From positions 62,001 through 126,000 of the forward strand of contig NZ_BPKY01000002.1 in NCBI RefSeq assembly GCF_019656055.1: a DNA stretch of 64,000 nucleotides, given 5' to 3'. Origin of the DNA: Leuconostoc miyukkimchii (GTDB lineage: Bacteria; Bacillota; Bacilli; Lactobacillales; Lactobacillaceae). Shown in pieces: positions 1-64,000 of this stretch. A program made the position numbers and the translations under genes. The first letter of the stretch is position 1. The number at the start of each line of letters is the position of its first letter. Below the pieces are notes generated by a model, which was not told the origin of the DNA, did not search any database, and saw only the letters and a program-made list of their open reading frames with translations.

Positions 1-149
1 GGACCGAGAAAAACTCCAGCAATAATGTTCATGACACTTGACATTGGTGCCATGCCCTCTATTCTAAAAATCGGGGATAAGACAACATCTAGAGCAATCA
101 TAATTGTAACAATCATGATTTTTTGCAACTTTACATTTTCATTCATCAT
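1..149 (-). CDS. thiW: ThiW, thiamine-precursor ECF transporter S component (5' end only)
   Basis: Only the first 49 codons lie in the window; the gene runs off the left edge. The product begins MMNENVKLQK and continues into a hydrophobic segment with LSPIFRIEGMAPM, which matches the conserved N-terminus of ThiW. ThiW is a membrane substrate-binding subunit of an energy-coupling-factor transporter, predicted to import a thiamine precursor (probably the thiazole). The start at 149 (or 146, two ATGs in tandem) is chosen because AAAGGA lies just upstream. The gene follows a TPP riboswitch and its terminator, so repression by thiamine pyrophosphate is expected. Confidence 0.8.
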   Translation of the reverse strand, partial: MMNENVKLQKIMIVTIMIALDVVLSPIFRIEGMAPMSSVMNIIAGVFLG

Positions 150-433
150 TTTTTTCCTTTTAAACGAACATATCCGACCACTACTTTTAAATCATTTGCT
201 TGTGTTCATGCCCTAACCTATGAACTTTTTGTTCAATATTTTTTCCATCAGCCCTTTAACAACTTAAACCAATGGATTGAAGTATCTTCTAAAGCTCCCC
301 CCTTTTCAATTGTACAAACGTCATAGCTAATGCCATTCGTTTGAAAAAATTTATCTGAATAATGCCATCAAATTACTACTAAATATCGTGCCAAAGTTTC
401 AACAATACATTACTTTGTATTTATAATTGTGCA

Positions 434-476
434 CAAAAAAGCCGTAAACCTCAAAAGAATTCAGCGGTTTACAGCG
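434..476 (-). terminator. Intrinsic terminator, expression platform of the thiW TPP riboswitch
   Basis: Read on the minus strand, TGTAAACC pairs with GGTTTAC across a 15-nt loop, followed by GGCTTTTTTG. It lies just downstream of the TPP aptamer and about 285 nt before thiW, as expected for premature termination when TPP is bound. Confidence 0.75.
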
Positions 477-490
477 CACAAAACGACTTA

Positions 491-567
491 AACTTATCTT
501 CCTTCGCAGATATTAACCTGACAGGTTCAATGGGTGTATTCTCAACCTTTCGGTACCCCAGATAAAA
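491..567 (-). promoter_or_regulatory. TPP riboswitch (THI box) upstream of thiW
   Basis: The minus strand carries the conserved THI elements in order: CTGGGGTACC, GGTTGAGAATACACCC, TTGAACCTGTCAGGTTAAT and CTGCGAAGGAAG. The flanking TTATCT and AGATAA can close P1. The CTGAGA box is slightly degenerate (TTGAGA). It is followed by a terminator and thiW. Confidence 0.9.
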
Positions 568-584
568 TATTTTAATATAACAAC

Positions 585-613
585 ACTATATCGCATTGCC
601 ATCCACATTGCAA
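585..613 (-). promoter_or_regulatory. Promoter of the thiW riboswitch transcript
   Basis: On the minus strand, TTGCAA (613-608) and TATAGT (590-585) are separated by 17 bp. Transcription would begin about 10 nt before the TPP aptamer. Confidence 0.7.
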
Positions 614-662
614 TAGCAGCTTTATTAAGAGCTATCAAAAATCTTAGTTCACGAGACGTGGA

Positions 663-1070
663 CTATATTGGCATATAAAAAGCAACAAGTTTTCCTTGAT
701 CAGCAGAAATAAACCCGTTTTTTTCATAGAACTTTCTTACATTGGCTTCTTCATCAGTCAATAATACTTTTTGTCTCACATGCTTATATTTATTTAATAC
801 TTTCATCATCAAATTTGTGCCAACTTTTGTATTTTGATAATCGGGATGAACCAGTATATCTTGAATATATATGATTGTGCAACCATCGCCAACAACACGA
901 ACTAGCCCAATCAATTGATTATTATTCCAAGCAGTTAATATTGCAAGCGAATTATTAATGGCTTTTTCCAAAATTTCCATATTATTTGTGTAAGCAAACC
1001 ACTCAACACTAGAATATAGATTTTTTAAATCATCACGAGATATTTTTTTACTTTCTGTATAACGAATCAT
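663..1070 (-). CDS. GNAT-family N-acetyltransferase
   Basis: A 135-residue single-domain GNAT protein that would transfer an acetyl group from acetyl-CoA to an unidentified amine. The segment HPDYQNTKVGTNLM is the acetyl-CoA pyrophosphate-binding motif A, and the late VRKFYEKNGF is the usual motif B tyrosine strand. The ATG at 1070 is used because AGGAG lies 9 nt upstream; a GTG at 1073 is also possible. It follows crtM by 86 bp on the same strand with no visible terminator, so read-through from the carotenoid genes is possible. Substrate unknown. Confidence 0.8.
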   Translation of the reverse strand: MIRYTESKKISRDDLKNLYSSVEWFAYTNNMEILEKAINNSLAILTAWNNNQLIGLVRVVGDGCTIIYIQDILVHPDYQNTKVGTNLMMKVLNKYKHVRQKVLLTDEEANVRKFYEKNGFISADQGKLVAFYMPI

Positions 1071-1156
1071 CACACAATACTCCTATAATAGATTTTTATT
1101 TGATTTATCTAAATAAAGTCTTGTAATAAAGTAACATTTGTAAAAACCTCCAACCA

Positions 1157-2032
1157 TTAATAACTTTTCAATAATATTTTCCCCAGTATGACTAATTTTT
1201 CAATACGGGTCACATACATACGCGTGGTTATATTTTCAAAATCGTGTTTAATCAATTTAACCAATATTTTCTTGTAAACTTCAATTGACAATTCTAATGC
1301 TACCCTACTTTTTCTATCACTAATATGAGTCATAATATTTTGACTTTCTTCGTAATTTTTCAATGATTTGTTAGACAGTATTTTGAAAATACCTTTCAAA
1401 TTATCGCTTGTAGGATAGTCCAAAAGTTCTTTGTGACTCACACCATATTTGTACAAAAGTCGTTCGGGTATAAAATAACGTCCCTCTAGAGCATCTTCAT
1501 GGACATCTCGTAAGATATTAGTTAATTGCAAGGCAATACCTACTTCGATAACTTTTTGTTTGATTGCATCAATTGAATTTGGTGATAAAATACTATAAAT
1601 CATGCATCCCACTGTACCTGCAACTTGGTAACAATAAGTCTCAAGCTGCGTCATCGTAGTGATGTTTTCACCATTTAAATCATGTTGCTGCCCTACAATC
1701 ATGTCTTCCAAAAATTTATTGTCAATCGAAAATGTTTGGAAGATATATGCTACTTTTTCACTAATATTTGATTGGTGATTAATTATGATACTATTTTTTT
1801 GAGAAGCCTTTTCCCAATTTAAAACAAGTTCATTAAATTTACTATGATTACTAGTATCTGCTGCATCGTCAAGTTGTCTCAAAAAATCATATATCACAAA
1901 AATACTATAGGCTTGATAACTCGGTAATTTTGAAAAAGCAAAGTAAAAAGAAGAAGATTGTTCTTTAATTATTTGTTTACTTATACAAAAATATTTTAAA
2001 ACTGGTTCTATTGCTATTTGTTCAAGGGCCAT
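1157..2032 (-). CDS. crtM: Dehydrosqualene (4,4'-diapophytoene) synthase CrtM
   Basis: A 291-residue enzyme expected to condense two farnesyl diphosphates head to head into 4,4'-diapophytoene, the first step of C30 carotenoid synthesis. Both Asp-rich Mg2+/diphosphate motifs are present: DDAAD at residues 55-59 and DVHED at 176-180 within LTNILRDVHED. The ATG abuts the crtN stop codon (TAAATG), so the two genes are translationally coupled. A plant- or actinobacterial-type C40 phytoene synthase is less likely because the partner is CrtN and no GGPP synthase is nearby. Confidence 0.92.
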   Translation of the reverse strand: MALEQIAIEPVLKYFCISKQIIKEQSSSFYFAFSKLPSYQAYSIFVIYDFLRQLDDAADTSNHSKFNELVLNWEKASQKNSIIINHQSNISEKVAYIFQTFSIDNKFLEDMIVGQQHDLNGENITTMTQLETYCYQVAGTVGCMIYSILSPNSIDAIKQKVIEVGIALQLTNILRDVHEDALEGRYFIPERLLYKYGVSHKELLDYPTSDNLKGIFKILSNKSLKNYEESQNIMTHISDRKSRVALELSIEVYKKILVKLIKHDFENITTRMYVTRIEKLVILGKILLKSY

Positions 2033-3517
2033 TTATAGGTCCCTCATAACTTCCTTAGCAGTTAATTCACCACTTGTAACAACAATAGGAACACCGGCAC
2101 CAGGATGAACACTGGCACCTGCAAAATACAAATTGTCAATCTTTGAATGTTTATTATGCGGCCTAAAATAATTACTTTGTTTTAATGTTGGCTTCAATCC
2201 GAACGCTGCCCCATACGCGCTATTATATTTATTTTTGAAAGTATCTGGCGTATGAATACTTTGGTATACAATATGTTCATTGAGTCCCACCAATCCCAAC
2301 TCTTTTTCAACCTTCTTAATAATTTTTTCAGAAAAATTTGTCACTACTTCTGTTGACCAATTTTCATTTTCTTTTAAATTAGCTACAGGTACTAAAACAT
2401 AAAGTGCAGACTGATCTTGTGGCGCAAAAGTATCGTCAATGGCACTAGGATTATACACATAAAATGATGGATCTTCTGGTAAGACACCGGTATCAATATC
2501 TTCGACATTTTTTTCAAAATTATTTGCCATTTTAATTGTATGCAAATTCAGTTCAGCATATTTTGTATCTACACCGAGGTACAATAAGAAACAAGACATT
2601 GAATAATCCATGCTTTGCACTTTTTTTTCAGAGTACTTACCTTTCTTTGTATCTGAAATATCTAATAAATCAGTCATGGTATAAGGAAAGTCTGAATTTG
2701 CAATAACAGCATCAGATTTTTCAAGATTTCCATTAATCAAAAGGCCATTAACATGTTTATTCTGTGGCACAACAATCTTAGTAACTTCAGAATTGTAAAT
2801 CACTTCCCCACCAAGCTCTAAGAAACGTTTTTCTAATGCTTTAGCATATTCAAACATACCACCTTTAATAAACCAAACACCATATACCAACTCAATCATA
2901 GGGATAATATTATATATTGACGGACCACTAAATGGAGAAATTCCAATATATAAGGTTTGAAAAGATAGTAAATATTGTAAATTAGTGTTTGAAACATTTT
3001 TTTGAATTGCTTCAAAAGAGGACGAGAATGTCTTTAACTTATAAGCATGCCACAAGGTTTTGAAATTAAAGAAATCTTTGGGACCTCTAAAACTTTTGTA
3101 AATAAAATTGTCTTTTGCATTGATATATTTGCCATATATATCTGTCAAATACTTTAAAAACCCTAACATTTCGGATTCATCATATGCCTCAAACTCGCGA
3201 GCGAGATCTGTCAAATCTGATGATAAGGCAACTTTCCCTTCGCCAGTAATGACATCCATAAAAGGATTAACTCTTTCCAAACTAAAATAATCTTCATAGT
3301 TAACCCCGCTGTCTGTAAACGGCTTTTTATAAACATCCGGCATCATAACAATTGTCGGTCCAGTGTCAAATTTAAATCCTTTTTCCTGGATAATGTCCAT
3401 TTTGCCACCAGGGTGACTATTTTTCTCGAATATTTTTACATTATATCCGTTATTTTGCAAATAGATTGCTGAAGTGAGGCCACCAATACCAGCACCAATT
3501 ATTGAAATTGTCTTCAT
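2033..3517 (-). CDS. crtN: Dehydrosqualene desaturase CrtN
   Basis: A 494-residue FAD-dependent desaturase that would convert colourless 4,4'-diapophytoene to yellow 4,4'-diaponeurosporene. The N-terminus is a Rossmann dinucleotide fold, GAGIGG at residues 8-13, followed by FEKNSHPGGK. The C-terminus carries the carotenoid desaturase signature YFAGASVHPGAGVP. It is first in a two-gene operon with crtM. The crtOPQ genes that extend the pathway to staphyloxanthin are absent here, so a yellow diapo-carotenoid is the predicted end product from this locus. Confidence 0.93.
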   Translation of the reverse strand: MKTISIIGAGIGGLTSAIYLQNNGYNVKIFEKNSHPGGKMDIIQEKGFKFDTGPTIVMMPDVYKKPFTDSGVNYEDYFSLERVNPFMDVITGEGKVALSSDLTDLAREFEAYDESEMLGFLKYLTDIYGKYINAKDNFIYKSFRGPKDFFNFKTLWHAYKLKTFSSSFEAIQKNVSNTNLQYLLSFQTLYIGISPFSGPSIYNIIPMIELVYGVWFIKGGMFEYAKALEKRFLELGGEVIYNSEVTKIVVPQNKHVNGLLINGNLEKSDAVIANSDFPYTMTDLLDISDTKKGKYSEKKVQSMDYSMSCFLLYLGVDTKYAELNLHTIKMANNFEKNVEDIDTGVLPEDPSFYVYNPSAIDDTFAPQDQSALYVLVPVANLKENENWSTEVVTNFSEKIIKKVEKELGLVGLNEHIVYQSIHTPDTFKNKYNSAYGAAFGLKPTLKQSNYFRPHNKHSKIDNLYFAGASVHPGAGVPIVVTSGELTAKEVMRDL

Positions 3518-3767
3518 TATTTATAACCTCTTTCTTCCTGCATTCCATTTTATCTTATTTTACATAAATTATCTTTGTATATTCTTGATTTGATAGAAAA
3601 ATTATTTAAAAAATAATAATTAATTTGTATAAGCATGCAGCCCATTAAAATCAACTTCTATTCAGCTCGCCATCTAATGAAAATTAGTAATTTTTTTCAG
3701 TTCAGAACTACATTTTTAAAATCTAATAACGTGAATAATGTCAGTAATTTTTTATTTTATATAAAAT

Positions 3768-3797
3768 AAAAAAAGCTCAAATTTTTTGAACTTTTAC
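3768..3797 (-). terminator. Terminator downstream of tenA
   Basis: On the minus strand, GTTCAAA pairs with TTTGAGC and is followed by a run of seven T. The rest of the 369-bp gap between tenA and crtN (3518-3886) is AT-rich; it must hold the crtN promoter, but no clear -35/-10 pair was picked out. Confidence 0.65.
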
Positions 3798-3886
3798 TAA
3801 GGTATTTATTGACTTATAAAATTAATAATAGTCGCCTAAATTTCCCCTTAAATCGATCTTTTATTCATTATTTATAAATCAACCTG

Positions 3887-4555
3887 TTACGACAACAACC
3901 ATTTTTCCTCCTGATAAGACATTTCCCAAAAAAGTACTTCATATCGTAATGAATTTTTGAAAATATTTGTTAAGTGTATTCGCTGACTAGCTGTTTGTTG
4001 TGCTGTGAGGCTATCAAACTGCTGAATTAACCACCTAGTCAGATTATTAAATTCTGGTGAACTATACATCGCAATCCACTCACCGTAAAGCGCATGTTTA
4101 GCACCAGGTGATTGGGTCAAACTCTTACCAATTTCAGCATAGCCCCACATACATGGTAATAGTACTGCTAAAAGCTCTGATTGTCCGCCAGTTTGAGCAA
4201 CTGACAATAAATAATTTGTATAGGCTAAAGTTGTGGGCGCTGGTTGTGATGATGCCAAGGTCATCTCACTAATATTAAACTGAGCAGCATATTTACGGTG
4301 TAATGCCATTTCATCGGTTAGAGTGGCATGCAGGAGCGATGAAAAGTGTGCCATAGTTGCTAAATCCGTACTTTTGAGGGCACCAATGGCAAATACTTTG
4401 GCATAATCAATCAGATAAACATAATCTTGTATCATATAATATTTAAACTTCTCTATTGGCAAAGTACCAGATCCAATTTCTTTCACAAATGGATGGTTGA
4501 GATTAGCTTGCCAAATGTTGTCAATCTCTATCAAAATTTCTTGACTGAATCCCAT
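3887..4555 (-). CDS. tenA: TenA, aminopyrimidine aminohydrolase (thiaminase II)
   Basis: A 222-residue all-helical TenA protein. It hydrolyses 4-amino-5-aminomethyl-2-methylpyrimidine (from degraded thiamine) to the pyrimidine alcohol HMP, and can cleave thiamine. Conserved features are the early IQDYVYL (active-site Asp), the nucleophile Cys in LLPCMWGYAEIG and the late Glu in FWEMSY. It lies 2 bp after the upstream deacylase gene, with GGGAG overlapping the end of that gene. The pair forms a base-salvage operon under a TPP riboswitch. Confidence 0.92.
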   Translation of the reverse strand: MGFSQEILIEIDNIWQANLNHPFVKEIGSGTLPIEKFKYYMIQDYVYLIDYAKVFAIGALKSTDLATMAHFSSLLHATLTDEMALHRKYAAQFNISEMTLASSQPAPTTLAYTNYLLSVAQTGGQSELLAVLLPCMWGYAEIGKSLTQSPGAKHALYGEWIAMYSSPEFNNLTRWLIQQFDSLTAQQTASQRIHLTNIFKNSLRYEVLFWEMSYQEEKWLLS

Positions 4556-4557
4556 AT

Positions 4558-5823
4558 TTACTCCCTTCTAGTGTGTGTCCATGTCACAATAAAACGCGCT
4601 AAAGATTGACTATATTTCACTAAACGTTCAATTGAAATACTTTCATCAACTGCATGCGCATTATCCAAATCACCCGGACCATATATGGCAGCTGGAATGC
4701 GGGCATCACCAAACCAACCACCATCAGTAACACTTGTTGAAAAAGAAGTCTTAGTTTTAGTGCCAAATGTAGCTTGATGTGCATCTAATAATGTTTGGAT
4801 AGCGAGATGATTATCATCTATCTCTAATGCTGGGAAAATTTCACCTCGATCTTCAATCATAGAATTTCCTCCCCACCTAAAGGTGGGTAAATGATCCTTT
4901 AACCACGGATCTGCCTGTGCTAAGCGAGTCACAAACAACTCGATTTCTTCTGTGACAGATTGATAGGTTTCATTGGGATAAAAGTGGACCGTTACCCATA
5001 AGCGTGCTTCATCTGCAACGAATGCTGCATGTCGACCACCTTCAATAACTGCTGGATTAATCGTATTTGTGCCAGCAGGAAATCCTGGATATATTTTGTT
5101 TATTGCCCAATCACGTTCCAATTCTTGCAATCCGATAATTATTTTCGCCATTTTTTCAATTGCACTTGCAGCTCTTAAGCCACCACCGGCATGAATCATT
5201 TGACGACGTAGCCCATCATGATAAGTCTTATCACTTTTAATTGTTATCCAACCTGTAATAACACCACCTTGGCCTTGAACTTCTAAATCACTTGAATCTG
5301 TTACAAGTGCAAAATCAGCTGTATAACCATGCTCAATGGTTGATCTTGTCCCAGCTTCACCCACTTCCTCACCAATAACTGATTCAAATAATATTTTCCC
5401 TGGTAAAATGATATTCTGATCATTCAAAATCTTGAGGGCAAATAATGCTGCTGCTAGTCCACCTTTCATATCTGAGACACCACGACCAATTAATCGCTTA
5501 TCGCAAATATTGGTTTCAAAAGGTGAAAAGGTCCATTTTTCATCAGGATTTAACGATGCGACATCCATATGCCCGTTAATAATTAAGCTTTGATATGACG
5601 CATCACCTGATTTAGTGCCAACCACGATATCGTCATTATCATATAATGCCCATTGATCAATGTTAAATCCCAAAGGTCGTAGATAATCAGCAACAAAAGT
5701 TTGAGCTTTGTGTGTATTTCGTGCTGGTGGTGCCGTTGTATCAAAAGCGACTAAGCGTTTAACTAAGTCGATTAGTTCATCCTGCTGTGACTCAATTTGT
5801 TGAACAATTTTTGTTAAATCCAT
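4558..5823 (-). CDS. ylmB: M20-family deacylase, YlmB-like formylaminopyrimidine deformylase
   Basis: A 421-residue metallo-amidohydrolase of the ArgE/DapE/ACY1 (M20) family. Metal and catalytic motifs are visible: NGHMDVAS, DMKGG and GEEVGEAG. Placement with tenA behind a TPP riboswitch points to the YlmB role: removal of the formyl group from N-formyl-4-amino-5-aminomethyl-2-methylpyrimidine before TenA deaminates it. Sequence alone cannot separate this from acetylornithine deacetylase or succinyl-diaminopimelate desuccinylase; the assignment rests on context. Confidence 0.82.
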   Translation of the reverse strand: MDLTKIVQQIESQQDELIDLVKRLVAFDTTAPPARNTHKAQTFVADYLRPLGFNIDQWALYDNDDIVVGTKSGDASYQSLIINGHMDVASLNPDEKWTFSPFETNICDKRLIGRGVSDMKGGLAAALFALKILNDQNIILPGKILFESVIGEEVGEAGTRSTIEHGYTADFALVTDSSDLEVQGQGGVITGWITIKSDKTYHDGLRRQMIHAGGGLRAASAIEKMAKIIIGLQELERDWAINKIYPGFPAGTNTINPAVIEGGRHAAFVADEARLWVTVHFYPNETYQSVTEEIELFVTRLAQADPWLKDHLPTFRWGGNSMIEDRGEIFPALEIDDNHLAIQTLLDAHQATFGTKTKTSFSTSVTDGGWFGDARIPAAIYGPGDLDNAHAVDESISIERLVKYSQSLARFIVTWTHTRRE

Positions 5824-5834
5824 TTTTCCTCCAA

Positions 5835-5868
5835 TAAAAAAACACCTTTGCCAACAGACAAAAGTGCT
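5835..5868 (-). terminator. Terminator of the ylmB-tenA TPP riboswitch
   Basis: On the minus strand, CACTTTTG pairs with CAAAGGTG around an 8-nt loop, then seven T. The preceding TGCTTAA...TTAAGCA arms may form the competing antiterminator. It ends just before the ylmB ribosome binding site. Confidence 0.75.
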
Positions 5869-5921
5869 TAAAAATTGATTTAAGCATGTGTTGCTAACAG
5901 AAAAATCCTGTTACATCACAA

Positions 5922-5995
5922 TTCACTTTCCTCCGCTGGTATTATCCATCTCAGGTTCAAAGGGTTCTTCTCAGCCATTTGGCGCCCCTAGTGTA
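5922..5995 (-). promoter_or_regulatory. TPP riboswitch upstream of ylmB-tenA
   Basis: The minus strand shows GGGGCGCC, GGCTGAGAAG, ACCCTTTGAACCTGA and ACCAGCGGAGGAAAGTG, the conserved THI-box segments in correct order, followed by the terminator and ylmB. Confidence 0.95.
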
Positions 5996-6013
5996 TTCTT
6001 TAATTATCAACTG

Positions 6014-6042
6014 ATTGTAACTTATTTTCACATACTTGTCAA
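6014..6042 (-). promoter_or_regulatory. Promoter of ylmB-tenA
   Basis: TTGACA (6042-6037) and TACAAT (6019-6014) on the minus strand with a 17-bp spacer, about 20 bp upstream of the TPP aptamer. Confidence 0.8.
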
Positions 6043-6194
6043 AATATCTTAATAGTTTACCTTCTTAATCACCTAATTTTCTAGTTTTAGCTGCCGTTTA
6101 GTCGGTATTTTTGTTTTTTACTTGCGCAAATACTTTTTGTAAAAATATTTATGTTAATATGAAAACAACTCATAAGAATGGAGAATTGAACAGT

Positions 6195-6587
6195 ATGTCA
6201 TCATTTAATACTTGGAATGAGCTATATGAAAAATCAATAGATGTGGGAACAGAAAATAAAGTATCTGAGTCTTTTTACACTGGTAGTGTGGGCGCCGCTA
6301 TTTTGTCTGATACCGATAATATTTATAGCGGTGTTTCAATTGATACCGCTTGTTCGATTGGATTTTGCGCTGAAAGAAACGCAATTGGCACAATGGTAAC
6401 CAACGGAGACAAAAAAATAACCAAAATGGTTGCTACCAAGAATGGTAAAGTAATTATGCCTTGTGGTGTCTGTCGAGAGTTTATGATGCAATTAGGACAT
6501 GATAGCAAAAACATTGAAATTTTAGCAAGCTTGGAACCTTTGAGCACAGTTTTACTAAAAGATTTGCTGCCTAATTATTGGGCATGA
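6195..6587 (+). CDS. Cytidine deaminase-like zinc enzyme
   Basis: A 130-residue member of the cytidine deaminase superfamily. Zinc ligands and the catalytic Glu are visible: CAE at residues 58-60 and PCGVC with Cys90 and Cys93. The start at 6195 is chosen because GGAG lies about 12 nt upstream and homology begins there; an in-frame ATG at 6111 would add 28 residues unlike the family. It may be a true cytidine deaminase or a blasticidin-S-deaminase-like variant. It lies divergent to the thiamine salvage operon but carries no riboswitch, so no thiamine link is claimed. Confidence 0.78.
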   Translation: MSSFNTWNELYEKSIDVGTENKVSESFYTGSVGAAILSDTDNIYSGVSIDTACSIGFCAERNAIGTMVTNGDKKITKMVATKNGKVIMPCGVCREFMMQLGHDSKNIEILASLEPLSTVLLKDLLPNYWA

Positions 6588-6597
6588 TGATAAAAAT

Positions 6598-6756
6598 TCA
6601 TTTCGTTACAACATAAACTATCAATCCAATGATCACTAAAGTAATTAAGGCAATAATTTCCTTCACACCAATTAAAGCAAGGCCACGTTCTGGGTGATTT
6701 GTCACTTCATTTAGCGTATTATCTAAATGAGTACGTCCAAAATCATCTTTTTTCAT
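6598..6756 (-). CDS. Small single-span membrane protein (52 aa)
   Basis: A short ORF starting MKKDDFGRTHLDN and ending in one hydrophobic helix (about residues 30-50) with C-terminal TK. GGAAG lies a few bases before the ATG. The C-terminus abuts the convergent deaminase gene. No family recognised; the clear ribosome binding site and amphipathic-then-hydrophobic layout support it as real. Confidence 0.6.
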   Translation of the reverse strand: MKKDDFGRTHLDNTLNEVTNHPERGLALIGVKEIIALITLVIIGLIVYVVTK

Positions 6757-6837
6757 ACACAACTTCCTTTTTACGTTTTTTTTAAATAATTTATTCGGTT
6801 ATATCATAATTAAATTTAAAACACAAAGGAAGACAAA

Positions 6838-6963
6838 ATGATCCCAATTAACCTGTTTAAAGAAGATAAAGTAATACCATATAATGCCTTTGGTGTACAA
6901 TTTGATGAACTTTTGAGTTTAGTTCCAACTTGCCAGCGTCACGCCATTTCAACAATTAAATAA
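6838..6963 (+). CDS. Small hypothetical protein (41 aa)
   Basis: A 41-residue ORF beginning MIPINLFKED with AAAGGAAG 6-7 nt before the ATG. The last bases overlap the end of the convergent membrane-protein gene. It has no membrane segment and one Cys. No family recognised; it could be a fragment of a longer lost gene. Confidence 0.4.
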   Translation: MIPINLFKEDKVIPYNAFGVQFDELLSLVPTCQRHAISTIK

Positions 6964-7270
6964 AAATTACTAGTGTAATCAAAATTATTGTTATGAACAA
7001 TCTGACAATATGATGCTTGATATGAAAAGACTTGTTTTGAAAGCCATTCAAAATAGCAGTTAATTGAAAAATGATTAGCCCAATAATTGCTACTATTTTG
7101 AATGACGCTATATCAGCAAAATTAGAAAACAAAATAGCTAGTCCCGTCAATAAATTTAATAGATTACCCCAACGTCCTTTGGATTTTAGTTCCGCTACTG
7201 ATGCAACTATCATTAGTAATGCATACAACGAGATAATTATCTTTACGATGACAATAAAAATCATTTCCAC
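6956..7270 (-). CDS. Small membrane protein of unknown function
   Basis: A 104-residue protein with three to four predicted membrane helices (about residues 4-24, 37-50, 56-72 and 86-104) and a short polar loop LKSKGRWGN. The family is not recognised. A purine-rich GAGAAGAGA precedes the ATG. It stands alone, convergent with the 41-residue ORF. Confidence 0.6.
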   Translation of the reverse strand: MEMIFIVIVKIIISLYALLMIVASVAELKSKGRWGNLLNLLTGLAILFSNFADIASFKIVAIIGLIIFQLTAILNGFQNKSFHIKHHIVRLFITIILITLVIFI

Positions 7271-7417
7271 AGTCTCTTCTCTTTTTAATTTAAAAATAAG
7301 TTAATTTTATCATATTTTTATTAATAAAATGATTTATAAACTATTAAATATCATTTGCAGTTGCTAGAATTGTAAACACTTTAAAACAATATTCGAGCTA
7401 TCAATAAACAAATCCCA

Positions 7418-7930
7418 CTATGAATTTGTCAATTTTTTCTTTGCTATAAAAGTTTTATAAATGCCGCCAAAGAATAATCCAACTGTGAATCCAGAAATTA
7501 TGCCATAAAAAATATTGAAGTTCGTTTGGATATAAAGTGTTGGATGGATCGCTAAAATAACATTCAGACTATATTTTACTAGAAAATTAGTTAGCATAAT
7601 AACCAAGGGTAGAATGCTACCCGCTTGAATTAATTGTCCTTTCTTAACATAAAAGGATCGTTGCATATAAAGTAAATAACTAAATAGAAAACCCAGAATC
7701 AACGCAAACAAGTAAAAACTCAATAACTTATTTGGAAAAGCAAACTTATTTACCACTGTATCTAGACCCCAGATAACAAAAACAAGAGGCATTATGATTG
7801 ACCTTTTTATATTAGTCGGACTATCATTTAGTAATGCTAATCCTCGTTTAACTATTATTACCAGAACGACCCATACCCAGAAAGGCGTGTTATGAATGAT
7901 TTCGCAAATGAATTTTAGACTATTAACCAT
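7418..7930 (-). CDS. Membrane protein, DUF6622-like
   Basis: A 170-residue protein with five to six predicted helices. The N-terminal IIHNTPFWVWVVLVIIVKRG resembles the start of DUF6622-type membrane proteins, whose function is unknown. The ATG at 7930 is used; an upstream GTG at 7945 would add five residues. The long hairpin at 8091-8169 lies about 160 bp upstream and could act as a leader attenuator of this gene as well as terminator of the preceding one. Confidence 0.6.
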   Translation of the reverse strand: MVNSLKFICEIIHNTPFWVWVVLVIIVKRGLALLNDSPTNIKRSIIMPLVFVIWGLDTVVNKFAFPNKLLSFYLFALILGFLFSYLLYMQRSFYVKKGQLIQAGSILPLVIMLTNFLVKYSLNVILAIHPTLYIQTNFNIFYGIISGFTVGLFFGGIYKTFIAKKKLTNS

Positions 7931-8090
7931 GCTTGATAATTCCACTCTTTACTCAAATTTAGTTGTATGAAATGATATTCCTACACAATAAGCAATCCAG
8001 TTCAATGAATTTTTATATAATAAATATCTTTCAACACTCAATATCATACTAAAAAAGTTACTGCTGAAATTTTAATTGAAATAAGCGGTT

Positions 8091-8169
8091 AAAAAAAAAG
8101 ATAACCGGTCAATACGCAAGTATAAGTGGTTGCTACTCGCATTTACACGTTGACCTTTCGGGATATCTT
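8091..8169 (-). terminator. Large multi-segment terminator hairpin
   Basis: On the minus strand three helices stack: AAGATA..CC with GGTTATCTT, GGTCAA with TTGACC, and ATGCGAGTA with TACTTGCGT, ending in nine T. It is much longer than other terminators here. It lies 210 bp past the stop of the DUF915 gene. The rest of the 449-bp gap (7931-8379) is AT-rich with nothing further recognised. Confidence 0.65.
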
Positions 8170-8379
8170 AATGAACATAATAACATTATAACTTCATCCT
8201 CAAAACTGTTCACAAATATTTTAAGTGTGTATTTATCATACCTCGTTCACTGTTTAGCATTTATAAACTCAATTAAATGTTTTCTAAATAAACTATAGTT
8301 CAATAGAACGCATTTAATTATTTAGTATGTATATTATAACCATTGATTAATAGAAATTAGTCGCTAGTCTGAGACACTA

Positions 8380-9231
8380 TTACGGCCACAAAAACTGACT
8401 AATTGCACGATCTACTTGTACATTTTCATGCAGTTGGCTATGTTGTCCTTTTTTACCTGATATTTCGAGTTCTTGATAAGTTTTATATTTATCGCGAAGT
8501 AAGTACTTTAGAGATCTCGCAGAAACTATTGTCACATCGCCATCTGAATGCGTGCCGTTTTGTAAATTGCCATAAATATTCAACACATCAACTTTTCTAT
8601 CAGGATAACCCTGACGATGTGCATTTAAGTAGCTAAAATATTCGTTCTGGAGTTTGGGTTCACCGTTAGCTTGCAATACATTGCGATTAGGTTTGTCATC
8701 AATGCCAATAATGCCATCAAAATTACCAGCAATATTAACCTGCTTTTTAAGTTTTGGTAACTGTTTATTTTGTCCGTTAGTAAATTGATAATATATAGTT
8801 GTCAAATTACCCATTGAATGGCTAACTGTATTGTATTTTTCAATATGATAGTCTTTTTGTAGCTTCATTAAGACATTACCAAACCATTTCTGTGTTACCT
8901 GATAGTTAGCATATTTGTTATTGACAAAAACAACCTGAATCAAAGGATCTTTTGCATTTTTCGGCCAATAACCACTAAAACTGACCTCACCTTTTGGTGA
9001 AATCGTTGCGGTTAAAACTTTTTTTGCATGATTATGTTGCTCTGCATACCGAATCATACTATTTGTCGACCGAGCACCTGCCCCCCAACCATGTACATAC
9101 AGTGTCGGAATACTATTTGACCTATCCGCTGCCCTAGGAATCACCCGATGTTTACTCAATTTCCAAGTACTGCCAACAACAATTAAAAGTACTATTATTG
9201 TGACCAGAATCCATATAATTTTTTTTCGCAT
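8380..9231 (-). CDS. DUF915-type alpha/beta hydrolase, membrane-anchored
   Basis: A 283-residue protein with an N-terminal membrane anchor or uncleaved signal (residues 5-25, after MRKK), followed by an extracellular alpha/beta-hydrolase domain. The oxyanion segment YVHGWGAG, the nucleophile elbow SHSMGN and the late His in GQHSQLH are visible. This fits the DUF915 'cell surface hydrolase' family common in lactobacilli; the substrate is not known. Monocistronic by spacing. Confidence 0.82.
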   Translation of the reverse strand: MRKKIIWILVTIIVLLIVVGSTWKLSKHRVIPRAADRSNSIPTLYVHGWGAGARSTNSMIRYAEQHNHAKKVLTATISPKGEVSFSGYWPKNAKDPLIQVVFVNNKYANYQVTQKWFGNVLMKLQKDYHIEKYNTVSHSMGNLTTIYYQFTNGQNKQLPKLKKQVNIAGNFDGIIGIDDKPNRNVLQANGEPKLQNEYFSYLNAHRQGYPDRKVDVLNIYGNLQNGTHSDGDVTIVSARSLKYLLRDKYKTYQELEISGKKGQHSQLHENVQVDRAISQFLWP

Positions 9232-9410
9232 TTTCTTCCCCTACTATCATTCTAAAAATCTAAATTGAATGTCGTATATTTTACTTATTTTCAATATTTT
9301 AAAAGTGCATTCGCTAAATTGTACCATGAAGGTCAAAGGTTTAAATCAGTTAGTCAAAATACTGTTAAAATATATTTTTTTCAACGCCTATTAATTTTAT
9401 TAACACATTA

Positions 9411-9458
9411 AAAAAGCATGGTGCAATCTCAAAATATTATGTGAGATCATATCATGCA
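9411..9458 (-). terminator. Terminator downstream of the yczE-like gene
   Basis: On the minus strand, GCATG.TATGATCTC pairs with GAGAT.GCA.CATGC, then TTTTTT. It starts three bases after the stop codon of the gene at 9461-10102. Confidence 0.75.
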
Positions 9459-9460
9459 TT

Positions 9461-10102
9461 TTATGCTTTTTGTATACGTTGCTGTAATTTTTTAAATACT
9501 TGACGCCAATATTGTACAATATAGCCAGTGAGTGTGGCGATTAAAAATGTTCCGATACCCAGTGGCCCACCAAATACCACAGCAACACCAAAAAAGAATA
9601 AATCTTGAATAGATCTTGTCAGGCGATAACTAGCCCATTTTTTCTTGTTAAACAACGGCGCAACCGCATCATATGGCGACACACCAAGATTGACGCTTGT
9701 ATAAATTCCAATTCCTATTGAAAATAAAAGCATGCCAAAAACAAATAACAGGATGTTTTCAAAGTAAGACAAATTCCCAAACCAACTCTCGGTTATCGGT
9801 CTAAGCTTTGGTGTGCAATAGGCAACAATGTATCCTGGTAATGACATATTGATTAATGTTCCGATGCCAAATTGTGTACGATCAAACAACAAAACCCCAA
9901 AAAACAACAACGCATTAAACGCAAGTTGATAATTTCCTAAGTTCCAGTGAAACGTATCTGATATACCAACATCTGCAGCCGTAGCTGGGTCAATACCCGT
10001 GTTCGCCAAACGAAATAAAACAATACCAAAAGCAATTATAACGGTACCAACAATTGATAAAAAAAGACGAAAAGAAAACGATCCTAGCTTCCTATTGAAC
10101 AA
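9461..10102 (-). CDS. YczE/YyaS/YitT-family membrane protein
   Basis: A 213-residue integral membrane protein with five to six helices. The repeated Gly/Asp-containing segments (NTGIDPATAADVG near the N-terminus and NLGVSPYDAVAPL in the second half) are typical of the YczE/YyaS/YitT family, whose members are of uncertain transport function. It is followed by a strong terminator. No partner gene is adjacent. Confidence 0.72.
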   Translation of the reverse strand: MFNRKLGSFSFRLFLSIVGTVIIAFGIVLFRLANTGIDPATAADVGISDTFHWNLGNYQLAFNALLFFGVLLFDRTQFGIGTLINMSLPGYIVAYCTPKLRPITESWFGNLSYFENILLFVFGMLLFSIGIGIYTSVNLGVSPYDAVAPLFNKKKWASYRLTRSIQDLFFFGVAVVFGGPLGIGTFLIATLTGYIVQYWRQVFKKLQQRIQKA

Positions 10103-10246
10103 ATTCTTCTCCTCAACTTATTATTTATAAGTAAATTTTAAATCAATCATGATATGTTGTCAATTATTGGTCTTTTTGGAAAATCAAAAGAATTATTTAA
10201 GATTGGAATAGGTTAATGAAACCAAGATATCAACCACTTAAATTTA

Positions 10247-10777
10247 TTAAACGGTTAACTTAGACATAAACAACTCATCAATATAATTACCTTCCAAGTC
10301 TTTCAATGACTTTCTCTTGACTCCTTCAATTTGAAAACCCATTTTTTGGTATAATCCTTGTGCTCTTATATTGTGAGCCATTACTGTTAATTCAAGTCTA
10401 GTAATATTATTTTGTAGTGCCCAATAATCAACTTTTCCTAATAAAGATTGTCCAATTCCTTGGCCAGATGCAATTTTTAATACACCCATAGCAATGTATG
10501 CGCTGTGTCTATTTTTTATGGTCTTCCCTTTTAGAGCTATAATATAGCCAACAAATTCACCATCTTCTTGCGCCACAAACAATCCATCACCACTGTTATT
10601 ATTATTTAAAATTTTTGCTCGTAAAACAGCTACATCTAAATTTCTTTCTTCTGGGTAAAGTAACATGAAATCAGTTTCTTGATCCAGCTTTTTTTGCAAA
10701 TTTAAAAAACTTTCGGCATCATGACTCTCAATTTTTGTAATATTGTATACTGGTTTAATTTTATTTATTTTTGTCAT
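10247..10777 (-). CDS. GNAT-family N-acetyltransferase
   Basis: A 176-residue GNAT enzyme. The acetyl-CoA loop is IASGQGIGQSLLGKV, and LYQKMGFQIEGVKRKSL is the standard C-terminal motif of RimI/spermidine-acetyltransferase-like members. The ATG at 10777 is preferred; two upstream in-frame GTGs (10789, 10786) overlap the weak Shine-Dalgarno region. Substrate unknown. Confidence 0.8.
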   Translation of the reverse strand: MTKINKIKPVYNITKIESHDAESFLNLQKKLDQETDFMLLYPEERNLDVAVLRAKILNNNNSGDGLFVAQEDGEFVGYIIALKGKTIKNRHSAYIAMGVLKIASGQGIGQSLLGKVDYWALQNNITRLELTVMAHNIRAQGLYQKMGFQIEGVKRKSLKDLEGNYIDELFMSKLTV

Positions 10778-10940
10778 ATCATACACCACACAATTTTTAG
10801 TGAATTAGTTGTAACCTTATAATATCATTTTCATTGCAATATTATTTCCTAATGTTCTTAGAAATAGACCTATTATTCTTAATTTTTCACACCTAAAAAA
10901 CGTCCAAACTAATCAATTAAGTTCCTGTAATTTCAAATAT

Positions 10941-10973
10941 TTGATAAATGTGTTAAACTCACTTACAGTAAGT
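10941..10973 (+). promoter_or_regulatory. Promoter with overlapping inverted repeat
   Basis: TTGATA (10941-10946) and TACAGT (10964-10969) with a 17-bp spacer. The perfect inverted repeat ACTTACAGTAAGT (10961-10973) covers the -10 box, and a further AAGT repeat follows. This arrangement suggests repression by a small winged-helix regulator. Confidence 0.6.
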
Positions 10974-11009
10974 AAGTCTCAAAATGATAAACAACATAAG
11001 GAGAATAGT

Positions 11010-11648
11010 ATGAAAATATTTGTTGTAGGTGCCAATGGACGAGTTGCTCAAGCATTAATTAAAAATCTCGTACAACAGCATCATCAGATCGTTGCTGGTG
11101 CAAGATCACCTGAAAAAGTTACCAAAAATCACAATGTCATTCCTGTAAAAATTGATTTACATGATGATATAGAAACTTTATCAAAAATCATTATTAATGT
11201 AGATGTTATTTATTTTGTCGCTGGATCACGCAGTAAGGATCTATTACAAACAGATGCGTTTGGTGCACTTAAGGTCATGGAAGTTGCTCGAATTAATCAA
11301 ATTCCCAGATTTATTATGCTGAGTTCTGCGTTCTCATTGGAACCTCAAAAATGGCATAATCCAGCTATGGCTAGCCTTTTAGATTATAATATTGCCAAGT
11401 TTTTTGCAGACAACTATTTAGTTAATCAAACATCATTAAATTACACAATTTTACAGGCGACCGCTTTAACTGAAACAACTGGAACCCATAAAATCAGCAT
11501 TAATGAAGAAGCGCAAGCTAAAAATTCAATTCAAAACGTTGCTGAAACACTTGCAGAAATTATTAATCATGATCAAACTATAAAGCAAGTCATAAAAATG
11601 AGTGATGGTAACACGGCTATATCCGAAGCACTAGAAAGTATTAAATAA
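11010..11648 (+). CDS. NAD(P)-binding SDR-like protein (NmrA/YwnB type)
   Basis: A 212-residue atypical short-chain dehydrogenase-like protein. The N-terminal GANGRVAQALI is the NAD(P) Rossmann motif of the 'NAD(P)H-binding' (DUF2867/NmrA-like) group, often a stress or redox sensor or reductase. The start at 11010 is chosen over an in-frame ATG at 10941 because AAGGAG lies 8 nt upstream and 10941 falls inside the -35 box. Function beyond cofactor binding is not assigned. Confidence 0.75.
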   Translation: MKIFVVGANGRVAQALIKNLVQQHHQIVAGARSPEKVTKNHNVIPVKIDLHDDIETLSKIIINVDVIYFVAGSRSKDLLQTDAFGALKVMEVARINQIPRFIMLSSAFSLEPQKWHNPAMASLLDYNIAKFFADNYLVNQTSLNYTILQATALTETTGTHKISINEEAQAKNSIQNVAETLAEIINHDQTIKQVIKMSDGNTAISEALESIK

Positions 11649-11712
11649 TTTTTTTAAAAAAATTGACAGTAAATATTAAAAAGAAAGTCTTTTAAATTAC
11701 ATTTGATGTACG

Positions 11713-11757
11713 CTCGATAACTTGAACACAATATAATGTCAAAATTATCGAGTTTTA
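11713..11757 (+). terminator. Terminator of the NAD(P)-binding protein gene
   Basis: CTCGATAA pairs with TTATCGAG across a 24-nt loop, then TTTTAT. Moderate strength. Confidence 0.5.
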
Positions 11758-11861
11758 TGATATCTAAATATTCAAATTGAGATTTCAGATACCTCATTAC
11801 ACGATGGCATGTTTTTTGTTGGTTTGGTATACTTAAATTTATTACACATGACAGGAATTAT

Positions 11862-12347
11862 TTGATACTCATGAAGAACCCTAAAAAATTCATTAAATAC
11901 CAAACTAATCAGCTACTCAATAAATCCAATGAATCCTTTGGTCAATTTAAACAGTTTCTTTTTGCACCTAATTTGATTACTTTTGTGATTTCCGTCGTCG
12001 TGGGAAATAGTTTTGGCGCCACGGTAAAAGAACTTGTTAACTTTGTATTGGGATTATTTGATTTTCTTAGAATTTGGTTATTTACTAGCCAACATACTAC
12101 TTATTATAATCGTGTTACTGTACCATTTTCAGCATTTTTTAATAGTCTGTTAACGACTGTCTTGATTGCCACAATAGTATTTTTCACGATTCGTTTTATT
12201 AATGATGCGCTTATTAGTAATCCAACCAACAAGTGGGGATATAACCAGGAGCATAATGACGCTTTAAAAATTCAAAAACAAAACGAAGAAACGCTTGAAT
12301 TACAACGTAAAATTCTACAAGAACTTGAAAAATTAAATCTCAAATAA
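11862..12347 (+). CDS. MscL-like mechanosensitive channel protein
   Basis: A 161-residue protein related to the large-conductance mechanosensitive channel. The segment FLFAPNLITFVISVVVGNSFGATVKELV aligns with the first helix of MscL, a second helix lies at about residues 92-112, and a charged C-terminal helix (LQRKILQELEKL) follows as in MscL. An N-terminal extension of about 27 residues and low similarity in the periplasmic loop make it a divergent member. AGGA is 6 nt before the TTG at 11862 but 15 nt before the ATG at 11871, so the TTG start is used. Confidence 0.65.
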   Translation: MILMKNPKKFIKYQTNQLLNKSNESFGQFKQFLFAPNLITFVISVVVGNSFGATVKELVNFVLGLFDFLRIWLFTSQHTTYYNRVTVPFSAFFNSLLTTVLIATIVFFTIRFINDALISNPTNKWGYNQEHNDALKIQKQNEETLELQRKILQELEKLNLK

Positions 12348-12446
12348 TTCTGAGTGTTGCAGAGCACATAAAATTACTATATTTTGATAATTATCCAATT
12401 TTTTTAAAAAAATATATAGTCTCATTATCAGTGAGGTTTATCAGGT

Positions 12447-12482
12447 AACAAAAAAAGTAATCTTAACGATTGCTTTTTTAAG
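12447..12482. terminator. Bidirectional terminator between mscL-like and yhgE-like genes
   Basis: AGTAATC pairs with GATTGCT around TTAAC, flanked by seven A on the left and six T on the right, so it can serve both convergent genes. Confidence 0.75.
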
Positions 12483-12484
12483 TA

Positions 12485-15211
12485 TTAACTATGTTCATAA
12501 TTAATTTTTTTGATTTTTAATTGCTTGAACATATAAAATCCAATCATTATGCCTGTGAAGACAATAAATATCAACAGCATAACTATCACGTCAGGCTTTG
12601 ATGACCCACCGATCATTAAAGTTTCTCGCAATGCACTAACAGAATAAGTCATTGGTAAATATGGATTAATCGCCTCAAAGAATCCATTTGAAAGTTGAAT
12701 CGGGTAAGTTCCTGCTGATCCGCCTAATTGAATAACCATAAGGATCATTGATAAAAATGAACCAACTTTACCAAACCACAAGTTGAGTGCTGTGACAACA
12801 CTTATAAAAGTAAAAGAAATCAGAATCAAAACACCAAAAGTCGCTGCAGCGTGTACAGGTTTTATGCCGATGACACTCATAGAAATGAGATACATCATTG
12901 CTGCCTGTACAAATGCAAATGGATAAAGCACAGACATTTTGCTTGCCCACCAACTAATCGCCTTCTTAGGATACTTCAGTGGTGTAACTAAATCAAACAT
13001 TAAATTAAATGCGACCGCACCAACAAACAAGGCAACTGATAACATATATGGCGCCATAGATGTACCATTATTTGGTACTTTGTCTTTTTCAAAATGCTTA
13101 GTACTTGCTGGTTTGGCTAGTTGACTATAAGTTAATTTATTTGGATTGAGTTTATTAACCTTATCATGAGTTTGGCTTAATTTGTCCGAAAGTGTGTTGT
13201 TTCCCGCCTTCACTTTTATTAATCCATCCCCGAGTTTTGCTGAACCATCTGCTAGCTTACGGCTACCATCAGCAATTTTAATAGCACCGTTTGCTAACTG
13301 ATTAGACCCAGTTAACAATTTATCACTATTGCCAGCTAACTTATCTAATCCATTAGTTAATTGACCACTACCTGCTGACAATTGAGATACTCCGGATCCC
13401 AGCGCCGGCACTTTTTCAGTTAATGCGGATAAACCACTGGTTATTTTTTGTGAGCCAACGTTAAGCTTATCACCGTTTTGAGATAACTTTTGCGTACCCT
13501 CACTCAGCTTGGTACTACCATTAGCTAATTTTTCGAGACCATTGGTTAATGATGGCACATTAGTATTGAGTCGTGCAAGTCCCGCCTGTAATTGCGCTGA
13601 TCCGTTAACCAATTGTTGAGATTGCCCGCTTAATTGTGACAAACCACCGGTCAATTGCGCAGCACCAGTATTCAATTGTTCAGTTGAGCGACTAACTTGT
13701 GTCAGTGATGAAATCAACCTGTTAACACCACCATACACTGTTTTCGTATCATCACTGGTGCCATAATTACTATTTAGCGTGTCGACAATCGTTTTTAATG
13801 GTGATCTGCTTTTGTCACTAGAATTCATTAAAACTGTTAAATTCTTTTGCAAATCGTTTAAATTCGATGTTGTTGATTTAAGTGAATTATTGATATCATC
13901 TGTTGGTAATAACGCTGTTTGTAACGCATTGACTTGTGCATCAGTTAATTTTTGCGACTTGGCAACATCTTGAATCTTACCTTGCGTACCATTAATATAG
14001 TTACCAAGTGTGACAACATTTGAAGCCAGACTATTCATACTCGTTGTTAAACTAGTAATTTGTTCAGAATTTTGATTATTATTATCTAACGATGATTTTA
14101 ATTGATTGAGTCCTAATTGAAAATTTTGAAGACCAGTTTGTAGTTGGGTCACTTGATTTTTAGATTCATCACTATTTAAAGCTTGGTTCATCTGTGCTAA
14201 ACCATCCGAAATCTTTTGACTCCCTTTATACGATTCATCTGTACCCTGTGTGTAAGCACTAACACCTTGAGATAAATTGTCTGCACCAGTAGTTAATTTA
14301 TCGACACCAGCTGTTAAACTACCGCCCCCATCTGCTAACTTTTGTGCGCCAGTATTAAGTTGATTAACACCCGTGGTATATTGTTGCAAACCAACATTCA
14401 TTGATGATGAGCCGTTCGCCAATTGTGAAACACCAGCACCTAATATCGGAATTTGATTGTCTAATTGATTCAAGCCACTTGTTAATTTTAAACTTCCCGT
14501 GTCTAATTGATTAATACCACTGAAATATTGAGAAAGTCCATCTGTTAGTGTGTGTGTGCCACTACTGAATGTCAAACTACTTGACGCCAACGTTTGTAAG
14601 TTTGTTGTGATTGTTTGGTTTCCTGATTGTAACTGTTGTGTCCCGTTCCCTAATTTTTTATTGGCATCACCTGCTGTGCCCATACCATTACCTAATGTTT
14701 GAATCTGCTTGAACAACGTCTCAGCATAGGTTTTGGTCACTTGTGAAGATATCGAATTACCAATACTTTCGGCAGCTGATTTTGAAAATTTACCAGCAAT
14801 GAAACTATGTCCCGAACTTGTTGTATAGTGAATCAACATTTTTTTAGGATGATCATCAAGTAATGTTGTAGCATTTTTTGAAAAGTCATCCGGAATTGTC
14901 ATGACCATATAATATTTGCCCTGAGATAATCCCTTTTTAGCTGTTTCCTGGGATGGAAAACTGAAATCCATAGCATCAGATTTTTTTAAACTTTTTTGCA
15001 GCTTATTTCCTACCGCAAGTGTTTTACCATTATACTGAACTGATTTATCCTCATTGATAACCGCAACAGGTAAATCTTTAATTTTACCATAGGGATCCCA
15101 CATCGATTTTAAAAAGCCAACCGCATATATTGAGGGAATTGAAACTATAGCAATTAAAACAATTACCATAAATTTGTTTTTCCATATTTTTTTCCATTCT
15201 ATTCCAAGCAT
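12485..15211 (-). CDS. YhgE/Pip-family membrane protein (phage-infection-protein type)
   Basis: A 908-residue protein of the YhgE/Pip family, distantly related to ABC-2 permeases. It has one N-terminal helix (WKKIWKNKFMVIVLIAIVS), a long extracellular region of about 650 residues full of LxxG/QLxxG heptad-like repeats, and five to six C-terminal helices. Members include the Lactococcus phage receptor Pip and export-type proteins. The start at 15211 is selected for AAGGGG upstream; a longer frame to 15313 would cross the operator. It is divergent to a TetR-family gene, its probable regulator. Confidence 0.85.
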   Translation of the reverse strand: MLGIEWKKIWKNKFMVIVLIAIVSIPSIYAVGFLKSMWDPYGKIKDLPVAVINEDKSVQYNGKTLAVGNKLQKSLKKSDAMDFSFPSQETAKKGLSQGKYYMVMTIPDDFSKNATTLLDDHPKKMLIHYTTSSGHSFIAGKFSKSAAESIGNSISSQVTKTYAETLFKQIQTLGNGMGTAGDANKKLGNGTQQLQSGNQTITTNLQTLASSSLTFSSGTHTLTDGLSQYFSGINQLDTGSLKLTSGLNQLDNQIPILGAGVSQLANGSSSMNVGLQQYTTGVNQLNTGAQKLADGGGSLTAGVDKLTTGADNLSQGVSAYTQGTDESYKGSQKISDGLAQMNQALNSDESKNQVTQLQTGLQNFQLGLNQLKSSLDNNNQNSEQITSLTTSMNSLASNVVTLGNYINGTQGKIQDVAKSQKLTDAQVNALQTALLPTDDINNSLKSTTSNLNDLQKNLTVLMNSSDKSRSPLKTIVDTLNSNYGTSDDTKTVYGGVNRLISSLTQVSRSTEQLNTGAAQLTGGLSQLSGQSQQLVNGSAQLQAGLARLNTNVPSLTNGLEKLANGSTKLSEGTQKLSQNGDKLNVGSQKITSGLSALTEKVPALGSGVSQLSAGSGQLTNGLDKLAGNSDKLLTGSNQLANGAIKIADGSRKLADGSAKLGDGLIKVKAGNNTLSDKLSQTHDKVNKLNPNKLTYSQLAKPASTKHFEKDKVPNNGTSMAPYMLSVALFVGAVAFNLMFDLVTPLKYPKKAISWWASKMSVLYPFAFVQAAMMYLISMSVIGIKPVHAAATFGVLILISFTFISVVTALNLWFGKVGSFLSMILMVIQLGGSAGTYPIQLSNGFFEAINPYLPMTYSVSALRETLMIGGSSKPDVIVMLLIFIVFTGIMIGFYMFKQLKIKKINYEHS

Positions 15212-15268
15212 ATTACGCCCCTTTTTTAACAACGTGTTGATTTTCTTTTGACTATAGATTATATTAGC

Positions 15269-15289
15269 ATTGGTTATGCAAAAATCAAT
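15269..15289. promoter_or_regulatory. Putative TetR-family operator
   Basis: A 21-bp imperfect palindrome, ATTGGTT-N7-AATCAAT, in the 122-bp gap between the divergent yhgE-like and tetR-like genes. A TATAAT on the minus strand lies beside it (15265-15260). Confidence 0.5.
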
Positions 15290-15333
15290 GGACAAAACCT
15301 TAGCAACTGTCAAATTATATTCAGGAGACTATT

Positions 15334-15954
15334 ATGAATCGTCAAGAAAAAAACAAAGTCACTCAACAACGGATTATGAACGCTTTTGTAACATTGGTAG
15401 CTGAAAAAGGATTAAACAATGTGACTGTTTCAGATATCACGCGTACTGCTCATTTAAGTCGTGGTACTTTTTATATTTATTATCTTGATAAATATGATGT
15501 ACTAGAAAAAATTGAATCTTATTTGTTAAACCATGTAGAAAAATTAATGCAGACTAATATGGATAAAACGATGTCATGGTTAGACGATGCTAATAATTCT
15601 AATTTAAAAACTGAAATAGGTAATAATTCACCCTATCGTAGTTTTATTCAATCTTTCGAATTTTTGAATAAAAATCGTTTTACACTTAAAGTGCTTCTCT
15701 CAAAAAATGGTGATTCACAGTTCGTTTATAAACTTTATGACTTAATTGAACACGAAATTAGTCAACAGTATCAACATATGACCATAAAAAAAATACCTCA
15801 AATTCCTGATGACTACGCAAATGATTTACTTGTCAGTGAAATTGTCAGTATCATAGGTCATTGGTTAAAAAAGGACGATCCTGAGTCGCCATCTGAAATA
15901 GCTCAGATATTAATACATAGTAAAATTCTTGCCTCCTACACATTAAACCACTAA
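15334..15954 (+). CDS. TetR/AcrR-family transcriptional regulator
   Basis: A 206-residue regulator. The N-terminal helix-turn-helix (residues about 10-58, VTVSDITRTAHLSRGTFY) is typical TetR; the C-terminal ligand domain is of the TetR_C type found next to YhgE proteins. AGGAGA precedes the ATG. Because it is divergent from the yhgE-like gene and a palindrome lies between them, it probably represses that gene and itself. Confidence 0.88.
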   Translation: MNRQEKNKVTQQRIMNAFVTLVAEKGLNNVTVSDITRTAHLSRGTFYIYYLDKYDVLEKIESYLLNHVEKLMQTNMDKTMSWLDDANNSNLKTEIGNNSPYRSFIQSFEFLNKNRFTLKVLLSKNGDSQFVYKLYDLIEHEISQQYQHMTIKKIPQIPDDYANDLLVSEIVSIIGHWLKKDDPESPSEIAQILIHSKILASYTLNH

Positions 15955-15999
15955 ATAACCATCTTCATTTAAATGTTTGCTAATAATGCTAGCACTTGT

Positions 16000-16563
16000 T
16001 TATCTAGCTAGCATCTGTCTCAACTCTTGGTACACCACTGGTAATGTTAAAACATTTTCCTGATCAATAAAATGCCCACCATTTGGCATGAGAACAAATT
16101 TACATCCTAGATGACGTGCTAATGTTTCTGAATAAAATGACGGAACAATAGTATCATCTATAGCAGAAATCACAACCGCTTGCTTAATTTTTGATTGGAC
16201 ATTTTTATAATCTATTGGTTCTGCTGTAAACTGTTTGAGTTGCGGTAACGTATGTGTTGTTTCGTCAAACCCAGATACACAAATAACATTAACGTTTTGA
16301 ACATCATGTTGTTCAATATAGTGCAAAGCTTGTATGCAACCTAAGCTATGTCCAATAATTGTCAGATTTTTTTGCGGATTAATCTCAGTATCACAAGTTT
16401 TGTTCCATCCAACAGGATTTGGACTATCAGAGTTTGGTAGATTTAAAATTTGTAATTCTTGTCCTAATTTTTCTTGCATCATGCTTCGTAACCAGGGAAA
16501 CCAATTATCTTGAGGGGATGCGGTGTAACCATGTAGTAAATATATATTATCTTGATTTGTCAT
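16000..16563 (-). CDS. RBBP9/YdeN-family serine hydrolase
   Basis: A 187-residue small alpha/beta hydrolase. It shows the N-terminal LLHGYTASPQDNWFPWL, the nucleophile elbow GHSLGC, an Asp in AIDDTIVP and a His in NGGHF, matching the RBBP9/YdeN family. The physiological substrate is not known. It sits upstream of nothing obvious; the Nudix gene precedes it by about 90 bp on the same strand. Confidence 0.85.
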   Translation of the reverse strand: MTNQDNIYLLHGYTASPQDNWFPWLRSMMQEKLGQELQILNLPNSDSPNPVGWNKTCDTEINPQKNLTIIGHSLGCIQALHYIEQHDVQNVNVICVSGFDETTHTLPQLKQFTAEPIDYKNVQSKIKQAVVISAIDDTIVPSFYSETLARHLGCKFVLMPNGGHFIDQENVLTLPVVYQELRQMLAR

Positions 16564-16653
16564 TTTATATTCTCCGTTAAATTAAAAAGTTACTGGACTC
16601 AAACTATAAATTGTCTTTAATTTCAAATTGGTAGATAAGCGTTAACATCAATA

Positions 16654-17148
16654 TTATTCGCCGTTTTCACGCAGCCAAGGTTGATCTGATATTTCATTCT
16701 CGGTTAAAATGCGATGCATTGTTTCCTGAGCTTGCGGTACAAACATAACCGGTTCAGGATCAATTGGCACGAATTGTAGATCCAACGTCTCAGTCCCATC
16801 TTTTTTTAAGTATCCAGCAACTTGCTTCACTTCAAAACCAATACCAATGGTTTCTTGAGCATCACCCCAAGAATTCTTGTCTGTAATGTTAGTAGAAATA
16901 CCTAGTACACGAATTACCTCGACATCAATATTAGTTTCTTCTTTAAATTCACGAATAACCGCTTGCATTGGCGAGTCCTTGTATTCAAGATAACCACCTG
17001 GAAATCCCCATCCAGCATCTGAATCCCAACGTTTCTCAAGCAATATTGCATCATGGGCTTCATTCCATAAAACACCATAAGCTGATACAAAGATCATCCC
17101 CTCATGCCCCACTTTTTCGCGCATACGCGCAATGTAATTCTTATTCAT
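16654..17148 (-). CDS. Nudix hydrolase
   Basis: A 164-residue Nudix protein that would hydrolyse a nucleoside diphosphate linked to another moiety. The Nudix box runs from GGYLEYKDSP to REFKEETNID and contains the REFKEE core that binds Mg2+. Preceding WGFPGGY is also typical. AAGAGGT precedes the ATG. Substrate cannot be read from the sequence. Confidence 0.88.
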   Translation of the reverse strand: MNKNYIARMREKVGHEGMIFVSAYGVLWNEAHDAILLEKRWDSDAGWGFPGGYLEYKDSPMQAVIREFKEETNIDVEVIRVLGISTNITDKNSWGDAQETIGIGFEVKQVAGYLKKDGTETLDLQFVPIDPEPVMFVPQAQETMHRILTENEISDQPWLRENGE

Positions 17149-17275
17149 CTTTACCTCTTAAAATAGTATTTATAAAATTATCTTATTATAACATTTAATA
17201 TTTCAAATTCTAAAAACTAATCACAACCACTACTAGAAGTCACCATTGAATTTTCAACTTCAGTACTATAGTAGT

Positions 17276-17318
17276 AAAAAAGGACATGCCTTTATTCACA
17301 GACATGTCCTTTTTTACT
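17276..17318. terminator. Bidirectional terminator after the dextransucrase gene
   Basis: AAAAAAGGACATG pairs with CATGTCCTTTTTT across a 14-nt loop; the arms supply the T run on either strand. It lies about 18 bp after the dextransucrase stop codon. Confidence 0.85.
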
Positions 17319-17336
17319 ATTATCTTTTTTTTAACA

Positions 17337-20300
17337 TTACACAAGGTGACCGTTATTATCAAATCGATACACTTTCCCGCTGAAAATGATTGCTTGATCG
17401 TTTTTTGTTTGAACACCTGTATTTTCATCAAAGTGTTGTAATTGACCGTTTAACGCAATAAATCCTTTGACAATTTGATAGTTGTTATCAGCATAATACC
17501 AATTATCTTGATAATAGTAATAGTCATTATTGACAGCACTACCATTAATACTCTCAAAATAGTAATTCAAGCCAGTTTCTGGATCAACAACAACATCTCC
17601 TTTAACCTGCTCCCCGTTCTTATCAAAATATTTAAGCTTGCCGTCAACCTTAATGAATCCGACTACTACTTGTCCCTTTGAATCAGCATAAGACCATTTC
17701 CCATCAGGTAATTGATAATATTCGTTTGATAACAGAATACCAACGTTATTAAAAATATAGTTAACGCCATTTATTTTTTGTATACCTGTTACCAGATTCC
17801 CAGTTGCAACATCAGTATAAACTAAGTGACCATCTACCGTGATAAATTGACCTTTACTCTGGTGACCATCATCATAAAAATACTTTTGATTACCATTTAT
17901 GATTTGTAATCCTTTAACCGCAACACCGTTTTCATCAAAATAGAACCATTGCCCTTGACTGTTAGAAGCAAATCGATTGATTGCTAAGTTACCATTACCT
18001 GCTTGTAAGTAATACAACTTGCCATCGGTAGCCTTCAAAAATTGATCTTTTACTTGCATACCATTTTTATCAAAATATTGTTTGTGTCCATCGATTGTGG
18101 TGAAACCATTAATGACCATGATGCCAAGATCATCAAAGTAATACGCGCTACCCGTTTGATCTACGATGTATTGACTAAACACTTGATGGCCTTTTTTATC
18201 AAAGTATACGGTTGTGCCATCTTCGTTTTGCAAAAATGATTGTACGAGTTCGATACCATTTGGCAAGAAGAAGTAAGTGTGTGTCTTGATTTGTTGTAAT
18301 CCAGTTACTAGATGCCCTGTATTGTCAAAGTAATAATAGTTACCATTATTATCTTGAACAAACGTACTTTGGGCGCGTGAACCACTCAAGGTGTAATAAA
18401 TAATTCCTTTATCATCATGGGTAAACCCAGTTTCAGACAAATCATTTGTTAACTGGCTAGGCAAATAAATACCACCATTATTATTTGCAGTTACCTTATA
18501 GTAACTATTCGACCCACTATCTTTTAAGACATATGAGTCACCTTTTCCTTGAATATTGGAACCGTTGAAGTACTTGGCTGACCATTCATTAATGTGAACA
18601 CTAGGATCAATTGCAACACCAGTAGAAATTTGCTTTGTTTCAAATAGTGATGGATATTTTGATTGTAGTTCTGTTAAGAAAGCACCACCATACTGACTTT
18701 GGAATTGACCACCACCACGACTTTGAACAACATACAATGCATTATCAATATCTGATTCTGTATCATCATCGCCATACGAATTTGTTCGTGTCACTGTCGC
18801 TAATTCTTTGTCTGGCAAATTATAAATTTGATCGGGTACCCAATCAGCAATAACTTGGATACCATTAGCATGTAGCGACTTGATAGCAGATCGTAGTTGG
18901 TCGACAGTACCATATTTTGTAGCTGTGTCATATCCTAAATCATACCGATCAGTGAAAGCATACCCATTTTGAATAATCGAATCCAAGAAACTTGTATCTG
19001 TACTGGAGCGATATTGTGGTGCTAACTGAAAGCTAGTGATACCCCATTGTTTGAATAAATCACCATTTTGACTAATGACTGCATTGGTATATTCATCTGT
19101 ATTCGTAGCAAAGGCTTGGAAGTTTGAAAAGCCTTCGTAAATAACCTGAGAGTCCAAGGCAGCATTTGAGTGAAATACTTTACCATCAGTATGCGCTGTT
19201 GTATCAGAATCTGTACGTGCATCTTGTTCCTGTTCAGCACCAACTGGAACCCAAACAGCTAGATAACCTGATATTTGAGGATTTTGAACACCATAAATAT
19301 TTTGACCAGTGAAAATCAAATCGCCATTATTATCAGTATATTTAATTGGTGCATCATCATCACTATAGTACGCCAAACCATCAATTGTCGTTTGCAACAA
19401 ACTTCGGAATGCTTGATTTTTATGCGCTTCTCCCATGTGCAAAACAACTGTATCATTTGCTGCTAAATGTAAGTCCTTGTTGTTACTTACAATAACACCA
19501 ATTCCTTGCATCTTAGTTTCTGCTGTACCTACGTCTTCAGCAGTCATGGCACCTTTTCCATAACGCACACTCGTTAATATATCATTTTTATCAACTGACA
19601 TAGATTGTCCGCCAGCAACATATTGTACACGAGCTTTCAATAATGTATTAATTGCATCAAAATAAGGTGATTTAGTTGCCATATATTGACCATCATCTGT
19701 ATACAAATCACCGTAATACACGCGTGGTACAGTGTCTTTGTTAGTTAATAACATAGCATAAGCACTTGGAATATTGTACTGAGTATATTGTTTTTCAGCT
19801 AGTGTTTGATCCTTATTGTACACTTTAAATGCTTCAGCTAATTGTTCCGCAGAAGGTGCCAAACTATTTTCAACATCTGGATGTAAGTCAGATATTATTT
19901 GTGCAATAACTGTTTGCACTTCGCTATCGTGTGCACGTACAAAACTATAATTTGGAATAGCTGTGTTTTCTGTACTGTCATGACTACGATCAACCATATA
20001 GTAATCCATGAATCGTTGCATTGTACCACGAATATCAGACGATTTTGTTAATGACCATATTAACTGAGTATGTGCATAATCATCCATTGTGAGTTGGTTA
20101 TTTCCAAAATCATTGACATAAAGTGGATCATTATGACTCCAGTCTTCAAGAATAGAAAGATGCTTGTTCGCATCGCTATCACTTTTATCAACACCGTAAG
20201 CCAATTTAAAGTAATCAGCAGCAATTTGTAATAAATCTGCATCAACGTTATCAACGGCATCAACTCTGATACCATCAAAGTTGGCTGAATCATCGCCTGC

Positions 20301-21932
20301 CGTAATTGATCCAAAATTCATTAGATAATATAACCAATTTAATTGCTCTGCTTGAACAACAGGATTTGAATTATCGACATCATTGGCAAGCAAGAGCTCA
20401 AATCCGCCTTTTGAATTATCCAAATTGTATTTTTGTTCACCAGTTTGATTTGTTGGTGTACGATTTAATAGTCTAAAGTTAGAATTAGTGTCAGGTGTCA
20501 ATGGACTATTGACAAAAGATAGTGCACCATTTTGTAAGTGATCGTTTTTGGGATCCTCACTACTTTGATTCCACTGTGATTGTGTCACTATAAAGGCATC
20601 AATGGCTTCTTTTAGCCATTCTGTACTTTTATTAAGACCTATTTTAGTTTCGATGGCTTTTTGTAGATAGTTCCCAGCCTGATTTAACAACGTTTGATCG
20701 TTAGTTGTTGAAAAACCTGTGTTATTATCAATTAACCCGAGTTGTGACATGTAATTCAAATAATTTACTTGTGTTTTTTTATCAGGCCACCAAACAGATA
20801 AGATTGGGCGAAAATCTTCTGCTGTAGAAGCTTCCCAATTTTGACCGTTTCGTAATATGTCTTTAGGGCGATACCAAGAAGAGGCCGTAAGATAACCATC
20901 TATATTCTCAAAATCGGCACTATCTTTACTGTGTACCGCATTATGTTCGGTATAATCTGTGTTTTGAGATGTTAAACCTTCTTTAATTTGTGATGTCGTT
21001 GCAGATACTTCTTGACCTGTTGTCTGATCAAAGTACATTACGTGACCAGCGAATACACCCGAAAATTCCTTTTTTAATTGTCCTAAAGTATCAAAATAAT
21101 AATTATGCCCATCAATATTTTTTAATCCAACTACCGCATTGCCTAGTTCATCAAAATAATAAGTTTGATTATTCTTAGCTTGATAGAAACTACTCGTTAC
21201 TTCTTCCCCAGCCTGGTTAAACGCTACTGTACGAGTTCCTAATTTTTGGACGTCCGTCAATGCATTGCCAGAATCTTTATCGAAATAGTAAGTATGCCCA
21301 TTTGTCGTTACTAACTGACCTTTTATTTGTACACCATTATTATCAAAATATTGTACATTATTGTCAATGGTTGTTAAACCTTTAGCATTTTGGCCGTCAG
21401 TTTTGACATAAAACCATGAACCATCTTTTTGAATATAACCCTTATCTGTAACATCAGGTTGCTTTTGTTCAACTTCAGGTTGATTATCTACAACGTTGTC
21501 GTTTGGTTCCTTGTTTGCAGTAGTCTGATCAATACTGACTGGTGTGGTTTTGTCGGTATCATCAACTTTGGTCGCTGTTTGGTCAGTTGTCTGACTATCA
21601 GTTTGGTTTTGATCTTTTTTAACACCGTCATCTGTTTGTTTTTCCGATGTTTTTGTATCTGCAGATATACTATCCTTAGTGGTTTCCTGTAGTGTGACCT
21701 TGTCATTCAAATCAGTATTCTGTTTGCCTGTTTGATCACTAGTATCAGTATCAATTTTACTCTTATCTGTAGTTACCTGCGTCACTGGTTGGCTACTAAC
21801 CACCGTATCCGCCGACACAATTTCTGGCAATGTTCCTGTTAATCCAACTGTTAACACTGCTGCGCCACCAATAACCCAGCTTTTCCCAGCCTTGTACAAT
21901 TTTTTCTTTACTACTCTCTCTCTATCAAACAT
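17337..21932 (-). CDS. Glucansucrase GH70, dextransucrase type
   Basis: A 1531-residue secreted enzyme that polymerises glucose from sucrose. Order: signal peptide with a KxYKxGKxW-like motif ([10 protein letters not shown], residues 10-19); Thr/Asp/Gln-rich variable region to about 165; first glucan-binding repeats to about 310; circularly permuted GH70 domain; C-terminal glucan-binding repeats from about 1180. The catalytic triad reads Asp558 ([11 protein letters not shown]), Glu596 (LSILEDW) and Asp669 (RAHDSEV); motif [10 protein letters not shown], comes later near residue 1030 as expected for the permuted barrel. SEVQT after Asp669 is the dextran-type (alpha-1,6) signature. Length matches DsrS/DsrD-type enzymes. 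No branching-sucrase or alternansucrase signature seen. Confidence 0.95.
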
Positions 21933-21984
21933 AAATGTTCACTTCTCCTTATTGGTTTATGCGGTATACCATTTTTCCCTTGGC

Positions 21985-22004
21985 TTAACACGTGTTAAAT
22001 TATA
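21985..22004 (-). promoter_or_regulatory. -10 box and adjacent palindrome upstream of the dextransucrase gene
   Basis: On the minus strand TATAAT (22004-21999) is followed at once by the perfect 14-bp palindrome TTAACACGTGTTAA (21998-21985), which would cover the transcription start. The -35 is weak (TGCGTT at 17 bp). The layout suggests an operator. The remainder of the 481-bp gap to 22413 is AT-rich and otherwise holds only the terminator at 22197-22250. Confidence 0.5.
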
Positions 22005-22196
22005 AACTATTTTTAAGATAAACGCATATCATTTAATTTACATTTCATTATTTTTCTTATTATATTCTTTATTTTTAAAAGGCTATTTATACTTTTATTA
22101 TATTTTAATAAGAATTTTAGCATTGTGATAAAATTATTTTATTATTAATAATTTTGTTTTTTAATCTTGCATTATTGCTAAATTTATTGTATTTCC

Positions 22197-22250
22197 AAAA
22201 AAAACACAAGTGATACTTTTCCAATTAAGTATCACTTGTGTTCTTTTTTT
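22197..22250. terminator. Strong bidirectional terminator after the methyltransferase gene
   Basis: A perfect stem, ACACAAGTGATACTT with AAGTATCACTTGTGT, around an 8-nt loop, with eight T on the minus strand and TTCTTTTTTT on the plus strand. It closes the three-gene operon at 22414-24617. Confidence 0.85.
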
Positions 22251-22413
22251 AATTATTTACTTTTTATAATTAACCTTGTCAATAAAAGTAATTGCACAGT
22301 TTTTGAGTAATAATGAATATGTGGCAGCATCAAATTCTACTGTTATCATAATTTTTACTAATTATTCTAATCGTATCCACCAAATCGTGATTTTGACATT
22401 TAGTATCATGAAA

Positions 22414-23172
22414 CTATTTTTTAATCGCTTGATATAAAATAAATGGCGAAACACTTTTTTCATTTGACCAAGTATTGTAATGATATTTGTTTTCAATGCG
22501 TGCAATTTGATCCTGTGTAAAATCATTTAACTTTGGGTATGACACACTTATTTCACTAAATCCCGCACGTTTCAGATTATTTTCATACATATCATTTGGC
22601 CAATTAAAATCATGTAGTATGAGATTTTCATTTTCACTTACAGTCAATGTCTCAACACGCTTCTCCCCATAATTATATTTTTTGCCAGGAATACCGTTTT
22701 GAAAAGTTGAAAATGGGATTCCTGTCGCATTAGGGTTCGTATCTAAAACCAAAAACCGACTTTTGGGCTTTAATACGCGATATATTTCCATCATAATAGC
22801 CAATATTCGTTGTTCAGACTCATTATTGATGAAAACATAAGAGGCTATGGCACCATCAATTGACCCACTTTTAATAAAATCCAGATTATCATTTTTTACA
22901 ATTTTATAGTTAATATGTCGGTGTTTTCGTTCTTTTTTAGCAATATCAATCATTTTTTGTGATTCATCAACAGCAATAATATCACATGGCAGCTGTTCAG
23001 CAAATCTTAATGATACTTTGCCAGGCCCACAACCATAATCTAATATTTTTCTAGGTTTATATTGATTAAATACAGACATTATACTATCATAACCAAGTAC
23101 TTGTTCCAACACATCATTATACTGATTAAATTGATCAGCAACTTTTTCATTTTTAAACAGATTTTTTGTCAT
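22414..23172 (-). CDS. Class I SAM-dependent methyltransferase, third gene of putative bacimethrin operon
   Basis: A 252-residue Rossmann methyltransferase. Motif I is ILDYGCGPGKVSL, the acidic residue of motif II is in IIAVDESQKM, and a motif IV-like DGAIASYVF follows. Its ATG is one base past the stop of the thymidylate synthase-like gene, so the two are tightly coupled. By pathway logic it could O-methylate a hydroxymethyl-cytosine product at the 2-oxygen to give 4-amino-2-methoxy-5-hydroxymethylpyrimidine (bacimethrin). That substrate is inferred from neighbours; the sequence alone says only methyltransferase. Confidence 0.75.
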   Translation of the reverse strand: MTKNLFKNEKVADQFNQYNDVLEQVLGYDSIMSVFNQYKPRKILDYGCGPGKVSLRFAEQLPCDIIAVDESQKMIDIAKKERKHRHINYKIVKNDNLDFIKSGSIDGAIASYVFINNESEQRILAIMMEIYRVLKPKSRFLVLDTNPNATGIPFSTFQNGIPGKKYNYGEKRVETLTVSENENLILHDFNWPNDMYENNLKRAGFSEISVSYPKLNDFTQDQIARIENKYHYNTWSNEKSVSPFILYQAIKK

Positions 23173-23173
23173 T

Positions 23174-24157
23174 TCACTTCTCCACTAACAATTTTTGGGG
23201 CCATTTATTCGTCAAAAAGTATTTGTAAATAGGTATGAGATGATCAAACAGCACATAATCAACTTCCCTTTTAAAGTAAATCATTTGATAAATACTAAAC
23301 AACGCTAGAATTTGTTGCCAGTATGGCGACAATCCGGTATCCAAAATCGATTGCCAATCCATAGTACACTCATTTTTCCGCAACATTTTTTCATACTTCA
23401 TTAATTTCTTTATCATATCCCAATTGTTGCCTGAGGGCATCATTGGAAATTTAAAATTTAAAGAACGCGGGTCTTCAAGCACATGACTAACCCATGTATC
23501 ATCAGTCTGATAAATATGCATGGTACCGACAGTGTGGTAGTATTCACCAACTTCAATATTTAAATCACGTGCCATGAGTTCTTGTATCATAGTGAAAGAA
23601 AAGACATCGCTGACAATACCACGAAATGCATCATTGGCTCGCATATAACTCACCATATTGAGTCGATTATTCCGAATAAAAAATTGTAGCCCGAGTGTAC
23701 AAGAGACATCTAAATTATCAGCAATTGTTAGTTCATTAGCATCAAATATTTGCATAACAGCTCGTTTAGAATCCGGATCCTCTGATAATATTTTTTTAAC
23801 ACGCTGCCATTGATCCAATTGTTGTTCCCCAAAATGAAATATTTTTTTACCATAGGCTGTTCCGGTCAATATTTTGCCATCTACCGAGTAATTTGGCATT
23901 CTCTGATTATAATAGCTCATATAATCCAAACTATTATCTCCAGATAAATACCACAAAGCCTCTGCAAAATTAAAAATGATGTTAATTTTTCTTGTTTTGC
24001 TGTAAACAACTCTTTGTGTTGGGTCTTGTATATTAAAGCTAACACCGAGTCTCTCACGGCTGTTAAATCCTCTAGGTTGGTTAAAAAAATCGGCATGATA
24101 ATATATATTATGCAATACTGCCATGTATGCCTCATCAAAGGTTTTATATGTTGACAT
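23174..24157 (-). CDS. Thymidylate synthase-like CMP/dCMP hydroxymethylase, putative bacimethrin enzyme
   Basis: A 327-residue thymidylate synthase homologue. By ungapped alignment with E. coli ThyA numbering it keeps the catalytic Cys (Cys153 = 146), Glu66 (= 58), Arg173 (= 166), Asp176 (= 169), His214 and Tyr216 (= 207, 209). The Asn177 that selects uracil is replaced by Asp184 (GIVSDVFSF for GLPFNIASY). Asp at this site is the known switch to cytosine nucleotides in T4 dCMP hydroxymethylase and in the CMP hydroxymethylase MilA. The Pro-Cys-His loop is Ser-Cys-Thr. Hence a cytosine-nucleotide 5-hydroxymethylase rather than the housekeeping ThyA. Gene context and a TPP riboswitch match BcmA of bacimethrin synthesis. 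Confidence 0.82.
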   Translation of the reverse strand: MSTYKTFDEAYMAVLHNIYYHADFFNQPRGFNSRERLGVSFNIQDPTQRVVYSKTRKINIIFNFAEALWYLSGDNSLDYMSYYNQRMPNYSVDGKILTGTAYGKKIFHFGEQQLDQWQRVKKILSEDPDSKRAVMQIFDANELTIADNLDVSCTLGLQFFIRNNRLNMVSYMRANDAFRGIVSDVFSFTMIQELMARDLNIEVGEYYHTVGTMHIYQTDDTWVSHVLEDPRSLNFKFPMMPSGNNWDMIKKLMKYEKMLRKNECTMDWQSILDTGLSPYWQQILALFSIYQMIYFKREVDYVLFDHLIPIYKYFLTNKWPQKLLVEK

Positions 24158-24170
24158 TATATTCCCCTAT

Positions 24171-24617
24171 TCATCTATTTGAATTTAATAATTCAGCCAT
24201 TTTCAACAAAGAATCATCTATGCTTTTATAATATAGATAGGTTACATTCGCAATTGCCTTTAGTCCTTGTACTAAATACGCATAATCATCATGTTCGTTT
24301 AATAACAAAATTATTCTTTTATTGTGTGCTGAAGCCCAACCAATCTCAATATGAGTTCCCGGTGATGCAGGATTTCCCGGGAATGCTACAAATAGATCAC
24401 ACTGCTTAATCGCTTCATAATCAGCAATAGTGCATTGCTTAGGAGTCATCATTTTCTCACCCCATTTTTCTCTTTTGTGCGCATTATCAACCATAAAATC
24501 ATGCTTTTCAAATAACGCTATCATTGCCTTTATTTCTTGTATTTTTAACGGCTGCACCACACCTTGCTGGTTTAATAACTGTTTAAATGGCGCTGCTAAA
24601 AAAGCACGTTTTACCAA
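24171..24617 (-). CDS. Nucleoside 2-deoxyribosyltransferase-like N-glycosidase, first gene of putative bacimethrin operon
   Basis: A 148-residue protein of the nucleoside 2-deoxyribosyltransferase fold. The signature FPGNPASPGTHIEIGWASA holds the catalytic Glu (HIEIG), as in the CMP N-glycosidase MilB and its bacimethrin counterpart, which release hydroxymethylcytosine from the nucleotide. The start is the TTG at 24617: AGGAGG lies 7 nt upstream, inside the terminator-to-gene spacer. An ATG at 24671 would fall within the riboswitch terminator and is rejected. First of three genes; 13 bp separate it from the next. Confidence 0.8.
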   Translation of the reverse strand: MVKRAFLAAPFKQLLNQQGVVQPLKIQEIKAMIALFEKHDFMVDNAHKREKWGEKMMTPKQCTIADYEAIKQCDLFVAFPGNPASPGTHIEIGWASAHNKRIILLLNEHDDYAYLVQGLKAIANVTYLYYKSIDDSLLKMAELLNSNR

Positions 24618-24644
24618 AAGTAAGCCTCCTAAATTAAGAACAAT

Positions 24645-24680
24645 AAAAAAGTGTTTGCACTTATAATGCAAACACTTTAC
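24645..24680 (-). terminator. Terminator of the third TPP riboswitch
   Basis: On the minus strand, AAAGTGTTTGCA pairs with TGCAAACACTTT around a short loop, then a T run. It ends about 15 nt before the AGGAGG of the first operon gene. Confidence 0.85.
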
Positions 24681-24718
24681 GACATAGTATGGCTATCTAT
24701 ATTTTTTATACATAGTTT

Positions 24719-24812
24719 CATACTTTCCTACGCTGCTTGCAACAGATCAGGTTCAAAGGGTTCAAAGATAACACTTCTCTCTCAGCTTTTTGATAAAAGC
24801 ACCCCTAGTATG
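24719..24812 (-). promoter_or_regulatory. TPP riboswitch of the putative bacimethrin operon
   Basis: The minus strand carries CATACTAGGGGTGC, AAGCTGAGAGAGAAG, ACCCTTTGAACCTGATCTG and GCAGCGTAGGAAAGTATG. P1 is closed by CATACT with AGTATG. The P3 arm is longer than in the other three copies. Confidence 0.95.
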
Positions 24813-24839
24813 TTAATTAATCGATTAATAACAAGATTG

Positions 24840-24869
24840 ATTCTATCACACATATTCAAAAATAAGCAA
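24840..24869 (-). promoter_or_regulatory. Promoter of the putative bacimethrin operon
   Basis: TTGCTT (24869-24864) and TAGAAT (24845-24840) on the minus strand, spacer 18 bp, about 28 bp upstream of the aptamer. Confidence 0.65.
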
Positions 24870-24943
24870 ACCGATTAATTTAATGATAATTTATTTTTAA
24901 TCTAAAAAACCTTTCAAACGCCCTTCTCCGCTATATAAACAGT

Positions 24944-24985
24944 CTCCAATATATTAATTGGTACGACCCAATTAATATATTGGAG
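24944..24985. repeat. Perfect 18-bp inverted repeat abutting the phosphoketolase -35 box
   Basis: Two arms of 18 bp (24944-24961 and 24968-24985) are exact inverse complements, starting CTCCAATATATT, with a 6-nt loop. The second arm ends one base before the TTGACT of the downstream promoter. It may be a regulator site or an insulating terminator (a T6 tract follows five bases later). Confidence 0.8.
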
Positions 24986-25014
24986 TTGACTTTTTTAAGT
25001 TATAGTTTTAGGAT
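24986..25014 (+). promoter_or_regulatory. Promoter of the phosphoketolase gene
   Basis: TTGACT (24986-24991) and TAGGAT (25009-25014) with a 17-bp spacer, leaving a leader of about 150 nt. The leader holds no recognised riboswitch. Confidence 0.65.
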
Positions 25015-25174
25015 GAATATGTAAAAAGAAGTCTAAGTAATGAAATTTGTTTAATTATTTCAAACACATTTTTATCATTATTTGAAATTTTTACTGTACT
25101 TTGCAAAGTGTTTTCATTTTCTAATATTTTTTTACATGTTTTAAAAACCTAAGATTCAACTGGAGGAATAACGT

Positions 25175-27541
25175 ATGACTATTGATTCAAAGGACTATCT
25201 CATCAAACTAGATGCCTATTGGCGAGCTACTAACTATTTGTCTGTAGGTCAACTCTACTTGCTAGATAACCCATTAATTAGAGAAAAACTAACCGCTGAC
25301 CAAGTAAAGATACATCCGATTGGTCATTGGGGAACAATCCCTAGTCAAAACTTTATTTACGCGCATTTAAATCGAGCCATTAATAAATTTCATGTAAATA
25401 TGTTTTATGTTGAGGGTCCTGGTCATGGCGGACAAGTCATGATTTCAAATGCTTATCTTGATGGTAGCTACACAGAAGCTTTTCCAGAAATCACACAAGA
25501 TACAGCTGGTATGCAAAAAATGTTTAAACGTTTTTCATTCCCTGGCGGCGTCGCCTCACATGCAGATCCGAAAGTACCTGGTTCTATTCACGAGGGTGGT
25601 GCTTTAGGTTATTCAATCTTACATGGTGCTGGGGCAGTATTAGATAATCCTGACCTAATTGCCGCAGTAGTAGTTGGTGATGGGGAGGCTGAAACAGCGC
25701 CATTAGCCACTTCATGGCATGTAAACAAATTTTTAAATCCTAAAAACGATGGCACTGTTTTACCCATTTTAAATTTGAACGGCTTTAAGATTGCTAATCC
25801 GACAGTTTTGTCTAGAGAATCTGATGAAACATTAACGGAATACTTCCATAGTTTGGGGTGGCATCCTTATTTTGTTAGTTCTTTTGACAAACCTATTATG
25901 CAGGTTCATGAGGAGATGGCCACAACCATAGACACTGTTTTTAACGAAATTAAGGCAATTCGTGAACATGCTGCTCAACAAAATAACGATGACATCACAC
26001 GCCCTATTTGGCCAATGATTGTCCTACGTTCACCAAAGGGATGGACTGGACCAAAAACTTGGGATGGTAAGCCAATTGAAAATTCATTTCGTGCACATCA
26101 AATTCCGATCCCGGTAGATCAGAATCATCCAGAATATATCCCCCAACTTGTTGATTGGCTTCAATCATATCATCCTGATGAATTATTCGATGATAATGGT
26201 CATTTAGCATCCGAGATACAAGAAGTGTTACCAAAAAAATCTTTACGTATGGCAAGTAACGCTGTGACCAATGCAGGTATTATCAAACCGCTCTCCTTAC
26301 CAGATATTGATAACTATCTTACCGATAACACTGCCCCTGGTCACCATCTAGCACAAGATGCTATTTTATTGGGATCATATATCCGTGATATTATTAAATT
26401 AAATCCCGATAATTTTCGTGGATTTGGACCAGATGAAACTGCTTCTAATCGATTCCAAGATGTCTTTGAAACAACCAATAGACAATGGCTATTACCAATT
26501 AAAGAACCAAACGATCAGTTTATGGCGCCATCAGGGCGTATCATAGACTCAATGCTATCTGAACATTATGATGAGGGGATGCTGGAGGCGTATACACTTA
26601 CAGGCCGACATGGATTTTTTGCCAGTTATGAAGTCTTCATTCGTGAGGTCGATGATATGATTGTTCAACACTTTAAGTGGTTAAATCATTCACATGAGGT
26701 ATCATGGCGCCATGATGTGCCTGCCTTAAATATTATTGCCAACTCAACTGTATTTCAACAAGATCACAATGGTTATTCTCATCAGGATCCTGGTGTCACA
26801 ACTATGTTGTATGAAAAGCAACCAGATTTCATACGTGAATTTTTCCCAGCTGATGCTAATAGTTTAGTCGCAACATTTGCACATGCAGCAAAGACAACAC
26901 AACAAATCAACTATATTGTAGCCAGCAAACATCCCCGCCTACAATGGTTTTCACCAGAAGAGGCAAAGCAACTCGTTACACAAGGACTACGTGTTGTTGA
27001 TTGGGCTAGCACTGATGATGGCGAAAAGCCTGATATTATCATTGCCTCAGCCGGTTCTGAACCCACTACCGAAAGCTTAGCAGCAATTCAAATTCTGCAT
27101 GATAATATACCATCACTCAAAATTCGTTATATTAATGTACTAGATTTGTTCAGATTACGTTCTGACGCATCTTATGGTTTAAGTGACGACGAATTTGATG
27201 CTTACTTCACAACTGATGTACCTGTCTTGTTTGCATTTCATGGCTATGAACCAATGATTGAGTCAATTTTCTTTAAGCGTCATAATCACAACTTGAAAGT
27301 TCATGGTTACCGTGAGGTGGGCGATATTACGACCCCGTTTGATATGCGTGTACTTAATAAAATTGATCGATTTAATTTAGTAAAAGCTGCAATCAGTATG
27401 CTTCCTCGAGAAGTCAATGCTAATTACGCTCATCTTGCACAAAGTATGACAGACAAAATCAATGAACACATCGCCTATACAAGATCACAAGGAACAGATT
27501 TACCTGAAGTGGAGAATTGGCGTTGGCAAACAATTAAATAA
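25175..27541 (+). CDS. xfp: Xylulose-5-phosphate/fructose-6-phosphate phosphoketolase
   Basis: A 788-residue TPP-dependent enzyme that splits xylulose 5-phosphate (and often fructose 6-phosphate) with phosphate into acetyl phosphate plus glyceraldehyde 3-phosphate or erythrose 4-phosphate, the key step of heterolactic fermentation. Recognisable family segments include [18 protein letters not shown] near the N-terminus, [18 protein letters not shown], the TPP/Mg-binding [11 protein letters not shown] and late [24 protein letters not shown] is 9 nt before the ATG. Sequence does not decide the sugar preference. It is divergent from the TPP-controlled operon at 22414-24617, a suggestive neighbourhood for a TPP-dependent enzyme. 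Confidence 0.95.
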
Positions 27542-27576
27542 TAATCACTAATTCCACCCAATACCAATCACTAAAT

Positions 27577-27629
27577 AAAGCCGATAACTTTGAAAATAAC
27601 ATTTCAAAAGCTATCGGCTTTCTCTTTCA
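27577..27629 (+). terminator. Terminator of the phosphoketolase gene
   Basis: AAAGCCGATA pairs with TATCGGCTTT, followed by CTCTTT, 35 bp after the stop codon. Confidence 0.75.
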
Positions 27630-27634
27630 GAACA

Positions 27635-27678
27635 AAAAAAGTCAATTATCGATATAATATCGACAATTGACTTTTTAC
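27635..27678. terminator. Terminator of the S66 peptidase gene (bidirectional)
   Basis: AAAAAGTCAATT.TCGATA pairs with TATCGA.AATTGACTTTTT; the minus strand ends in seven T, serving the gene that stops at 27738. Confidence 0.75.
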
Positions 27679-27737
27679 ATATCCTTGATGCATCATGGTT
27701 ATTTTAAATAATTAATAATTACTTCTTCATATAAAAC

Positions 27738-28718
27738 CTAACCCTGTAAAATAGTGATTTTGACTTCACCAGCATCTTGCGTATTCACTGCTATTTTTCC
27801 GCCAAGCGGGAAAGTCAATATAGGCTGTGTATGTCCAAAATCAACATCATAAATAACTGGTATTCGTTTTAAAATTGGGAATTTGTTTAAAATAGCATGC
27901 AATTCTGTCTCGCTCATTTTATTAACTAATGGAAATCTACCAATAATGAGTGCTTTGATATCACCATGTAGTTGTAAAATTTGAGCCAATTCTCTTGAAA
28001 ATTCTAATCCGCCACCCCCTTCAGCCTCTTCCAAAAACAGTATTGGCTTTTCTACATGTGGCAAAAATTTGGTTCCCGCCTGTAAGTAATATGTTTGAAT
28101 ATTACCACCAGTTGCCGTACCGCTCGCTTGTCCATGATGATATACTTTCCACTGATTAGCCATCGGTTTTCTTGGTAAACTCGCATCAAACCATAAATCA
28201 CTTGTCCATACGCTGCTTGGTTTTAAATCATATGTTGATTGCGTTACTGCTTTAAGCCATGCTTCAGTTTGAAAATCTTGCAACTCATCCATTTTAAACG
28301 AAGAATAACATGGCCCATAATAGGTTACCAGTCCTGTTTGCGCTCTGATAGAGTTGTGTAGACTCGTAATATCGGAATAGCCAATAAAAATTTTAGGATT
28401 ATTTCTTATAATATTCCAATCAATGTACGGTAATAATTCATTTGAATTAAATCCGCCGATCGTTGTCATAATCATTTTTACATTTGTGTCAAGAAATGCA
28501 TCGTGCAAATCTGCCACACGTGATGCAATGGTACTTGATGAAAACTGGTCATTTTCTAAAATATGCGCACCAAAACTAACTATGAACCCTTGGTTTTCTA
28601 ATCTTATTTTAGCAATAAGATTTTCATCAAATCCCCCGACACGCTGCATCGATGAACTTGGTGAGATGATACGTATCTCATCGCCCTTTTCTAATTTTTT
28701 AGCAAAAATTTTATCCAT
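27738..28718 (-). CDS. Peptidase S66 family (LD-carboxypeptidase / MccF-like)
   Basis: A 326-residue serine peptidase of family S66. The nucleophile Ser is in FIGYSDITSLH, the Glu of the triad in LFLEEAEGG and the His in DVDFGHTQP. Family members trim the terminal D-Ala from murein tetrapeptides (LdcA) or inactivate microcin C-like peptide-nucleotides (MccF). The first half, IRIISPSSS, is the usual N-terminal strand. No murein or microcin genes are adjacent, so the precise role stays open. Confidence 0.87.
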   Translation of the reverse strand: MDKIFAKKLEKGDEIRIISPSSSMQRVGGFDENLIAKIRLENQGFIVSFGAHILENDQFSSSTIASRVADLHDAFLDTNVKMIMTTIGGFNSNELLPYIDWNIIRNNPKIFIGYSDITSLHNSIRAQTGLVTYYGPCYSSFKMDELQDFQTEAWLKAVTQSTYDLKPSSVWTSDLWFDASLPRKPMANQWKVYHHGQASGTATGGNIQTYYLQAGTKFLPHVEKPILFLEEAEGGGGLEFSRELAQILQLHGDIKALIIGRFPLVNKMSETELHAILNKFPILKRIPVIYDVDFGHTQPILTFPLGGKIAVNTQDAGEVKITILQG

Positions 28719-28803
28719 GAAATTTCCCCCTAAAAATGGTTATTATCTCAACACGTTGATCAGCAAAAAATTTAATCAGCCCCAAATCAATTGCCTGCCT
28801 TAA

Positions 28804-29256
28804 CTACGTCAAACATAACACCATCTCGTAATCTATAATTCCCAATATTTTATTTGCAAAAGGTCCAGAAATATCTTCAAAACCATTTTTTAAATAAAAT
28901 CCAAGTGCAGATTCTCTGGCTGTTAAACTGATTTTATCATATTCACAATTTTTGATATCACTAAGCGTTTGTTTTAATAATGAAGAGCCAGCACCTTGAT
29001 ATTGAAACGTTGAATCCACTGCAAATGAAACCAATCTGATCAAATTTTCACTTTTTTCATAAGTTGAAAGTGTGGCAATGACTTTACCATTGAACAGTAA
29101 AGCATAAAATTGATTATTTTTTTCAATTGCAAGGTCATCTGCTGAGAAACACTTTCCCAAAGGCGCACGCAAAATTTTTTGACGTAATGCAACACTTTGT
29201 GCATATAAATGATGATCAGATGTTTTGAACTTCTTAAATACAAATTGGCTATTCAT
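28804..29256 (-). CDS. GNAT-family N-acetyltransferase
   Basis: A 150-residue GNAT protein. FQYQGAGSSLLKQTLSD is the acetyl-CoA motif (QxxGxG) and ALGFYLKNGFEDI the C-terminal motif, resembling ElaA/YkkB-type acetyltransferases. GGAGGT precedes the ATG. It is followed by the S66 peptidase gene after 85 bp on the same strand. Confidence 0.82.
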   Translation of the reverse strand: MNSQFVFKKFKTSDHHLYAQSVALRQKILRAPLGKCFSADDLAIEKNNQFYALLFNGKVIATLSTYEKSENLIRLVSFAVDSTFQYQGAGSSLLKQTLSDIKNCEYDKISLTARESALGFYLKNGFEDISGPFANKILGIIDYEMVLCLT

Positions 29257-29615
29257 AATACACCTCCAAATCGCATAATTAGACCGCCGATTACTGCGAA
29301 TTGAATCGTGAAATTAAATAATAAAATTATTTTTATAATAAATATATCATATTTTATTTATAATGTTTTGTCAATAAAAAATTGTTAGTACTTAACTTTT
29401 AATAGCAGATCGATATCTTGTGTATCGGCTGGCTTTGAATAAATGAGCAATGGCATGATGTTCAATTAAATTTTACAAGTGGCAGTTGTTAATTACGGCC
29501 AAAAATATTTCTTTAAACATTTTATCCATACTCTAAATGGATGACTAACATAAATTACATAATTCTTCTGTTCAACTCCATGTTTTCATCATGAGGCTTT
29601 GTTCTAATTCATGAT

Positions 29616-29712
29616 TCATCCTTCATCGGCAGTAATATTTTGACCGGTTAAACCAGTTAAGTTTTCAGACTACTCTTGAGTAAATCTAATAACTCTTGTG
29701 CAAACTTTGAAC
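29616..29712 (-). pseudogene. Degenerate remnant of a short-chain dehydrogenase C-terminus
   Basis: Minus-strand frames read FAQELLDLLKSSLK and, after a one-base shift, SENLTGLTGQNITADEG then stop. The second piece resembles the usual SDR ending (TGQ.ITxDGG). No complete frame exists. It sits in a 532-bp gene-free stretch (29257-29788) in which nothing else was recognised. Confidence 0.4.
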
Positions 29713-29788
29713 AGGTTAGAATAAACTAAAAAAATAAATAATCAAGATTATTATCTGCCTTTTATTATTAATAACACGGTTCCATAGA

Positions 29789-30250
29789 TTAAACAATAAC
29801 TTTGGGTCGTTTTATGTCTGGGGAAAATGGTGTAATCAAATCCCATGTTGAATGGATCACTTTCCAATCATTATTTTTATTCTTTTGAAAAACTTCAATA
29901 ACATTGTAATGCATTTCAATGAATAGCGTATCTGCATGTAGCTGATAAGTCAAGACTGCTGTATCTGCGCTCAACTGAACTCTTGGGTAATGAAAATCAT
30001 ACGTATCAGCGTGTATCTTGCCAGCAACAACCGTTTCTAAAAATAGTTTGACTTGTTCGTAGCTATCCGACCGCTCTTTTGTCCCTGCATCAAAGTAAGA
30101 AAAATTATCCTTTGACCAAATGCCCAAGTATCCAGACACATCGCCCTTAAAATACTTGTCTAGAGCAGACACTTCTAATGCAATTATCTTTTCTTCCAAA
30201 GCATGCTGTTCTTGGTCGTATTGTTCTTCAATATATTTTTTAATTGCCAT
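29789..30250 (-). CDS. NTF2/SnoaL-like protein, paralog A
   Basis: A 153-residue single-domain protein of the NTF2/SnoaL-like fold. It is clearly paralogous to the gene at 33905-34336: shared stretches include KGD.SGYL.IWSK.NFSYFD, YPRVQ, LTYQLHADT and VIHSTW. The fold covers ketosteroid isomerases, dehydratases and many proteins of unknown role; no catalytic assignment is made. It is the last gene of the leftward run uvrA-like, acetyltransferase, NTF2-like, and is probably co-transcribed (109-bp gap, no terminator seen). Confidence 0.75.
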   Translation of the reverse strand: MAIKKYIEEQYDQEQHALEEKIIALEVSALDKYFKGDVSGYLGIWSKDNFSYFDAGTKERSDSYEQVKLFLETVVAGKIHADTYDFHYPRVQLSADTAVLTYQLHADTLFIEMHYNVIEVFQKNKNNDWKVIHSTWDLITPFSPDIKRPKVIV

Positions 30251-30359
30251 TATCTTGTATACCTCTTTCTTAATTCAAATATGTCTATTAAAATTCATGT
30301 CGCTTATGCCTAAAAATTTTTGTACAAACAATATCTATTTGACTAAATAACATATTTAT

Positions 30360-30920
30360 TTAGTCTGTAACTGTTTTTAAGAATCGAGCTGGAGATCCAG
30401 CAAAAATAGTGTTTTCTGCAACATCTTTTGTCACGACAGAACCAGCACCAACAATAGCATTTTTTCCTATATGAACACCAGGTAAAATTGTTGCATTAGC
30501 TCCAATCCAAACATTGTCTCCAATATGAACTGAGGCACTATTAATTTCCCACCTATGTTCTGGATCAATCGTATGATTCAATGACGCGAAAGTGACATTT
30601 GGCCCTACTAATACATAATCACCAAAATAAACGCCACCTAAATCAACAAACATAGAATTTTTATTAATAAAACAATGTTTACCTAAAAAAATGTGTGGTC
30701 CAAAATCTGTATGGAACGGCACGGCTATTTGTGTTGTTGGGTCTATTTCTTGTCTTGTAATTTTAGATAGTATCTCTCTTCGCTCCTCATTGGTATGTGA
30801 GTTATAATTGAAATCTTGTTCTAACATCGTATTTTCCGAAACGATTTGACCAATTTTATCAAATCCCGGTGTTCCTGCCGGAATATGCCCACCCTCTAAA
30901 ATTTTGTTTAAAATATCCAT
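30360..30920 (-). CDS. Sugar O-acetyltransferase (maltose/galactoside acetyltransferase type)
   Basis: A 186-residue left-handed beta-helix enzyme. Hexapeptide repeats run from about residue 70 (HIFLGKHCFI, VHIGDNVWIGANATILPGVHIGKNAIVGAGSVVTKDV). The catalytic His is in FASLNHTID, and the C-terminal FAGSPARFLK is standard for maltose O-acetyltransferases. It lies 17 bp after the uvrA-like gene on the same strand. Acetyl acceptor unknown; a drug or sugar are both possible. Confidence 0.85.
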   Translation of the reverse strand: MDILNKILEGGHIPAGTPGFDKIGQIVSENTMLEQDFNYNSHTNEERREILSKITRQEIDPTTQIAVPFHTDFGPHIFLGKHCFINKNSMFVDLGGVYFGDYVLVGPNVTFASLNHTIDPEHRWEINSASVHIGDNVWIGANATILPGVHIGKNAIVGAGSVVTKDVAENTIFAGSPARFLKTVTD

Positions 30921-30937
30921 AAAAATTCTCCTGTCAA

Positions 30938-33475
30938 TTATGTTAATGAAAATGTTTTTAAATGTTCTGACAAATAGTTAAGTGTCAAGCTTGTTGCATT
31001 TTTAACAAGTTCACTGGGACTACCAGCCGCCATAATCTGTCCACCTTCTGAACCACCCTTTGGTCCCAAATCGATCATATGATCTGCATTTGTCATCAAA
31101 TCTAAATCATGGGTGATTATGATAACTGTTGCCCCTCTCCCCTTTAACTTATTTATAACACCAATGAGAGTTTGTACATCACGCGGATGTAATCCAACTG
31201 ATGGCTCATCAAACACAAATAAGGTGTTATCCTGATTATTTTTTAAATGATTTACTAGCTTTAAGCGCTGTGCTTCACCGCCTGAAAGGCTAGGTGTACT
31301 TTCCCCCAAATGCAAGTAATTAAGACCAATTTCATCGAGCAATACGAGTTGTTTTTCAATAGCCGGTTCAGAAGTAAATATTGTTAGAGCTTCTTTAACT
31401 GAAAGATTCAATAAATCAACTATAGTATGTCCATGCCATCGAATTTCTTGAATCTCATCCTTATAACGACTGCCATGACAATAAGGACACGTTTCTTCCA
31501 TGTCTGGTAGATATTGTATATCTAATGAAATTGTTCCAACACCGCCACAGTGTTCACAAGCACCTTGTTTATTGTTATATGAGAAGTACGCTACACTATA
31601 TTTACGCTTTTTTGATTCTGGTAAACCAGCAAACAATCGTCTGAGGTTATCCATAATAGTTGTGTATGTTGCTAAACTTGATCGCGAATTTTTACCGACT
31701 GGCTTAGCATCAACACTAACAACATTTTTTAATCCAGTTTTTATATCATTAACTTGTTTAGGCAATGCTTGTCCATTATTTTTAGCTACAATCGCAGGCA
31801 CTAAACTATCCAGTATTAAGCTTGTTTTTCCAGCACCTGAGAAGCCAGTGACGGCTGTTATTTTATTTCCAGGTATAGATATTGATATGTCATGTAAATT
31901 GAAGTATTTATTCACTTCTAATTTTGTAGTCAATACTTCTGTATTTTTAATTGACTCAACCTTCTCATGCATAATATTAGCTTTACCAGAGATGTAGGGA
32001 CCTATCAATGATTGTTCATTATTTACTAGTTCTGCGGGTGTTCCCTCAGCAATAATGTTCCCACCTTCATCACCCGAACCAGGGCCTACTTCAATTACCC
32101 AATCAGCAGCTTCAATAATATCAACTTCATGATCAACAACAACTAAAGAATTGCCTTGGTCAATTAGCTCTCTAAAAATCTTTATCAGCCCTTTGACGTT
32201 ATCAGGATGTAACCCTATGGAAGGTTCATCTAAGACATACAGTACGCCTGTAGTCTCTGTTCGCAATGTTTTGGCTAATTGAATTCGCTGCAATTCTCCC
32301 GTAGACAAAGTATTCCCGTTTCGTGCTAATGTCAGATAGTCTAATCCAAGCTCTAACAATGGTCTCAATGTATCTTGTAAGTTTTTAAACAAAATAATAG
32401 CCATTGCTTGTAGCTCTTTAGGAAGATTTTTCTTAGTTTGTTCTTCCCAATTCCAGATATTTCCAAGAGGATATTCTGAAACTTCCGCAATATTTTTCTT
32501 GCCAACAGTTTGTGTTAATAATTCGGGATTTAAACGCGTTCCTTTACAAGTGGGGCAAACAGAAAAATGGAAAAATTGATTGATCTTATTAATCGCACGT
32601 TCGCTTTTTGAGGTTTTCAATGAGTCATAGACAGCTTCATGCGCATTTTCATACAATGTCTTATCTGTATGAAAAACACGTCCAGTTGATGTACGAAAAT
32701 CAACTGGATATTGTTTCTTTTCACCGTGAAGGACTATATTTTTTTCGCGAGTTGTTAATTCCTTATATGGTACATTAATTCGGACACCGAGAGTTGCAGC
32801 CACAGTTGGCATAAAATTACGTCCCGGCAAATGCCATGAAGCTACAGCCCCCTCTTCAAGAGTCATATTGTCGTCCCCAATTAATTTGCTTTCATCCAAT
32901 TCTCTAATTTTTCCTGTGCCGTGACATTCAACACAAGCTCCTCCTGAATTAAATGCGAAATCTTCAGCTGACTTTGCCATAAACTCCACACCACATGTAG
33001 GACAACTAATAATACCCATCCGACTGTCAGCACCACCAGGTAAATCCATAGCTTGTGCTATCTTAAGACTTGGTTGAATATCATGCCCATTGGGACAAAC
33101 TGTTGAACCAAGACGTGAAAAAATCAAACGCACAACGTTGAAAATTTCACTCATGGAACCAACAGTAGAACGTTCTGAAGGCACATTAGGTCTTTGGCGT
33201 AATGCAATTGCTGATGGAATATGCTTGACCTCTTGTACTTGCGAACGTTTATTTTGACTAATTCGACGTCGCGTATAAGTAGAGAGGGCTTCTAGGTAAC
33301 GTCTTGAACCTTCAGCATATAAAATACCCATGGCTAATGAGCTTTTCCCTGATCCAGAGGGACCAGAAATTGCCACAAAACGATTTAACGGAATATTAAC
33401 ATTTATATTTTTCAAATTATTTACGTTTCCACCGCGTACCTCAATTTGTTGAATATGACTATTTTGATTTATCAT
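30938..33475 (-). CDS. UvrA-like ABC protein (UvrA2 / drug-resistance type)
   Basis: An 845-residue UvrA paralog, about 100 residues shorter than housekeeping UvrA, so it probably lacks part of the UvrB-interaction region. It has two ABC ATPase modules: Walker A SGPSGSGKSS with signature LSTGELQRI, and GFSGAGKTS with LSGGEAQRL. Zinc-binding CxxC pairs are also present (CPTCG/CVECHG and CEHCGG/CPYCHG). Such class II UvrAs are linked to tolerance of DNA-binding drugs (DrrC-like) rather than core excision repair. The start at 33475 is set by AGGAG upstream; the longer frame uses a TTG before that site. A MerR-type promoter lies upstream. Confidence 0.88.
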   Translation of the reverse strand: MINQNSHIQQIEVRGGNVNNLKNINVNIPLNRFVAISGPSGSGKSSLAMGILYAEGSRRYLEALSTYTRRRISQNKRSQVQEVKHIPSAIALRQRPNVPSERSTVGSMSEIFNVVRLIFSRLGSTVCPNGHDIQPSLKIAQAMDLPGGADSRMGIISCPTCGVEFMAKSAEDFAFNSGGACVECHGTGKIRELDESKLIGDDNMTLEEGAVASWHLPGRNFMPTVAATLGVRINVPYKELTTREKNIVLHGEKKQYPVDFRTSTGRVFHTDKTLYENAHEAVYDSLKTSKSERAINKINQFFHFSVCPTCKGTRLNPELLTQTVGKKNIAEVSEYPLGNIWNWEEQTKKNLPKELQAMAIILFKNLQDTLRPLLELGLDYLTLARNGNTLSTGELQRIQLAKTLRTETTGVLYVLDEPSIGLHPDNVKGLIKIFRELIDQGNSLVVVDHEVDIIEAADWVIEVGPGSGDEGGNIIAEGTPAELVNNEQSLIGPYISGKANIMHEKVESIKNTEVLTTKLEVNKYFNLHDISISIPGNKITAVTGFSGAGKTSLILDSLVPAIVAKNNGQALPKQVNDIKTGLKNVVSVDAKPVGKNSRSSLATYTTIMDNLRRLFAGLPESKKRKYSVAYFSYNNKQGACEHCGGVGTISLDIQYLPDMEETCPYCHGSRYKDEIQEIRWHGHTIVDLLNLSVKEALTIFTSEPAIEKQLVLLDEIGLNYLHLGESTPSLSGGEAQRLKLVNHLKNNQDNTLFVFDEPSVGLHPRDVQTLIGVINKLKGRGATVIIITHDLDLMTNADHMIDLGPKGGSEGGQIMAAGSPSELVKNATSLTLNYLSEHLKTFSLT

Positions 33476-33564
33476 AAAAATCTCCTTATTGTTAATCAAA
33501 TTTTTAAATGGAATGAATATTAACAGTAATTCAAAATCACTATTTTATTTTTATATATAACTTT

Positions 33565-33592
33565 TTTGTAAATATAACGTTATATTTACAAA
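33565..33592. promoter_or_regulatory. Perfect 28-bp palindrome upstream of the uvrA-like gene
   Basis: A fully symmetric 28-bp sequence centred on ATAACGTTAT (centre 33578/33579), with outer arms TTTGTAAA and TTTACAAA. It lies 90 bp upstream of the uvrA-like start and is not followed by a T run, so it looks like an operator or a leader hairpin rather than a terminator. Confidence 0.65.
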
Positions 33593-33775
33593 TTTCTATG
33601 CCTATGCCTATATATGATGGAAATTAATGCAGCACAAACAAATATCGTAATTTCATCTAACTAATTATCATGATTCAAAATTTGGGATAAATTTGCCAGT
33701 ACTTAAACCACTGTAATTCCCCTGCAATATTTGTTCAGTTAGCTTTATTGACCTACAAACCCTAATGATACAACT

Positions 33776-33806
33776 ATTGTATACTATACCGTTTGGTTAC
33801 AGTCAA
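33776..33806 (-). promoter_or_regulatory. MerR-type promoter A, toward the uvrA-like operon
   Basis: On the minus strand TTGACT (33806-33801) and TACAAT (33781-33776) are separated by 19 bp. The spacer GTAACCAAACGGTATAGTA contains the dyad ACTGTAACC/GGTATAGT. A 19-bp spacer with an embedded dyad is the hallmark of MerR-activated promoters. Confidence 0.75.
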
Positions 33807-33832
33807 TAAATAATATGCTATAGTGATTTTTG

Positions 33833-33863
33833 TTGACTGTACCGTTGCAAGATAGTTTATGAT
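33833..33863 (+). promoter_or_regulatory. MerR-type promoter B, toward NTF2-like paralog B
   Basis: TTGACT (33833-33838) and TATGAT (33858-33863) with a 19-bp spacer, GTACCGTTGCAAGATAGTT, which repeats the ACTGTA.C...ATAGT half-sites of promoters A and C. The predicted start is about 35 nt before the ATG at 33905. Confidence 0.75.
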
Positions 33864-33904
33864 ACTAAGATAAACCATAAAGGATATTTATAAGGAAAGA
33901 AAAA

Positions 33905-34336
33905 ATGATTGAAGAAAAAAATACTGAACTAACAAATGAAATTATTGCATTAGAAAAAGGAGCTTTAAACAAATGGTTTAAAGGCGATACCTCTGGTTAT
34001 TTGAACATTTGGTCAAAAAATAACTTCTCCTATTTTGACGGTGCTGTTAAAAAACGAATCGACAATTATGAAGACATAAAAAATATCGTACTAAAAAATG
34101 TTGAAGGTAAATTATTTGCTGATAACTATAAATTTGAATATCCTCGCGTACAATCTGTTGAAAATATGGCTACTTTAACTTATCAATTGCATGCAGATAC
34201 CTCACTAATTGACATGCATTATAATTGTATAGAAGTTTACAAAAAAGAAGAAAATGCTTGGAAAGTTGTTCACTCAACGTGGTCTTTTATCCGCCCAATG
34301 GATATGGATTTTGGTCACGCTAAAAGCATTGTTTAA
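33905..34336 (+). CDS. NTF2/SnoaL-like protein, paralog B
   Basis: A 143-residue NTF2/SnoaL-like protein, paralog of the gene at 29789-30250 and encoded divergently from the uvrA-like operon that ends with that paralog. Shared core: FKGDTSGYLNIWSKNNFSYFD, YPRVQ, LTYQLHADT, DMHYN and VVHSTW. AAGGAAAG precedes the ATG. Placement behind a MerR-type promoter suggests drug or stress induction. Biochemical role unknown. Confidence 0.78.
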   Translation: MIEEKNTELTNEIIALEKGALNKWFKGDTSGYLNIWSKNNFSYFDGAVKKRIDNYEDIKNIVLKNVEGKLFADNYKFEYPRVQSVENMATLTYQLHADTSLIDMHYNCIEVYKKEENAWKVVHSTWSFIRPMDMDFGHAKSIV

Positions 34337-34427
34337 ATCATATCGAATAAATTATTTTTAGTTCTCAAAATACATTTGGTAATAGAAAAAGTTGCAAAAA
34401 TCGAAGCTGTTTCAGAATTAATCATCT

Positions 34428-34471
34428 TAATTAAAACAGGCTTTCTCATAGAGAAAGCCTGTTTTAATTTA
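34428..34471. terminator. Bidirectional terminator between NTF2-like B and rarA
   Basis: A perfect 17-bp stem, TTAAAACAGGCTTTCTC with its complement, around a 3-nt loop; A/T flanks give T runs on both strands. It overlaps the rarA stop codon. Confidence 0.85.
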
Positions 34472-35789
34472 TTTGTGTTGCTTATGCCAGGCCTTAATTT
34501 GGCCGAGCCTTTCCTTAAACCGTCGTTCATTTCCTTCATTGGTAGGTGCATAATATACGTGCCCTTCCAATGAAGGTGGCATAGTCTTCATGGTTGTTAA
34601 TTTATTTTGAGCATAATGAGCTAATTCGTAATTCTTACCATAACCCAAGTCTTTCATTAATTTCGTTGGCGCATTACGTATCTGTAGGGGCACTGGATCG
34701 TTTGCGGTTTGTTTAACATCTTTAGCAGCAGCTAATCTAGCCTTATATATAGCATTTGATTTAGGTGCTAAGGCCAAGTAGGTTACAGCTTCGACCAAGT
34801 GTATATCACACTCAGGCATCCCAATAAATTGACAAGCTTGAAAAACATTAATTGTAACATTCAGTGCGTTAGTATCCGCCAATCCAACATCTTCACTAGC
34901 GAAACGTACTAATCGTCTAGCAATATATAAAGGATCTTCCCCACCTTCTAACATGCGTGAGAGCCAATAAATAGCTGCATCCACATCGCTGTTGCGCATT
35001 GATTTATGTAACGCTGAGATAATATTATAATGTTCTTCACCATTCTTGTCATAAAGAACAAACTTTTTGCTAATCAATTGGCTCAAATTTTCAATTGTTA
35101 CAGTAATATTATCTTCATTCTTATCGCCATTTAGAACAGCCATCTCTAAAGTATTCAAGGCCATTCTAGCATCGCCGTCGGCAAAGTTGGCAATGGCTTG
35201 AATCTCATCGTCACCGATATCAATCGACTGATTACCAAAGCCATTAGGATTTTTAAGTGCTTGATTAAGCAAAGTTACAATATCTGATTGTTTCAATGCT
35301 TTAAGTACAAAAACTTTACACCGCGATAATAACGCCGAATTAACTTCAAATGAAGGATTCTCAGTTGTGGCACCAATCAAAATTATACTTCCTCGTTCGA
35401 CGTAAGGTAAAAAAGCATCCTGCTGAGCTTTATTAAAACGATGTATTTCATCAACGAACACAATGGTTCTCTGGCCAATTTCACGGTCATCTTCTGCTTG
35501 CTTCATAATTTTCTTAATTTGGCTAATACTGCTGTCTACGGCACTAAAACTAAGAAAACTTGATTGCGTTTTTTTTTGCAATTATTTCAGCCAAAGTTGT
35601 TTTACCAACACCGGGAGGACCCCAAAAGATTATAGACGAAACCTGGTCATTTTCAATAATCTCTCGTAAAATTTTACCATGTCCAAGTAATTGTTGTTGA
35701 CCAACAAATTGATCCAGATTTTGTGGGCGAACACGGCTAGCTAAAGGTGTATTTTCAGGGCGATTAGAAAAAAGTGATTCTTGTTTCAT
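34469..35789 (-). pseudogene. rarA: Replication-associated recombination protein RarA, frameshifted
   Basis: RarA (MgsA) is an AAA+ ATPase related to clamp loaders that acts at stalled replication forks. Here it is split in two frames. The first (35789-35550) carries [17 protein letters not shown] and Walker [10 protein letters not shown]. The second continues with FSFSAVDSS-type sensor segments, Walker B FVDEIHRF and the C-terminal region to 34471. The break lies in a run of nine A (plus-strand T, 35570-35578); eight A would restore one frame of about 439 codons. It may be a true mutation, a phase-variable or slippage site, or a sequencing error. A MerR-type promoter lies upstream. Confidence 0.85.
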
Positions 35790-35842
35790 AAATTTATACT
35801 ACCTTTAGTCATAATTTTAAAATAAATTTCATGTTACAATTA

Positions 35843-35873
35843 AGCATACACTATAACGTGACGTTACAGTCAA
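35843..35873 (-). promoter_or_regulatory. MerR-type promoter C, toward rarA, overlapping the merR upstream region
   Basis: On the minus strand TTGACT (35873-35868) and TATGCT (35848-35843) have a 19-bp spacer, GTAACGTCACGTTATAGTG. It contains a near-perfect dyad, ACTATAACGT-G-ACGTTACAGT on the plus strand. It lies 16 bp before the merR-like ATG, so the regulator could also control itself here. Confidence 0.75.
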
Positions 35874-35888
35874 TAAAAGGAGTGATTC

Positions 35889-36692
35889 ATGCTGAAAATA
35901 AGTGAAATGGCGAAATTAGCTAATACAACCCGCCGTACCCTAATATTTTATGATCAGGAAGGTATTTTTAAGCCCGAATATAAAACTAAAGCTGGTTATC
36001 GCTACTATGACTATAGTCAATTGTATGATTTATTGTTTATATTGGGATTAAAAAGTTTGGACATGTCTTTGGAAGAAGTAAAAAAAATAAAAAGTCAGTC
36101 CTATGAGATACCAACTTCTCAATTGTTAAGCACACAAACTAAAATTGAAAATAAAATTCAGGAATTAGTTAACATTCAAACAGTGATCAATAAAAAAATG
36201 GAGAACCAGAAAGTGACTGAAAACTTCGCTCTCTATCAACCCACAGTTCAAACACGGCGGAAGACCTTATTTTGGTGCTCTAGACAATCTATTAGTTGTA
36301 CCGAAGAAGAAGTAGCACAATTATTCTCAGAATTTTACCAACATCTTGATTCGTTGGCTATTATGGATACAACTCAATCTGGATTCCTAACAAATTTATC
36401 TGTTCACAAACCCGATGAATATGCTGAAGCATCTTTTCGTATTCTTAAAGAGATTGTTACGACCAAGAAACATATACTTACACCAACAATTGAAAAAAAA
36501 GCGGGCTTGTATGCAACGATATTGGTTGAGAATAATATTATTGGTATTCATCAGGGTTTAACTAAATTAAAAAAATTTTGTGTAAAAAATAATCTAAAAA
36601 CTGAGAATAACTTATGGCAACTAAATGCTAATAACACTCTTATTGAAACTGGTTCGTCACAATATGGCTGGTTAGAATTTGCCATAATTTAA
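35889..36692 (+). CDS. MerR-family regulator with GyrI-like effector domain (BmrR/TipA type)
   Basis: A 267-residue regulator. Residues 1-70 form the winged helix-turn-helix (MLKISEMAKLANTTRRTLIFYD, then YRYYDYSQLYDL), residues about 75-115 the dimerising coiled coil, and residues about 120-267 a GyrI/BmrR-like effector-binding domain ending SSQYGWLEFAI. MerR proteins of this layout sense hydrophobic cations or drugs and untwist promoters with 19-bp spacers. Three such promoters lie within 2.1 kb upstream. AAAGGAG precedes the ATG. Confidence 0.85.
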   Translation: MLKISEMAKLANTTRRTLIFYDQEGIFKPEYKTKAGYRYYDYSQLYDLLFILGLKSLDMSLEEVKKIKSQSYEIPTSQLLSTQTKIENKIQELVNIQTVINKKMENQKVTENFALYQPTVQTRRKTLFWCSRQSISCTEEEVAQLFSEFYQHLDSLAIMDTTQSGFLTNLSVHKPDEYAEASFRILKEIVTTKKHILTPTIEKKAGLYATILVENNIIGIHQGLTKLKKFCVKNNLKTENNLWQLNANNTLIETGSSQYGWLEFAII

Positions 36693-36878
36693 CAAGTAGT
36701 GATGAATAATTAACTTCAAAAACACTAAAATTTTGTCATTTAAGGTAATAATTCATTTTAATTAAATCTACCAATCCTTGTCATAATCATATCGATAACG
36801 CTCCAGAAAACAAATTCACAACTTTAGTATGATATAATGTGATAAATTAACGATTTAATTACATGGGGAATAATACCA

Positions 36879-37340
36879 ATGCTCAAACTAACTGTAATGG
36901 ATACGAACCACTTTAAAAAATATATCAACACAGCTGTACAAGAATACGCTACAGAAAAGGAAGCGGCTGGTACTTGGCTCAAGGTAGATGCTTTAAAAAA
37001 TGCCCAAGATACCTACGATCGCTTGCTACCCTTAGGACTTGAAACACCTCATAATTTCTTCTATACTATTTTAGATGACACAACTATTGTTGGTTATGTT
37101 TGGTTTGGTGCTGACAACGAAAATGAATCAGTTGCCTTTATTTTTGATTTTGAAATATACGCACCATATCAAAATAAAGGATTTGGCTCAGGTGCGTTAG
37201 ATCTAGTCACTCCTGAAGCCAAAGAAAAGGGATTTACTTCATTGGGCTTACATGTCTTTGGTAGCAATACTCGTGCTATTCATGTCTATGAAAAGAGTGG
37301 TTTTAAAATCACTGATGTAAAAATGAAAAAAGATATTTAA
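36879..37340 (+). CDS. GNAT-family N-acetyltransferase
   Basis: A 153-residue GNAT protein: APYQNKGFGSGALDL is the acetyl-CoA loop and IHVYEKSGFKITDV the C-terminal motif. The pattern resembles YobR/PaiA-like acetyltransferases. TGGGGAA precedes the ATG. It is followed closely by a second GNAT gene, so the two form a probable pair. Acceptor unknown. Confidence 0.82.
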   Translation: MLKLTVMDTNHFKKYINTAVQEYATEKEAAGTWLKVDALKNAQDTYDRLLPLGLETPHNFFYTILDDTTIVGYVWFGADNENESVAFIFDFEIYAPYQNKGFGSGALDLVTPEAKEKGFTSLGLHVFGSNTRAIHVYEKSGFKITDVKMKKDI

Positions 37341-37372
37341 CCATCAAGTGACATATGAAAGAAGGCGTTTTA

Positions 37373-37927
37373 ATGTTTAGTTATACTTACGATGATGACA
37401 TTAAGGTATCACTACCTGTGCCTCATATTGATGCACCAAAACTTTTCCCTCTTATTAAAAACAGTGGCGAAACAATCAGCACTTGGTTACCTTGGGCCAA
37501 AAATTTACAGACAGTATCTGACGAAGAAAGTTTTCTTAAAATGGTCCTGAAAAATTTTGGCACTGGTGATTCCTTGAATTGCGTGGTTCATTTTCAAGAT
37601 CAACCAGTTGGCATGATTAGTTTAAATAAAATTGATAAAGCTAACAACTGTGCAGACATTGGGTATTGGTTAGGATCTGAGTGGACACATCGTGGCATTA
37701 TGCATCGAGCAGTTTCAGCGATTATTGCAATTGGCTTTACAGAATATCATCTTAATAAAATAACAATTGAAGCTGACGTAAATAATTTAGCCAGTAATAA
37801 AGTTGCAGAAAAACTGAATTTTCACCTAGATGGTACCAAACGCGAAGCATTAAAATATAGTGATTATAAGTTTGGTGACATGAATGAATGGTCTCTGCTT
37901 AAGAAAGAATGGCAAAAAATCAATTAG
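37373..37927 (+). CDS. RimJ/RimL-type GNAT acetyltransferase
   Basis: A 184-residue GNAT of the ribosomal-protein-serine acetyltransferase group (YdaF/RimL): SYTYDDDIKVSLPVPH, IGYWLGSEWTHRGIMHRAV and ANNLASNKVAEKLNFHLDGTKREALK-like segments are visible. The start at 37373 is selected because GAAGGCG lies 6-7 nt upstream; a longer frame starts at 37355. It follows the upstream GNAT by about 30 bp. Confidence 0.83.
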   Translation: MFSYTYDDDIKVSLPVPHIDAPKLFPLIKNSGETISTWLPWAKNLQTVSDEESFLKMVLKNFGTGDSLNCVVHFQDQPVGMISLNKIDKANNCADIGYWLGSEWTHRGIMHRAVSAIIAIGFTEYHLNKITIEADVNNLASNKVAEKLNFHLDGTKREALKYSDYKFGDMNEWSLLKKEWQKIN

Positions 37928-37952
37928 ATTTCAACATTTAATGTATGCTATA

Positions 37953-37990
37953 TAAAAAAGCACAATCACTAAATGATTGTGCTTTTTTAT
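37953..37990. terminator. Bidirectional terminator
   Basis: AAAAAAGCACAATCA pairs with TGATTGTGCTTTTTT around CTAAA, between the convergent rimL-like and gls24-like genes. Confidence 0.85.
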
Positions 37991-38008
37991 AACATTAATT
38001 TATGTGTT

Positions 38009-38548
38009 TTACTTGACTCGGTTATCGTCATCTCGTGCAACTTTTGCAGCTGTGCTCTTCACAGTATCGACACCATCCGATGCTTTTTCTCTAACAGCGT
38101 TACCAGCATCAGACACGCGATCCTGCAATGTTGTTTGAGAGGCCGCAAATTCCTTTTGCGTTTGAATGTCGACAACCTCAACGTTTAATTCGACTAATAC
38201 CAAACTTGTTGTCTCTTTAACCTGTTTAGCGATAACTGTTGATAATTGCTTATAAATGTCATGAGCATTGTGCCCATATTCCATAATAATATTCAGATCA
38301 ACAGCAACTTGTTCTTTGCCAACCTCAACATCAATACCATCTACAGGATTATCACTATTAACAATCCTATTTTTAATATTAGCGACAAAACCACCATCAA
38401 CACCTAATAATCCACTAACATTTTCAATGGCATAACCTACTATTTTTTGAATAACTTTATCGTTAAACGTCAGTTCACCCCTTGTTTCTTGTTGTAGTTT
38501 GTCACTTTCATTTGCATGTGTTTGCGTATTATTTTTTTCTGAAACCAT
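38009..38548 (-). CDS. Asp23/Gls24-family envelope stress protein
   Basis: A 179-residue Asp23/Gls24 protein, the cytoplasmic alkaline-shock family anchored by AmaP. The conserved core runs from LTFNDKVIQKIVGYAIENVSG through VDLNIIMEYGHN to VVDIQT. The C-terminus (DRVSDAGNAVREKASDGVDTVKS) is polar and repetitive. The start at 38548 follows TTGGAGA; the longer frame to 38614 overlaps the upstream gene. Last gene of the amaP-DUF2273-gls24 operon. Confidence 0.9.
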   Translation of the reverse strand: MVSEKNNTQTHANESDKLQQETRGELTFNDKVIQKIVGYAIENVSGLLGVDGGFVANIKNRIVNSDNPVDGIDVEVGKEQVAVDLNIIMEYGHNAHDIYKQLSTVIAKQVKETTSLVLVELNVEVVDIQTQKEFAASQTTLQDRVSDAGNAVREKASDGVDTVKSTAAKVARDDDNRVK

Positions 38549-38567
38549 ATTAATATTCTCCAATTTT

Positions 38568-38771
38568 CTATTGATTTCTTCGTGTAAACAAATCAGTAAC
38601 ACGTGAGAAATCAATCTTGTATTCTTCTAAAAGCGCACCAATCCAGCCAGCAAAAATCGTCACAGCTACAATGAAAATTGCTTTCCAAAATCCTACAGTG
38701 ATAAGTAATGTTGACAAAATAAAACCCGTAACACTACCAAACCAAATTTTAACTGATTTTATGTTTTTCAT
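38568..38771 (-). CDS. DUF2273 small membrane protein
   Basis: A 67-residue protein with two membrane helices (about residues 10-26 and 29-46) and the family ending LLEEYKIDFSRVTDLF. DUF2273 proteins sit between amaP and gls24/asp23 in many Gram-positives and are thought to belong to the same membrane-stress complex. It lies 24 bp after amaP. Confidence 0.88.
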   Translation of the reverse strand: MKNIKSVKIWFGSVTGFILSTLLITVGFWKAIFIVAVTIFAGWIGALLEEYKIDFSRVTDLFTRRNQ

Positions 38772-38795
38772 TTAGTCATACCCCTTTAGAGTCAT

Positions 38796-39350
38796 TTAAA
38801 TAACTCTCGTCACTTTTCGTCTGGCATTTGATTGTTGATTAACCTGAATGTCAACTTTAATCGGTATGTCACTCACTCCGGCAAGTAAATCGGTCAGCTT
38901 AGTCGTTAGGTTCTTCGTTATACGGGGTAAATCAGCAACCGTAGCACGTTGATAGACGGCATCAGCACTAATGTAAAATTCTCTTTTGCGACGCGTATTT
39001 TTAATTTTTACCTGAATATTAGATAAGTCTTCACCTGATAATTGCGTCTTAATAAACTGCTTGATCCCATAGTTGCTAAGCGCTAATTTACCTTCCTTAC
39101 TTTGTTTTAGTAAAATATCTGGTAGCTGAGTGGGACGTAGTAAAATCAGTAGTAAAATGAACGCTGTGACCACCAACAATGCAATACCATAATAATAAAT
39201 AAATATTTCGCTTTTAATGGTAACGTTGATATTAAAACGTTGCAAAAACATAAATATTGCTACAATTATTCTTGGCCAAATCAACAGACAAAGTCCAAAC
39301 AAATATCCTAAGCTAATCATGCTCAAAACTATTTTTTGGCTTTTTTGCAT
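38796..39350 (-). CDS. amaP: AmaP, alkaline-shock membrane anchor protein
   Basis: A 184-residue protein with two N-terminal membrane helices (about 7-30 and 50-69) followed by a cytoplasmic domain (ISADAVYQRATVADLPRI, VKVDIQVNQ region). In staphylococci AmaP tethers Asp23 to the membrane. Gene order AmaP, DUF2273, Gls24 and spacing support the assignment. The glsB-like gene lies just upstream. Confidence 0.85.
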   Translation of the reverse strand: MQKSQKIVLSMISLGYLFGLCLLIWPRIIVAIFMFLQRFNINVTIKSEIFIYYYGIALLVVTAFILLLILLRPTQLPDILLKQSKEGKLALSNYGIKQFIKTQLSGEDLSNIQVKIKNTRRKREFYISADAVYQRATVADLPRITKNLTTKLTDLLAGVSDIPIKVDIQVNQQSNARRKVTRVI

Positions 39351-39381
39351 AGCACACCTCTCCTTCTAACAACTATCTATA

Positions 39382-39627
39382 CTAATCTCTTCCTCGAATA
39401 CCTAACAGTACTGAAACTAATAATACAAGAATGACCGCACCAATGATCGAAGGAATAAGTGACATTCCTGCTAGACTTGGTCCCCAATGGCCAAGTAAAC
39501 TTTGACCAATAGCAGAACCAATCAGTCCAGCGACAATATTACTTATCCACCCCATTGATTCACCACGGTTTGTTATTGCTCCAGCAACGGCACCAATGAT
39601 AGCACCCACAATTAATGACCAAATCAT
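39382..39627 (-). CDS. GlsB/YeaQ/YmgE stress-response membrane protein, copy 1
   Basis: An 81-residue protein with three glycine-rich helices (MIWSLIVGAIIGAVAGAITN, GWISNIVAGLIGSAIGQSLLG, then a C-terminal helix), typical of GlsB/YeaQ/YmgE proteins. It is nearly identical in its first 60 residues to the copy at 45587-45829. It heads the amaP-gls24 group and has a strong promoter with a cre-like element. Exact function is not known; the family is induced by envelope stress. Confidence 0.9.
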   Translation of the reverse strand: MIWSLIVGAIIGAVAGAITNRGESMGWISNIVAGLIGSAIGQSLLGHWGPSLAGMSLIPSIIGAVILVLLVSVLLGIRGRD

Positions 39628-39682
39628 GTCTATTCCTCCATTCTTTTCTCCACAGAATTATGACAAATTACTTGTTAAGGAC

Positions 39683-39711
39683 ACTATAACATTAAATGAA
39701 AACGCTTACAA
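39683..39711 (-). promoter_or_regulatory. Promoter with overlapping cre, upstream of glsB copy 1
   Basis: On the minus strand TTGTAA (39711-39706) and TATAGT (39688-39683) are 17 bp apart. The plus strand TGAAAACGCTTACA (39697-39710) is an exact match to the cre consensus TGNAANCGNTNNCA and covers the -35 box, suggesting CcpA repression. Confidence 0.7.
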
Positions 39712-39753
39712 AGATAATGCTCAGATACTAACAATAATATTTTAAACACGATA

Positions 39754-39880
39754 CTAATTTATCCACTTTTCATTTTCATATTTTCTAAGCGAGAGAACTA
39801 TTGCCTGTAAACGATCCATTGCTTTTTTGAGCACTTTAATATGAACTGTAAAAGAAATTCGAATAATGACCTGACTATTA
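39754..39880 (-). pseudogene. Degenerate C-terminal remnant of an aminotransferase
   Basis: A minus-strand frame of about 42 codons without a start reads NSQVIIRISFTVHI then LKKAMDRLQAIVLSL, ending at a TAG (39756-39754). This resembles the C-terminal end of class I/II aminotransferases (GYIRISF...EAMDRL). No upstream part remains. The rest of the 322-bp gap (39628-39949) holds only the glsB promoter. Confidence 0.45.
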
Positions 39881-39949
39881 ATTAATTTATTCTTCTTTCT
39901 TCAATTAGGTCACACAATATAAGAAAAATTTGATTTTTTAAATGATAGT

Positions 39950-40909
39950 TTATAAATATTTTTTTCGACGCAACAAAATCCACACAGCAATAGTAAATAT
40001 CACTGAAATCAAAAATACAAGAATAACACCAAAATTGAATTTTTCAAAAGGCAAGTGCACATTTATACCCCAAAACCCATATATGATTGTTGGAATTGTT
40101 AACATAATTGATATTTCAGTTAATGTTTTCATAATCGCATTCAACTGATAATCGCTCATGTTAGAAATGAGCGTTTCGAGGTTTTTCAAAAAATCATCAT
40201 ATCCCTGGACCTTTTGATTCATGATGTCAGTAGTATCATACAAATATTCAATATTTTGTTGATTCTCATCACTATTTATCTTTAATACATCAAGATGTGC
40301 TTGAATAAAATCTAAAACTTTTTTATTGGCATTGTATGTAATTGATAGCATCATGAGACGTTTTTTTAAAGACAACAATGTAGCAAAAACTGGTTTTACT
40401 GGTCCTGAATCATTAAGATTACCTTCTACCTGATCAATGTCATCTTTCATTTCTTTCAAATTTTTTAACATTTGATCAAATATCTTGGGCAAAATATGAA
40501 TTAAAATTTCAGTTGTTAGGTTTTCTGGTTTGTGAATTTCCAATTGTTCAATTGAATTCACCACAAGCTGTATTTTTGAATCTGTATACACAATCACTTT
40601 ATTCTGAAAAATCAATAACATAATTGATGTCACCAATTTTTCTATATCCTCTGTTTCCTGTTCAAAGTTAGGAAATAAAAAGTTAAGAACAAAAAAATGT
40701 TCCCCTTTTTTCAAGATTTTTTCATCAAAAAAAGCCTCATTTTCAAATTTTTTCATTTCTTCTAAATCAACACCAAAAAATGCCTCTATTTGATTTAACT
40801 CATCAATATTTTTACCATACATATAAACAATCGGTACATTTTTATTGTCATAACTCATGTGATTTTGTTTTTTGAAACTGCCATTCGTCAAGCTATAAGG
40901 ATAAATCAA
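39950..40909 (-). CDS. CorA-family divalent cation transporter
   Basis: A 319-residue CorA-like protein: a large cytoplasmic domain with long helices (about residues 120-255), then two C-terminal membrane helices (about 260-280 and 293-313). The signature Gly-Met-Asn at the pore mouth is Gly-Ile-Asn here (YGFWGIN). Family members carry Mg2+, Co2+ or Zn2+. The start is a TTG at 40909 with GAGAGG 8 nt upstream. An internal ATG (MSYDNKNVPIVYMYG) is an alternative start. Confidence 0.83.
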   Translation of the reverse strand: MIYPYSLTNGSFKKQNHMSYDNKNVPIVYMYGKNIDELNQIEAFFGVDLEEMKKFENEAFFDEKILKKGEHFFVLNFLFPNFEQETEDIEKLVTSIMLLIFQNKVIVYTDSKIQLVVNSIEQLEIHKPENLTTEILIHILPKIFDQMLKNLKEMKDDIDQVEGNLNDSGPVKPVFATLLSLKKRLMMLSITYNANKKVLDFIQAHLDVLKINSDENQQNIEYLYDTTDIMNQKVQGYDDFLKNLETLISNMSDYQLNAIMKTLTEISIMLTIPTIIYGFWGINVHLPFEKFNFGVILVFLISVIFTIAVWILLRRKKYL

Positions 40910-40957
40910 TTCGGTTACCTCTCAGCTGCCAACACTTTAACAATTGAATTAAATCAG

Positions 40958-41356
40958 CTATGCTAATCTAATACCTGCATCTAATGTATTGTCTAATTTA
41001 TAAATGCGTTCAACATCAATAACGACCACAGCCGCACGCGGAAAGCGTTCATAAATATTTGTTTTTTCTAAAATTTCTGTCGCGTACGAATCATTTTCAT
41101 GAATGTGTGCTCTTCCCTCGAATCTAAAGCCTTTTTCAGCCTTTCTATCGACAACTGCCACAGCGGCTAAATGATTCGTTAGCAAATTTTCATAAGCGTG
41201 TCTAAACGTATGCTCGTAATAAATTAAATGTGAGTCATCTAGCACATGTAATGAACCTTTTGGTCCAACTTGTGGCGAGCCATCAGAATTAGTTGTCGCC
41301 AAAAAAGGAAATTGTTCATTCACCATGTTTTGCATAAACGGTGATAAAATCGCCAT
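40958..41356 (-). CDS. Pyridoxamine 5'-phosphate oxidase-family flavoprotein
   Basis: A 132-residue split-barrel FMN-binding protein. The N-terminal FPFLATTNSDGSPQVGPKGS and central RHAYENLLTNHLAAVAVVD are typical of the PNPOx-like group. It is probably a flavin reductase-like or stress protein; true pyridoxamine oxidase is unlikely at this length. It lies 34 bp after the SDR gene on the same strand and is probably co-transcribed. Confidence 0.82.
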   Translation of the reverse strand: MAILSPFMQNMVNEQFPFLATTNSDGSPQVGPKGSLHVLDDSHLIYYEHTFRHAYENLLTNHLAAVAVVDRKAEKGFRFEGRAHIHENDSYATEILEKTNIYERFPRAAVVVIDVERIYKLDNTLDAGIRLA

Positions 41357-41390
41357 ATTCTTTCCATCCTTTCGTATACTTTAGAAGTGA

Positions 41391-42254
41391 TCACAAGCCA
41401 CCGGTAACTTTAATTGATTCTCCCGTAACATAACTTGATTCATCTGATGCAAGAAATACATATGCGCCCGCTAATTCCGCAGGCTGACCCGCGCGTCCGA
41501 GTGGTGTTGATTGCCCAAAATTTGGAATATTTTCTGGCAATTGACCACCAGCAATTTGTAACGGTGTCCATATAGGTCCTGGTGCAACGCTGTTAACACG
41601 AATACCACGATTAGCTAACTGTTTAGCTAGACTAATCGTCATATTTTTAATAGCAGCTTTTGTACCAGCATAATCCACTAAAAATGGTGATGGTTGGTCA
41701 GCCTGAATAGAGTTTGTTGTAATGATACTGCTATCTGGCTGCAAATGTGGTAATGCGGCTTTAATTAACCAAACCAAACTAAAGACGTTTGTGGCATATG
41801 TATCTGTTAATTGTTGCGTGGATAAATTAGCAATATCAACTTGAGCTTGTTGCTTCCCTGCTACTAAGACTAAAATATTAATGTCTCCAAGAAACTCAAC
41901 CGCCTCGTCAACAAGTTCCTGATTAAATGATTCTGATTTCAAATCTCCAGGCACTAATTTTATTTCTCTACCTAATGATGTTACTATACCCGCTACTTCC
42001 TGAGCATCATCTGCCTCTTCTGGTAAATAATTTAAAACAATATCAGCGCCTTCATGGGCATAAGCAATAGCCACTGCTCTGCCAATACCTGAATCACCAC
42101 CAGTGATTAACGCTTTTTTGTGCTTCAAACGCTCGTGCCCAACATAACTTGCCGCACCATCATCAGGTGTTGGCGACATTCTACTTTGTAATCCTGGCTC
42201 AGGTTGTTGTTGTTTTGGAAAATGCGTAATCGTATATTGCTTATTATTTGCCAT
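41391..42254 (-). CDS. SDR-family oxidoreductase (YhdF/YhxC-like)
   Basis: A 287-residue short-chain dehydrogenase with an N-terminal extension before the Rossmann motif [12 protein letters not shown]. The catalytic Tyr-Lys is in [12 protein letters not shown] and the C-terminus ends [13 protein letters not shown]. Extended SDRs of this type are general-stress proteins in bacilli. GGAGAAAA precedes the ATG. Substrate unknown. In the gap of about 335 bp to kdsA (42255-42590) no other gene was found. Confidence 0.88.
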
Positions 42255-42590
42255 TTTTTCTCCTTTTTTGAGTAGCTGTTAATGATTATTTTTAATTAAG
42301 TCTACCCATTTCCTCTTTATTTACTCTAAATTAGTTAATGACAATATTCATATTAATACTTTTCAAATATGCATAATAAAACACTAACTATCGCCTACAG
42401 ATTAACAAAAAGGCTGATAGTTTGCAAACATTTTGATTATGACATTTTTATTAAGGGTCTTATGATTTGTAATCATTCTAAAATGCTTATAAATTATATC
42501 ACTCATGAAAGAATGTTATAATGAAAATAACGTTAACCAATTATCGTTTTGGTGTAATGGTGTTGCAATTAAAGAATAGGAGAAAATAAC

Positions 42591-43442
42591 ATGTCAAACA
42601 TAAGTGATGTATTTTCAGGATACGGCTTCAAAAATGATCGTCTGACACTTTTGGCCGGACCTTGTGCAATTGAATCCTACGAAACATGTGCTGAGGTGGT
42701 TGAAACACTAAAGCACATAACAGAAGAATTGGGCATTAACTATGTATTTAAAGCATCGTTTGATAAAGCTAACCGCAGCTCCATCGATTCAGAGCGTGGT
42801 GCTGGAATGGCTGCTGGTTTAGAAGTTTTGCAAAAAATAAAAGACACTTACCAAGTCCCTATTGTGACTGATGTTCATGAATCGTATCAATGTGAACCTG
42901 TTGCTAAAGTAGCAGATGTCTTACAAATTCCGGCATATTTAAGCCGACAAACTGATTTATTATTAGCTGCTGCAAAAACTGGACGTGTTGTTAATATCAA
43001 AAAAGCACAATTTATGGCACCAGAAGATATTCAAAGTGCAGTTAACAAAGTTGCCAAAACAAATGAACATATCTTAGTCACAGAACGTGGTACTATGTTT
43101 GGTTATCACCAACTGGTTGTTGATATGACAAGTCTAATACAAATGCGTGATACTGGTTATCCGATTATTTTTGACGCCACACACTCAGTACAAATTCCAA
43201 GTGGTTATGGTAATCATTCTGGTGGTAACCGCGATTATGCCTTTCCATTGATGCGTGCTGCCTTGGCAATAGGTATTGATGGCATTTTTGCCGAAGTTCA
43301 CCCTAATCCACCAGAAGCAATTTCAGATCAGGATAGTCAACTTTACCTATCAAAAATTCGTCCTATTTTGGAGAATGCCAATAAACTCTTCCATGAACAT
43401 CTCGAAATGAAGGCGGTGTATGACAATGACGACTTACTTTGA
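42591..43442 (+). CDS. kdsA: 3-deoxy-8-phosphooctulonate synthase KdsA
   Basis: A 283-residue aldol-type synthase that joins phosphoenolpyruvate and arabinose 5-phosphate to give KDO 8-phosphate. The KdsA-specific KASFDKANRSS is present (DAHP synthases differ there), as are TDVHE, RQTDLL and FDATHSVQ. LAGPCAIES carries the Cys of the metal-dependent class (Asn in the E. coli enzyme). AGGAGA precedes the ATG. It overlaps the next gene, an arabinose-5-phosphate isomerase. Finding KDO genes in a Gram-positive without LPS is unusual. Confidence 0.92.
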   Translation: MSNISDVFSGYGFKNDRLTLLAGPCAIESYETCAEVVETLKHITEELGINYVFKASFDKANRSSIDSERGAGMAAGLEVLQKIKDTYQVPIVTDVHESYQCEPVAKVADVLQIPAYLSRQTDLLLAAAKTGRVVNIKKAQFMAPEDIQSAVNKVAKTNEHILVTERGTMFGYHQLVVDMTSLIQMRDTGYPIIFDATHSVQIPSGYGNHSGGNRDYAFPLMRAALAIGIDGIFAEVHPNPPEAISDQDSQLYLSKIRPILENANKLFHEHLEMKAVYDNDDLL

Positions 43443-44382
43443 TGATGCTAAACTCACTTTTGACACAGAAATTGATGCTTTGAAAACAGTACGTGAAACG
43501 CTGGATGATCATTTCGATGACGTTATCAATGCCATATTAAATACAAACGGCCGTGTGCTTTTTGTTGCAATTGGAAAGTCTGGTCTTATTGCTGAAAAAA
43601 TAGCTGCTTCCCTTTCCTCTATTGGTTTATCCAGCTTTTTTATTGATGCCGGCTCTGCTTTTCATGGCGATTTAGGACGTGTATCAGCAGATGATTTAGT
43701 TATTTTTGTTTCAAATAGTGGTGAAACACAAGAAGTCATTCAAACATTATTTGCGTTAAAAAATATTCATAAAACCAATCTGAAAACAGTTGCCATCACA
43801 GGATCCGAAGAGTCAACACTAGCTAGGGAAACTGACATATTGTTAAAAGTCGATGTAGCCGAGGAAGCAGACACCACCAAACTTGCACCAACAAGTTCAA
43901 CAACTGCAACGTTGGTCATGGGAGATGCCATACTAATTGCTATTGAAAAAGCTCAGGAATTTAAACGCGAAGACTTTGCACTTTATCACCCTGGTGGCTC
44001 AATTGGCAAAATGTTACTACGCGATGTGCAACATTCCATGCATACTAAGATACCTTATGTCCACATCGACACGCCAATTAATGATGTCATTTATCGTATA
44101 AGCGATTTTGGTGTTGGTATGACCTTAGTAAAATCATCTGATGATAAAGTTATTGGTATTGTAACTGACGGCGATATTCGTAAGAAGTTTTTGTATATTA
44201 ATCAAGTTAAAGGATCAACAGCCGAAGATTATATGACTGAAGGATTTATTAACATTAACCAAACAGCACGTAATACTGTTGCTTGGAAAAAAATGGCAGC
44301 CAACAATATATCAAACTTAGTTGTCAATGACGATGACGACAATGTCGTTGGTATCATTACAATCCACGATGTACTGGACTAA
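43420..44382 (+). CDS. kdsD: Arabinose-5-phosphate isomerase KdsD/KpsF
   Basis: A 320-residue enzyme converting ribulose 5-phosphate to arabinose 5-phosphate, the KdsA substrate. A SIS domain (about residues 35-170, FVAIGKSGLIAEKIAASLSS, FVSNSGETQE, HPGGSIGKML) is followed by two CBS domains (about 200-320). It overlaps kdsA by 23 bp in a different frame; the ATG at 43420 or 43426 may be used. Together they would supply KDO 8-phosphate. The cytidylyltransferase KdsB and phosphatase KdsC are not in the window. Confidence 0.92.
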   Translation: MTMTTYFDDAKLTFDTEIDALKTVRETLDDHFDDVINAILNTNGRVLFVAIGKSGLIAEKIAASLSSIGLSSFFIDAGSAFHGDLGRVSADDLVIFVSNSGETQEVIQTLFALKNIHKTNLKTVAITGSEESTLARETDILLKVDVAEEADTTKLAPTSSTTATLVMGDAILIAIEKAQEFKREDFALYHPGGSIGKMLLRDVQHSMHTKIPYVHIDTPINDVIYRISDFGVGMTLVKSSDDKVIGIVTDGDIRKKFLYINQVKGSTAEDYMTEGFININQTARNTVAWKKMAANNISNLVVNDDDDNVVGIITIHDVLD

Positions 44383-44409
44383 TTATGATCATGTGTGTGA
44401 TGTAAATTT

Positions 44410-44449
44410 AAAAGGTCACTAACTTCAACAAGTTAGTGACCTTTTTTTA
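44410..44449. terminator. Bidirectional terminator after kdsD
   Basis: AAAAGGTCACTAACTT pairs with AAGTTAGTGACCTTTT around CAAC, then more T; it also serves the convergent aldo/keto reductase gene. Confidence 0.88.
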
Positions 44450-44455
44450 ATCTAT

Positions 44456-45304
44456 TTAATTAAATTCTTCATATACTTTAGGATCCTGATTATCAACACG
44501 TCCATCAGTTTTTGATAAATTATTGATACTAGTTACTTCGTCATTTGTTAGCTCAAAATCCCAAAGCTCAAGATTATCACGTTGGTGTGTTAGACTAGAT
44601 GATTTTGGAATTGGTAGCACACCGCGTTGCAAGTGCCAACGCAAAATGATTTGTCCAGCATTTTTATGATACTTATTTGCCAATTGAATAACAACTGGTT
44701 CATTTAACACTGCGCTACCTCGACCTAAAGGACTCCATGCTTCAGTTACAATGCCGCGACTTTGGTTATCTTTCAATAACTCATCCTGTATCCAATATGG
44801 ATGTATTTCGTTTTGGTTAACCGCTGGCGTCACACCTGTGGCTTCAATGATACGGTCCAAATGCACCGCTTCAAAATTTGAAACACCAATAGAACGCACT
44901 AATCCGCGTTTTTGCGCCTCAACTAGCGCAGTCCACGCTTCAACGTAGTTATCTCGTTTTGGTAATGGCCAATGGATTAAATAGAGATCTAAATAATCCA
45001 ACCCCAAACGCAAAAGTGACTCTTCAATTATCTTTAACGCATCGTCATAATGATGATACTGACCGGGAAGCTTTGACGTAACATAAAATTCTGTTCTTGG
45101 CAGACCTGAACGCCTAATTGCCTCACCCACAGCGCCTTCACTGTCATAATTAGTCGAGGTATCAATTAATCGATATCCTAATTGAATTGCCGATAAAATT
45201 TGATCGACACCGCGCATACCACGAACTTGATACGTGCCTAATCCTATTTGGGGCAACACATGCCCATCGTTTAATTCATAAAATGGTATATACTTTTCAT
45301 TCAT
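44456..45304 (-). CDS. Aldo/keto reductase
   Basis: A 282-residue NADPH-dependent AKR of the 2,5-diketogluconate reductase group. Conserved features are GLGTYQV, DTSTNYDSEGAVGEAI (catalytic Asp/Tyr), VTSKLP (Lys), LIHWPLP (His) and IPKSSS for cofactor binding. The start at 45304 follows AGGAGG; a longer frame to 45346 lacks a binding site. Physiological substrate not determined. Confidence 0.9.
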   Translation of the reverse strand: MNEKYIPFYELNDGHVLPQIGLGTYQVRGMRGVDQILSAIQLGYRLIDTSTNYDSEGAVGEAIRRSGLPRTEFYVTSKLPGQYHHYDDALKIIEESLLRLGLDYLDLYLIHWPLPKRDNYVEAWTALVEAQKRGLVRSIGVSNFEAVHLDRIIEATGVTPAVNQNEIHPYWIQDELLKDNQSRGIVTEAWSPLGRGSAVLNEPVVIQLANKYHKNAGQIILRWHLQRGVLPIPKSSSLTHQRDNLELWDFELTNDEVTSINNLSKTDGRVDNQDPKVYEEFN

Positions 45305-45342
45305 ACAACGCCTCCTATCATCAAGCCTCAAACCATAATGGT

Positions 45343-45498
45343 TCAATCCGCTTTTTTATAATCAGCATTTTTAGGATCGTGATTGTATACATCTTCTTTA
45401 TCTGTTGATTTTGGATCATCTTTTTTGTTTTTCTGCGCTAGCTCATTTTGAGCATCGGTTTCTTCTTTTACTTCTTTTTGCTTATCATGTTCTGTCAT
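45343..45498 (-). CDS. Small hydrophilic protein (51 aa)
   Basis: A 51-residue, highly charged Lys/Asp/Glu-rich protein (MTEHDKQKEVKEETD, ending NADYKKAD), probably disordered. AAGGAGCG precedes the ATG at 45498. It lies between an aldo/keto reductase and a glsB paralog, a setting suggestive of a general stress protein. No family assigned. Confidence 0.6.
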   Translation of the reverse strand: MTEHDKQKEVKEETDAQNELAQKNKKDDPKSTDKEDVYNHDPKNADYKKAD

Positions 45499-45586
45499 AA
45501 CTTTAACGCTCCTTTTTGAAATTACTTTAATATCTACTAACACTAATTAATTTCTATACAGATTAAGTTGCATTTACTCAAAAAAA

Positions 45587-45829
45587 TTAACTTTGTCTTT
45601 TCCCTATCACCCATGAAACAACTAATACGAGAATCACCGCTCCAATAAGAGATGGAATAATGGCCATACCTGCTAGACTAGGACCCCAATGACCCAGTAA
45701 TCCCTGACCAATTGCTGATCCTACCAGCCCGGCGACAATGTTACTAATCCACCCCATTGACTCACCGCGATTTGTTATAGCACCAGCAATAGCACCGATT
45801 ACAGCGCCAACTATTAATGACCAAATCAT
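45587..45829 (-). CDS. GlsB/YeaQ/YmgE stress-response membrane protein, copy 2
   Basis: An 80-residue paralog of the protein at 39382-39627; most differences are conservative (VGAVIGAIAGAITN, NIVAGLVGSAIGQGLLG, AGMAIIPSLIG). Three glycine-rich helices are predicted. GGAGG precedes the ATG. Its promoter has the same plan as that of copy 1, with a TTGTAAGCG -35 region, so the two copies are probably co-regulated. Confidence 0.9.
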   Translation of the reverse strand: MIWSLIVGAVIGAIAGAITNRGESMGWISNIVAGLVGSAIGQGLLGHWGPSLAGMAIIPSLIGAVILVLVVSWVIGKRQS

Positions 45830-45893
45830 ATTCTATCCTCCAAACATATTTTAAATCAGTTAATCAATGTGCAATATTCATTAACTTGAGTTC

Positions 45894-45922
45894 ATTCTAA
45901 CACTAACTATTAGCGCTTACAA
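45894..45922 (-). promoter_or_regulatory. Promoter of glsB copy 2 with cre-like element
   Basis: TTGTAA (45922-45917) and TAGAAT (45899-45894) on the minus strand, 17-bp spacer. Plus-strand TATTAGCGCTTACA (45908-45921) matches the cre consensus except for its second base. Confidence 0.65.
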
Positions 45923-45966
45923 TAAAAGTGCTTATGGGGTAAGTTCGTATATCTTGTTAATAACAT

Positions 45967-46007
45967 AAAAAAAGCTACAAACATAGAAATAAATTCTAAT
46001 CTGTAGC
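45967..46007 (-). terminator. Terminator after the 44-aa protein gene
   Basis: On the minus strand GCTACA pairs with TGTAGC across a loop of about 20 nt, then seven T. Confidence 0.6.
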
Positions 46008-46013
46008 ATAGCT

Positions 46014-46148
46014 TTAATTATATATTTTATCCTCTAATTCATCACCTAATTTATCCACTCCTTTAGCGGCAAAAATAGTTGTACCCACAGCTAATCCACT
46101 AACAATCAATGTAGATGCTAATAGAAATTTAAATATTGCTTTTAACAT
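46014..46148 (-). CDS. Small single-span membrane or secreted protein (44 aa)
   Basis: A 44-residue ORF (MLKAIFKFLLAS start) with one hydrophobic helix (residues 6-27) and an acidic tail ending EDKIYN. AAGGAGAG stands 6 nt before the ATG, and a terminator follows the stop. Unknown family; similar small proteins accompany GlsB/Gls24-type stress genes. Confidence 0.6.
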   Translation of the reverse strand: MLKAIFKFLLASTLIVSGLAVGTTIFAAKGVDKLGDELEDKIYN

Positions 46149-46196
46149 AATTACTCTCCTTGGGTTTATCTTAAAGTAAAGCGTTTCACATATAGC

Positions 46197-46322
46197 TTAC
46201 TTTTTAGGTTTCTTGGATCGAGAATCTTTGATTTCATGATAAAGACTGAATAACAATTGTCCAATAGCTAATAAAAGTGATAGCTTCCCCCAGAATCCAG
46301 TACTGCGTTTAACTTTTGCCAT
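46197..46322 (-). CDS. Small basic membrane protein (41 aa)
   Basis: A 41-residue ORF beginning MAKVKRSTGFWGK, with one hydrophobic stretch (LSLLLAIGQLLFSLY) and a basic tail KKPKK. AAAGGAGA precedes the ATG at 46322. It lies about 50 bp upstream of the 44-residue gene on the same strand. No family recognised. Confidence 0.6.
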   Translation of the reverse strand: MAKVKRSTGFWGKLSLLLAIGQLLFSLYHEIKDSRSKKPKK

Positions 46323-46410
46323 ATCACATTCTCCTTTAATTTACATTAACACCAATTCTTATCTTGATTGTAACTTTTAAGTATATGTAATGCAAGAAAT
46401 ATGCTGAAAC

Positions 46411-46443
46411 AAAAAACCAAGTTTAGCTAAACTTGGTTTTTAT
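46411..46443. terminator. Bidirectional terminator after the P-type ATPase gene
   Basis: A perfect self-complementary stem, AAACCAAGTTTAG with CTAAACTTGGTTT, flanked by A and T runs. Confidence 0.85.
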
Positions 46444-46480
46444 CGTACTACTGTATCATTTTACATCAATTAGTTTTGAT

Positions 46481-49165
46481 TTATTTTTTACGTAGGCGTA
46501 GATATTTGTGGATTTCTGTCACCACTAAGACAATTGCACCAGTTACGATAACAATAATCCAATTAGAGAATGTTAAAGTAGCTGTCGAGAATACACCCTG
46601 CATAAATGGCACATATGTGAAAAGGATCTGCAAGAAAATCATCAATCCAACTGCCACAAATGCCATCGGGTTAGACCAAAAATGTTTACTCAACACTGGT
46701 GCCTCAGTTCGAATATTAAACAAATAAAATATCTTACCAAAGATAATTATATTAACAACCATTGTACTAGCCACAGCAAAGCTAACACTAGCGCCTAATG
46801 TTTCAAAGACTAGTAATCCGATTGCAGCAATCAAAACACTGACATATGTCATCTGAAAAACATCACGACGATTCATTAGCTTAGCGTTCGTCTTTCGTGG
46901 TGGCCGGTTCATCAATCCTGGTTCAGCTGGTTCAAAAATAAAAGCTAATTGAATTGTTATCGCTGAAACCATATTAATCCACAAAAGTTGTGTTGGTGTC
47001 AAAGGCATCGGTTGTTGCAAGAAGATACTCATTACAACAATTAAACCTTCAGCAAAACTGGTTGGTAACAAGAATAAAATTGTTTTTCGAATATTATCAT
47101 ACAGGCGTCTACCTTGCTCGATAGCCACTTTAATCGTTGAAAAATCATCATTAGCCAAAACCATATCAGCTGAATCTTTGGCAACATCAGTACCTTTGAT
47201 ACCCATTGCAACACCAATATCGGCTTTTTTAAGCGCTGGCGCATCATTTACACCATCACCGGTCATGGCCGTCACAAGTCCATTTGCTTGGAAGGCTTGA
47301 ACAATACGTAGTTTATTTTGCGGTGTCGTTCGTGCAAAAACATCGTACTTGGTGACAACCGCTGCTAATTCAGTGTCGTTCAACGCATCAACTTCAACAC
47401 CGGTCATGGCATCAATACCATCAGCCAAACCTAACTGTTGTCCAATTGCAGTAGCAGTAGCTGCACTATCACCAGTAATCATTTTCACACGAATACCAGC
47501 TTGACGCATATTCTTAATGGCTTCAACCACTTCAGGTCTTGGTGGATCAATAATGGCACCCAGACCAAGAAATGTGATGCCTAACTGAGCTAACAATTCA
47601 TGTGTTACTTCATTTTGATCTACAGCTACCTCTCGGTAACCAACTGCAATAACACGTTTTCCAGTTTTTGAAAATTCTTGTGACAATTTAGTCCAATAAC
47701 CTTCATTAAAATCAGTTGACTGATTAGCTAATTCAAACAATTTATCAGGTGAACCCTTAATTGCAATAAAACGTTGTCCTAACTGATTTTCAACTAATCG
47801 CGCCATATAACGATAATCGGAGTCAAACGGAATACGATCGATTTCTTTTAATTTTGGAGATTTTTGACCGAATGCCTTGTAATATGCTGACAGAAAAGCT
47901 GCATCTGTAGGTTCACCGTTGATTTGCCATAACCCATCTTCTTTTGATAAGAAGGTATCATTGGCCTGTTGACCCATTGTTAAAAACATTTCAAGCTTAG
48001 TATTTTGAGATGCATCAACAATCTGATTATCTTTTAAAATATCACCATTTGGTGCATAGCCTACCCCAGTGACACTATAATGGTTTTGACCGATAACAAT
48101 GTCTTGTAACGTCATTTCATTTTTAGTTAATGTCCCAGTTTTATCAGAAGCAATAATATCAACCGCACCAAGGGTTTCTGCGGCAGGTAAAGTTTTGACA
48201 ATTGCATTTTTCTTAGTTAAGGATTGCACCCCAGTGGCTAAAATAACTGAAGTTGCGGCAGGTAATCCCTCTGGCATTGAGCCAACAATCATTGTAATAA
48301 TAGCCATTGCCAACACTGGTAATGCATAGACATTCATCAACCAGCCAAGCACAAATGTGAACAACGCGACACCAATAATAAACCATGAAATTCCGCGTCC
48401 TAAAGTATCTAATTCTTTAGTTAATGGCGATTTATTATCTTTAACATCTGAGACACTTTGCGAAATCACTCCAATCTCTGTATGTAATCCTGTCGCGATA
48501 ACAATCCCAGTCGCGCTACCATTTGTTACCGCTGTAGTTGCATACGCCATGTTGACACGATCTGCTAATGGTGTTTTCACTGGCACAATTGATTCAGATT
48601 TTAAAACCGAATCCGCCTCACCTGTCAAAGAAGACTCTTGAATTCGCAAATTATCCGCGTCAATAATTCTTAAATCGGCTGGTACATTGTCGCCGGCCTC
48701 CAAGTAAACAAGATCACCTGGCACAAGATTTTTGGAAGGAATATCAGTTCTGATATTATTTCGAATAACTGTGGCTTCAACCGACAGCATGTTTTTAATT
48801 TGTTCAAGCGCGTTACTTGCATTAATTTCTTGGAAGTAACCAATCAAAGCATTAATAATGACCACTAATCCAATAACAACCGCATCTGAGTAGTGGCGCA
48901 TCAACAAAGTTAATAAAGCTGCTGCTATTAAGATATAAATAATCACATTATTAAATTGTCGTAAAAAAACTAGCCATTTCGGTGTTGATTTTAACGACAT
49001 CTCATTAAAACCATATTTGGTGAGACGTTCACTCACCTCTGAATCTGTCAAACCTTTTGGATACTGACCATCAAGGTTTTTAACAACCGTTTCCCAATTT
49101 TCAGAGTGAAAAGTATTCAATCTCTGATTCGATATCGGTATACTGTCGTCGTCCTTTTTATTCAT
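46481..49165 (-). CDS. P2-type cation-transporting ATPase, probable Mn2+ (Ca2+) exporter
   Basis: An 894-residue P-type ATPase. It has the N-terminal cation ATPase domain, the LTGEAD actuator motif, the ion-site PEGLP in helix 4, the phosphorylation site SDKTGTLTKN, the nucleotide-binding KGSPD, the hinge TGDGVNDAPAL and six C-terminal helices. Sequence alone fits Ca2+-type P2A pumps. The yybP-ykoY riboswitch just upstream points to manganese: such riboswitches control YoaB in Lactococcus and MgtA in pneumococcus, which export Mn2+. AAAGGAG precedes the ATG. Confidence 0.9.
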   Translation of the reverse strand: MNKKDDDSIPISNQRLNTFHSENWETVVKNLDGQYPKGLTDSEVSERLTKYGFNEMSLKSTPKWLVFLRQFNNVIIYILIAAALLTLLMRHYSDAVVIGLVVIINALIGYFQEINASNALEQIKNMLSVEATVIRNNIRTDIPSKNLVPGDLVYLEAGDNVPADLRIIDADNLRIQESSLTGEADSVLKSESIVPVKTPLADRVNMAYATTAVTNGSATGIVIATGLHTEIGVISQSVSDVKDNKSPLTKELDTLGRGISWFIIGVALFTFVLGWLMNVYALPVLAMAIITMIVGSMPEGLPAATSVILATGVQSLTKKNAIVKTLPAAETLGAVDIIASDKTGTLTKNEMTLQDIVIGQNHYSVTGVGYAPNGDILKDNQIVDASQNTKLEMFLTMGQQANDTFLSKEDGLWQINGEPTDAAFLSAYYKAFGQKSPKLKEIDRIPFDSDYRYMARLVENQLGQRFIAIKGSPDKLFELANQSTDFNEGYWTKLSQEFSKTGKRVIAVGYREVAVDQNEVTHELLAQLGITFLGLGAIIDPPRPEVVEAIKNMRQAGIRVKMITGDSAATATAIGQQLGLADGIDAMTGVEVDALNDTELAAVVTKYDVFARTTPQNKLRIVQAFQANGLVTAMTGDGVNDAPALKKADIGVAMGIKGTDVAKDSADMVLANDDFSTIKVAIEQGRRLYDNIRKTILFLLPTSFAEGLIVVMSIFLQQPMPLTPTQLLWINMVSAITIQLAFIFEPAEPGLMNRPPRKTNAKLMNRRDVFQMTYVSVLIAAIGLLVFETLGASVSFAVASTMVVNIIIFGKIFYLFNIRTEAPVLSKHFWSNPMAFVAVGLMIFLQILFTYVPFMQGVFSTATLTFSNWIIVIVTGAIVLVVTEIHKYLRLRKK

Positions 49166-49193
49166 ATTCTTGCTATACTCCTTTTAAGAAAAT

Positions 49194-49292
49194 TCTTTGC
49201 GTCTCGCTGATTAAGGTTGGCCGTCATACTAATAAAATAGTAAGATTTATAGTCGGTTTCCCACGATGGTTCGTCGCTACTCCCGCAAGAGT
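49194..49292 (-). promoter_or_regulatory. yybP-ykoY (manganese) riboswitch
   Basis: The minus strand contains CTTGCGGGAGTAGCGAC, the characteristic GGGAGTAGC loop, then TAGTATGACGGCCAACC and finally CAGCGAGACGCAAAG. CTTGCG and CGCAAAG close P1. Motif order and spacing match the yybP-ykoY class, which binds Mn2+ and turns on exporters. Confidence 0.78.
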
Positions 49293-49326
49293 TATAAGGG
49301 TATAAAATAGTTGTTTTGTATGATTA

Positions 49327-49355
49327 ATAATACCAAAAAAACAGATAAAAAGCAA
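49327..49355 (-). promoter_or_regulatory. Promoter of the P-type ATPase transcript
   Basis: TTGCTT (49355-49350) and TATTAT (49332-49327) on the minus strand with a 17-bp spacer, about 35 bp before the riboswitch. Confidence 0.65.
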
Positions 49356-49387
49356 ATAAGGTAGCACCAAAATCGCGTCACAGCCTT

Positions 49388-49891
49388 TTAAAAGTATAAT
49401 GATTGAACAAATTCAGTGATCTGCTGTTCTTGGTGAACCATAAAGTATGGTAATTGCCATAACTGTGTTTTGCGTGCATTTGGATTGAGATTGTCTACCC
49501 AAGACGGATAGACACGTAGTGCCATTTTACCTAGTTTATTATCATAGCTGAGAATCCCTTTATCCCGTAATATTTCTTTTGGAAAAATAAATTGTCCTTG
49601 ATGTTGCCCATCTATAATTGTGATAATTAATTTATCAGGGCTCTCACTATACTCAAATGGTATATTCTTATTGTCCATATTTTTTTTCCAAAAGACAACA
49701 AAATACCCTTTCTTTTTAGGCGTTAGCTTAGCTAATCTACTACGATAGGTAAACTTATCTATTTGAAAAGTTATGCCTTCGTATTCTGAATTTTGGTCTT
49801 CTATAACCAAATTATTGATGGCTACGTCCGTGTTATATTTTAAAACTTGATTAACGAGTGTTAGCGACTCTAATTTTTCATTTATTATCAT
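49388..49891 (-). CDS. MepB-family protein
   Basis: A 167-residue protein matching the MepB family: YEGITFQIDKFTYRSRLAKLTPKKKGYFVVFW, GQFIFPKEIL and KMALRVYPSWV-type segments are recognisable. MepB is named from a staphylococcal operon with the MepA efflux pump, but its biochemical role is unknown, and no pump is adjacent here. The ATG is 6 nt after the -10 box, so the mRNA would be leaderless. A LexA-type box lies in the promoter spacer, pointing to SOS control. Confidence 0.78.
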   Translation of the reverse strand: MIINEKLESLTLVNQVLKYNTDVAINNLVIEDQNSEYEGITFQIDKFTYRSRLAKLTPKKKGYFVVFWKKNMDNKNIPFEYSESPDKLIITIIDGQHQGQFIFPKEILRDKGILSYDNKLGKMALRVYPSWVDNLNPNARKTQLWQLPYFMVHQEQQITEFVQSLYF

Positions 49892-49897
49892 GCTTCT

Positions 49898-49926
49898 ATT
49901 ATACGAACAAACGTTCTTTTAGACAA
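49898..49926 (-). promoter_or_regulatory. mepB promoter with embedded LexA (SOS) box
   Basis: On the minus strand TTGTCT (49926-49921) and TATAAT (49903-49898) have a 17-bp spacer. The plus-strand CGAACAAACGTTCT (49904-49917) within it matches the Gram-positive LexA/DinR box CGAACRNRYGTTYC except for the last base. Confidence 0.78.
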
Positions 49927-49945
49927 CATTTTTTTGTTAATTAGT

Positions 49946-49994
49946 AAAAAGACTTACAAATTTTGAAAGAAAAAATTTGTAAGTCTTTTAATTT
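49946..49994. terminator. Bidirectional terminator after gnd
   Basis: AAAAGACTTACAAATTTT pairs with AAAATTTGTAAGTCTTTT, with T runs on both strands. It partly overlaps the gnd 3' end. Confidence 0.85.
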
Positions 49995-51422
49995 TCAGGC
50001 TTCATCATACCAAGAGAAATGATACATGTCACCTGCGGGTTTGTCCGTACGTTCATAGGTATGTGCACCAAAATAATCACGTTGTGCTTGTATCAGATTA
50101 GCTGGTAATACAGCTGATCGATATGAATCATAATAAGCAATCGCAGATGACAGTGAAGGCGTTGGCACACCCGCTGAAACTGCTAAAGCAATCACACGTC
50201 TAGTAGCATTCTGATAAGACTCAGCAATACCTTGGAAATAGCTATCTAAAAGCAAATTATGCAAATTCTTATCTGACGTATAAGCATCAGTTATTCTCTG
50301 CAAAAATTGTGCACGAATAATTGCCCCAGCTCGCCATAACTGCGCCAATTCGCCAAAAGGCAAACTCCAATCATAATGATCCGAAGCCATACGAAGTTGA
50401 TCAAATCCTTGCGCATACGACATGATTTTACCGAAATAAAGCGCTTTGCGAATATCTTCCTTAGTCGCATCAAGATCTCCAGTAAAGGTAAACTCTGGTC
50501 CCTTTAAGATGCTAGAAGCCTTCACACGATCATCCTTCATAGCCGATATATAACGTGCATATACTGATTCTGTAATTAATGATTGTGGTGCAGAAACCTC
50601 CAACGCAGATTGTGAAGACCACTTACCCGTTCCTTTATTACCCGCACGATCTAAAATCACATCAACAATTGGTTTACCAGAACCTAAATCATCTGTTCTA
50701 GTTAAAATATCTGCTGTAATTTCAATCAAATAAGAATTTAATTCACCATCATTCCATTGAGAAAATGTTGATGATAAATTATTATGATCCAATTTCAGTA
50801 CACGTTTTAAGATGTCATATGTTTCTGCAATAAGCTGCATATCGCCATATTCAATACCATTGTGTACCATTTTAACGTAATGTCCCGCACCATTTGGACC
50901 AATGTATGTTACCGTGGGTTTATTATCCTCTGGTGCTCTGGCAGCTATTTGAGTTAGGATAGGTTCAACGAGTTCATATGCTTCACGCTGTCCACCCGGC
51001 ATAAGGGATGGTCCCTTTAAAGCACCTAGTTCGCCACCTGAAACGCCCATACCAATAAAGTTAATACCAGATGTCGCTAATTTTTCAGAACGACGTATTG
51101 TATCTTCAAAATAAGTGTTTCCACCGTCAATTAATATATCACCCTTTGCTAAATAAGGCACTAACTCGTCGATAACTGCATCTGTTCCCTTGCCAGCTTT
51201 AACCATTAACAATATTCGTCTTGGCGTTTTAATTGCCTTGACAAATGATTCAATGGTATAACTCGGCACAAAATTTTTATCAGCGTGCTTTGTCACCAAA
51301 TCTTCAGTGCGTTCACGTGAACGATTATATACTGCAACATGATAGCCACGCGATTCAACATTAAGTGCCAAATTGCGTCCCATAACTGCCAATCCTACAA
51401 CACCAAAATCTGCTTCTGCCAT
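49995..51422 (-). CDS. gnd: 6-phosphogluconate dehydrogenase, decarboxylating
   Basis: A 475-residue enzyme that oxidises 6-phosphogluconate to ribulose 5-phosphate and CO2, feeding the phosphoketolase route. Visible motifs: NAD(P) Rossmann [20 protein letters not shown] (NADP 2'-phosphate contact), [21 protein letters not shown], the catalytic Lys/Asn in [17 protein letters not shown] and C-terminal [17 protein letters not shown] precedes the ATG. Transcription starts at a consensus promoter with a cre over the start. Confidence 0.96.
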
Positions 51423-51463
51423 GTTTACCTTCTTTCATTAATTCATCTAAATTGTTTTAATTT

Positions 51464-51505
51464 TGTAACCGCTTTCACTATAATCCTTATTTAAAAAGAT
51501 GTCAA
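51464..51505 (-). promoter_or_regulatory. gnd promoter and downstream cre
   Basis: TTGACA (51505-51500) and TATAGT (51482-51477) on the minus strand, 17-bp spacer. TGTAACCGCTTTCA (51464-51477, plus strand) fits the cre consensus exactly and covers the transcription start, as for CcpA roadblock repression. Confidence 0.78.
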
Positions 51506-51565
51506 CTACTTAACTATGAAAATCACAATCTCTTTCAAACAACTATCTAGTTATAATTTTTGTCA

Positions 51566-51609
51566 TAAAAAAGCTAATAATCAGCGACTACAATCATTAG
51601 CTTTTTATC
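51566..51609 (-). terminator. Terminator after cfa
   Basis: AAAAAGCTAAT pairs with ATTAGCTTTTT; on the minus strand it starts just after the cfa stop and ends in a T run. Confidence 0.7.
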
Positions 51610-51613
51610 CTAC

Positions 51614-52810
51614 TTATTTGACGCTGTGCGCCTTATCGGCGTTATAAATATATGACCGTGTAATGGGTAGATTAGTACCGGAAGGCCCCTTGGTTAATAA
51701 GTATTGAACAACGTCTATATTTCCTGACTCAAATGATGCAGCACAGGCTTGGAGATACAAATCCCACATACGATAGAATCGTTCGCCATACTTTGAAATG
51801 ACTTCCTCATTAACCTTGTGAAAGTTTTCAGTCCATATTTCCAAAGTTTTTTGATAATGACGACGTAATGGCTCAATGTCATCAATTTGCAATGATGATT
51901 TCATGATGTGATTAACATTTTCAGCAATATTTGGAATGTAACCACCTGGGAAAATATACTTGTTAATCCAAGCATCTACACCAGCACCATCATGTTGCCC
52001 AGTAATACCGTGAATCAAAGCAGTTCCATTATCAACTAAACGGTTTTTAACTTGCTCAAAATATTCTTGCAAATTTTCTTTTCCAACATGCTCAAACATC
52101 CCCACTGACGTCACGTGATCATAAGTTTGTTCAAGTTCACGATAATCCTTTAGATACACATGAACACGGTCTTCAAGTCCCTCTTCTTTAATCTTAGCAG
52201 ATACAAAATCATACTGCTCTTGACTAAGCGTCACCCCAGTTGCTTCTAAATGATATTCCTTAGCTGCAGTCAATATTAAAGTACCCCAACCACACCCAAT
52301 GTCTAACAAAGTTTCACCAGGCTTAGCGTGTAGTTTATTTAGAATGTGACGCACTTTATTCCATTGCGCTTGTTCTAATGAATCATCCTCACTAGCAAAA
52401 TAAGCACAAGAATAAGTCATCGTTGGATCAAGCCACATTTCATAGAACTCATTGCCAATATCATAATGACTTTGAACATCTGCTTTACTAGTTTTTTCTG
52501 TGTGCGAATGTTTTGGAATTAATTTTGAAAATTTTGAACTGTTTAAAAAACTATCTTTTGAACTATAAATTAGCTTAACTAGTTCTTGCAAGTTACCTTG
52601 AATCTCGATTTTGCCATCCATATAAGCTTCGCCAAAGGTCAACGAGGCATGTGACATAATTTCTTTCAGTGGTATAACTTCGTGTAAGATGATTTTAGCA
52701 ATGGGTTCTCCGTGACCATAACTCACTTGCTCACCATCCCAGAATTCAACGTTGATTGGAGCGTTGAAGCTAGCCTTAAAAATTTGTTTATAAATTGTTT
52801 TGTCTAACAT
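51614..52810 (-). CDS. cfa: Cyclopropane-fatty-acyl-phospholipid synthase
   Basis: A 398-residue SAM-dependent enzyme that adds a methylene bridge to unsaturated acyl chains of membrane lipids. It has an N-terminal lipid-binding region (about 1-90), then [26 protein letters not shown] motif [35 protein letters not shown] and FPGGYIPNI, all Cfa landmarks. GGGGAAATACG precedes the ATG. Monocistronic. Known for acid and cold adaptation in lactic acid bacteria. Confidence 0.95.
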
Positions 52811-52944
52811 CGTATTTCCCCTTTAGTCTATATAATGCATTGTAGAAAAACAAATTGCGAATGTCAAATAAAATTACGCCTTTTATTCAAAATACTGTTG
52901 TTTTAACAAGCAAGTCAGACAATTAGATATCATTGGTAGATTAT

Positions 52945-53886
52945 TTATCCAAATTTTATCAAGACAACACTAATAATCATAACGAAGATACCTATAATTT
53001 GTACACGCGTCACTTGATGCTTAGGCGACTGCCATAGCCCAAACTGTGATACAACCATTGAACCTAATATCGAGCCTGTCAGAGCAAGTGTCACCGTCAA
53101 ACCTGCGCCTAATTTTTGCACTAATAACGCTGTTGAAAATACGAATAAACCACCTAAAATGCCACCCATAAATAACCACAGTGGCGGTTGCTTTAAGTTA
53201 TCTCCTATCTTTAGGAACGGTTTTTCTCGAATCAACACAAATACCAAAATAATGATTGTGCCAATCATAAACGAAATGACAGCACTGGCGACTGCTGATC
53301 CTAACAAATAACCCAAATGACCATTAATAGCCTGTTGAATTGCTGATAATGCGCCGACAATAACGCCCCAAACTCGCCAAAAATTTAATGCTGTTTTCGA
53401 CACATTCTCTGTTGTACTAACCCGCTCGATTTTTGTCTCAGATTTATTCACCAATACGACAGCGATATAAATACCAATGAACAAGATAATGACACCAACA
53501 ATTTTTAACCATGATATTGGCGTTTGTGATATGCCAAATAGACCGAATGTATCAATAATAACACCCATCAATACTTGCCCAACAATAGGAAGAATAATTG
53601 TCTGTATTGCACCTAGCTTCGGAAACATCAAAATATTTGACGTTAAATACACCACGCCAAGAACACCACCAATCCAAATCCACCATGGATTACTGTTTGC
53701 AACATTGCCTAGATTTGCGATGTGCTGACCGCTAACTAAATACACCACAATCAAAAAAAATGTCCCAATCGCAAATGAAATCAAGCTGGAAATATACGGC
53801 GATTTCACAGTAGCACCTAGCTTTGCATTAATAGGACTTTGATTAGCCAAAATGAATCCTGCAATTAAACCAATGATATATAACAT
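52945..53886 (-). CDS. YdcZ/DUF606-family DMT transporter
   Basis: A 313-residue protein with about ten membrane helices. It is an internal duplication of the DUF606/YdcZ unit: FILANQSPINAKLGATVKSPYISSLISFAIGT in the first half corresponds to SAIQQAINGHLGYLLGSAVASAVISFMIGT in the second. Most relatives are half-size proteins acting in pairs. Transported substrate unknown. Confidence 0.8.
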   Translation of the reverse strand: MLYIIGLIAGFILANQSPINAKLGATVKSPYISSLISFAIGTFFLIVVYLVSGQHIANLGNVANSNPWWIWIGGVLGVVYLTSNILMFPKLGAIQTIILPIVGQVLMGVIIDTFGLFGISQTPISWLKIVGVIILFIGIYIAVVLVNKSETKIERVSTTENVSKTALNFWRVWGVIVGALSAIQQAINGHLGYLLGSAVASAVISFMIGTIIILVFVLIREKPFLKIGDNLKQPPLWLFMGGILGGLFVFSTALLVQKLGAGLTVTLALTGSILGSMVVSQFGLWQSPKHQVTRVQIIGIFVMIISVVLIKFG

Positions 53887-53970
53887 TATTACAATCGCTC
53901 CAAAAGTATATTTTTTATATTATCTGTTAAGTTTATACTATCTTCATATAATATAGCAAGACAATCAAAG

Positions 53971-53999
53971 TTGCACGCACCATGGTATTATGATAAACT
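53971..53999 (+). promoter_or_regulatory. Candidate promoter of the ykoE operon
   Basis: TTGCAC (53971-53976) and TAAACT (53994-53999), 17-bp spacer, about 35 bp before the TPP aptamer. The -10 is weak. Confidence 0.45.
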
Positions 54000-54035
54000 A
54001 ACTCGTGTAGACGTGTCTACATACAACTTAGATAA

Positions 54036-54118
54036 TACAAGCTGGGGTGCCCGCAAGGCTGAGATAAATACCCATATAACCTGATCTAGTTCATGCTAGC
54101 GTAGGGAGATTTCTTGAA
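54036..54118 (+). promoter_or_regulatory. TPP riboswitch upstream of the ykoE operon
   Basis: Consensus segments in order: GCTGGGGTGCC, GGCTGAGATAAATACCC, ATAACCTGATCTAGTT and GCTAGCGTAGGGAGA. The fourth TPP riboswitch of the window, and the only one on the plus strand. Confidence 0.96.
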
Positions 54119-54150
54119 ATATGTGTTTTTTCGTGTATTTAATTTCACTT

Positions 54151-54187
54151 TCAAGCCGATCTTTTTATGGGGATGGCTTTTTTTGTT
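54151..54187 (+). terminator. Terminator of the ykoE TPP riboswitch
   Basis: AAGCCGATC pairs, with one mismatch, with GGATGGCTT, followed by a T run, about 70 bp before the ykoE start. Confidence 0.7.
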
Positions 54188-54257
54188 GCCTGTACATACA
54201 CACCTGCGTGATATTAACGTTTCATCGCACACTTTACAAATTTAGGAGGTATGCAAA

Positions 54258-54833
54258 ATGCATACAAAATGGTCACTTCGTGATGTAATTTTCTTGGCAC
54301 TCATTGGTGTCTTCTTCGGATTTATTTTCTGGGCTTGGGCATTTGCTTACAATGCTATTGCGGCTCTACTGACACCCATGGGACTCAGTCCTTATGCCAA
54401 TGATCTGACACTAGGTCCATGGGTCATGGCTGGTCCAATGGCTGGTTACCTGTTACGCAAAGCTGGTGCTTCTATTATTGGCGAAACATTGGCTGGTACG
54501 GCTGAGATGATTTTTGGTTCACAATGGGGTATTATGAACGTTGTGTACGGTCTGATGCAAGGTCTAGGTGCTGAACTCGGATTTGCCTTGTTTGGTTATA
54601 AGAAATGGCAACCGATTTCACTTACTGCTTCCGTAATTTTGACAACTGTTGTGACTTTCATCTGGGACTTGTTCCAGAGTGGCTATGCAAATTATTCATT
54701 TGGACTACTTGTTGGTTTGTTCGTAACACGGTTAATATCTATTGCCCTTTTTGGTGGCGTTCTTGTTTACTATGTTCAAAAATTAGTTGATAAATCTGGT
54801 ATTCTCAATCAAACGAAAGTAACGGTATCATAA
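54258..54833 (+). CDS. ykoE: YkoE, ECF transporter S component for HMP/thiamine
   Basis: A 191-residue membrane protein with five to six helices. WSLRDVIFLALIGVFFGFIFWAWAFAYN and GPWVMAGPMAGYLLRKAGASIIGE are typical of YkoE, the substrate-binding subunit of an energy-coupling-factor importer for the thiamine pyrimidine moiety (HMP). AGGAGGT precedes the ATG. It is first of four genes behind a TPP riboswitch; the stop is followed at once by the ATG of the next gene. Confidence 0.92.
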   Translation: MHTKWSLRDVIFLALIGVFFGFIFWAWAFAYNAIAALLTPMGLSPYANDLTLGPWVMAGPMAGYLLRKAGASIIGETLAGTAEMIFGSQWGIMNVVYGLMQGLGAELGFALFGYKKWQPISLTASVILTTVVTFIWDLFQSGYANYSFGLLVGLFVTRLISIALFGGVLVYYVQKLVDKSGILNQTKVTVS

Positions 54834-55136
54834 ATGTCTGAAATTAACGCAAGTATTGCTGTGCAGGTTTTACCCATGACAGCAGACCAAGCAGAAATTA
54901 TTCGTATTGTTGACTACGTTATTGCCTACATAGACAAAACTCATGTCAATTACCAAGTTGGTGCCTTTGAGTCAACACTTGAGGGGAATTATGATCAACT
55001 CATGGATATTTTAAAAGCACTACCTTTAGTGGCTGCAGAAATAACTGATATCCCTGTAATGGTGTATAGTAAAATTAACATGGCACCCAAAGGTGATGTT
55101 TTAACTATCGCACAAAAAACAGATAAATATCTTTAA
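54834..55136 (+). CDS. Thiamine-binding protein, single-domain YkoF/MTH1187 family
   Basis: A 100-residue cytoplasmic protein of the YkoF/MTH1187 (DUF77) family: INASIAVQVLPM, VNYQVGAFESTLEG and VMVYSKINMAPKGDVLTI. B. subtilis YkoF binds HMP or thiamine and has two such domains; this one has a single domain and probably dimerises. It lies between ykoE and ykoD, as ykoF does in related operons. A 16-bp stem follows its stop (55141-55156). Confidence 0.85.
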   Translation: MSEINASIAVQVLPMTADQAEIIRIVDYVIAYIDKTHVNYQVGAFESTLEGNYDQLMDILKALPLVAAEITDIPVMVYSKINMAPKGDVLTIAQKTDKYL

Positions 55137-55140
55137 AAAA

Positions 55141-55156
55141 AGCGTGTTTAAACACG
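55141..55156 (+). other. Intercistronic palindromic stem in the yko operon
   Basis: GCGTGTTTAAACACGC, a perfect 16-bp palindrome, lies between the thiamine-binding gene and ykoD. There is no T run, so it is more likely an mRNA stability or processing element than a terminator. Confidence 0.5.
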
Positions 55157-55175
55157 CGTACATATAGGACAATTT

Positions 55176-56555
55176 ATGTTAAAACTGACCAAAACCTCAC
55201 TCACATATGATGACACCCCTATTCTAAAAGACATCTCTATTGATTTGCCAAATGGCTCGTTTAATCTCTTGGTGGGACCGTCTGGTTCAGGAAAATCCAC
55301 CCTAATGAAAGTAATTGCCGGCATGATTCCGACATTAGCTGATCACGTCACAATTAATCAACAAAATCTAGCTGGTCTACCTGCTTACAAACGTGCAGGC
55401 TTCGTCGGCTTGCTTTTTCAAGACCCTGACACCCAATTTGCGATGTCAACACCATGGGAGGAAATCATATTTACTTTAGAAAATTTAAAAGTTGCCCCTT
55501 CTGAAATGACCGAGCGTGCTAACTACGCTTTGGATTTTGTCAACGGTAGCCAATTTTCACATCAAAGTTTCGATACACTATCCGGTGGTGAGAAACAAAA
55601 AGTCGCTTTAGCAATTATGGTTGCCATGCAAAGCAAAGTTCTATTACTTGATGAGCCTTTTGCTAGTATAGATATCACTTCACGCCAAGAAATTTTAAAA
55701 CAACTCAAAAAATTACAAATGAATGGTGTCACAATTTTGGTGACTGACCATGATTATTCTGGCTACGCAGATTTAGTTGATGATGTCTTTTCATTTAACC
55801 AACAACACATCCAAAAAATTAATAATCTTAACGCTTTTTTTGATCAACCATCGCAAGTAGATTACCAATTTAAACAGCCGCAAGAGTCACAATCAGTACT
55901 TAAACTCAATCAATTTAAACTCTCAGTAGGATCTCGTACATTAATTGATATATCTTTTTTTGCACTAGCTCATTCAGGCATTACGTTATTTAGTGGTAGT
56001 AATGGTAGTGGGAAATCAACACTCTTTAACGCCATAACACGACTAAAACCTTACCAAGGGCAAATCATGTATCTTAACCAAGATATTTCTAAAATCAAGC
56101 TTAATACGTATGCAAAAAAAGTCGCTTTAATTTTTCAAAGTGCTGAGAAACAATTTATGAAAATGACAGTATCTGAAGAACTGGCGTTAAGTCAAAAACA
56201 TACACAACATCCCAATTTATGGACCAATGAAGCAATTGAATCTGCCTTAACGACACTTCAACTTAACCATTTAAAAGACCATATTGTCTACCAATTGTCT
56301 GGTGGACAAAAGAAAAAACTTCAAGTGCTTTTACTGTTAATTATTGGCACGCCGGTCTTGTTGTTAGATGAACCACTTGCTGGTCTCGATAGCCAATCTA
56401 TCATTACTGTTTTATCACTTATAAAACAAACCATTGTAGAAACGCAACAACGTATCATTATAATCAGTCACCAACTGAACGGTGTCTTAGATTTCATTGA
56501 TTATCACATTGTTTTGCAAAATAATATGCTAACATTTACGGAGACATCGACATGA
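55176..56555 (+). CDS. ykoD: YkoD, ECF transporter ATPase (duplicated ABC domains)
   Basis: A 459-residue protein with two fused ABC ATPase domains. The first has Walker A GPSGSGKST, signature LSGGEKQKV and Walker B LLLDEPFASID. The second has SGSNGSGKST, LSGGQKKKL and LLLDEPLAGLD. It energises the ECF importer together with ykoC. The stop overlaps the ATG of ykoC, indicating translational coupling. Confidence 0.93.
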   Translation: MLKLTKTSLTYDDTPILKDISIDLPNGSFNLLVGPSGSGKSTLMKVIAGMIPTLADHVTINQQNLAGLPAYKRAGFVGLLFQDPDTQFAMSTPWEEIIFTLENLKVAPSEMTERANYALDFVNGSQFSHQSFDTLSGGEKQKVALAIMVAMQSKVLLLDEPFASIDITSRQEILKQLKKLQMNGVTILVTDHDYSGYADLVDDVFSFNQQHIQKINNLNAFFDQPSQVDYQFKQPQESQSVLKLNQFKLSVGSRTLIDISFFALAHSGITLFSGSNGSGKSTLFNAITRLKPYQGQIMYLNQDISKIKLNTYAKKVALIFQSAEKQFMKMTVSEELALSQKHTQHPNLWTNEAIESALTTLQLNHLKDHIVYQLSGGQKKKLQVLLLLIIGTPVLLLDEPLAGLDSQSIITVLSLIKQTIVETQQRIIIISHQLNGVLDFIDYHIVLQNNMLTFTETST

Positions 56556-57205
56556 ATGCAGGTGTGAAGTTTTTATTAATTTTAATTGTCAGTTTGGAAA
56601 TTTCTTTTACACTCAACTTTTGGGTAAATGTAGCTATTATTATAGTATCTGGTTTTTATTTAATTTATTCGCGTTTATCATGGCAAAGATATGCACTTCT
56701 ACTGCTGTTACCAATTTTACCTGCACTTGGCGCTTGGACATCGTTTACAATGCATAGCACAACGGAAAATGGCGAACAGCTAGCTGCCATTATGATTACA
56801 CGTATCATCGCGTATATTTGGCTTGGCGCAGCTTTTTCCTTCACCACAAATATGAGCAGTTTTTTAGATACACTAGAACAAAAGTGTTATATACCAACAA
56901 CCTTTATTTATGGGTTGCGCGGTGCACTATCATTTATGCCGCACATTCGACAAGAAATTAAAACAATGCAACAAGCAGCTCGTATGCGAGGAATTATATT
57001 AAGATCCTATTCTCCTCAATTACTTTTTAAAGCTATTCTAATCTCTTTACAGTGGGCTGAAAGGTTATCCACAGCAATGATCTCTCATGGTTTTACCGAA
57101 AATGAAGAGCGCACACATTTTTTAACTGTACACATTAACAAAAGAGATTGGTTGTTTGCCTTTTGTTTACTTTTCACACTACAAATGATATATATTTTCT
57201 CATAA
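56552..57205 (+). CDS. ykoC: YkoC, ECF transporter transmembrane (T) component
   Basis: A 217-residue EcfT-type protein with five to six membrane helices. The conserved coupling motif with Ala-Arg is AARMRGI, followed by a second (ISLQWAERLSTAMISHGF). It overlaps ykoD by 4 bp. It completes the YkoE-YkoD-YkoC importer controlled by the TPP riboswitch at 54036. Confidence 0.9.
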   Translation: MNAGVKFLLILIVSLEISFTLNFWVNVAIIIVSGFYLIYSRLSWQRYALLLLLPILPALGAWTSFTMHSTTENGEQLAAIMITRIIAYIWLGAAFSFTTNMSSFLDTLEQKCYIPTTFIYGLRGALSFMPHIRQEIKTMQQAARMRGIILRSYSPQLLFKAILISLQWAERLSTAMISHGFTENEERTHFLTVHINKRDWLFAFCLLFTLQMIYIFS

Positions 57206-57306
57206 GAGTCCCTTAGAATTGTTTAATCCTACAGAAGCTATTAACTGGAAGATTAAAATATATCCTAATATCAACAACTTACTAATTCTTTTACCATATA
57301 TAAATA

Positions 57307-57351
57307 AAACAGCAAATAATCCTTTTGATATAGGTTATTTGCTGTTTTATT
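57307..57351 (+). terminator. Terminator of the yko operon
   Basis: AAACAGCAAATAA pairs with TTATTTGCTGTTT across a loop of about 16 nt, then TATT. Confidence 0.75.
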
Positions 57352-57422
57352 GTGTATAAGACAATATATTAAATTATAAAAGTTAGAATAAATAAAGGTG
57401 CTATGCACTTATACGTTAATGC

Positions 57423-57707
57423 CTAAATCCAAGATCTATCTACTGCATTTTGAAGCGTAAGCGGACCAAACTCAGGCTCTATTTTAGCCTCATTTGAAGT
57501 TAACCCTGTTTTTTTTCTAAATAATTTTTCAAATGTTACTGGATCCACATTCGGGTCTTCATTTGATTGTAAAGTTAAAAGATAGTGTCTCTCCATTGGA
57601 TGACTCCAAATGCCCATCGTATTTAAATGGTCCAGATCTAATGATGGTGCATATGAAGAAAGTAATATTTTATACTGACGATGGTACAAAACTTTTGTTA
57701 AATTCAT
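57423..57707 (-). CDS. Hypothetical protein (94 aa)
   Basis: A 94-residue soluble protein, family not recognised. The N-terminus MNLTKVLYHRQYKILLSS is followed by a His/Trp-containing centre (GIWSHPMERHYLL) and a polar C-terminus. AGGAGAG precedes the ATG. It has its own promoter with an exact cre match, so it is probably carbon-regulated. No neighbours suggest a function. Confidence 0.6.
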   Translation of the reverse strand: MNLTKVLYHRQYKILLSSYAPSLDLDHLNTMGIWSHPMERHYLLTLQSNEDPNVDPVTFEKLFRKKTGLTSNEAKIEPEFGPLTLQNAVDRSWI

Positions 57708-57769
57708 AACCCCACTCTCCTAATAGCATATTATTGCAACTAACATTCATTTTCTAGTCACTCAGAAAG

Positions 57770-57797
57770 CTTATACTTATATTGTAACCGCTTACAA
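57770..57797 (-). promoter_or_regulatory. Promoter with cre upstream of the 94-aa gene
   Basis: On the minus strand TTGTAA (57797-57792) and TATAAG (57775-57770) with a 16-bp spacer. TGTAACCGCTTACA (57783-57796, plus strand) is an exact cre match overlapping the -35 box. Confidence 0.65.
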
Positions 57798-57900
57798 CAC
57801 ATATATCAAACATTTATACAGTATGTTTATTTTTAATAGCACTCATAATTATAGTGCCATTTAGTTAATAAGTATTGGGGCATTGTAAATAACACTTACC

Positions 57901-59115
57901 CTAACGTGATTTTCCACGAACGTGATAAGCATTAAATATGACAATGCCTAAATTCAGTCCAGCCACAGCTAACAGGCTCACCATAATACCTGCCAAATGT
58001 TTCGTGGCAAAGTAGCCTGTGATAATCGGCATTAGGAAAAAAGCAATGCTACCAAAAAAGAAATAAAGTCCAGTTAACCGACCAGCAAATTTAGCATTAC
58101 CAGCTAGTAATTGACTCAAGCCTAACTGTAGTGCACCACCAGCAGCAGACATACCAAAAAGAAAACATCCGATACTGGCACTCAACATGCCGTGGCTCAT
58201 AATAACAATAGTTAACCCGACGATGGTTCCTAAAGCGGTAATGACAAGTAAAATTGCCTCTCTAACCCATCTTTGGTTCGTAATTAAGAACAAAAGACCG
58301 ACACCAGTGAGTGATCCCATACTATAAAAACTCATCAATAAGTGCGAGTTGGTTGTTGAAAAAGATTGGACAATGCTAAAATATCGCGTTATCCATTGCG
58401 TAAAATGAATCATTAACCACATTGCACTAAAACCATAAATCATAAACAATATTTTAGTAATGTCCCATTGCCACCTGACATCAGGGCTACCAAGTTTGAC
58501 GATTGTAGCAGATTTGATGATGTAAAAATTTTTAGGCGCAATTGTTGATATAATACTCAGATTGATGACTAATAAACCAGCAGCCAACCAAAATAACCAA
58601 CCAAACCAAATACTTTGATTAATTAATGTCACTAACACAATCGGAAGTAACCCCTCGCCCAGAGAAATCATCGCCTTGATGAGAACATTGCCACTTGATT
58701 TACCATGATTAATTTCTAATAATGTCGGATAAGCCACAGCATCCAATGCCGCATTAGCAAATCCAGCTAGTGTCGTAATAACGACAGCAAAAAATAATGT
58801 ATGTGTCACTGGTAAAATCGAAAAAAATATCAAATACATCAATCCTGATAGTACTAATAACTTTTTGCGGCTCAGATGATCTGATAATTCTCCTAGAATG
58901 GGATAGGCAATTAACTTTCCAATACCAATCGCTGATACAACGGCGGTTGCTCCCGCAATAGAAGTTTGCCAAAGCATACTGAGTTGCTGAACCGTTTGTG
59001 CTAAAATAATCAGCGCAAATCCCTGCACAATATACATGAGATAAATAACAAGTGGTAATCGTAAATAACGCGTATTGTTCTTAATATTTTTCATTTTATC
59101 TAACCGTTTGAACAT
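57901..59115 (-). CDS. MFS transporter
   Basis: A 404-residue major facilitator with twelve predicted helices. The loop 2-3 signature GELSDHLSRKK is the MFS motif A. It could be a drug or metabolite exporter; no substrate clue is present. The start at 59115 or the internal ATG at 59094 (MKNIKNNTRYLRL) are both possible, neither with a strong ribosome binding site. Confidence 0.8.
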   Translation of the reverse strand: MFKRLDKMKNIKNNTRYLRLPLVIYLMYIVQGFALIILAQTVQQLSMLWQTSIAGATAVVSAIGIGKLIAYPILGELSDHLSRKKLLVLSGLMYLIFFSILPVTHTLFFAVVITTLAGFANAALDAVAYPTLLEINHGKSSGNVLIKAMISLGEGLLPIVLVTLINQSIWFGWLFWLAAGLLVINLSIISTIAPKNFYIIKSATIVKLGSPDVRWQWDITKILFMIYGFSAMWLMIHFTQWITRYFSIVQSFSTTNSHLLMSFYSMGSLTGVGLLFLITNQRWVREAILLVITALGTIVGLTIVIMSHGMLSASIGCFLFGMSAAGGALQLGLSQLLAGNAKFAGRLTGLYFFFGSIAFFLMPIITGYFATKHLAGIMVSLLAVAGLNLGIVIFNAYHVRGKSR

Positions 59116-59205
59116 TTTTTTAGTATTGTTATATAATTCAGTGACATTTACTCACCTCATCGTTAACAACCTTAATTATCAGTATATCTCACATCATCGT
59201 TTAAT

Positions 59206-59254
59206 AAAACAGGGTAAAGTTGTTATTCCATGTTCGAATAACAACTTTACCCTA
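59206..59254 (-). terminator. Terminator after rarD
   Basis: A perfect 17-bp stem, AGGGTAAAGTTGTTATT with its complement, around a 9-nt loop; on the minus strand it is followed by GTTTTATT. Confidence 0.75.
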
Positions 59255-59298
59255 TTACTTGCTTATACACTCTATGGTAGTAAGTCAGCCAATATTTT

Positions 59299-60192
59299 TT
59301 ATAAAATAGTTGTCTTTTTAAATTTTTGATAACCATTAAGACTATCAAAAATAAATACCAGTATACCAGACCAGATGAATGCAAAAACAATCGCCTTATG
59401 CCAACTAAATGCTTCATGTAAAACAAACACTGCCATGAGTAATTGAATCGTGGGATTCAGATACTGAATAAAGCTGAGTGTAATGAAATCAGTATTTTTA
59501 TTTGCAACAGCAAAGAGTAATAAAGGAATCACTGTTAAAATACCACTCAGAATTAATAATATTGTGATTCTTGGGCCATTTTGCGTCATAACATGTGGTG
59601 ATAAAAATAAGTATACTAATGCTATAGGCGCGACAATAGCTGTTTCTAATGCCAATGAAATAGTTGCCGGCAAAGGCACCTGCTTTTTAATTAGTCCATA
59701 AAAACAAAATGAAGCAGCCATTAATAAAGTATTCAACGGTAACGAACCAGTTTGAATTGTTAGCGTAATGACACCAATGAACACAAGAATTAGCGCGACT
59801 ATTTGAGAACGTGAAAGTTTTTCATGTAGGAAAACGACTGCTACAACAACATTCATGAGGGGCATAATGTAATATGAAAGACTAGCTTCTGTTGCCTGCT
59901 CATGGGTCACCATGTTGATATATAAAAACCAATTAATTGAAATCAGAAAAGCGCTTAATATGATCCAACCTATTTTGCGATTATTAATTAAGGTAATAAT
60001 AATACGCCATAAATCAGCCCAGTTTTTTTGAAAAGTTAATACGACACTAATTGTCACAAGTGACCACACGATTCGATAAGCTAATGTATCCATCGCCGGA
60101 ACAATACTCAATAATTCCCAAAATACGCCCAGCAATCCCCACATGAAATATGTTGCAAAGCCAGAAACGATACCCAAATGTCTATTTTCCAT
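59299..60192 (-). CDS. rarD: RarD-like EamA-family transporter
   Basis: A 297-residue protein with ten membrane helices, of the RarD subgroup of the drug/metabolite transporter superfamily. The N-terminal GIVSGFATYFMWGLLGVFWELL and AYRIVWSLV are RarD hallmarks, and FIQYLNPTIQLLMAVFVLHE is the late motif. The substrate is not established for the family. Followed by a strong terminator. Confidence 0.85.
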   Translation of the reverse strand: MENRHLGIVSGFATYFMWGLLGVFWELLSIVPAMDTLAYRIVWSLVTISVVLTFQKNWADLWRIIITLINNRKIGWIILSAFLISINWFLYINMVTHEQATEASLSYYIMPLMNVVVAVVFLHEKLSRSQIVALILVFIGVITLTIQTGSLPLNTLLMAASFCFYGLIKKQVPLPATISLALETAIVAPIALVYLFLSPHVMTQNGPRITILLILSGILTVIPLLLFAVANKNTDFITLSFIQYLNPTIQLLMAVFVLHEAFSWHKAIVFAFIWSGILVFIFDSLNGYQKFKKTTIL

Positions 60193-60372
60193 GACAATAC
60201 TCCATCCAAAAATAAAATATAGACCCTATCATACCACCTCTATTGCAAAAAGAGAATAAAACCGTCATGAATAATTATCGTACAGGCTTTATTCAACACT
60301 GTGACAGATTTAGACACATTCTCTAAAGTCATTGAATAGGTTAGTTCATTCATGCTATTTTGTTCAATTTTT

Positions 60373-61767
60373 TTAGTTCACTTCAAGTTCTAAGCTGTTT
60401 TTATTATTAATATTATAGCGAATCCGTTCTTCTTTATCTAATGCTGCCTGTGCCAAAAGATTCAAGTAATTGAATGGTCGATCAAACCAAGGCTGAAATA
60501 ACATATCCACGAATGCTAAATCTGTTAATGTCATTCTATTTTGAATAGCAACAGATGCAGTATTGGCAGATTGAGAAATATCATACTTACTCTGTAGTTG
60601 AACACCTAAAATACGTTGGGTTTCTTTTTCCCAAGTGATGGTCATAAGCACTGGCTCTGTTGATGACATAAATTCCGGTCGGAAATTATCTGTCATTGTT
60701 AAACTATCATAATTTAAACCTAGTTCTTGCGCATGCGCAGCAGTTAAACCAGAAGAAGCCATGTTTAAGTCATAGAGTTTCAAACCAGAAGTTGATTGTG
60801 TTCCCATGTACTTAACCGTGGGTGTCGTCAAATTATAACCAATGAGTGTCCCTTGACGTACAGCATTTGTTGCTAGCGGTATATAAGCATTTTCGCCAGT
60901 AGGATTGTAATGAACAGCAACTGAATCACCAGCTGCAAAAACATCTGGATTACTAGTTTGCATGTAATCATTAACAATAAGCGCCCCATTTTGATTCATA
61001 TCAAGTTGACCTTTAAATAGCTGTGTCGTTGGTCTAAAGCCAACTGACATAACGACTAAATCAGCTGAAAAGTCGCCATCATCTGTTTTAATAATGATCG
61101 CCTCATCACTACTTTCAAACGCTTGTACTGTTTTCCCAGTTGCAACAGCTACACCATGACTAGTGAACAAATCTGCGACATTTTTAGTAAATTCACTATC
61201 AAAGTAGCGATTGAGCACCGTTGGTTGATTATCAATTAATGTAACATCTCGACCCTTAACATTGAAGGCTTCAACTAGTTCAGTGCCAATGTAACCACCA
61301 CCAATAATCACAACACGTTTGATACTATCATCATTTGCATAACGTATTAGTTCTTGCGCGTGCGTATAATTTTTAGATAGTACAACTCTCTTGTCGTCAA
61401 TTCCTGGAATTGGTGGTACAACTGGCCATGAACCTGTTGTTGCAACTAATTTATCATATTTTTCTACTGTTGTTTCATTTGTATTTAGGTTCAAGACAGT
61501 GACTGTCTTATTGACAGTATCAACATTTGTTACTTCGTGATTCATGTGAATATTTGCACCCGCTTCCTCTAAAATAGCTGGTGATGAGTAAAACAAATCT
61601 TCGATATTTTTAACTTCACCTTGTACGGTTAAAGCTATGCCACAAGAAAGAAAAGAGACATTGTCATTTTTTTCATAAACATCCACTATAGCATCTGGAT
61701 GGCGCTTTGTTATTGATTTAATCGTTGCTGTACCCGCATGTGTTGATCCAATAATAATTACTCTCAT
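60373..61767 (-). CDS. nox: NADH oxidase (CoA-disulfide reductase family)
   Basis: A 464-residue FAD enzyme that oxidises NADH with O2, in lactic acid bacteria usually to water. It has the FAD motif VIIIGSTHAG, the single redox Cys42 in FLSCGIAL that forms the sulfenate centre, the NAD motif VVIIGGGYIGTELVEA, and FAAGDSVAVHYNPTGE. The start at 61767 follows GGAGGA; a TTG at 61782 overlaps that site. In heterofermenters it regenerates NAD+ under air. Divergent from a Crp/Fnr gene with a shared regulatory box. Confidence 0.92.
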   Translation of the reverse strand: MRVIIIGSTHAGTATIKSITKRHPDAIVDVYEKNDNVSFLSCGIALTVQGEVKNIEDLFYSSPAILEEAGANIHMNHEVTNVDTVNKTVTVLNLNTNETTVEKYDKLVATTGSWPVVPPIPGIDDKRVVLSKNYTHAQELIRYANDDSIKRVVIIGGGYIGTELVEAFNVKGRDVTLIDNQPTVLNRYFDSEFTKNVADLFTSHGVAVATGKTVQAFESSDEAIIIKTDDGDFSADLVVMSVGFRPTTQLFKGQLDMNQNGALIVNDYMQTSNPDVFAAGDSVAVHYNPTGENAYIPLATNAVRQGTLIGYNLTTPTVKYMGTQSTSGLKLYDLNMASSGLTAAHAQELGLNYDSLTMTDNFRPEFMSSTEPVLMTITWEKETQRILGVQLQSKYDISQSANTASVAIQNRMTLTDLAFVDMLFQPWFDRPFNYLNLLAQAALDKEERIRYNINNKNSLELEVN

Positions 61768-61808
61768 AAGTTTATCCTCCAAAGAATTTTACTTTTCTTG
61801 ATACTTCT

Positions 61809-61850
61809 ATTGTATAATTAATTCACATATAACAAATTGACTCATGTCAA
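61809..61850 (-). promoter_or_regulatory. FNR-type box and nox -10 element
   Basis: The perfect inverted repeat TTGACTCATGTCAA (61837-61850) has the TTGAC-N4-GTCAA plan of Crp/Fnr-family sites. On the minus strand TACAAT (61814-61809) is the likely nox -10. The predicted start near 61802 puts the box centre about 41.5 bp upstream, the class II activator position. Confidence 0.65.
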
Positions 61851-61863
61851 GAAAGAGTGAAAT

Positions 61864-62508
61864 ATGTCACATTCTGCTTTTGCATGTATTAAAGCCGCGC
61901 CAATATTTGCACAACTCCCCGATGAAATAATTACACAACTTGTCAATATATCAACACACCAAAAAAAGTACACTGCTGGTAGCTATATCTACGAACCTGA
62001 CCATGATTTGTCTGCCCTACTAATCGTAGACACAGGACAAATTGATGTTTTAAATATTAATGATAGTGGTCAAGAGCTGCTTTTGTATTCATTGTATAGC
62101 CATCAAGTTGATGTCGAGGCATCTTTGTTTACTGATGCCACACATCACCATTTTGCGCGTGCTAAAACAGACGCCCAAGTATGTATGATTCGCCGCACAG
62201 ATTTCCAAAAATTATTACACGATCATCCAAAACTAGCTTTAACAATGCTGAATACGTACGGCACACGTTTAACAGAATTAGAACAACGTCAGATTAGTTT
62301 GTCATTACAACGCGCAGATGAACGATTACTCAATTATTTACACGAAATTGCCGCTATTCAGATGAATAATACCTTTGAACTATCCGTCACAAAAAAGGAA
62401 CTAGCAGCTTCATTACACATTACACCAGAAACACTGAGCAGATTATTTCAAAAGCTAACCCAAAATGGTCACATCAAACTTAACAGACGAGAAGTCACAC
62501 TACTTTAA
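61864..62508 (+). CDS. Crp/Fnr-family transcriptional regulator
   Basis: A 214-residue regulator with an N-terminal cyclic-nucleotide-like beta barrel (about 10-125), a dimer helix and a C-terminal winged helix (VTKKELAASLHITPETLSRLFQKL, about 170-195). No four-Cys iron-sulfur cluster of FNR is visible (Cys8 and one later Cys only), so it is nearer to FLP/ArcR-like factors. The box upstream lies between it and nox, so it probably controls nox and itself in response to oxygen or redox state. Confidence 0.87.
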   Translation: MSHSAFACIKAAPIFAQLPDEIITQLVNISTHQKKYTAGSYIYEPDHDLSALLIVDTGQIDVLNINDSGQELLLYSLYSHQVDVEASLFTDATHHHFARAKTDAQVCMIRRTDFQKLLHDHPKLALTMLNTYGTRLTELEQRQISLSLQRADERLLNYLHEIAAIQMNNTFELSVTKKELAASLHITPETLSRLFQKLTQNGHIKLNRREVTLL

Positions 62509-62633
62509 TTTTTCAGTCAGCGACCGTTCTTAATAACTTTATTTTCTGAAATATCCACCAAATCAATTACCAAAAACTTGAAAAATTATACTAAACTAAG
62601 TTTCTTATAAACACCAGTAATTCAATAGTTAAC

Positions 62634-62680
62634 AAAAAATGCCATTAAGTGATTAAAAATCACCTCGTGGCATTTTATAA
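62634..62680. terminator. Bidirectional terminator
   Basis: AAATGCCA..AAGTGAT pairs with ATCAC...TGGCATTT, with T runs on both sides, between the convergent Crp/Fnr gene and the PTS operon. Confidence 0.75.
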
Positions 62681-62712
62681 TATTTAACAACTCATCGCTG
62701 CATCTAGAATTA

Positions 62713-63012
62713 TCATGTTCTAGAATGGCGACGCTCCTCTTCATAACGATCAATTACTTTGCTAACATTTTTTCTACCGCGATAAATCGTATAACCAATC
62801 ACAATAATGAGTAGCACACTCACTAAAGAGATGCCAATACCTGCACTAAAAATCCAAATGCTCTTATTTTTAAAGAAATACATGACTAATATGCCTATGC
62901 CCACCAACAACGAAAACATTGATTGCCATTGACGTAAGTTGCGAAGCATCTTTTCTTGGAATAGTATTTCTGTTTGATATCCTTGATCAATATTTTCAAC
63001 ACGCTTCGTCAT
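62713..63012 (-). CDS. Small membrane protein downstream of PTS IID
   Basis: A 99-residue protein with two membrane helices (about 32-48 and 53-77) and a charged, basic C-terminus (YEEERRHSRT). It lies 20 bp after the PTS IID gene on the same strand and is probably part of that operon. It does not resemble DUF956, the usual small partner of mannose PTS operons. Function unknown. Confidence 0.65.
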   Translation of the reverse strand: MTKRVENIDQGYQTEILFQEKMLRNLRQWQSMFSLLVGIGILVMYFFKNKSIWIFSAGIGISLVSVLLIIVIGYTIYRGRKNVSKVIDRYEEERRHSRT

Positions 63013-63032
63013 AAAAATTACCTCACTAGTTA

Positions 63033-63890
63033 CTAATATGTTAAGCCTGGATTAAAGAAACCAATTAGCACGCCGACCAATGCAACAACCACTAAAATCA
63101 GCATCACCTTAATTGGCGAAATATTCTTTTTAGCCATTAGCCACCAGCACAGAACAATGAATCCTGCTGTTAATAATCCTGGATAAACAGAATCAAGTTG
63201 ATTTTGTAAAACGAGATAGGCTTTACCAGACGAATTTTTTAATTGAAATGATGTTCTAACTGTTACCCAAGTTGCAGCAACACCACCGACAACCATACCT
63301 CCAATTGTAGCGATTGCCTTTCGAATAGCCTTACCTTGCGCACCAATTAAAATACCAACAGCTTTATCACCTAACTCATAACCTTTGAAAAACGCAAATC
63401 GCATACCAAAGTAACCAAGCAAATTCCATACAATAATATAAAATATTGCGCCAAGCGGTGATCCACCCTCAGACATACCTAATGCAATACCTAAGATAAC
63501 TGGAATTAATGTTCCCACGACAAGTGAGTCACCAATACCGGCAATAGGACCCATCAATCCGGCACGCAAACCATTAATGGTTGTGTCATCGACACCACCT
63601 TCATTAGAGATTCCTTGATTAGCTCGCGCTTCTTCCAAACTGGCAGTGATACCCACGATGATTGTTCCTAATTGTGGTTCAGTATTGAAGAAAGCGGTAT
63701 AAGTCTTCATCGCCTTCTCTTGATCTTCTTTATTATCGTATAATTCCTCAACAATAGGTAACATCGATGTTAAGTAACCAAATGTTTGCATGTGTTCTTG
63801 AGAAAATGCAGTTAAATGACCATAAAACCAGTGATGGAAAGCTTTATTTAAAGTTTTACGAGAAAGTGTCTTTTTATCGATAGTTGCCAT
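63033..63890 (-). CDS. PTS mannose/fructose/sorbose family IID component
   Basis: A 285-residue IID subunit of a mannose-family phosphotransferase permease. It shows the IID hallmarks AFHHWFYGHLTAFSQEHMQTFGY, AMKTYTAFFNTEPQLGTII, LMGPIAGIGDSLV and C-terminal membrane helices. The start at 63890 follows GAGGA; a longer frame to 63920 overlaps the IIC gene. With IIC it forms the membrane channel that imports and phosphorylates hexose. Confidence 0.92.
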   Translation of the reverse strand: MATIDKKTLSRKTLNKAFHHWFYGHLTAFSQEHMQTFGYLTSMLPIVEELYDNKEDQEKAMKTYTAFFNTEPQLGTIIVGITASLEEARANQGISNEGGVDDTTINGLRAGLMGPIAGIGDSLVVGTLIPVILGIALGMSEGGSPLGAIFYIIVWNLLGYFGMRFAFFKGYELGDKAVGILIGAQGKAIRKAIATIGGMVVGGVAATWVTVRTSFQLKNSSGKAYLVLQNQLDSVYPGLLTAGFIVLCWWLMAKKNISPIKVMLILVVVALVGVLIGFFNPGLTY

Positions 63891-63891
63891 T

Positions 63892-64000
63892 TTAAATATC
63901 CTCCTCTTCCTCGTCGTCATCTAAAGTGCCACCACTAGCAGGTGCTGCCGCCTGTCGATTCGTACTAATTGCCATATCTAACTTGTAGAAAATCAATGCG
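63892..64000 (-). CDS. PTS mannose-family IIC component (3' end only)
   Basis: The last 35 codons of a protein that runs off the right edge. The C-terminus reads ALIFYKLDMAISTN, then a Pro/Ala/Gly linker and an acidic tail LDDDEEEEDI, fitting IIC (ManY-like) proteins. The stop is one base before the IID ATG, so the two are coupled. Confidence 0.75.
   Translation of the reverse strand, partial: ALIFYKLDMAISTNRQAAAPASGGTLDDDEEEEDI

Follow-up and report, generated by a model that had tools for sequence, protein, structure and literature searches.

A TPP riboswitch operon of probable bacimethrin type in Leuconostoc and a linked second phosphoketolase that may tolerate its product

What is made by a three-gene operon placed behind a TPP riboswitch in Leuconostoc miyukkimchii, and why does a gene encoding a second phosphoketolase lie beside it? 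These questions were addressed in a window of 64,000 nucleotides (contig NZ_BPKY01000002.1, positions 62,001 to 126,000), the whole stretch of DNA analyzed, and by comparison with genomes of the same genus, the same family and other likely producers. The presence of a minus-strand operon composed of a TPP riboswitch, a terminator and three genes was confirmed:

24708-24816, minus strand: TPP riboswitch aptamer (Rfam RF00059, 66.1 bits; gathering score 54.3)
24648-24678, minus strand: intrinsic terminator of the riboswitch, a 14-pair stem followed by a T-rich tail
24171-24617, minus strand: bcmB-like gene with a TTG start, predicted hmCMP N-glycosidase of 148 aa (4jen 158 bits, MilB 119 bits, motif FLAAPFKQLL)
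23174-24157, minus strand: bcmA/milA-like gene, predicted CMP 5-hydroxymethylase of 327 aa (MilA 324 bits; K131/A174/D184)
22414-23172, minus strand: bcmC-like gene, putative SAM methyltransferase of 252 aa (Methyltransf_25, 59.5 bits)

Open reading frames were called at 24171-24671, 23174-24157 and 22414-23172, all on one strand, and their products exceeded the cut-offs of the Pfam families Nuc_deoxyrib_tr (35 bits), Thymidylat_synt (90.9 bits) and Methyltransf_25, respectively. The terminator sits immediately ahead of the Shine-Dalgarno sequence of the first gene. Since the TTG codon at 24671 falls within the terminator hairpin, it was not accepted as the start codon, and translation most likely begins at TTG 24617, seven bases past AGGAGG, to give the predicted 148-aa product. 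A preliminary description of this DNA had listed a promoter, a TPP aptamer, a terminator and three genes. The last three were borne out, but a promoter scan made no call upstream of the aptamer, where the putative promoter is placed solely by a stretch that appears, by eye, to be conserved in the nine-way alignment.

Chance and misannotation were ruled out, as the operon, its gene order and the switch recur in eight same-genus relatives carrying a bcmA homologue (58-70% BcmA identity). In each of these relatives the aptamer likewise precedes the operon, which makes nine of nine Leuconostoc operons, and a stem-loop is found at the matching place (alignment judged by eye). The bcm operon of the window is under a TPP riboswitch, a feature that is not universal: of 18 Firmicutes loci outside Leuconostoc, no more than 8 have one directly upstream at threshold.

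Judged by its sequence, the second gene encodes a CMP hydroxymethylase of the BcmA/MilA type. Its best solved relatives are MilA proteins annotated as ‘CMP 5-hydroxymethylase’ (324 bits, almost full length), whereas ThyA, the best-scoring thymidylate synthase, reaches at most 69 bits; the NCBIfam thymidylate synthase models, whose cut-offs run from 108 to 427 bits, gave no more than 85 bits, and only the broad Pfam family was matched. Lys131, Ala174 and Asp184, the triad known from the literature for the CMP-specific enzymes MilA and BcmA, are present, and the dUMP/deoxyribose residues of ThyA, Asn177, Ser167 and Arg126, are replaced by Asp, Ala and Lys. A ThyA working on dUMP was rejected on these scores and residues. 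The preliminary description had noted that other ThyA residues are retained and that Asn177 has become Asp184, and we found the same (C153, R173, D176, H214, Y216 and D184). Nor is this protein the only thymidylate synthase of the genome, an outcome which that description had regarded as damaging to its reading: a canonical ThyA (357.6 bits) is encoded on another contig.

The first gene, again judged by its sequence, encodes an hmCMP N-glycosidase of the BcmB/MilB type. Among solved structures it is nearest to 4jen, ‘CMP N-glycosidase’, with 158 bits versus at most 21.5 bits for nucleoside 2-deoxyribosyltransferases, and the published hmCMP motif FL(G/A)(G/A)PF(R/K)xL(L/V/T) occurs as FLAAPFKQLL. 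The initial label, nucleoside 2-deoxyribosyltransferase-like, is appropriate for the broad Pfam family but not for the closest characterised kin. The third gene product, which we propose O-methylates hydroxymethylcytosine, is 40-50% identical to its counterparts, located in the same order, in six non-Leuconostoc operons, which made up the comparison. Of 18 Firmicutes loci with bcmA outside Leuconostoc, 17 also have this methyltransferase. With these counterparts and the 4jen match, neither the methyltransferase nor the hydrolase proved to be nearer to unrelated families, a result that the preliminary description had named as refuting.

The reading as a bacimethrin operon, already put forward in the preliminary description, is well supported by the MilA and 4jen matches, the specificity triad, the hmCMP motif, the methyltransferase counterparts and the separate ThyA. 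On the family membership of the enzymes observed here, BcmA would hydroxymethylate CMP to hmCMP, BcmB would cut the latter to 5-hydroxymethylcytosine, and BcmC would methylate the 2-oxygen of this compound to yield bacimethrin, while low TPP would allow transcription of the operon to proceed through the riboswitch. We consider it quite improbable that 5-hydroxymethylcytosine, or another methylated cytosine derivative, is produced for a different end (e.g. a mildiomycin-like nucleoside antibiotic or a signal). The first two steps are common to mildiomycin and the methyltransferase family points to no substrate (31 bits for the best match among solved structures), but all nine Leuconostoc operons carry the TPP riboswitch, the genes stand in the same order as in a Paenibacillus operon to which bacimethrin genes have been ascribed (PMC5627462), and no further biosynthetic gene was seen adjoining the operon, except for xpk2.

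Neither thiaminase I nor a pyrimidine kinase was seen beside the operon, and a genome-wide thiaminase search matched none of 19 genomes, its control also giving no signal. Thiaminase I was not treated as defining for a bcm operon, because Microcystis bacimethrin clusters reportedly lack it too (PMC12345177).

On the opposite side of the riboswitch the following features were distinguished:

25175-27541, plus strand: xpk2, second phosphoketolase of 788 aa, divergent from the operon (XFP_N 534 bits)
24944-24985, no strand: 18-bp inverted repeat with two CCAAT-N6-ATTGG units, adjoining the TTGACT of the promoter-like site of xpk2
25097-25110, no strand: palindrome ACTTTGCAAAGT in the xpk2 leader, 13 invariant columns in nine of nine cassettes

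This neighbouring, linked second phosphoketolase had been overlooked in the preliminary description. In the other eight cassettes the ends of the 18-bp repeat are kept and its arms vary (by eye, uncounted). Judged from the window alone, a palindromic 14-mer with one mismatch such as ACTTTGCAAAGT does not exceed chance expectation. No TPP switch was found at threshold ahead of xpk2 in the window or in the same-genus relatives; with operator-like sites of its own and without this switch, xpk2 is not obviously co-regulated with the other half of the cassette.

The operon is present in 9 of the 19 same-genus genomes. An XPK2-like phosphoketolase (82-89% identical to that of the window) is encoded in the other eight operon-bearing genomes and in none of the remaining ten, and a housekeeping phosphoketolase, XPK1, 52-55% identical to XPK2, in all 19 (in G004 as two pieces). 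The operon is divergent from xpk2 in all nine genomes and the pair was seen in three chromosomal settings, in six cases between argF and rqc2. Five cassette-less genomes have empty sites, with the matched argF/rqc2 ends 31-41 bp apart, and in G018 the 409 bp between these genes hold remnants of bcmC and xpk2, the scar of a block loss. On the Rqc2 tree of 18 genomes, cassette presence requires six changes, at least four of them on starred branches. In L. rapi (G017) xpk2 is present and bcmA is interrupted. The operon and xpk2 behave as one two-part cassette. Since they move as a block, their co-occurrence counts as one linkage fact and not as nine independent ones; the independent pairs (4/4, sign test p = 0.125) add nothing to the linkage, because both presence lists are identical.

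We favour, with a probability of roughly 60%, the reading that the operon is a bacimethrin pathway and XPK2 the tolerant phosphoketolase of the producer. A serious competitor, to which we give somewhat less than even odds, is that the operon makes bacimethrin and xpk2 is an unrelated passenger, i.e. an ordinary second phosphoketolase (e.g. pentose-induced) on the same mobile or deletable segment. Movement of the block alone predicts the same presence pattern, xpk2 is preceded by operator-like palindromes of its own and not by a TPP switch, and two phosphoketolases occur in many genomes of the family. Moreover, outside Leuconostoc no phosphoketolase adjoins the operon: at 30 non-Leuconostoc loci none was found up to about 8 kb from bcmA, or up to the contig end where this came first, nor was a transketolase, so other likely producers manage without one. 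A mere passenger is harder to reconcile with the retention of the pair across the three settings in nine of nine genomes and with the distinctness of the protein, whose next best match in 301 family genomes (seven operon-bearing) is only 68% identical and whose HEGGALGY coding pattern, among 397 family genomes, is confined to these nine, all operon-bearing.

The XPK2 proteins form a monophyletic clade (100/100), the stem of which measures 0.83 changes per column versus 0.06 for that of the sister group; the XPK1 stem is longer still (1.06), so a long stem is by itself no proof of a new role. Twenty-six residues are fixed in nine of nine XPK2 proteins and absent from 42 other phosphoketolases, of which the 23 from other genera are best-scoring matches and not an even sample. 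Several of the 26 also vary in structures from outside the Lactobacillaceae (e.g. position 544, 3ai7) and carry little weight. Two substitutions, Glu156Ala and Gly188Ala (Bifidobacterium numbering; Ala143 and Ala175 of XPK2), are located beside cofactor motifs and affect residues that do not vary among the other phosphoketolases compared; both original residues are retained in 6gua, 8io8, 3ai7 and 3ahc. As hhalign of phosphoketolase to transketolase (probability 1%) was too weak to map the substitutions, they were numbered against 3ai7 only. In the alignment to 3ai7, XPK2 retains all 14 active-site residues published in two papers (His64, His97, His142, Gly155, His320, Gln321, Glu437, Ser440, Glu479, Tyr501, Gln546, His548, Asn549 and His553).

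Both main glycolytic routes are reported to be incomplete in Leuconostoc (PMC11279345), and MeO-TPP is reported to inhibit some TPP enzymes and not others (PMC11117688). ThiC was found in none of the 19 genomes. The genome of the window encodes ThiW, ThiM, ThiD and two ThiE proteins, every one of them in a unit preceded by a TPP switch, and ThiD is encoded away from the operon. Having ThiD and ThiE, but neither complete glycolysis nor ThiC, Leuconostoc may itself make toxic 2′-methoxy-TPP, its own ThiD and ThiE turning bacimethrin into this compound inside the producer. XPK2, as a derived phosphoketolase, would most likely stay active despite 2′-methoxy-TPP, as suggested by its linkage, the gain and loss of the block and the unusual substitutions, and the main catabolic route of the heterofermenter would thereby be protected.

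In antibiotic clusters, self-resistance may come from an additional form of the targeted enzyme, a variant paralogue of the sensitive housekeeping enzyme that travels with the biosynthetic genes. We know of no such case for a coenzyme antivitamin or a phosphoketolase, and found no literature joining bacimethrin with phosphoketolase. The linked XPK2 recasts the survival of a producer of a self-activatable antivitamin as one enzyme-level question, and XPK1 and XPK2 would be a natural pair for finding the residues that decide between poisoning by 2′-methoxy-TPP and tolerance.

It is also conceivable, though we think it unlikely, that 2′-methoxy-TPP is the cofactor of XPK2 and not a poison of the producer: starved of thiamine, the cell would combine a CMP-derived pyrimidine with salvaged thiazole and so run its central pathway. 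The lack of ThiC, the ThiW, ThiM, ThiD and ThiE set behind TPP switches, and the proposal that MeO-TPP was an ancestral cofactor, still tolerated by some enzymes (PMC11117688), agree with this, as does a second ThiE in seven of the nine operon-bearing genomes versus one of ten others. This ThiE link is imperfect, since the second copy is missing in G006 and G017 and present in the operon-less G016, and has the same direction in only two to three of four independent pairs. Furthermore, with a full thiamine salvage set a substitute would seldom be needed, and other TPP enzymes of the cell, such as transketolase, would be exposed. If true, XPK2 would have re-evolved to use methoxy-TPP and would be a working case of this compound as coenzyme, so that the central pathway keeps running and competitors in need of thiamine are poisoned.

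Earlier reports place bacimethrin, as genes or as product, in Clostridium, Paenibacillus, Streptomyces and, tentatively, Microcystis (PMC12345177, PMC5627462); we found no literature joining bacimethrin with Leuconostoc. As this genus is one of fermented and of spoiled food, a set of such genes under riboswitch control here implies that a vitamin B1 antagonist may arise in food at the very time when thiamine runs low. The bcm cluster of Clostridium botulinum A (Cooper, O’Leary and Begley 2014, as cited in PMC12345177, PMC5627462 and PMC4081090) is described as having the same CMP hydroxymethylase, hmCMP glycosidase and SAM methyltransferase; the Leuconostoc operon differs from it in having a second phosphoketolase instead of an adjoining thiaminase I or pyrimidine kinase. 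Paenibacillus thiaminase I operons (PMC5627462) share the glycosidase-TS-methyltransferase order, but the Leuconostoc cassette has none of the other genes described there (thiM, thiD, thiE and those for thiaminase I and the HAD-NUDIX protein YzgD). A TPP riboswitch was reported there, whereas our scan found none at threshold at the P. apiarius locus (L094), whose proteins are 44-52% identical to those of the Leuconostoc operon. MilA and MilB of the mildiomycin pathway (PMC5175136, PMC4081090) reportedly share the first two reactions, the specificity residues and the motif, but their product goes into a nucleoside antibiotic, unlike that proposed for Leuconostoc. The putative Microcystis cluster (PMC12345177) likewise suggests a thiamine-antivitamin producer in a competitive setting, but its TS is reported to be at most 30% identical to the bacterial version and its neighbours differ (ABC transporter, ThiD2). 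Among the MilA relatives, the actinobacterial proteins branch apart from those of Firmicutes.

The minus strand from 24816 to 22414 carries a TPP aptamer, a terminator hairpin and three closely spaced genes, an arrangement already outlined in the preliminary description. Next to them lies a gene overlooked there, encoding a second phosphoketolase (XPK2):

From 24816, minus strand: TPP aptamer (66.1 bits) at the upstream end of the operon
22414-24617, minus strand: putative hmCMP N-glycosidase (bcmB-like), CMP hydroxymethylase (bcmA/milA-like) and SAM methyltransferase (bcmC-like) genes
25175-27541, plus strand: xpk2, divergent from the operon

For the first gene, the TTG at 24617, preceded by AGGAGG, is the most likely start, because the longer reading frame in the mechanical listing opens within the terminator. 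Its product, previously likened to nucleoside 2-deoxyribosyltransferases, scored at most 21.5 bits against that family versus 158 bits against the CMP N-glycosidase 4jen, presumably BcmB of C. botulinum, and 119 bits against MilB. The stretch FLAAPFKQLL fits a published motif that reportedly identifies enzymes specific for hmCMP and linked to MilA homologues (PMC4081090). The thymidylate synthase-like protein aligned with MilA over residues 3-321 of 327 (324 bits), and reached only 69 bits with the best thymidylate synthase. According to a MilA study, two ribose-pocket residues, lysine and alanine, set MilA apart from dUMP and dCMP enzymes, and an aspartate for cytosine is common to MilA, BcmA and the T4 dCMP enzyme (PMC5175136). 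The Asp184 reported earlier is present, as are Lys131 and Ala174; of 36 aligned sequences, 36 carry the equivalent of Lys131, 35 that of Ala174 and 36 that of Asp184 (four of 37 scanned bcmA loci were omitted as interrupted or fragmentary). Nor is this protein the sole thymidylate synthase homologue, which would have spoken against the proposed pathway: the genome has a separate ThyA. The methyltransferase gave only a general fold match among solved structures (31 bits) and is 40-50% identical to its counterparts in six operons of Bacillus, Paenibacillus and relatives. Judged from sequence, the operon is very probably a bacimethrin pathway (probability about 0.85).

A BcmA homologue was identified in nine of the 397 Lactobacillaceae genomes searched, all in the same genus. 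The 37 bcmA loci from a scan of named genomes comprise six Leuconostoc species (carnosum, rapi, gelidum, litchii, inhae and holzapfelii), 18 other Firmicutes (Bacillus, Paenibacillus, relatives and two Lachnospiraceae) and 13 actinobacterial loci, including one fragment. In tblastn searches, 17 of the 18 non-Leuconostoc Firmicutes loci held the glycosidase and methyltransferase genes alongside bcmA, and Anoxybacillus held neither. The RNA family scan, covering 24 of the 37 loci, placed a TPP switch directly upstream of the first gene in eight of these 18 (L084-L090 and L101) and found none there in the remaining 10. Neighbouring gene clusters, counted over 36 loci, included a HAD-NUDIX protein (13), ThiD (10) and thiaminase I (seven), the first and last being named from one scanned representative each. 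A NUDIX protein encoded at 16654-17148 (minus strand), about 5 kb from the operon, bears a distant resemblance to this HAD-NUDIX protein, whose gene lies near bcmC in other loci. An in-frame stop breaks bcmA in Cytobacillus firmus (L087) and in L. rapi (G017; L039, 7000-7806); in the latter the surrounding genes look intact, and a recent loss is possible. Among the papers searched, none joins bacimethrin with Leuconostoc or with phosphoketolase, and the only one to combine it with "lactic acid bacteria" concerns surface sanitizing. Word searches did not find "thymidylate" in comparative genomics papers on the genus Leuconostoc or on L. carnosum, nor "bacimethrin" in the former.

The genome contains seven TPP riboswitches, one of them that of the operon. 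The others are:

54033-57205, plus strand: switch upstream of a YkoE-YkoF-YkoD-YkoC-like transporter set
Contig 6 (L045): switch with a YkoE-D-C-like set and TenA (TenA by Pfam, Yko names by resemblance)
5911-5999, minus strand: switch preceding M20 hydrolase and TenA genes (3887-5823), which we take to be possibly a thiamine-breakdown salvage pair
Switch upstream of thiM-thiD-thiE
L047, 5187-5822: switch upstream of a second thiE
Switch upstream of thiW and a second thiM

ThiC was not found in any of the 19 same-genus genomes (a positive control was detected in 13 of 14), and the organism therefore seems dependent on salvaged pyrimidine.

Among these genomes, one per species, a housekeeping phosphoketolase (XPK1) 52-55% identical to XPK2 is universal (in two pieces in G004). 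The second type is present in exactly the nine operon-bearing genomes, the other eight copies being 82-89% identical to that of the window, and was not found in the remaining 10. As the proposed synteny check revealed, operon and xpk2 are divergent neighbours in all nine. This two-part cassette lies between argF and rqc2 (carbamoyltransferase and NFACT protein by Pfam) in six genomes and, by sequence inspection, beside suf-like genes in two and beside a glucansucrase-like gene in the window. The latter, glucansucrase-like by sequence only, encodes a repeat-rich protein of 1531 aa (17337-21932, minus strand). In five of the 10 cassette-less genomes the matched argF and rqc2 ends are 31-41 bp apart; in G018 the 409 bp between them hold remnants of the bcmC start and xpk2 end, 85-87% identical to the near relative G014; in the other four, the stretch examined showed no argF. 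On a single-gene Rqc2 tree of 18 genomes (G004 omitted), the cassette requires six changes, at least four on starred branches, and its distribution shows no more clustering than is obtained when the labels are shuffled. Thus operon and xpk2 were gained and lost together several times, which is linkage and does not by itself establish function. Two cassettes carry an MFS transporter, a possible exporter, between argF and xpk2 (L039, 2009-3355; L040, 2107-3453); the other seven showed none there.

In a phosphoketolase tree (50 rows, three dropped), XPK2 is monophyletic (100/100), its stem measuring 0.83 changes per column, and joins 14 phosphoketolases of other family genera (100/100), whose own stem is 0.06; the XPK1 clade lies elsewhere (stem 1.06). 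The nine XPK2 proteins agree at 26 positions on a residue that none of 42 other phosphoketolases has, these being at least 80% uniform at such sites (two fragments excluded). Two of the 26 lie within motifs at the cofactor that 6gua, 8io8, 3ai7 (B. longum) and 3ahc (B. breve) retain: HEGGELGY becomes HEGGALGY (Glu156, adjoining active-site Gly155) and GDGEAETG becomes GDGEAETA (Gly188). The DNA pattern for HEGGALGY matched the same nine of 397 family genomes, and a reversed control none. All 14 active-site residues given in two papers are retained. The genome linked to L. inhae encodes one more phosphoketolase, its third (G008:C13:6089-8458, L068), at 59% identity to XPK2; the branch of this copy is long and its placement unsure. 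The region upstream of xpk2 contains a conserved palindrome and, beside the promoter-like site, a long inverted repeat, so the gene may be regulated, though not through a recognised TPP switch, none having reached the threshold there.

When TPP is scarce, the switch would allow the operon to be read, and its enzymes would convert CMP to bacimethrin. According to PMC11117688, bacimethrin is converted to 2'-methoxy-TPP by late enzymes of the thiamine pathway. This product inhibits several TPP enzymes, its methoxy group interfering with N1' protonation, and presumably spares those without a clash. Having its own ThiD and ThiE, this Leuconostoc may itself make 2'-methoxy-TPP. With neither main glycolytic route complete (PMC11279345), the genus relies on phosphoketolase. 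The simplest reading would be that XPK2 is a tolerant second phosphoketolase travelling in the cassette; that it protects the producer has, from these comparisons, roughly an even chance. A bolder alternative, in which 2'-methoxy-TPP would serve XPK2 as cofactor, is improbable; the second ThiE, present in seven of nine operon-bearing versus one of 10 other same-genus genomes, fits it weakly. At 30 loci outside Leuconostoc, neither a phosphoketolase nor a transketolase was found beside the operon, so carriers there must rely on some other means.

Elsewhere in the window, genes at 1157-3517 (minus strand) encode a squalene/phytoene synthase and an amino-oxidase-type protein, likely a small carotenoid pair.
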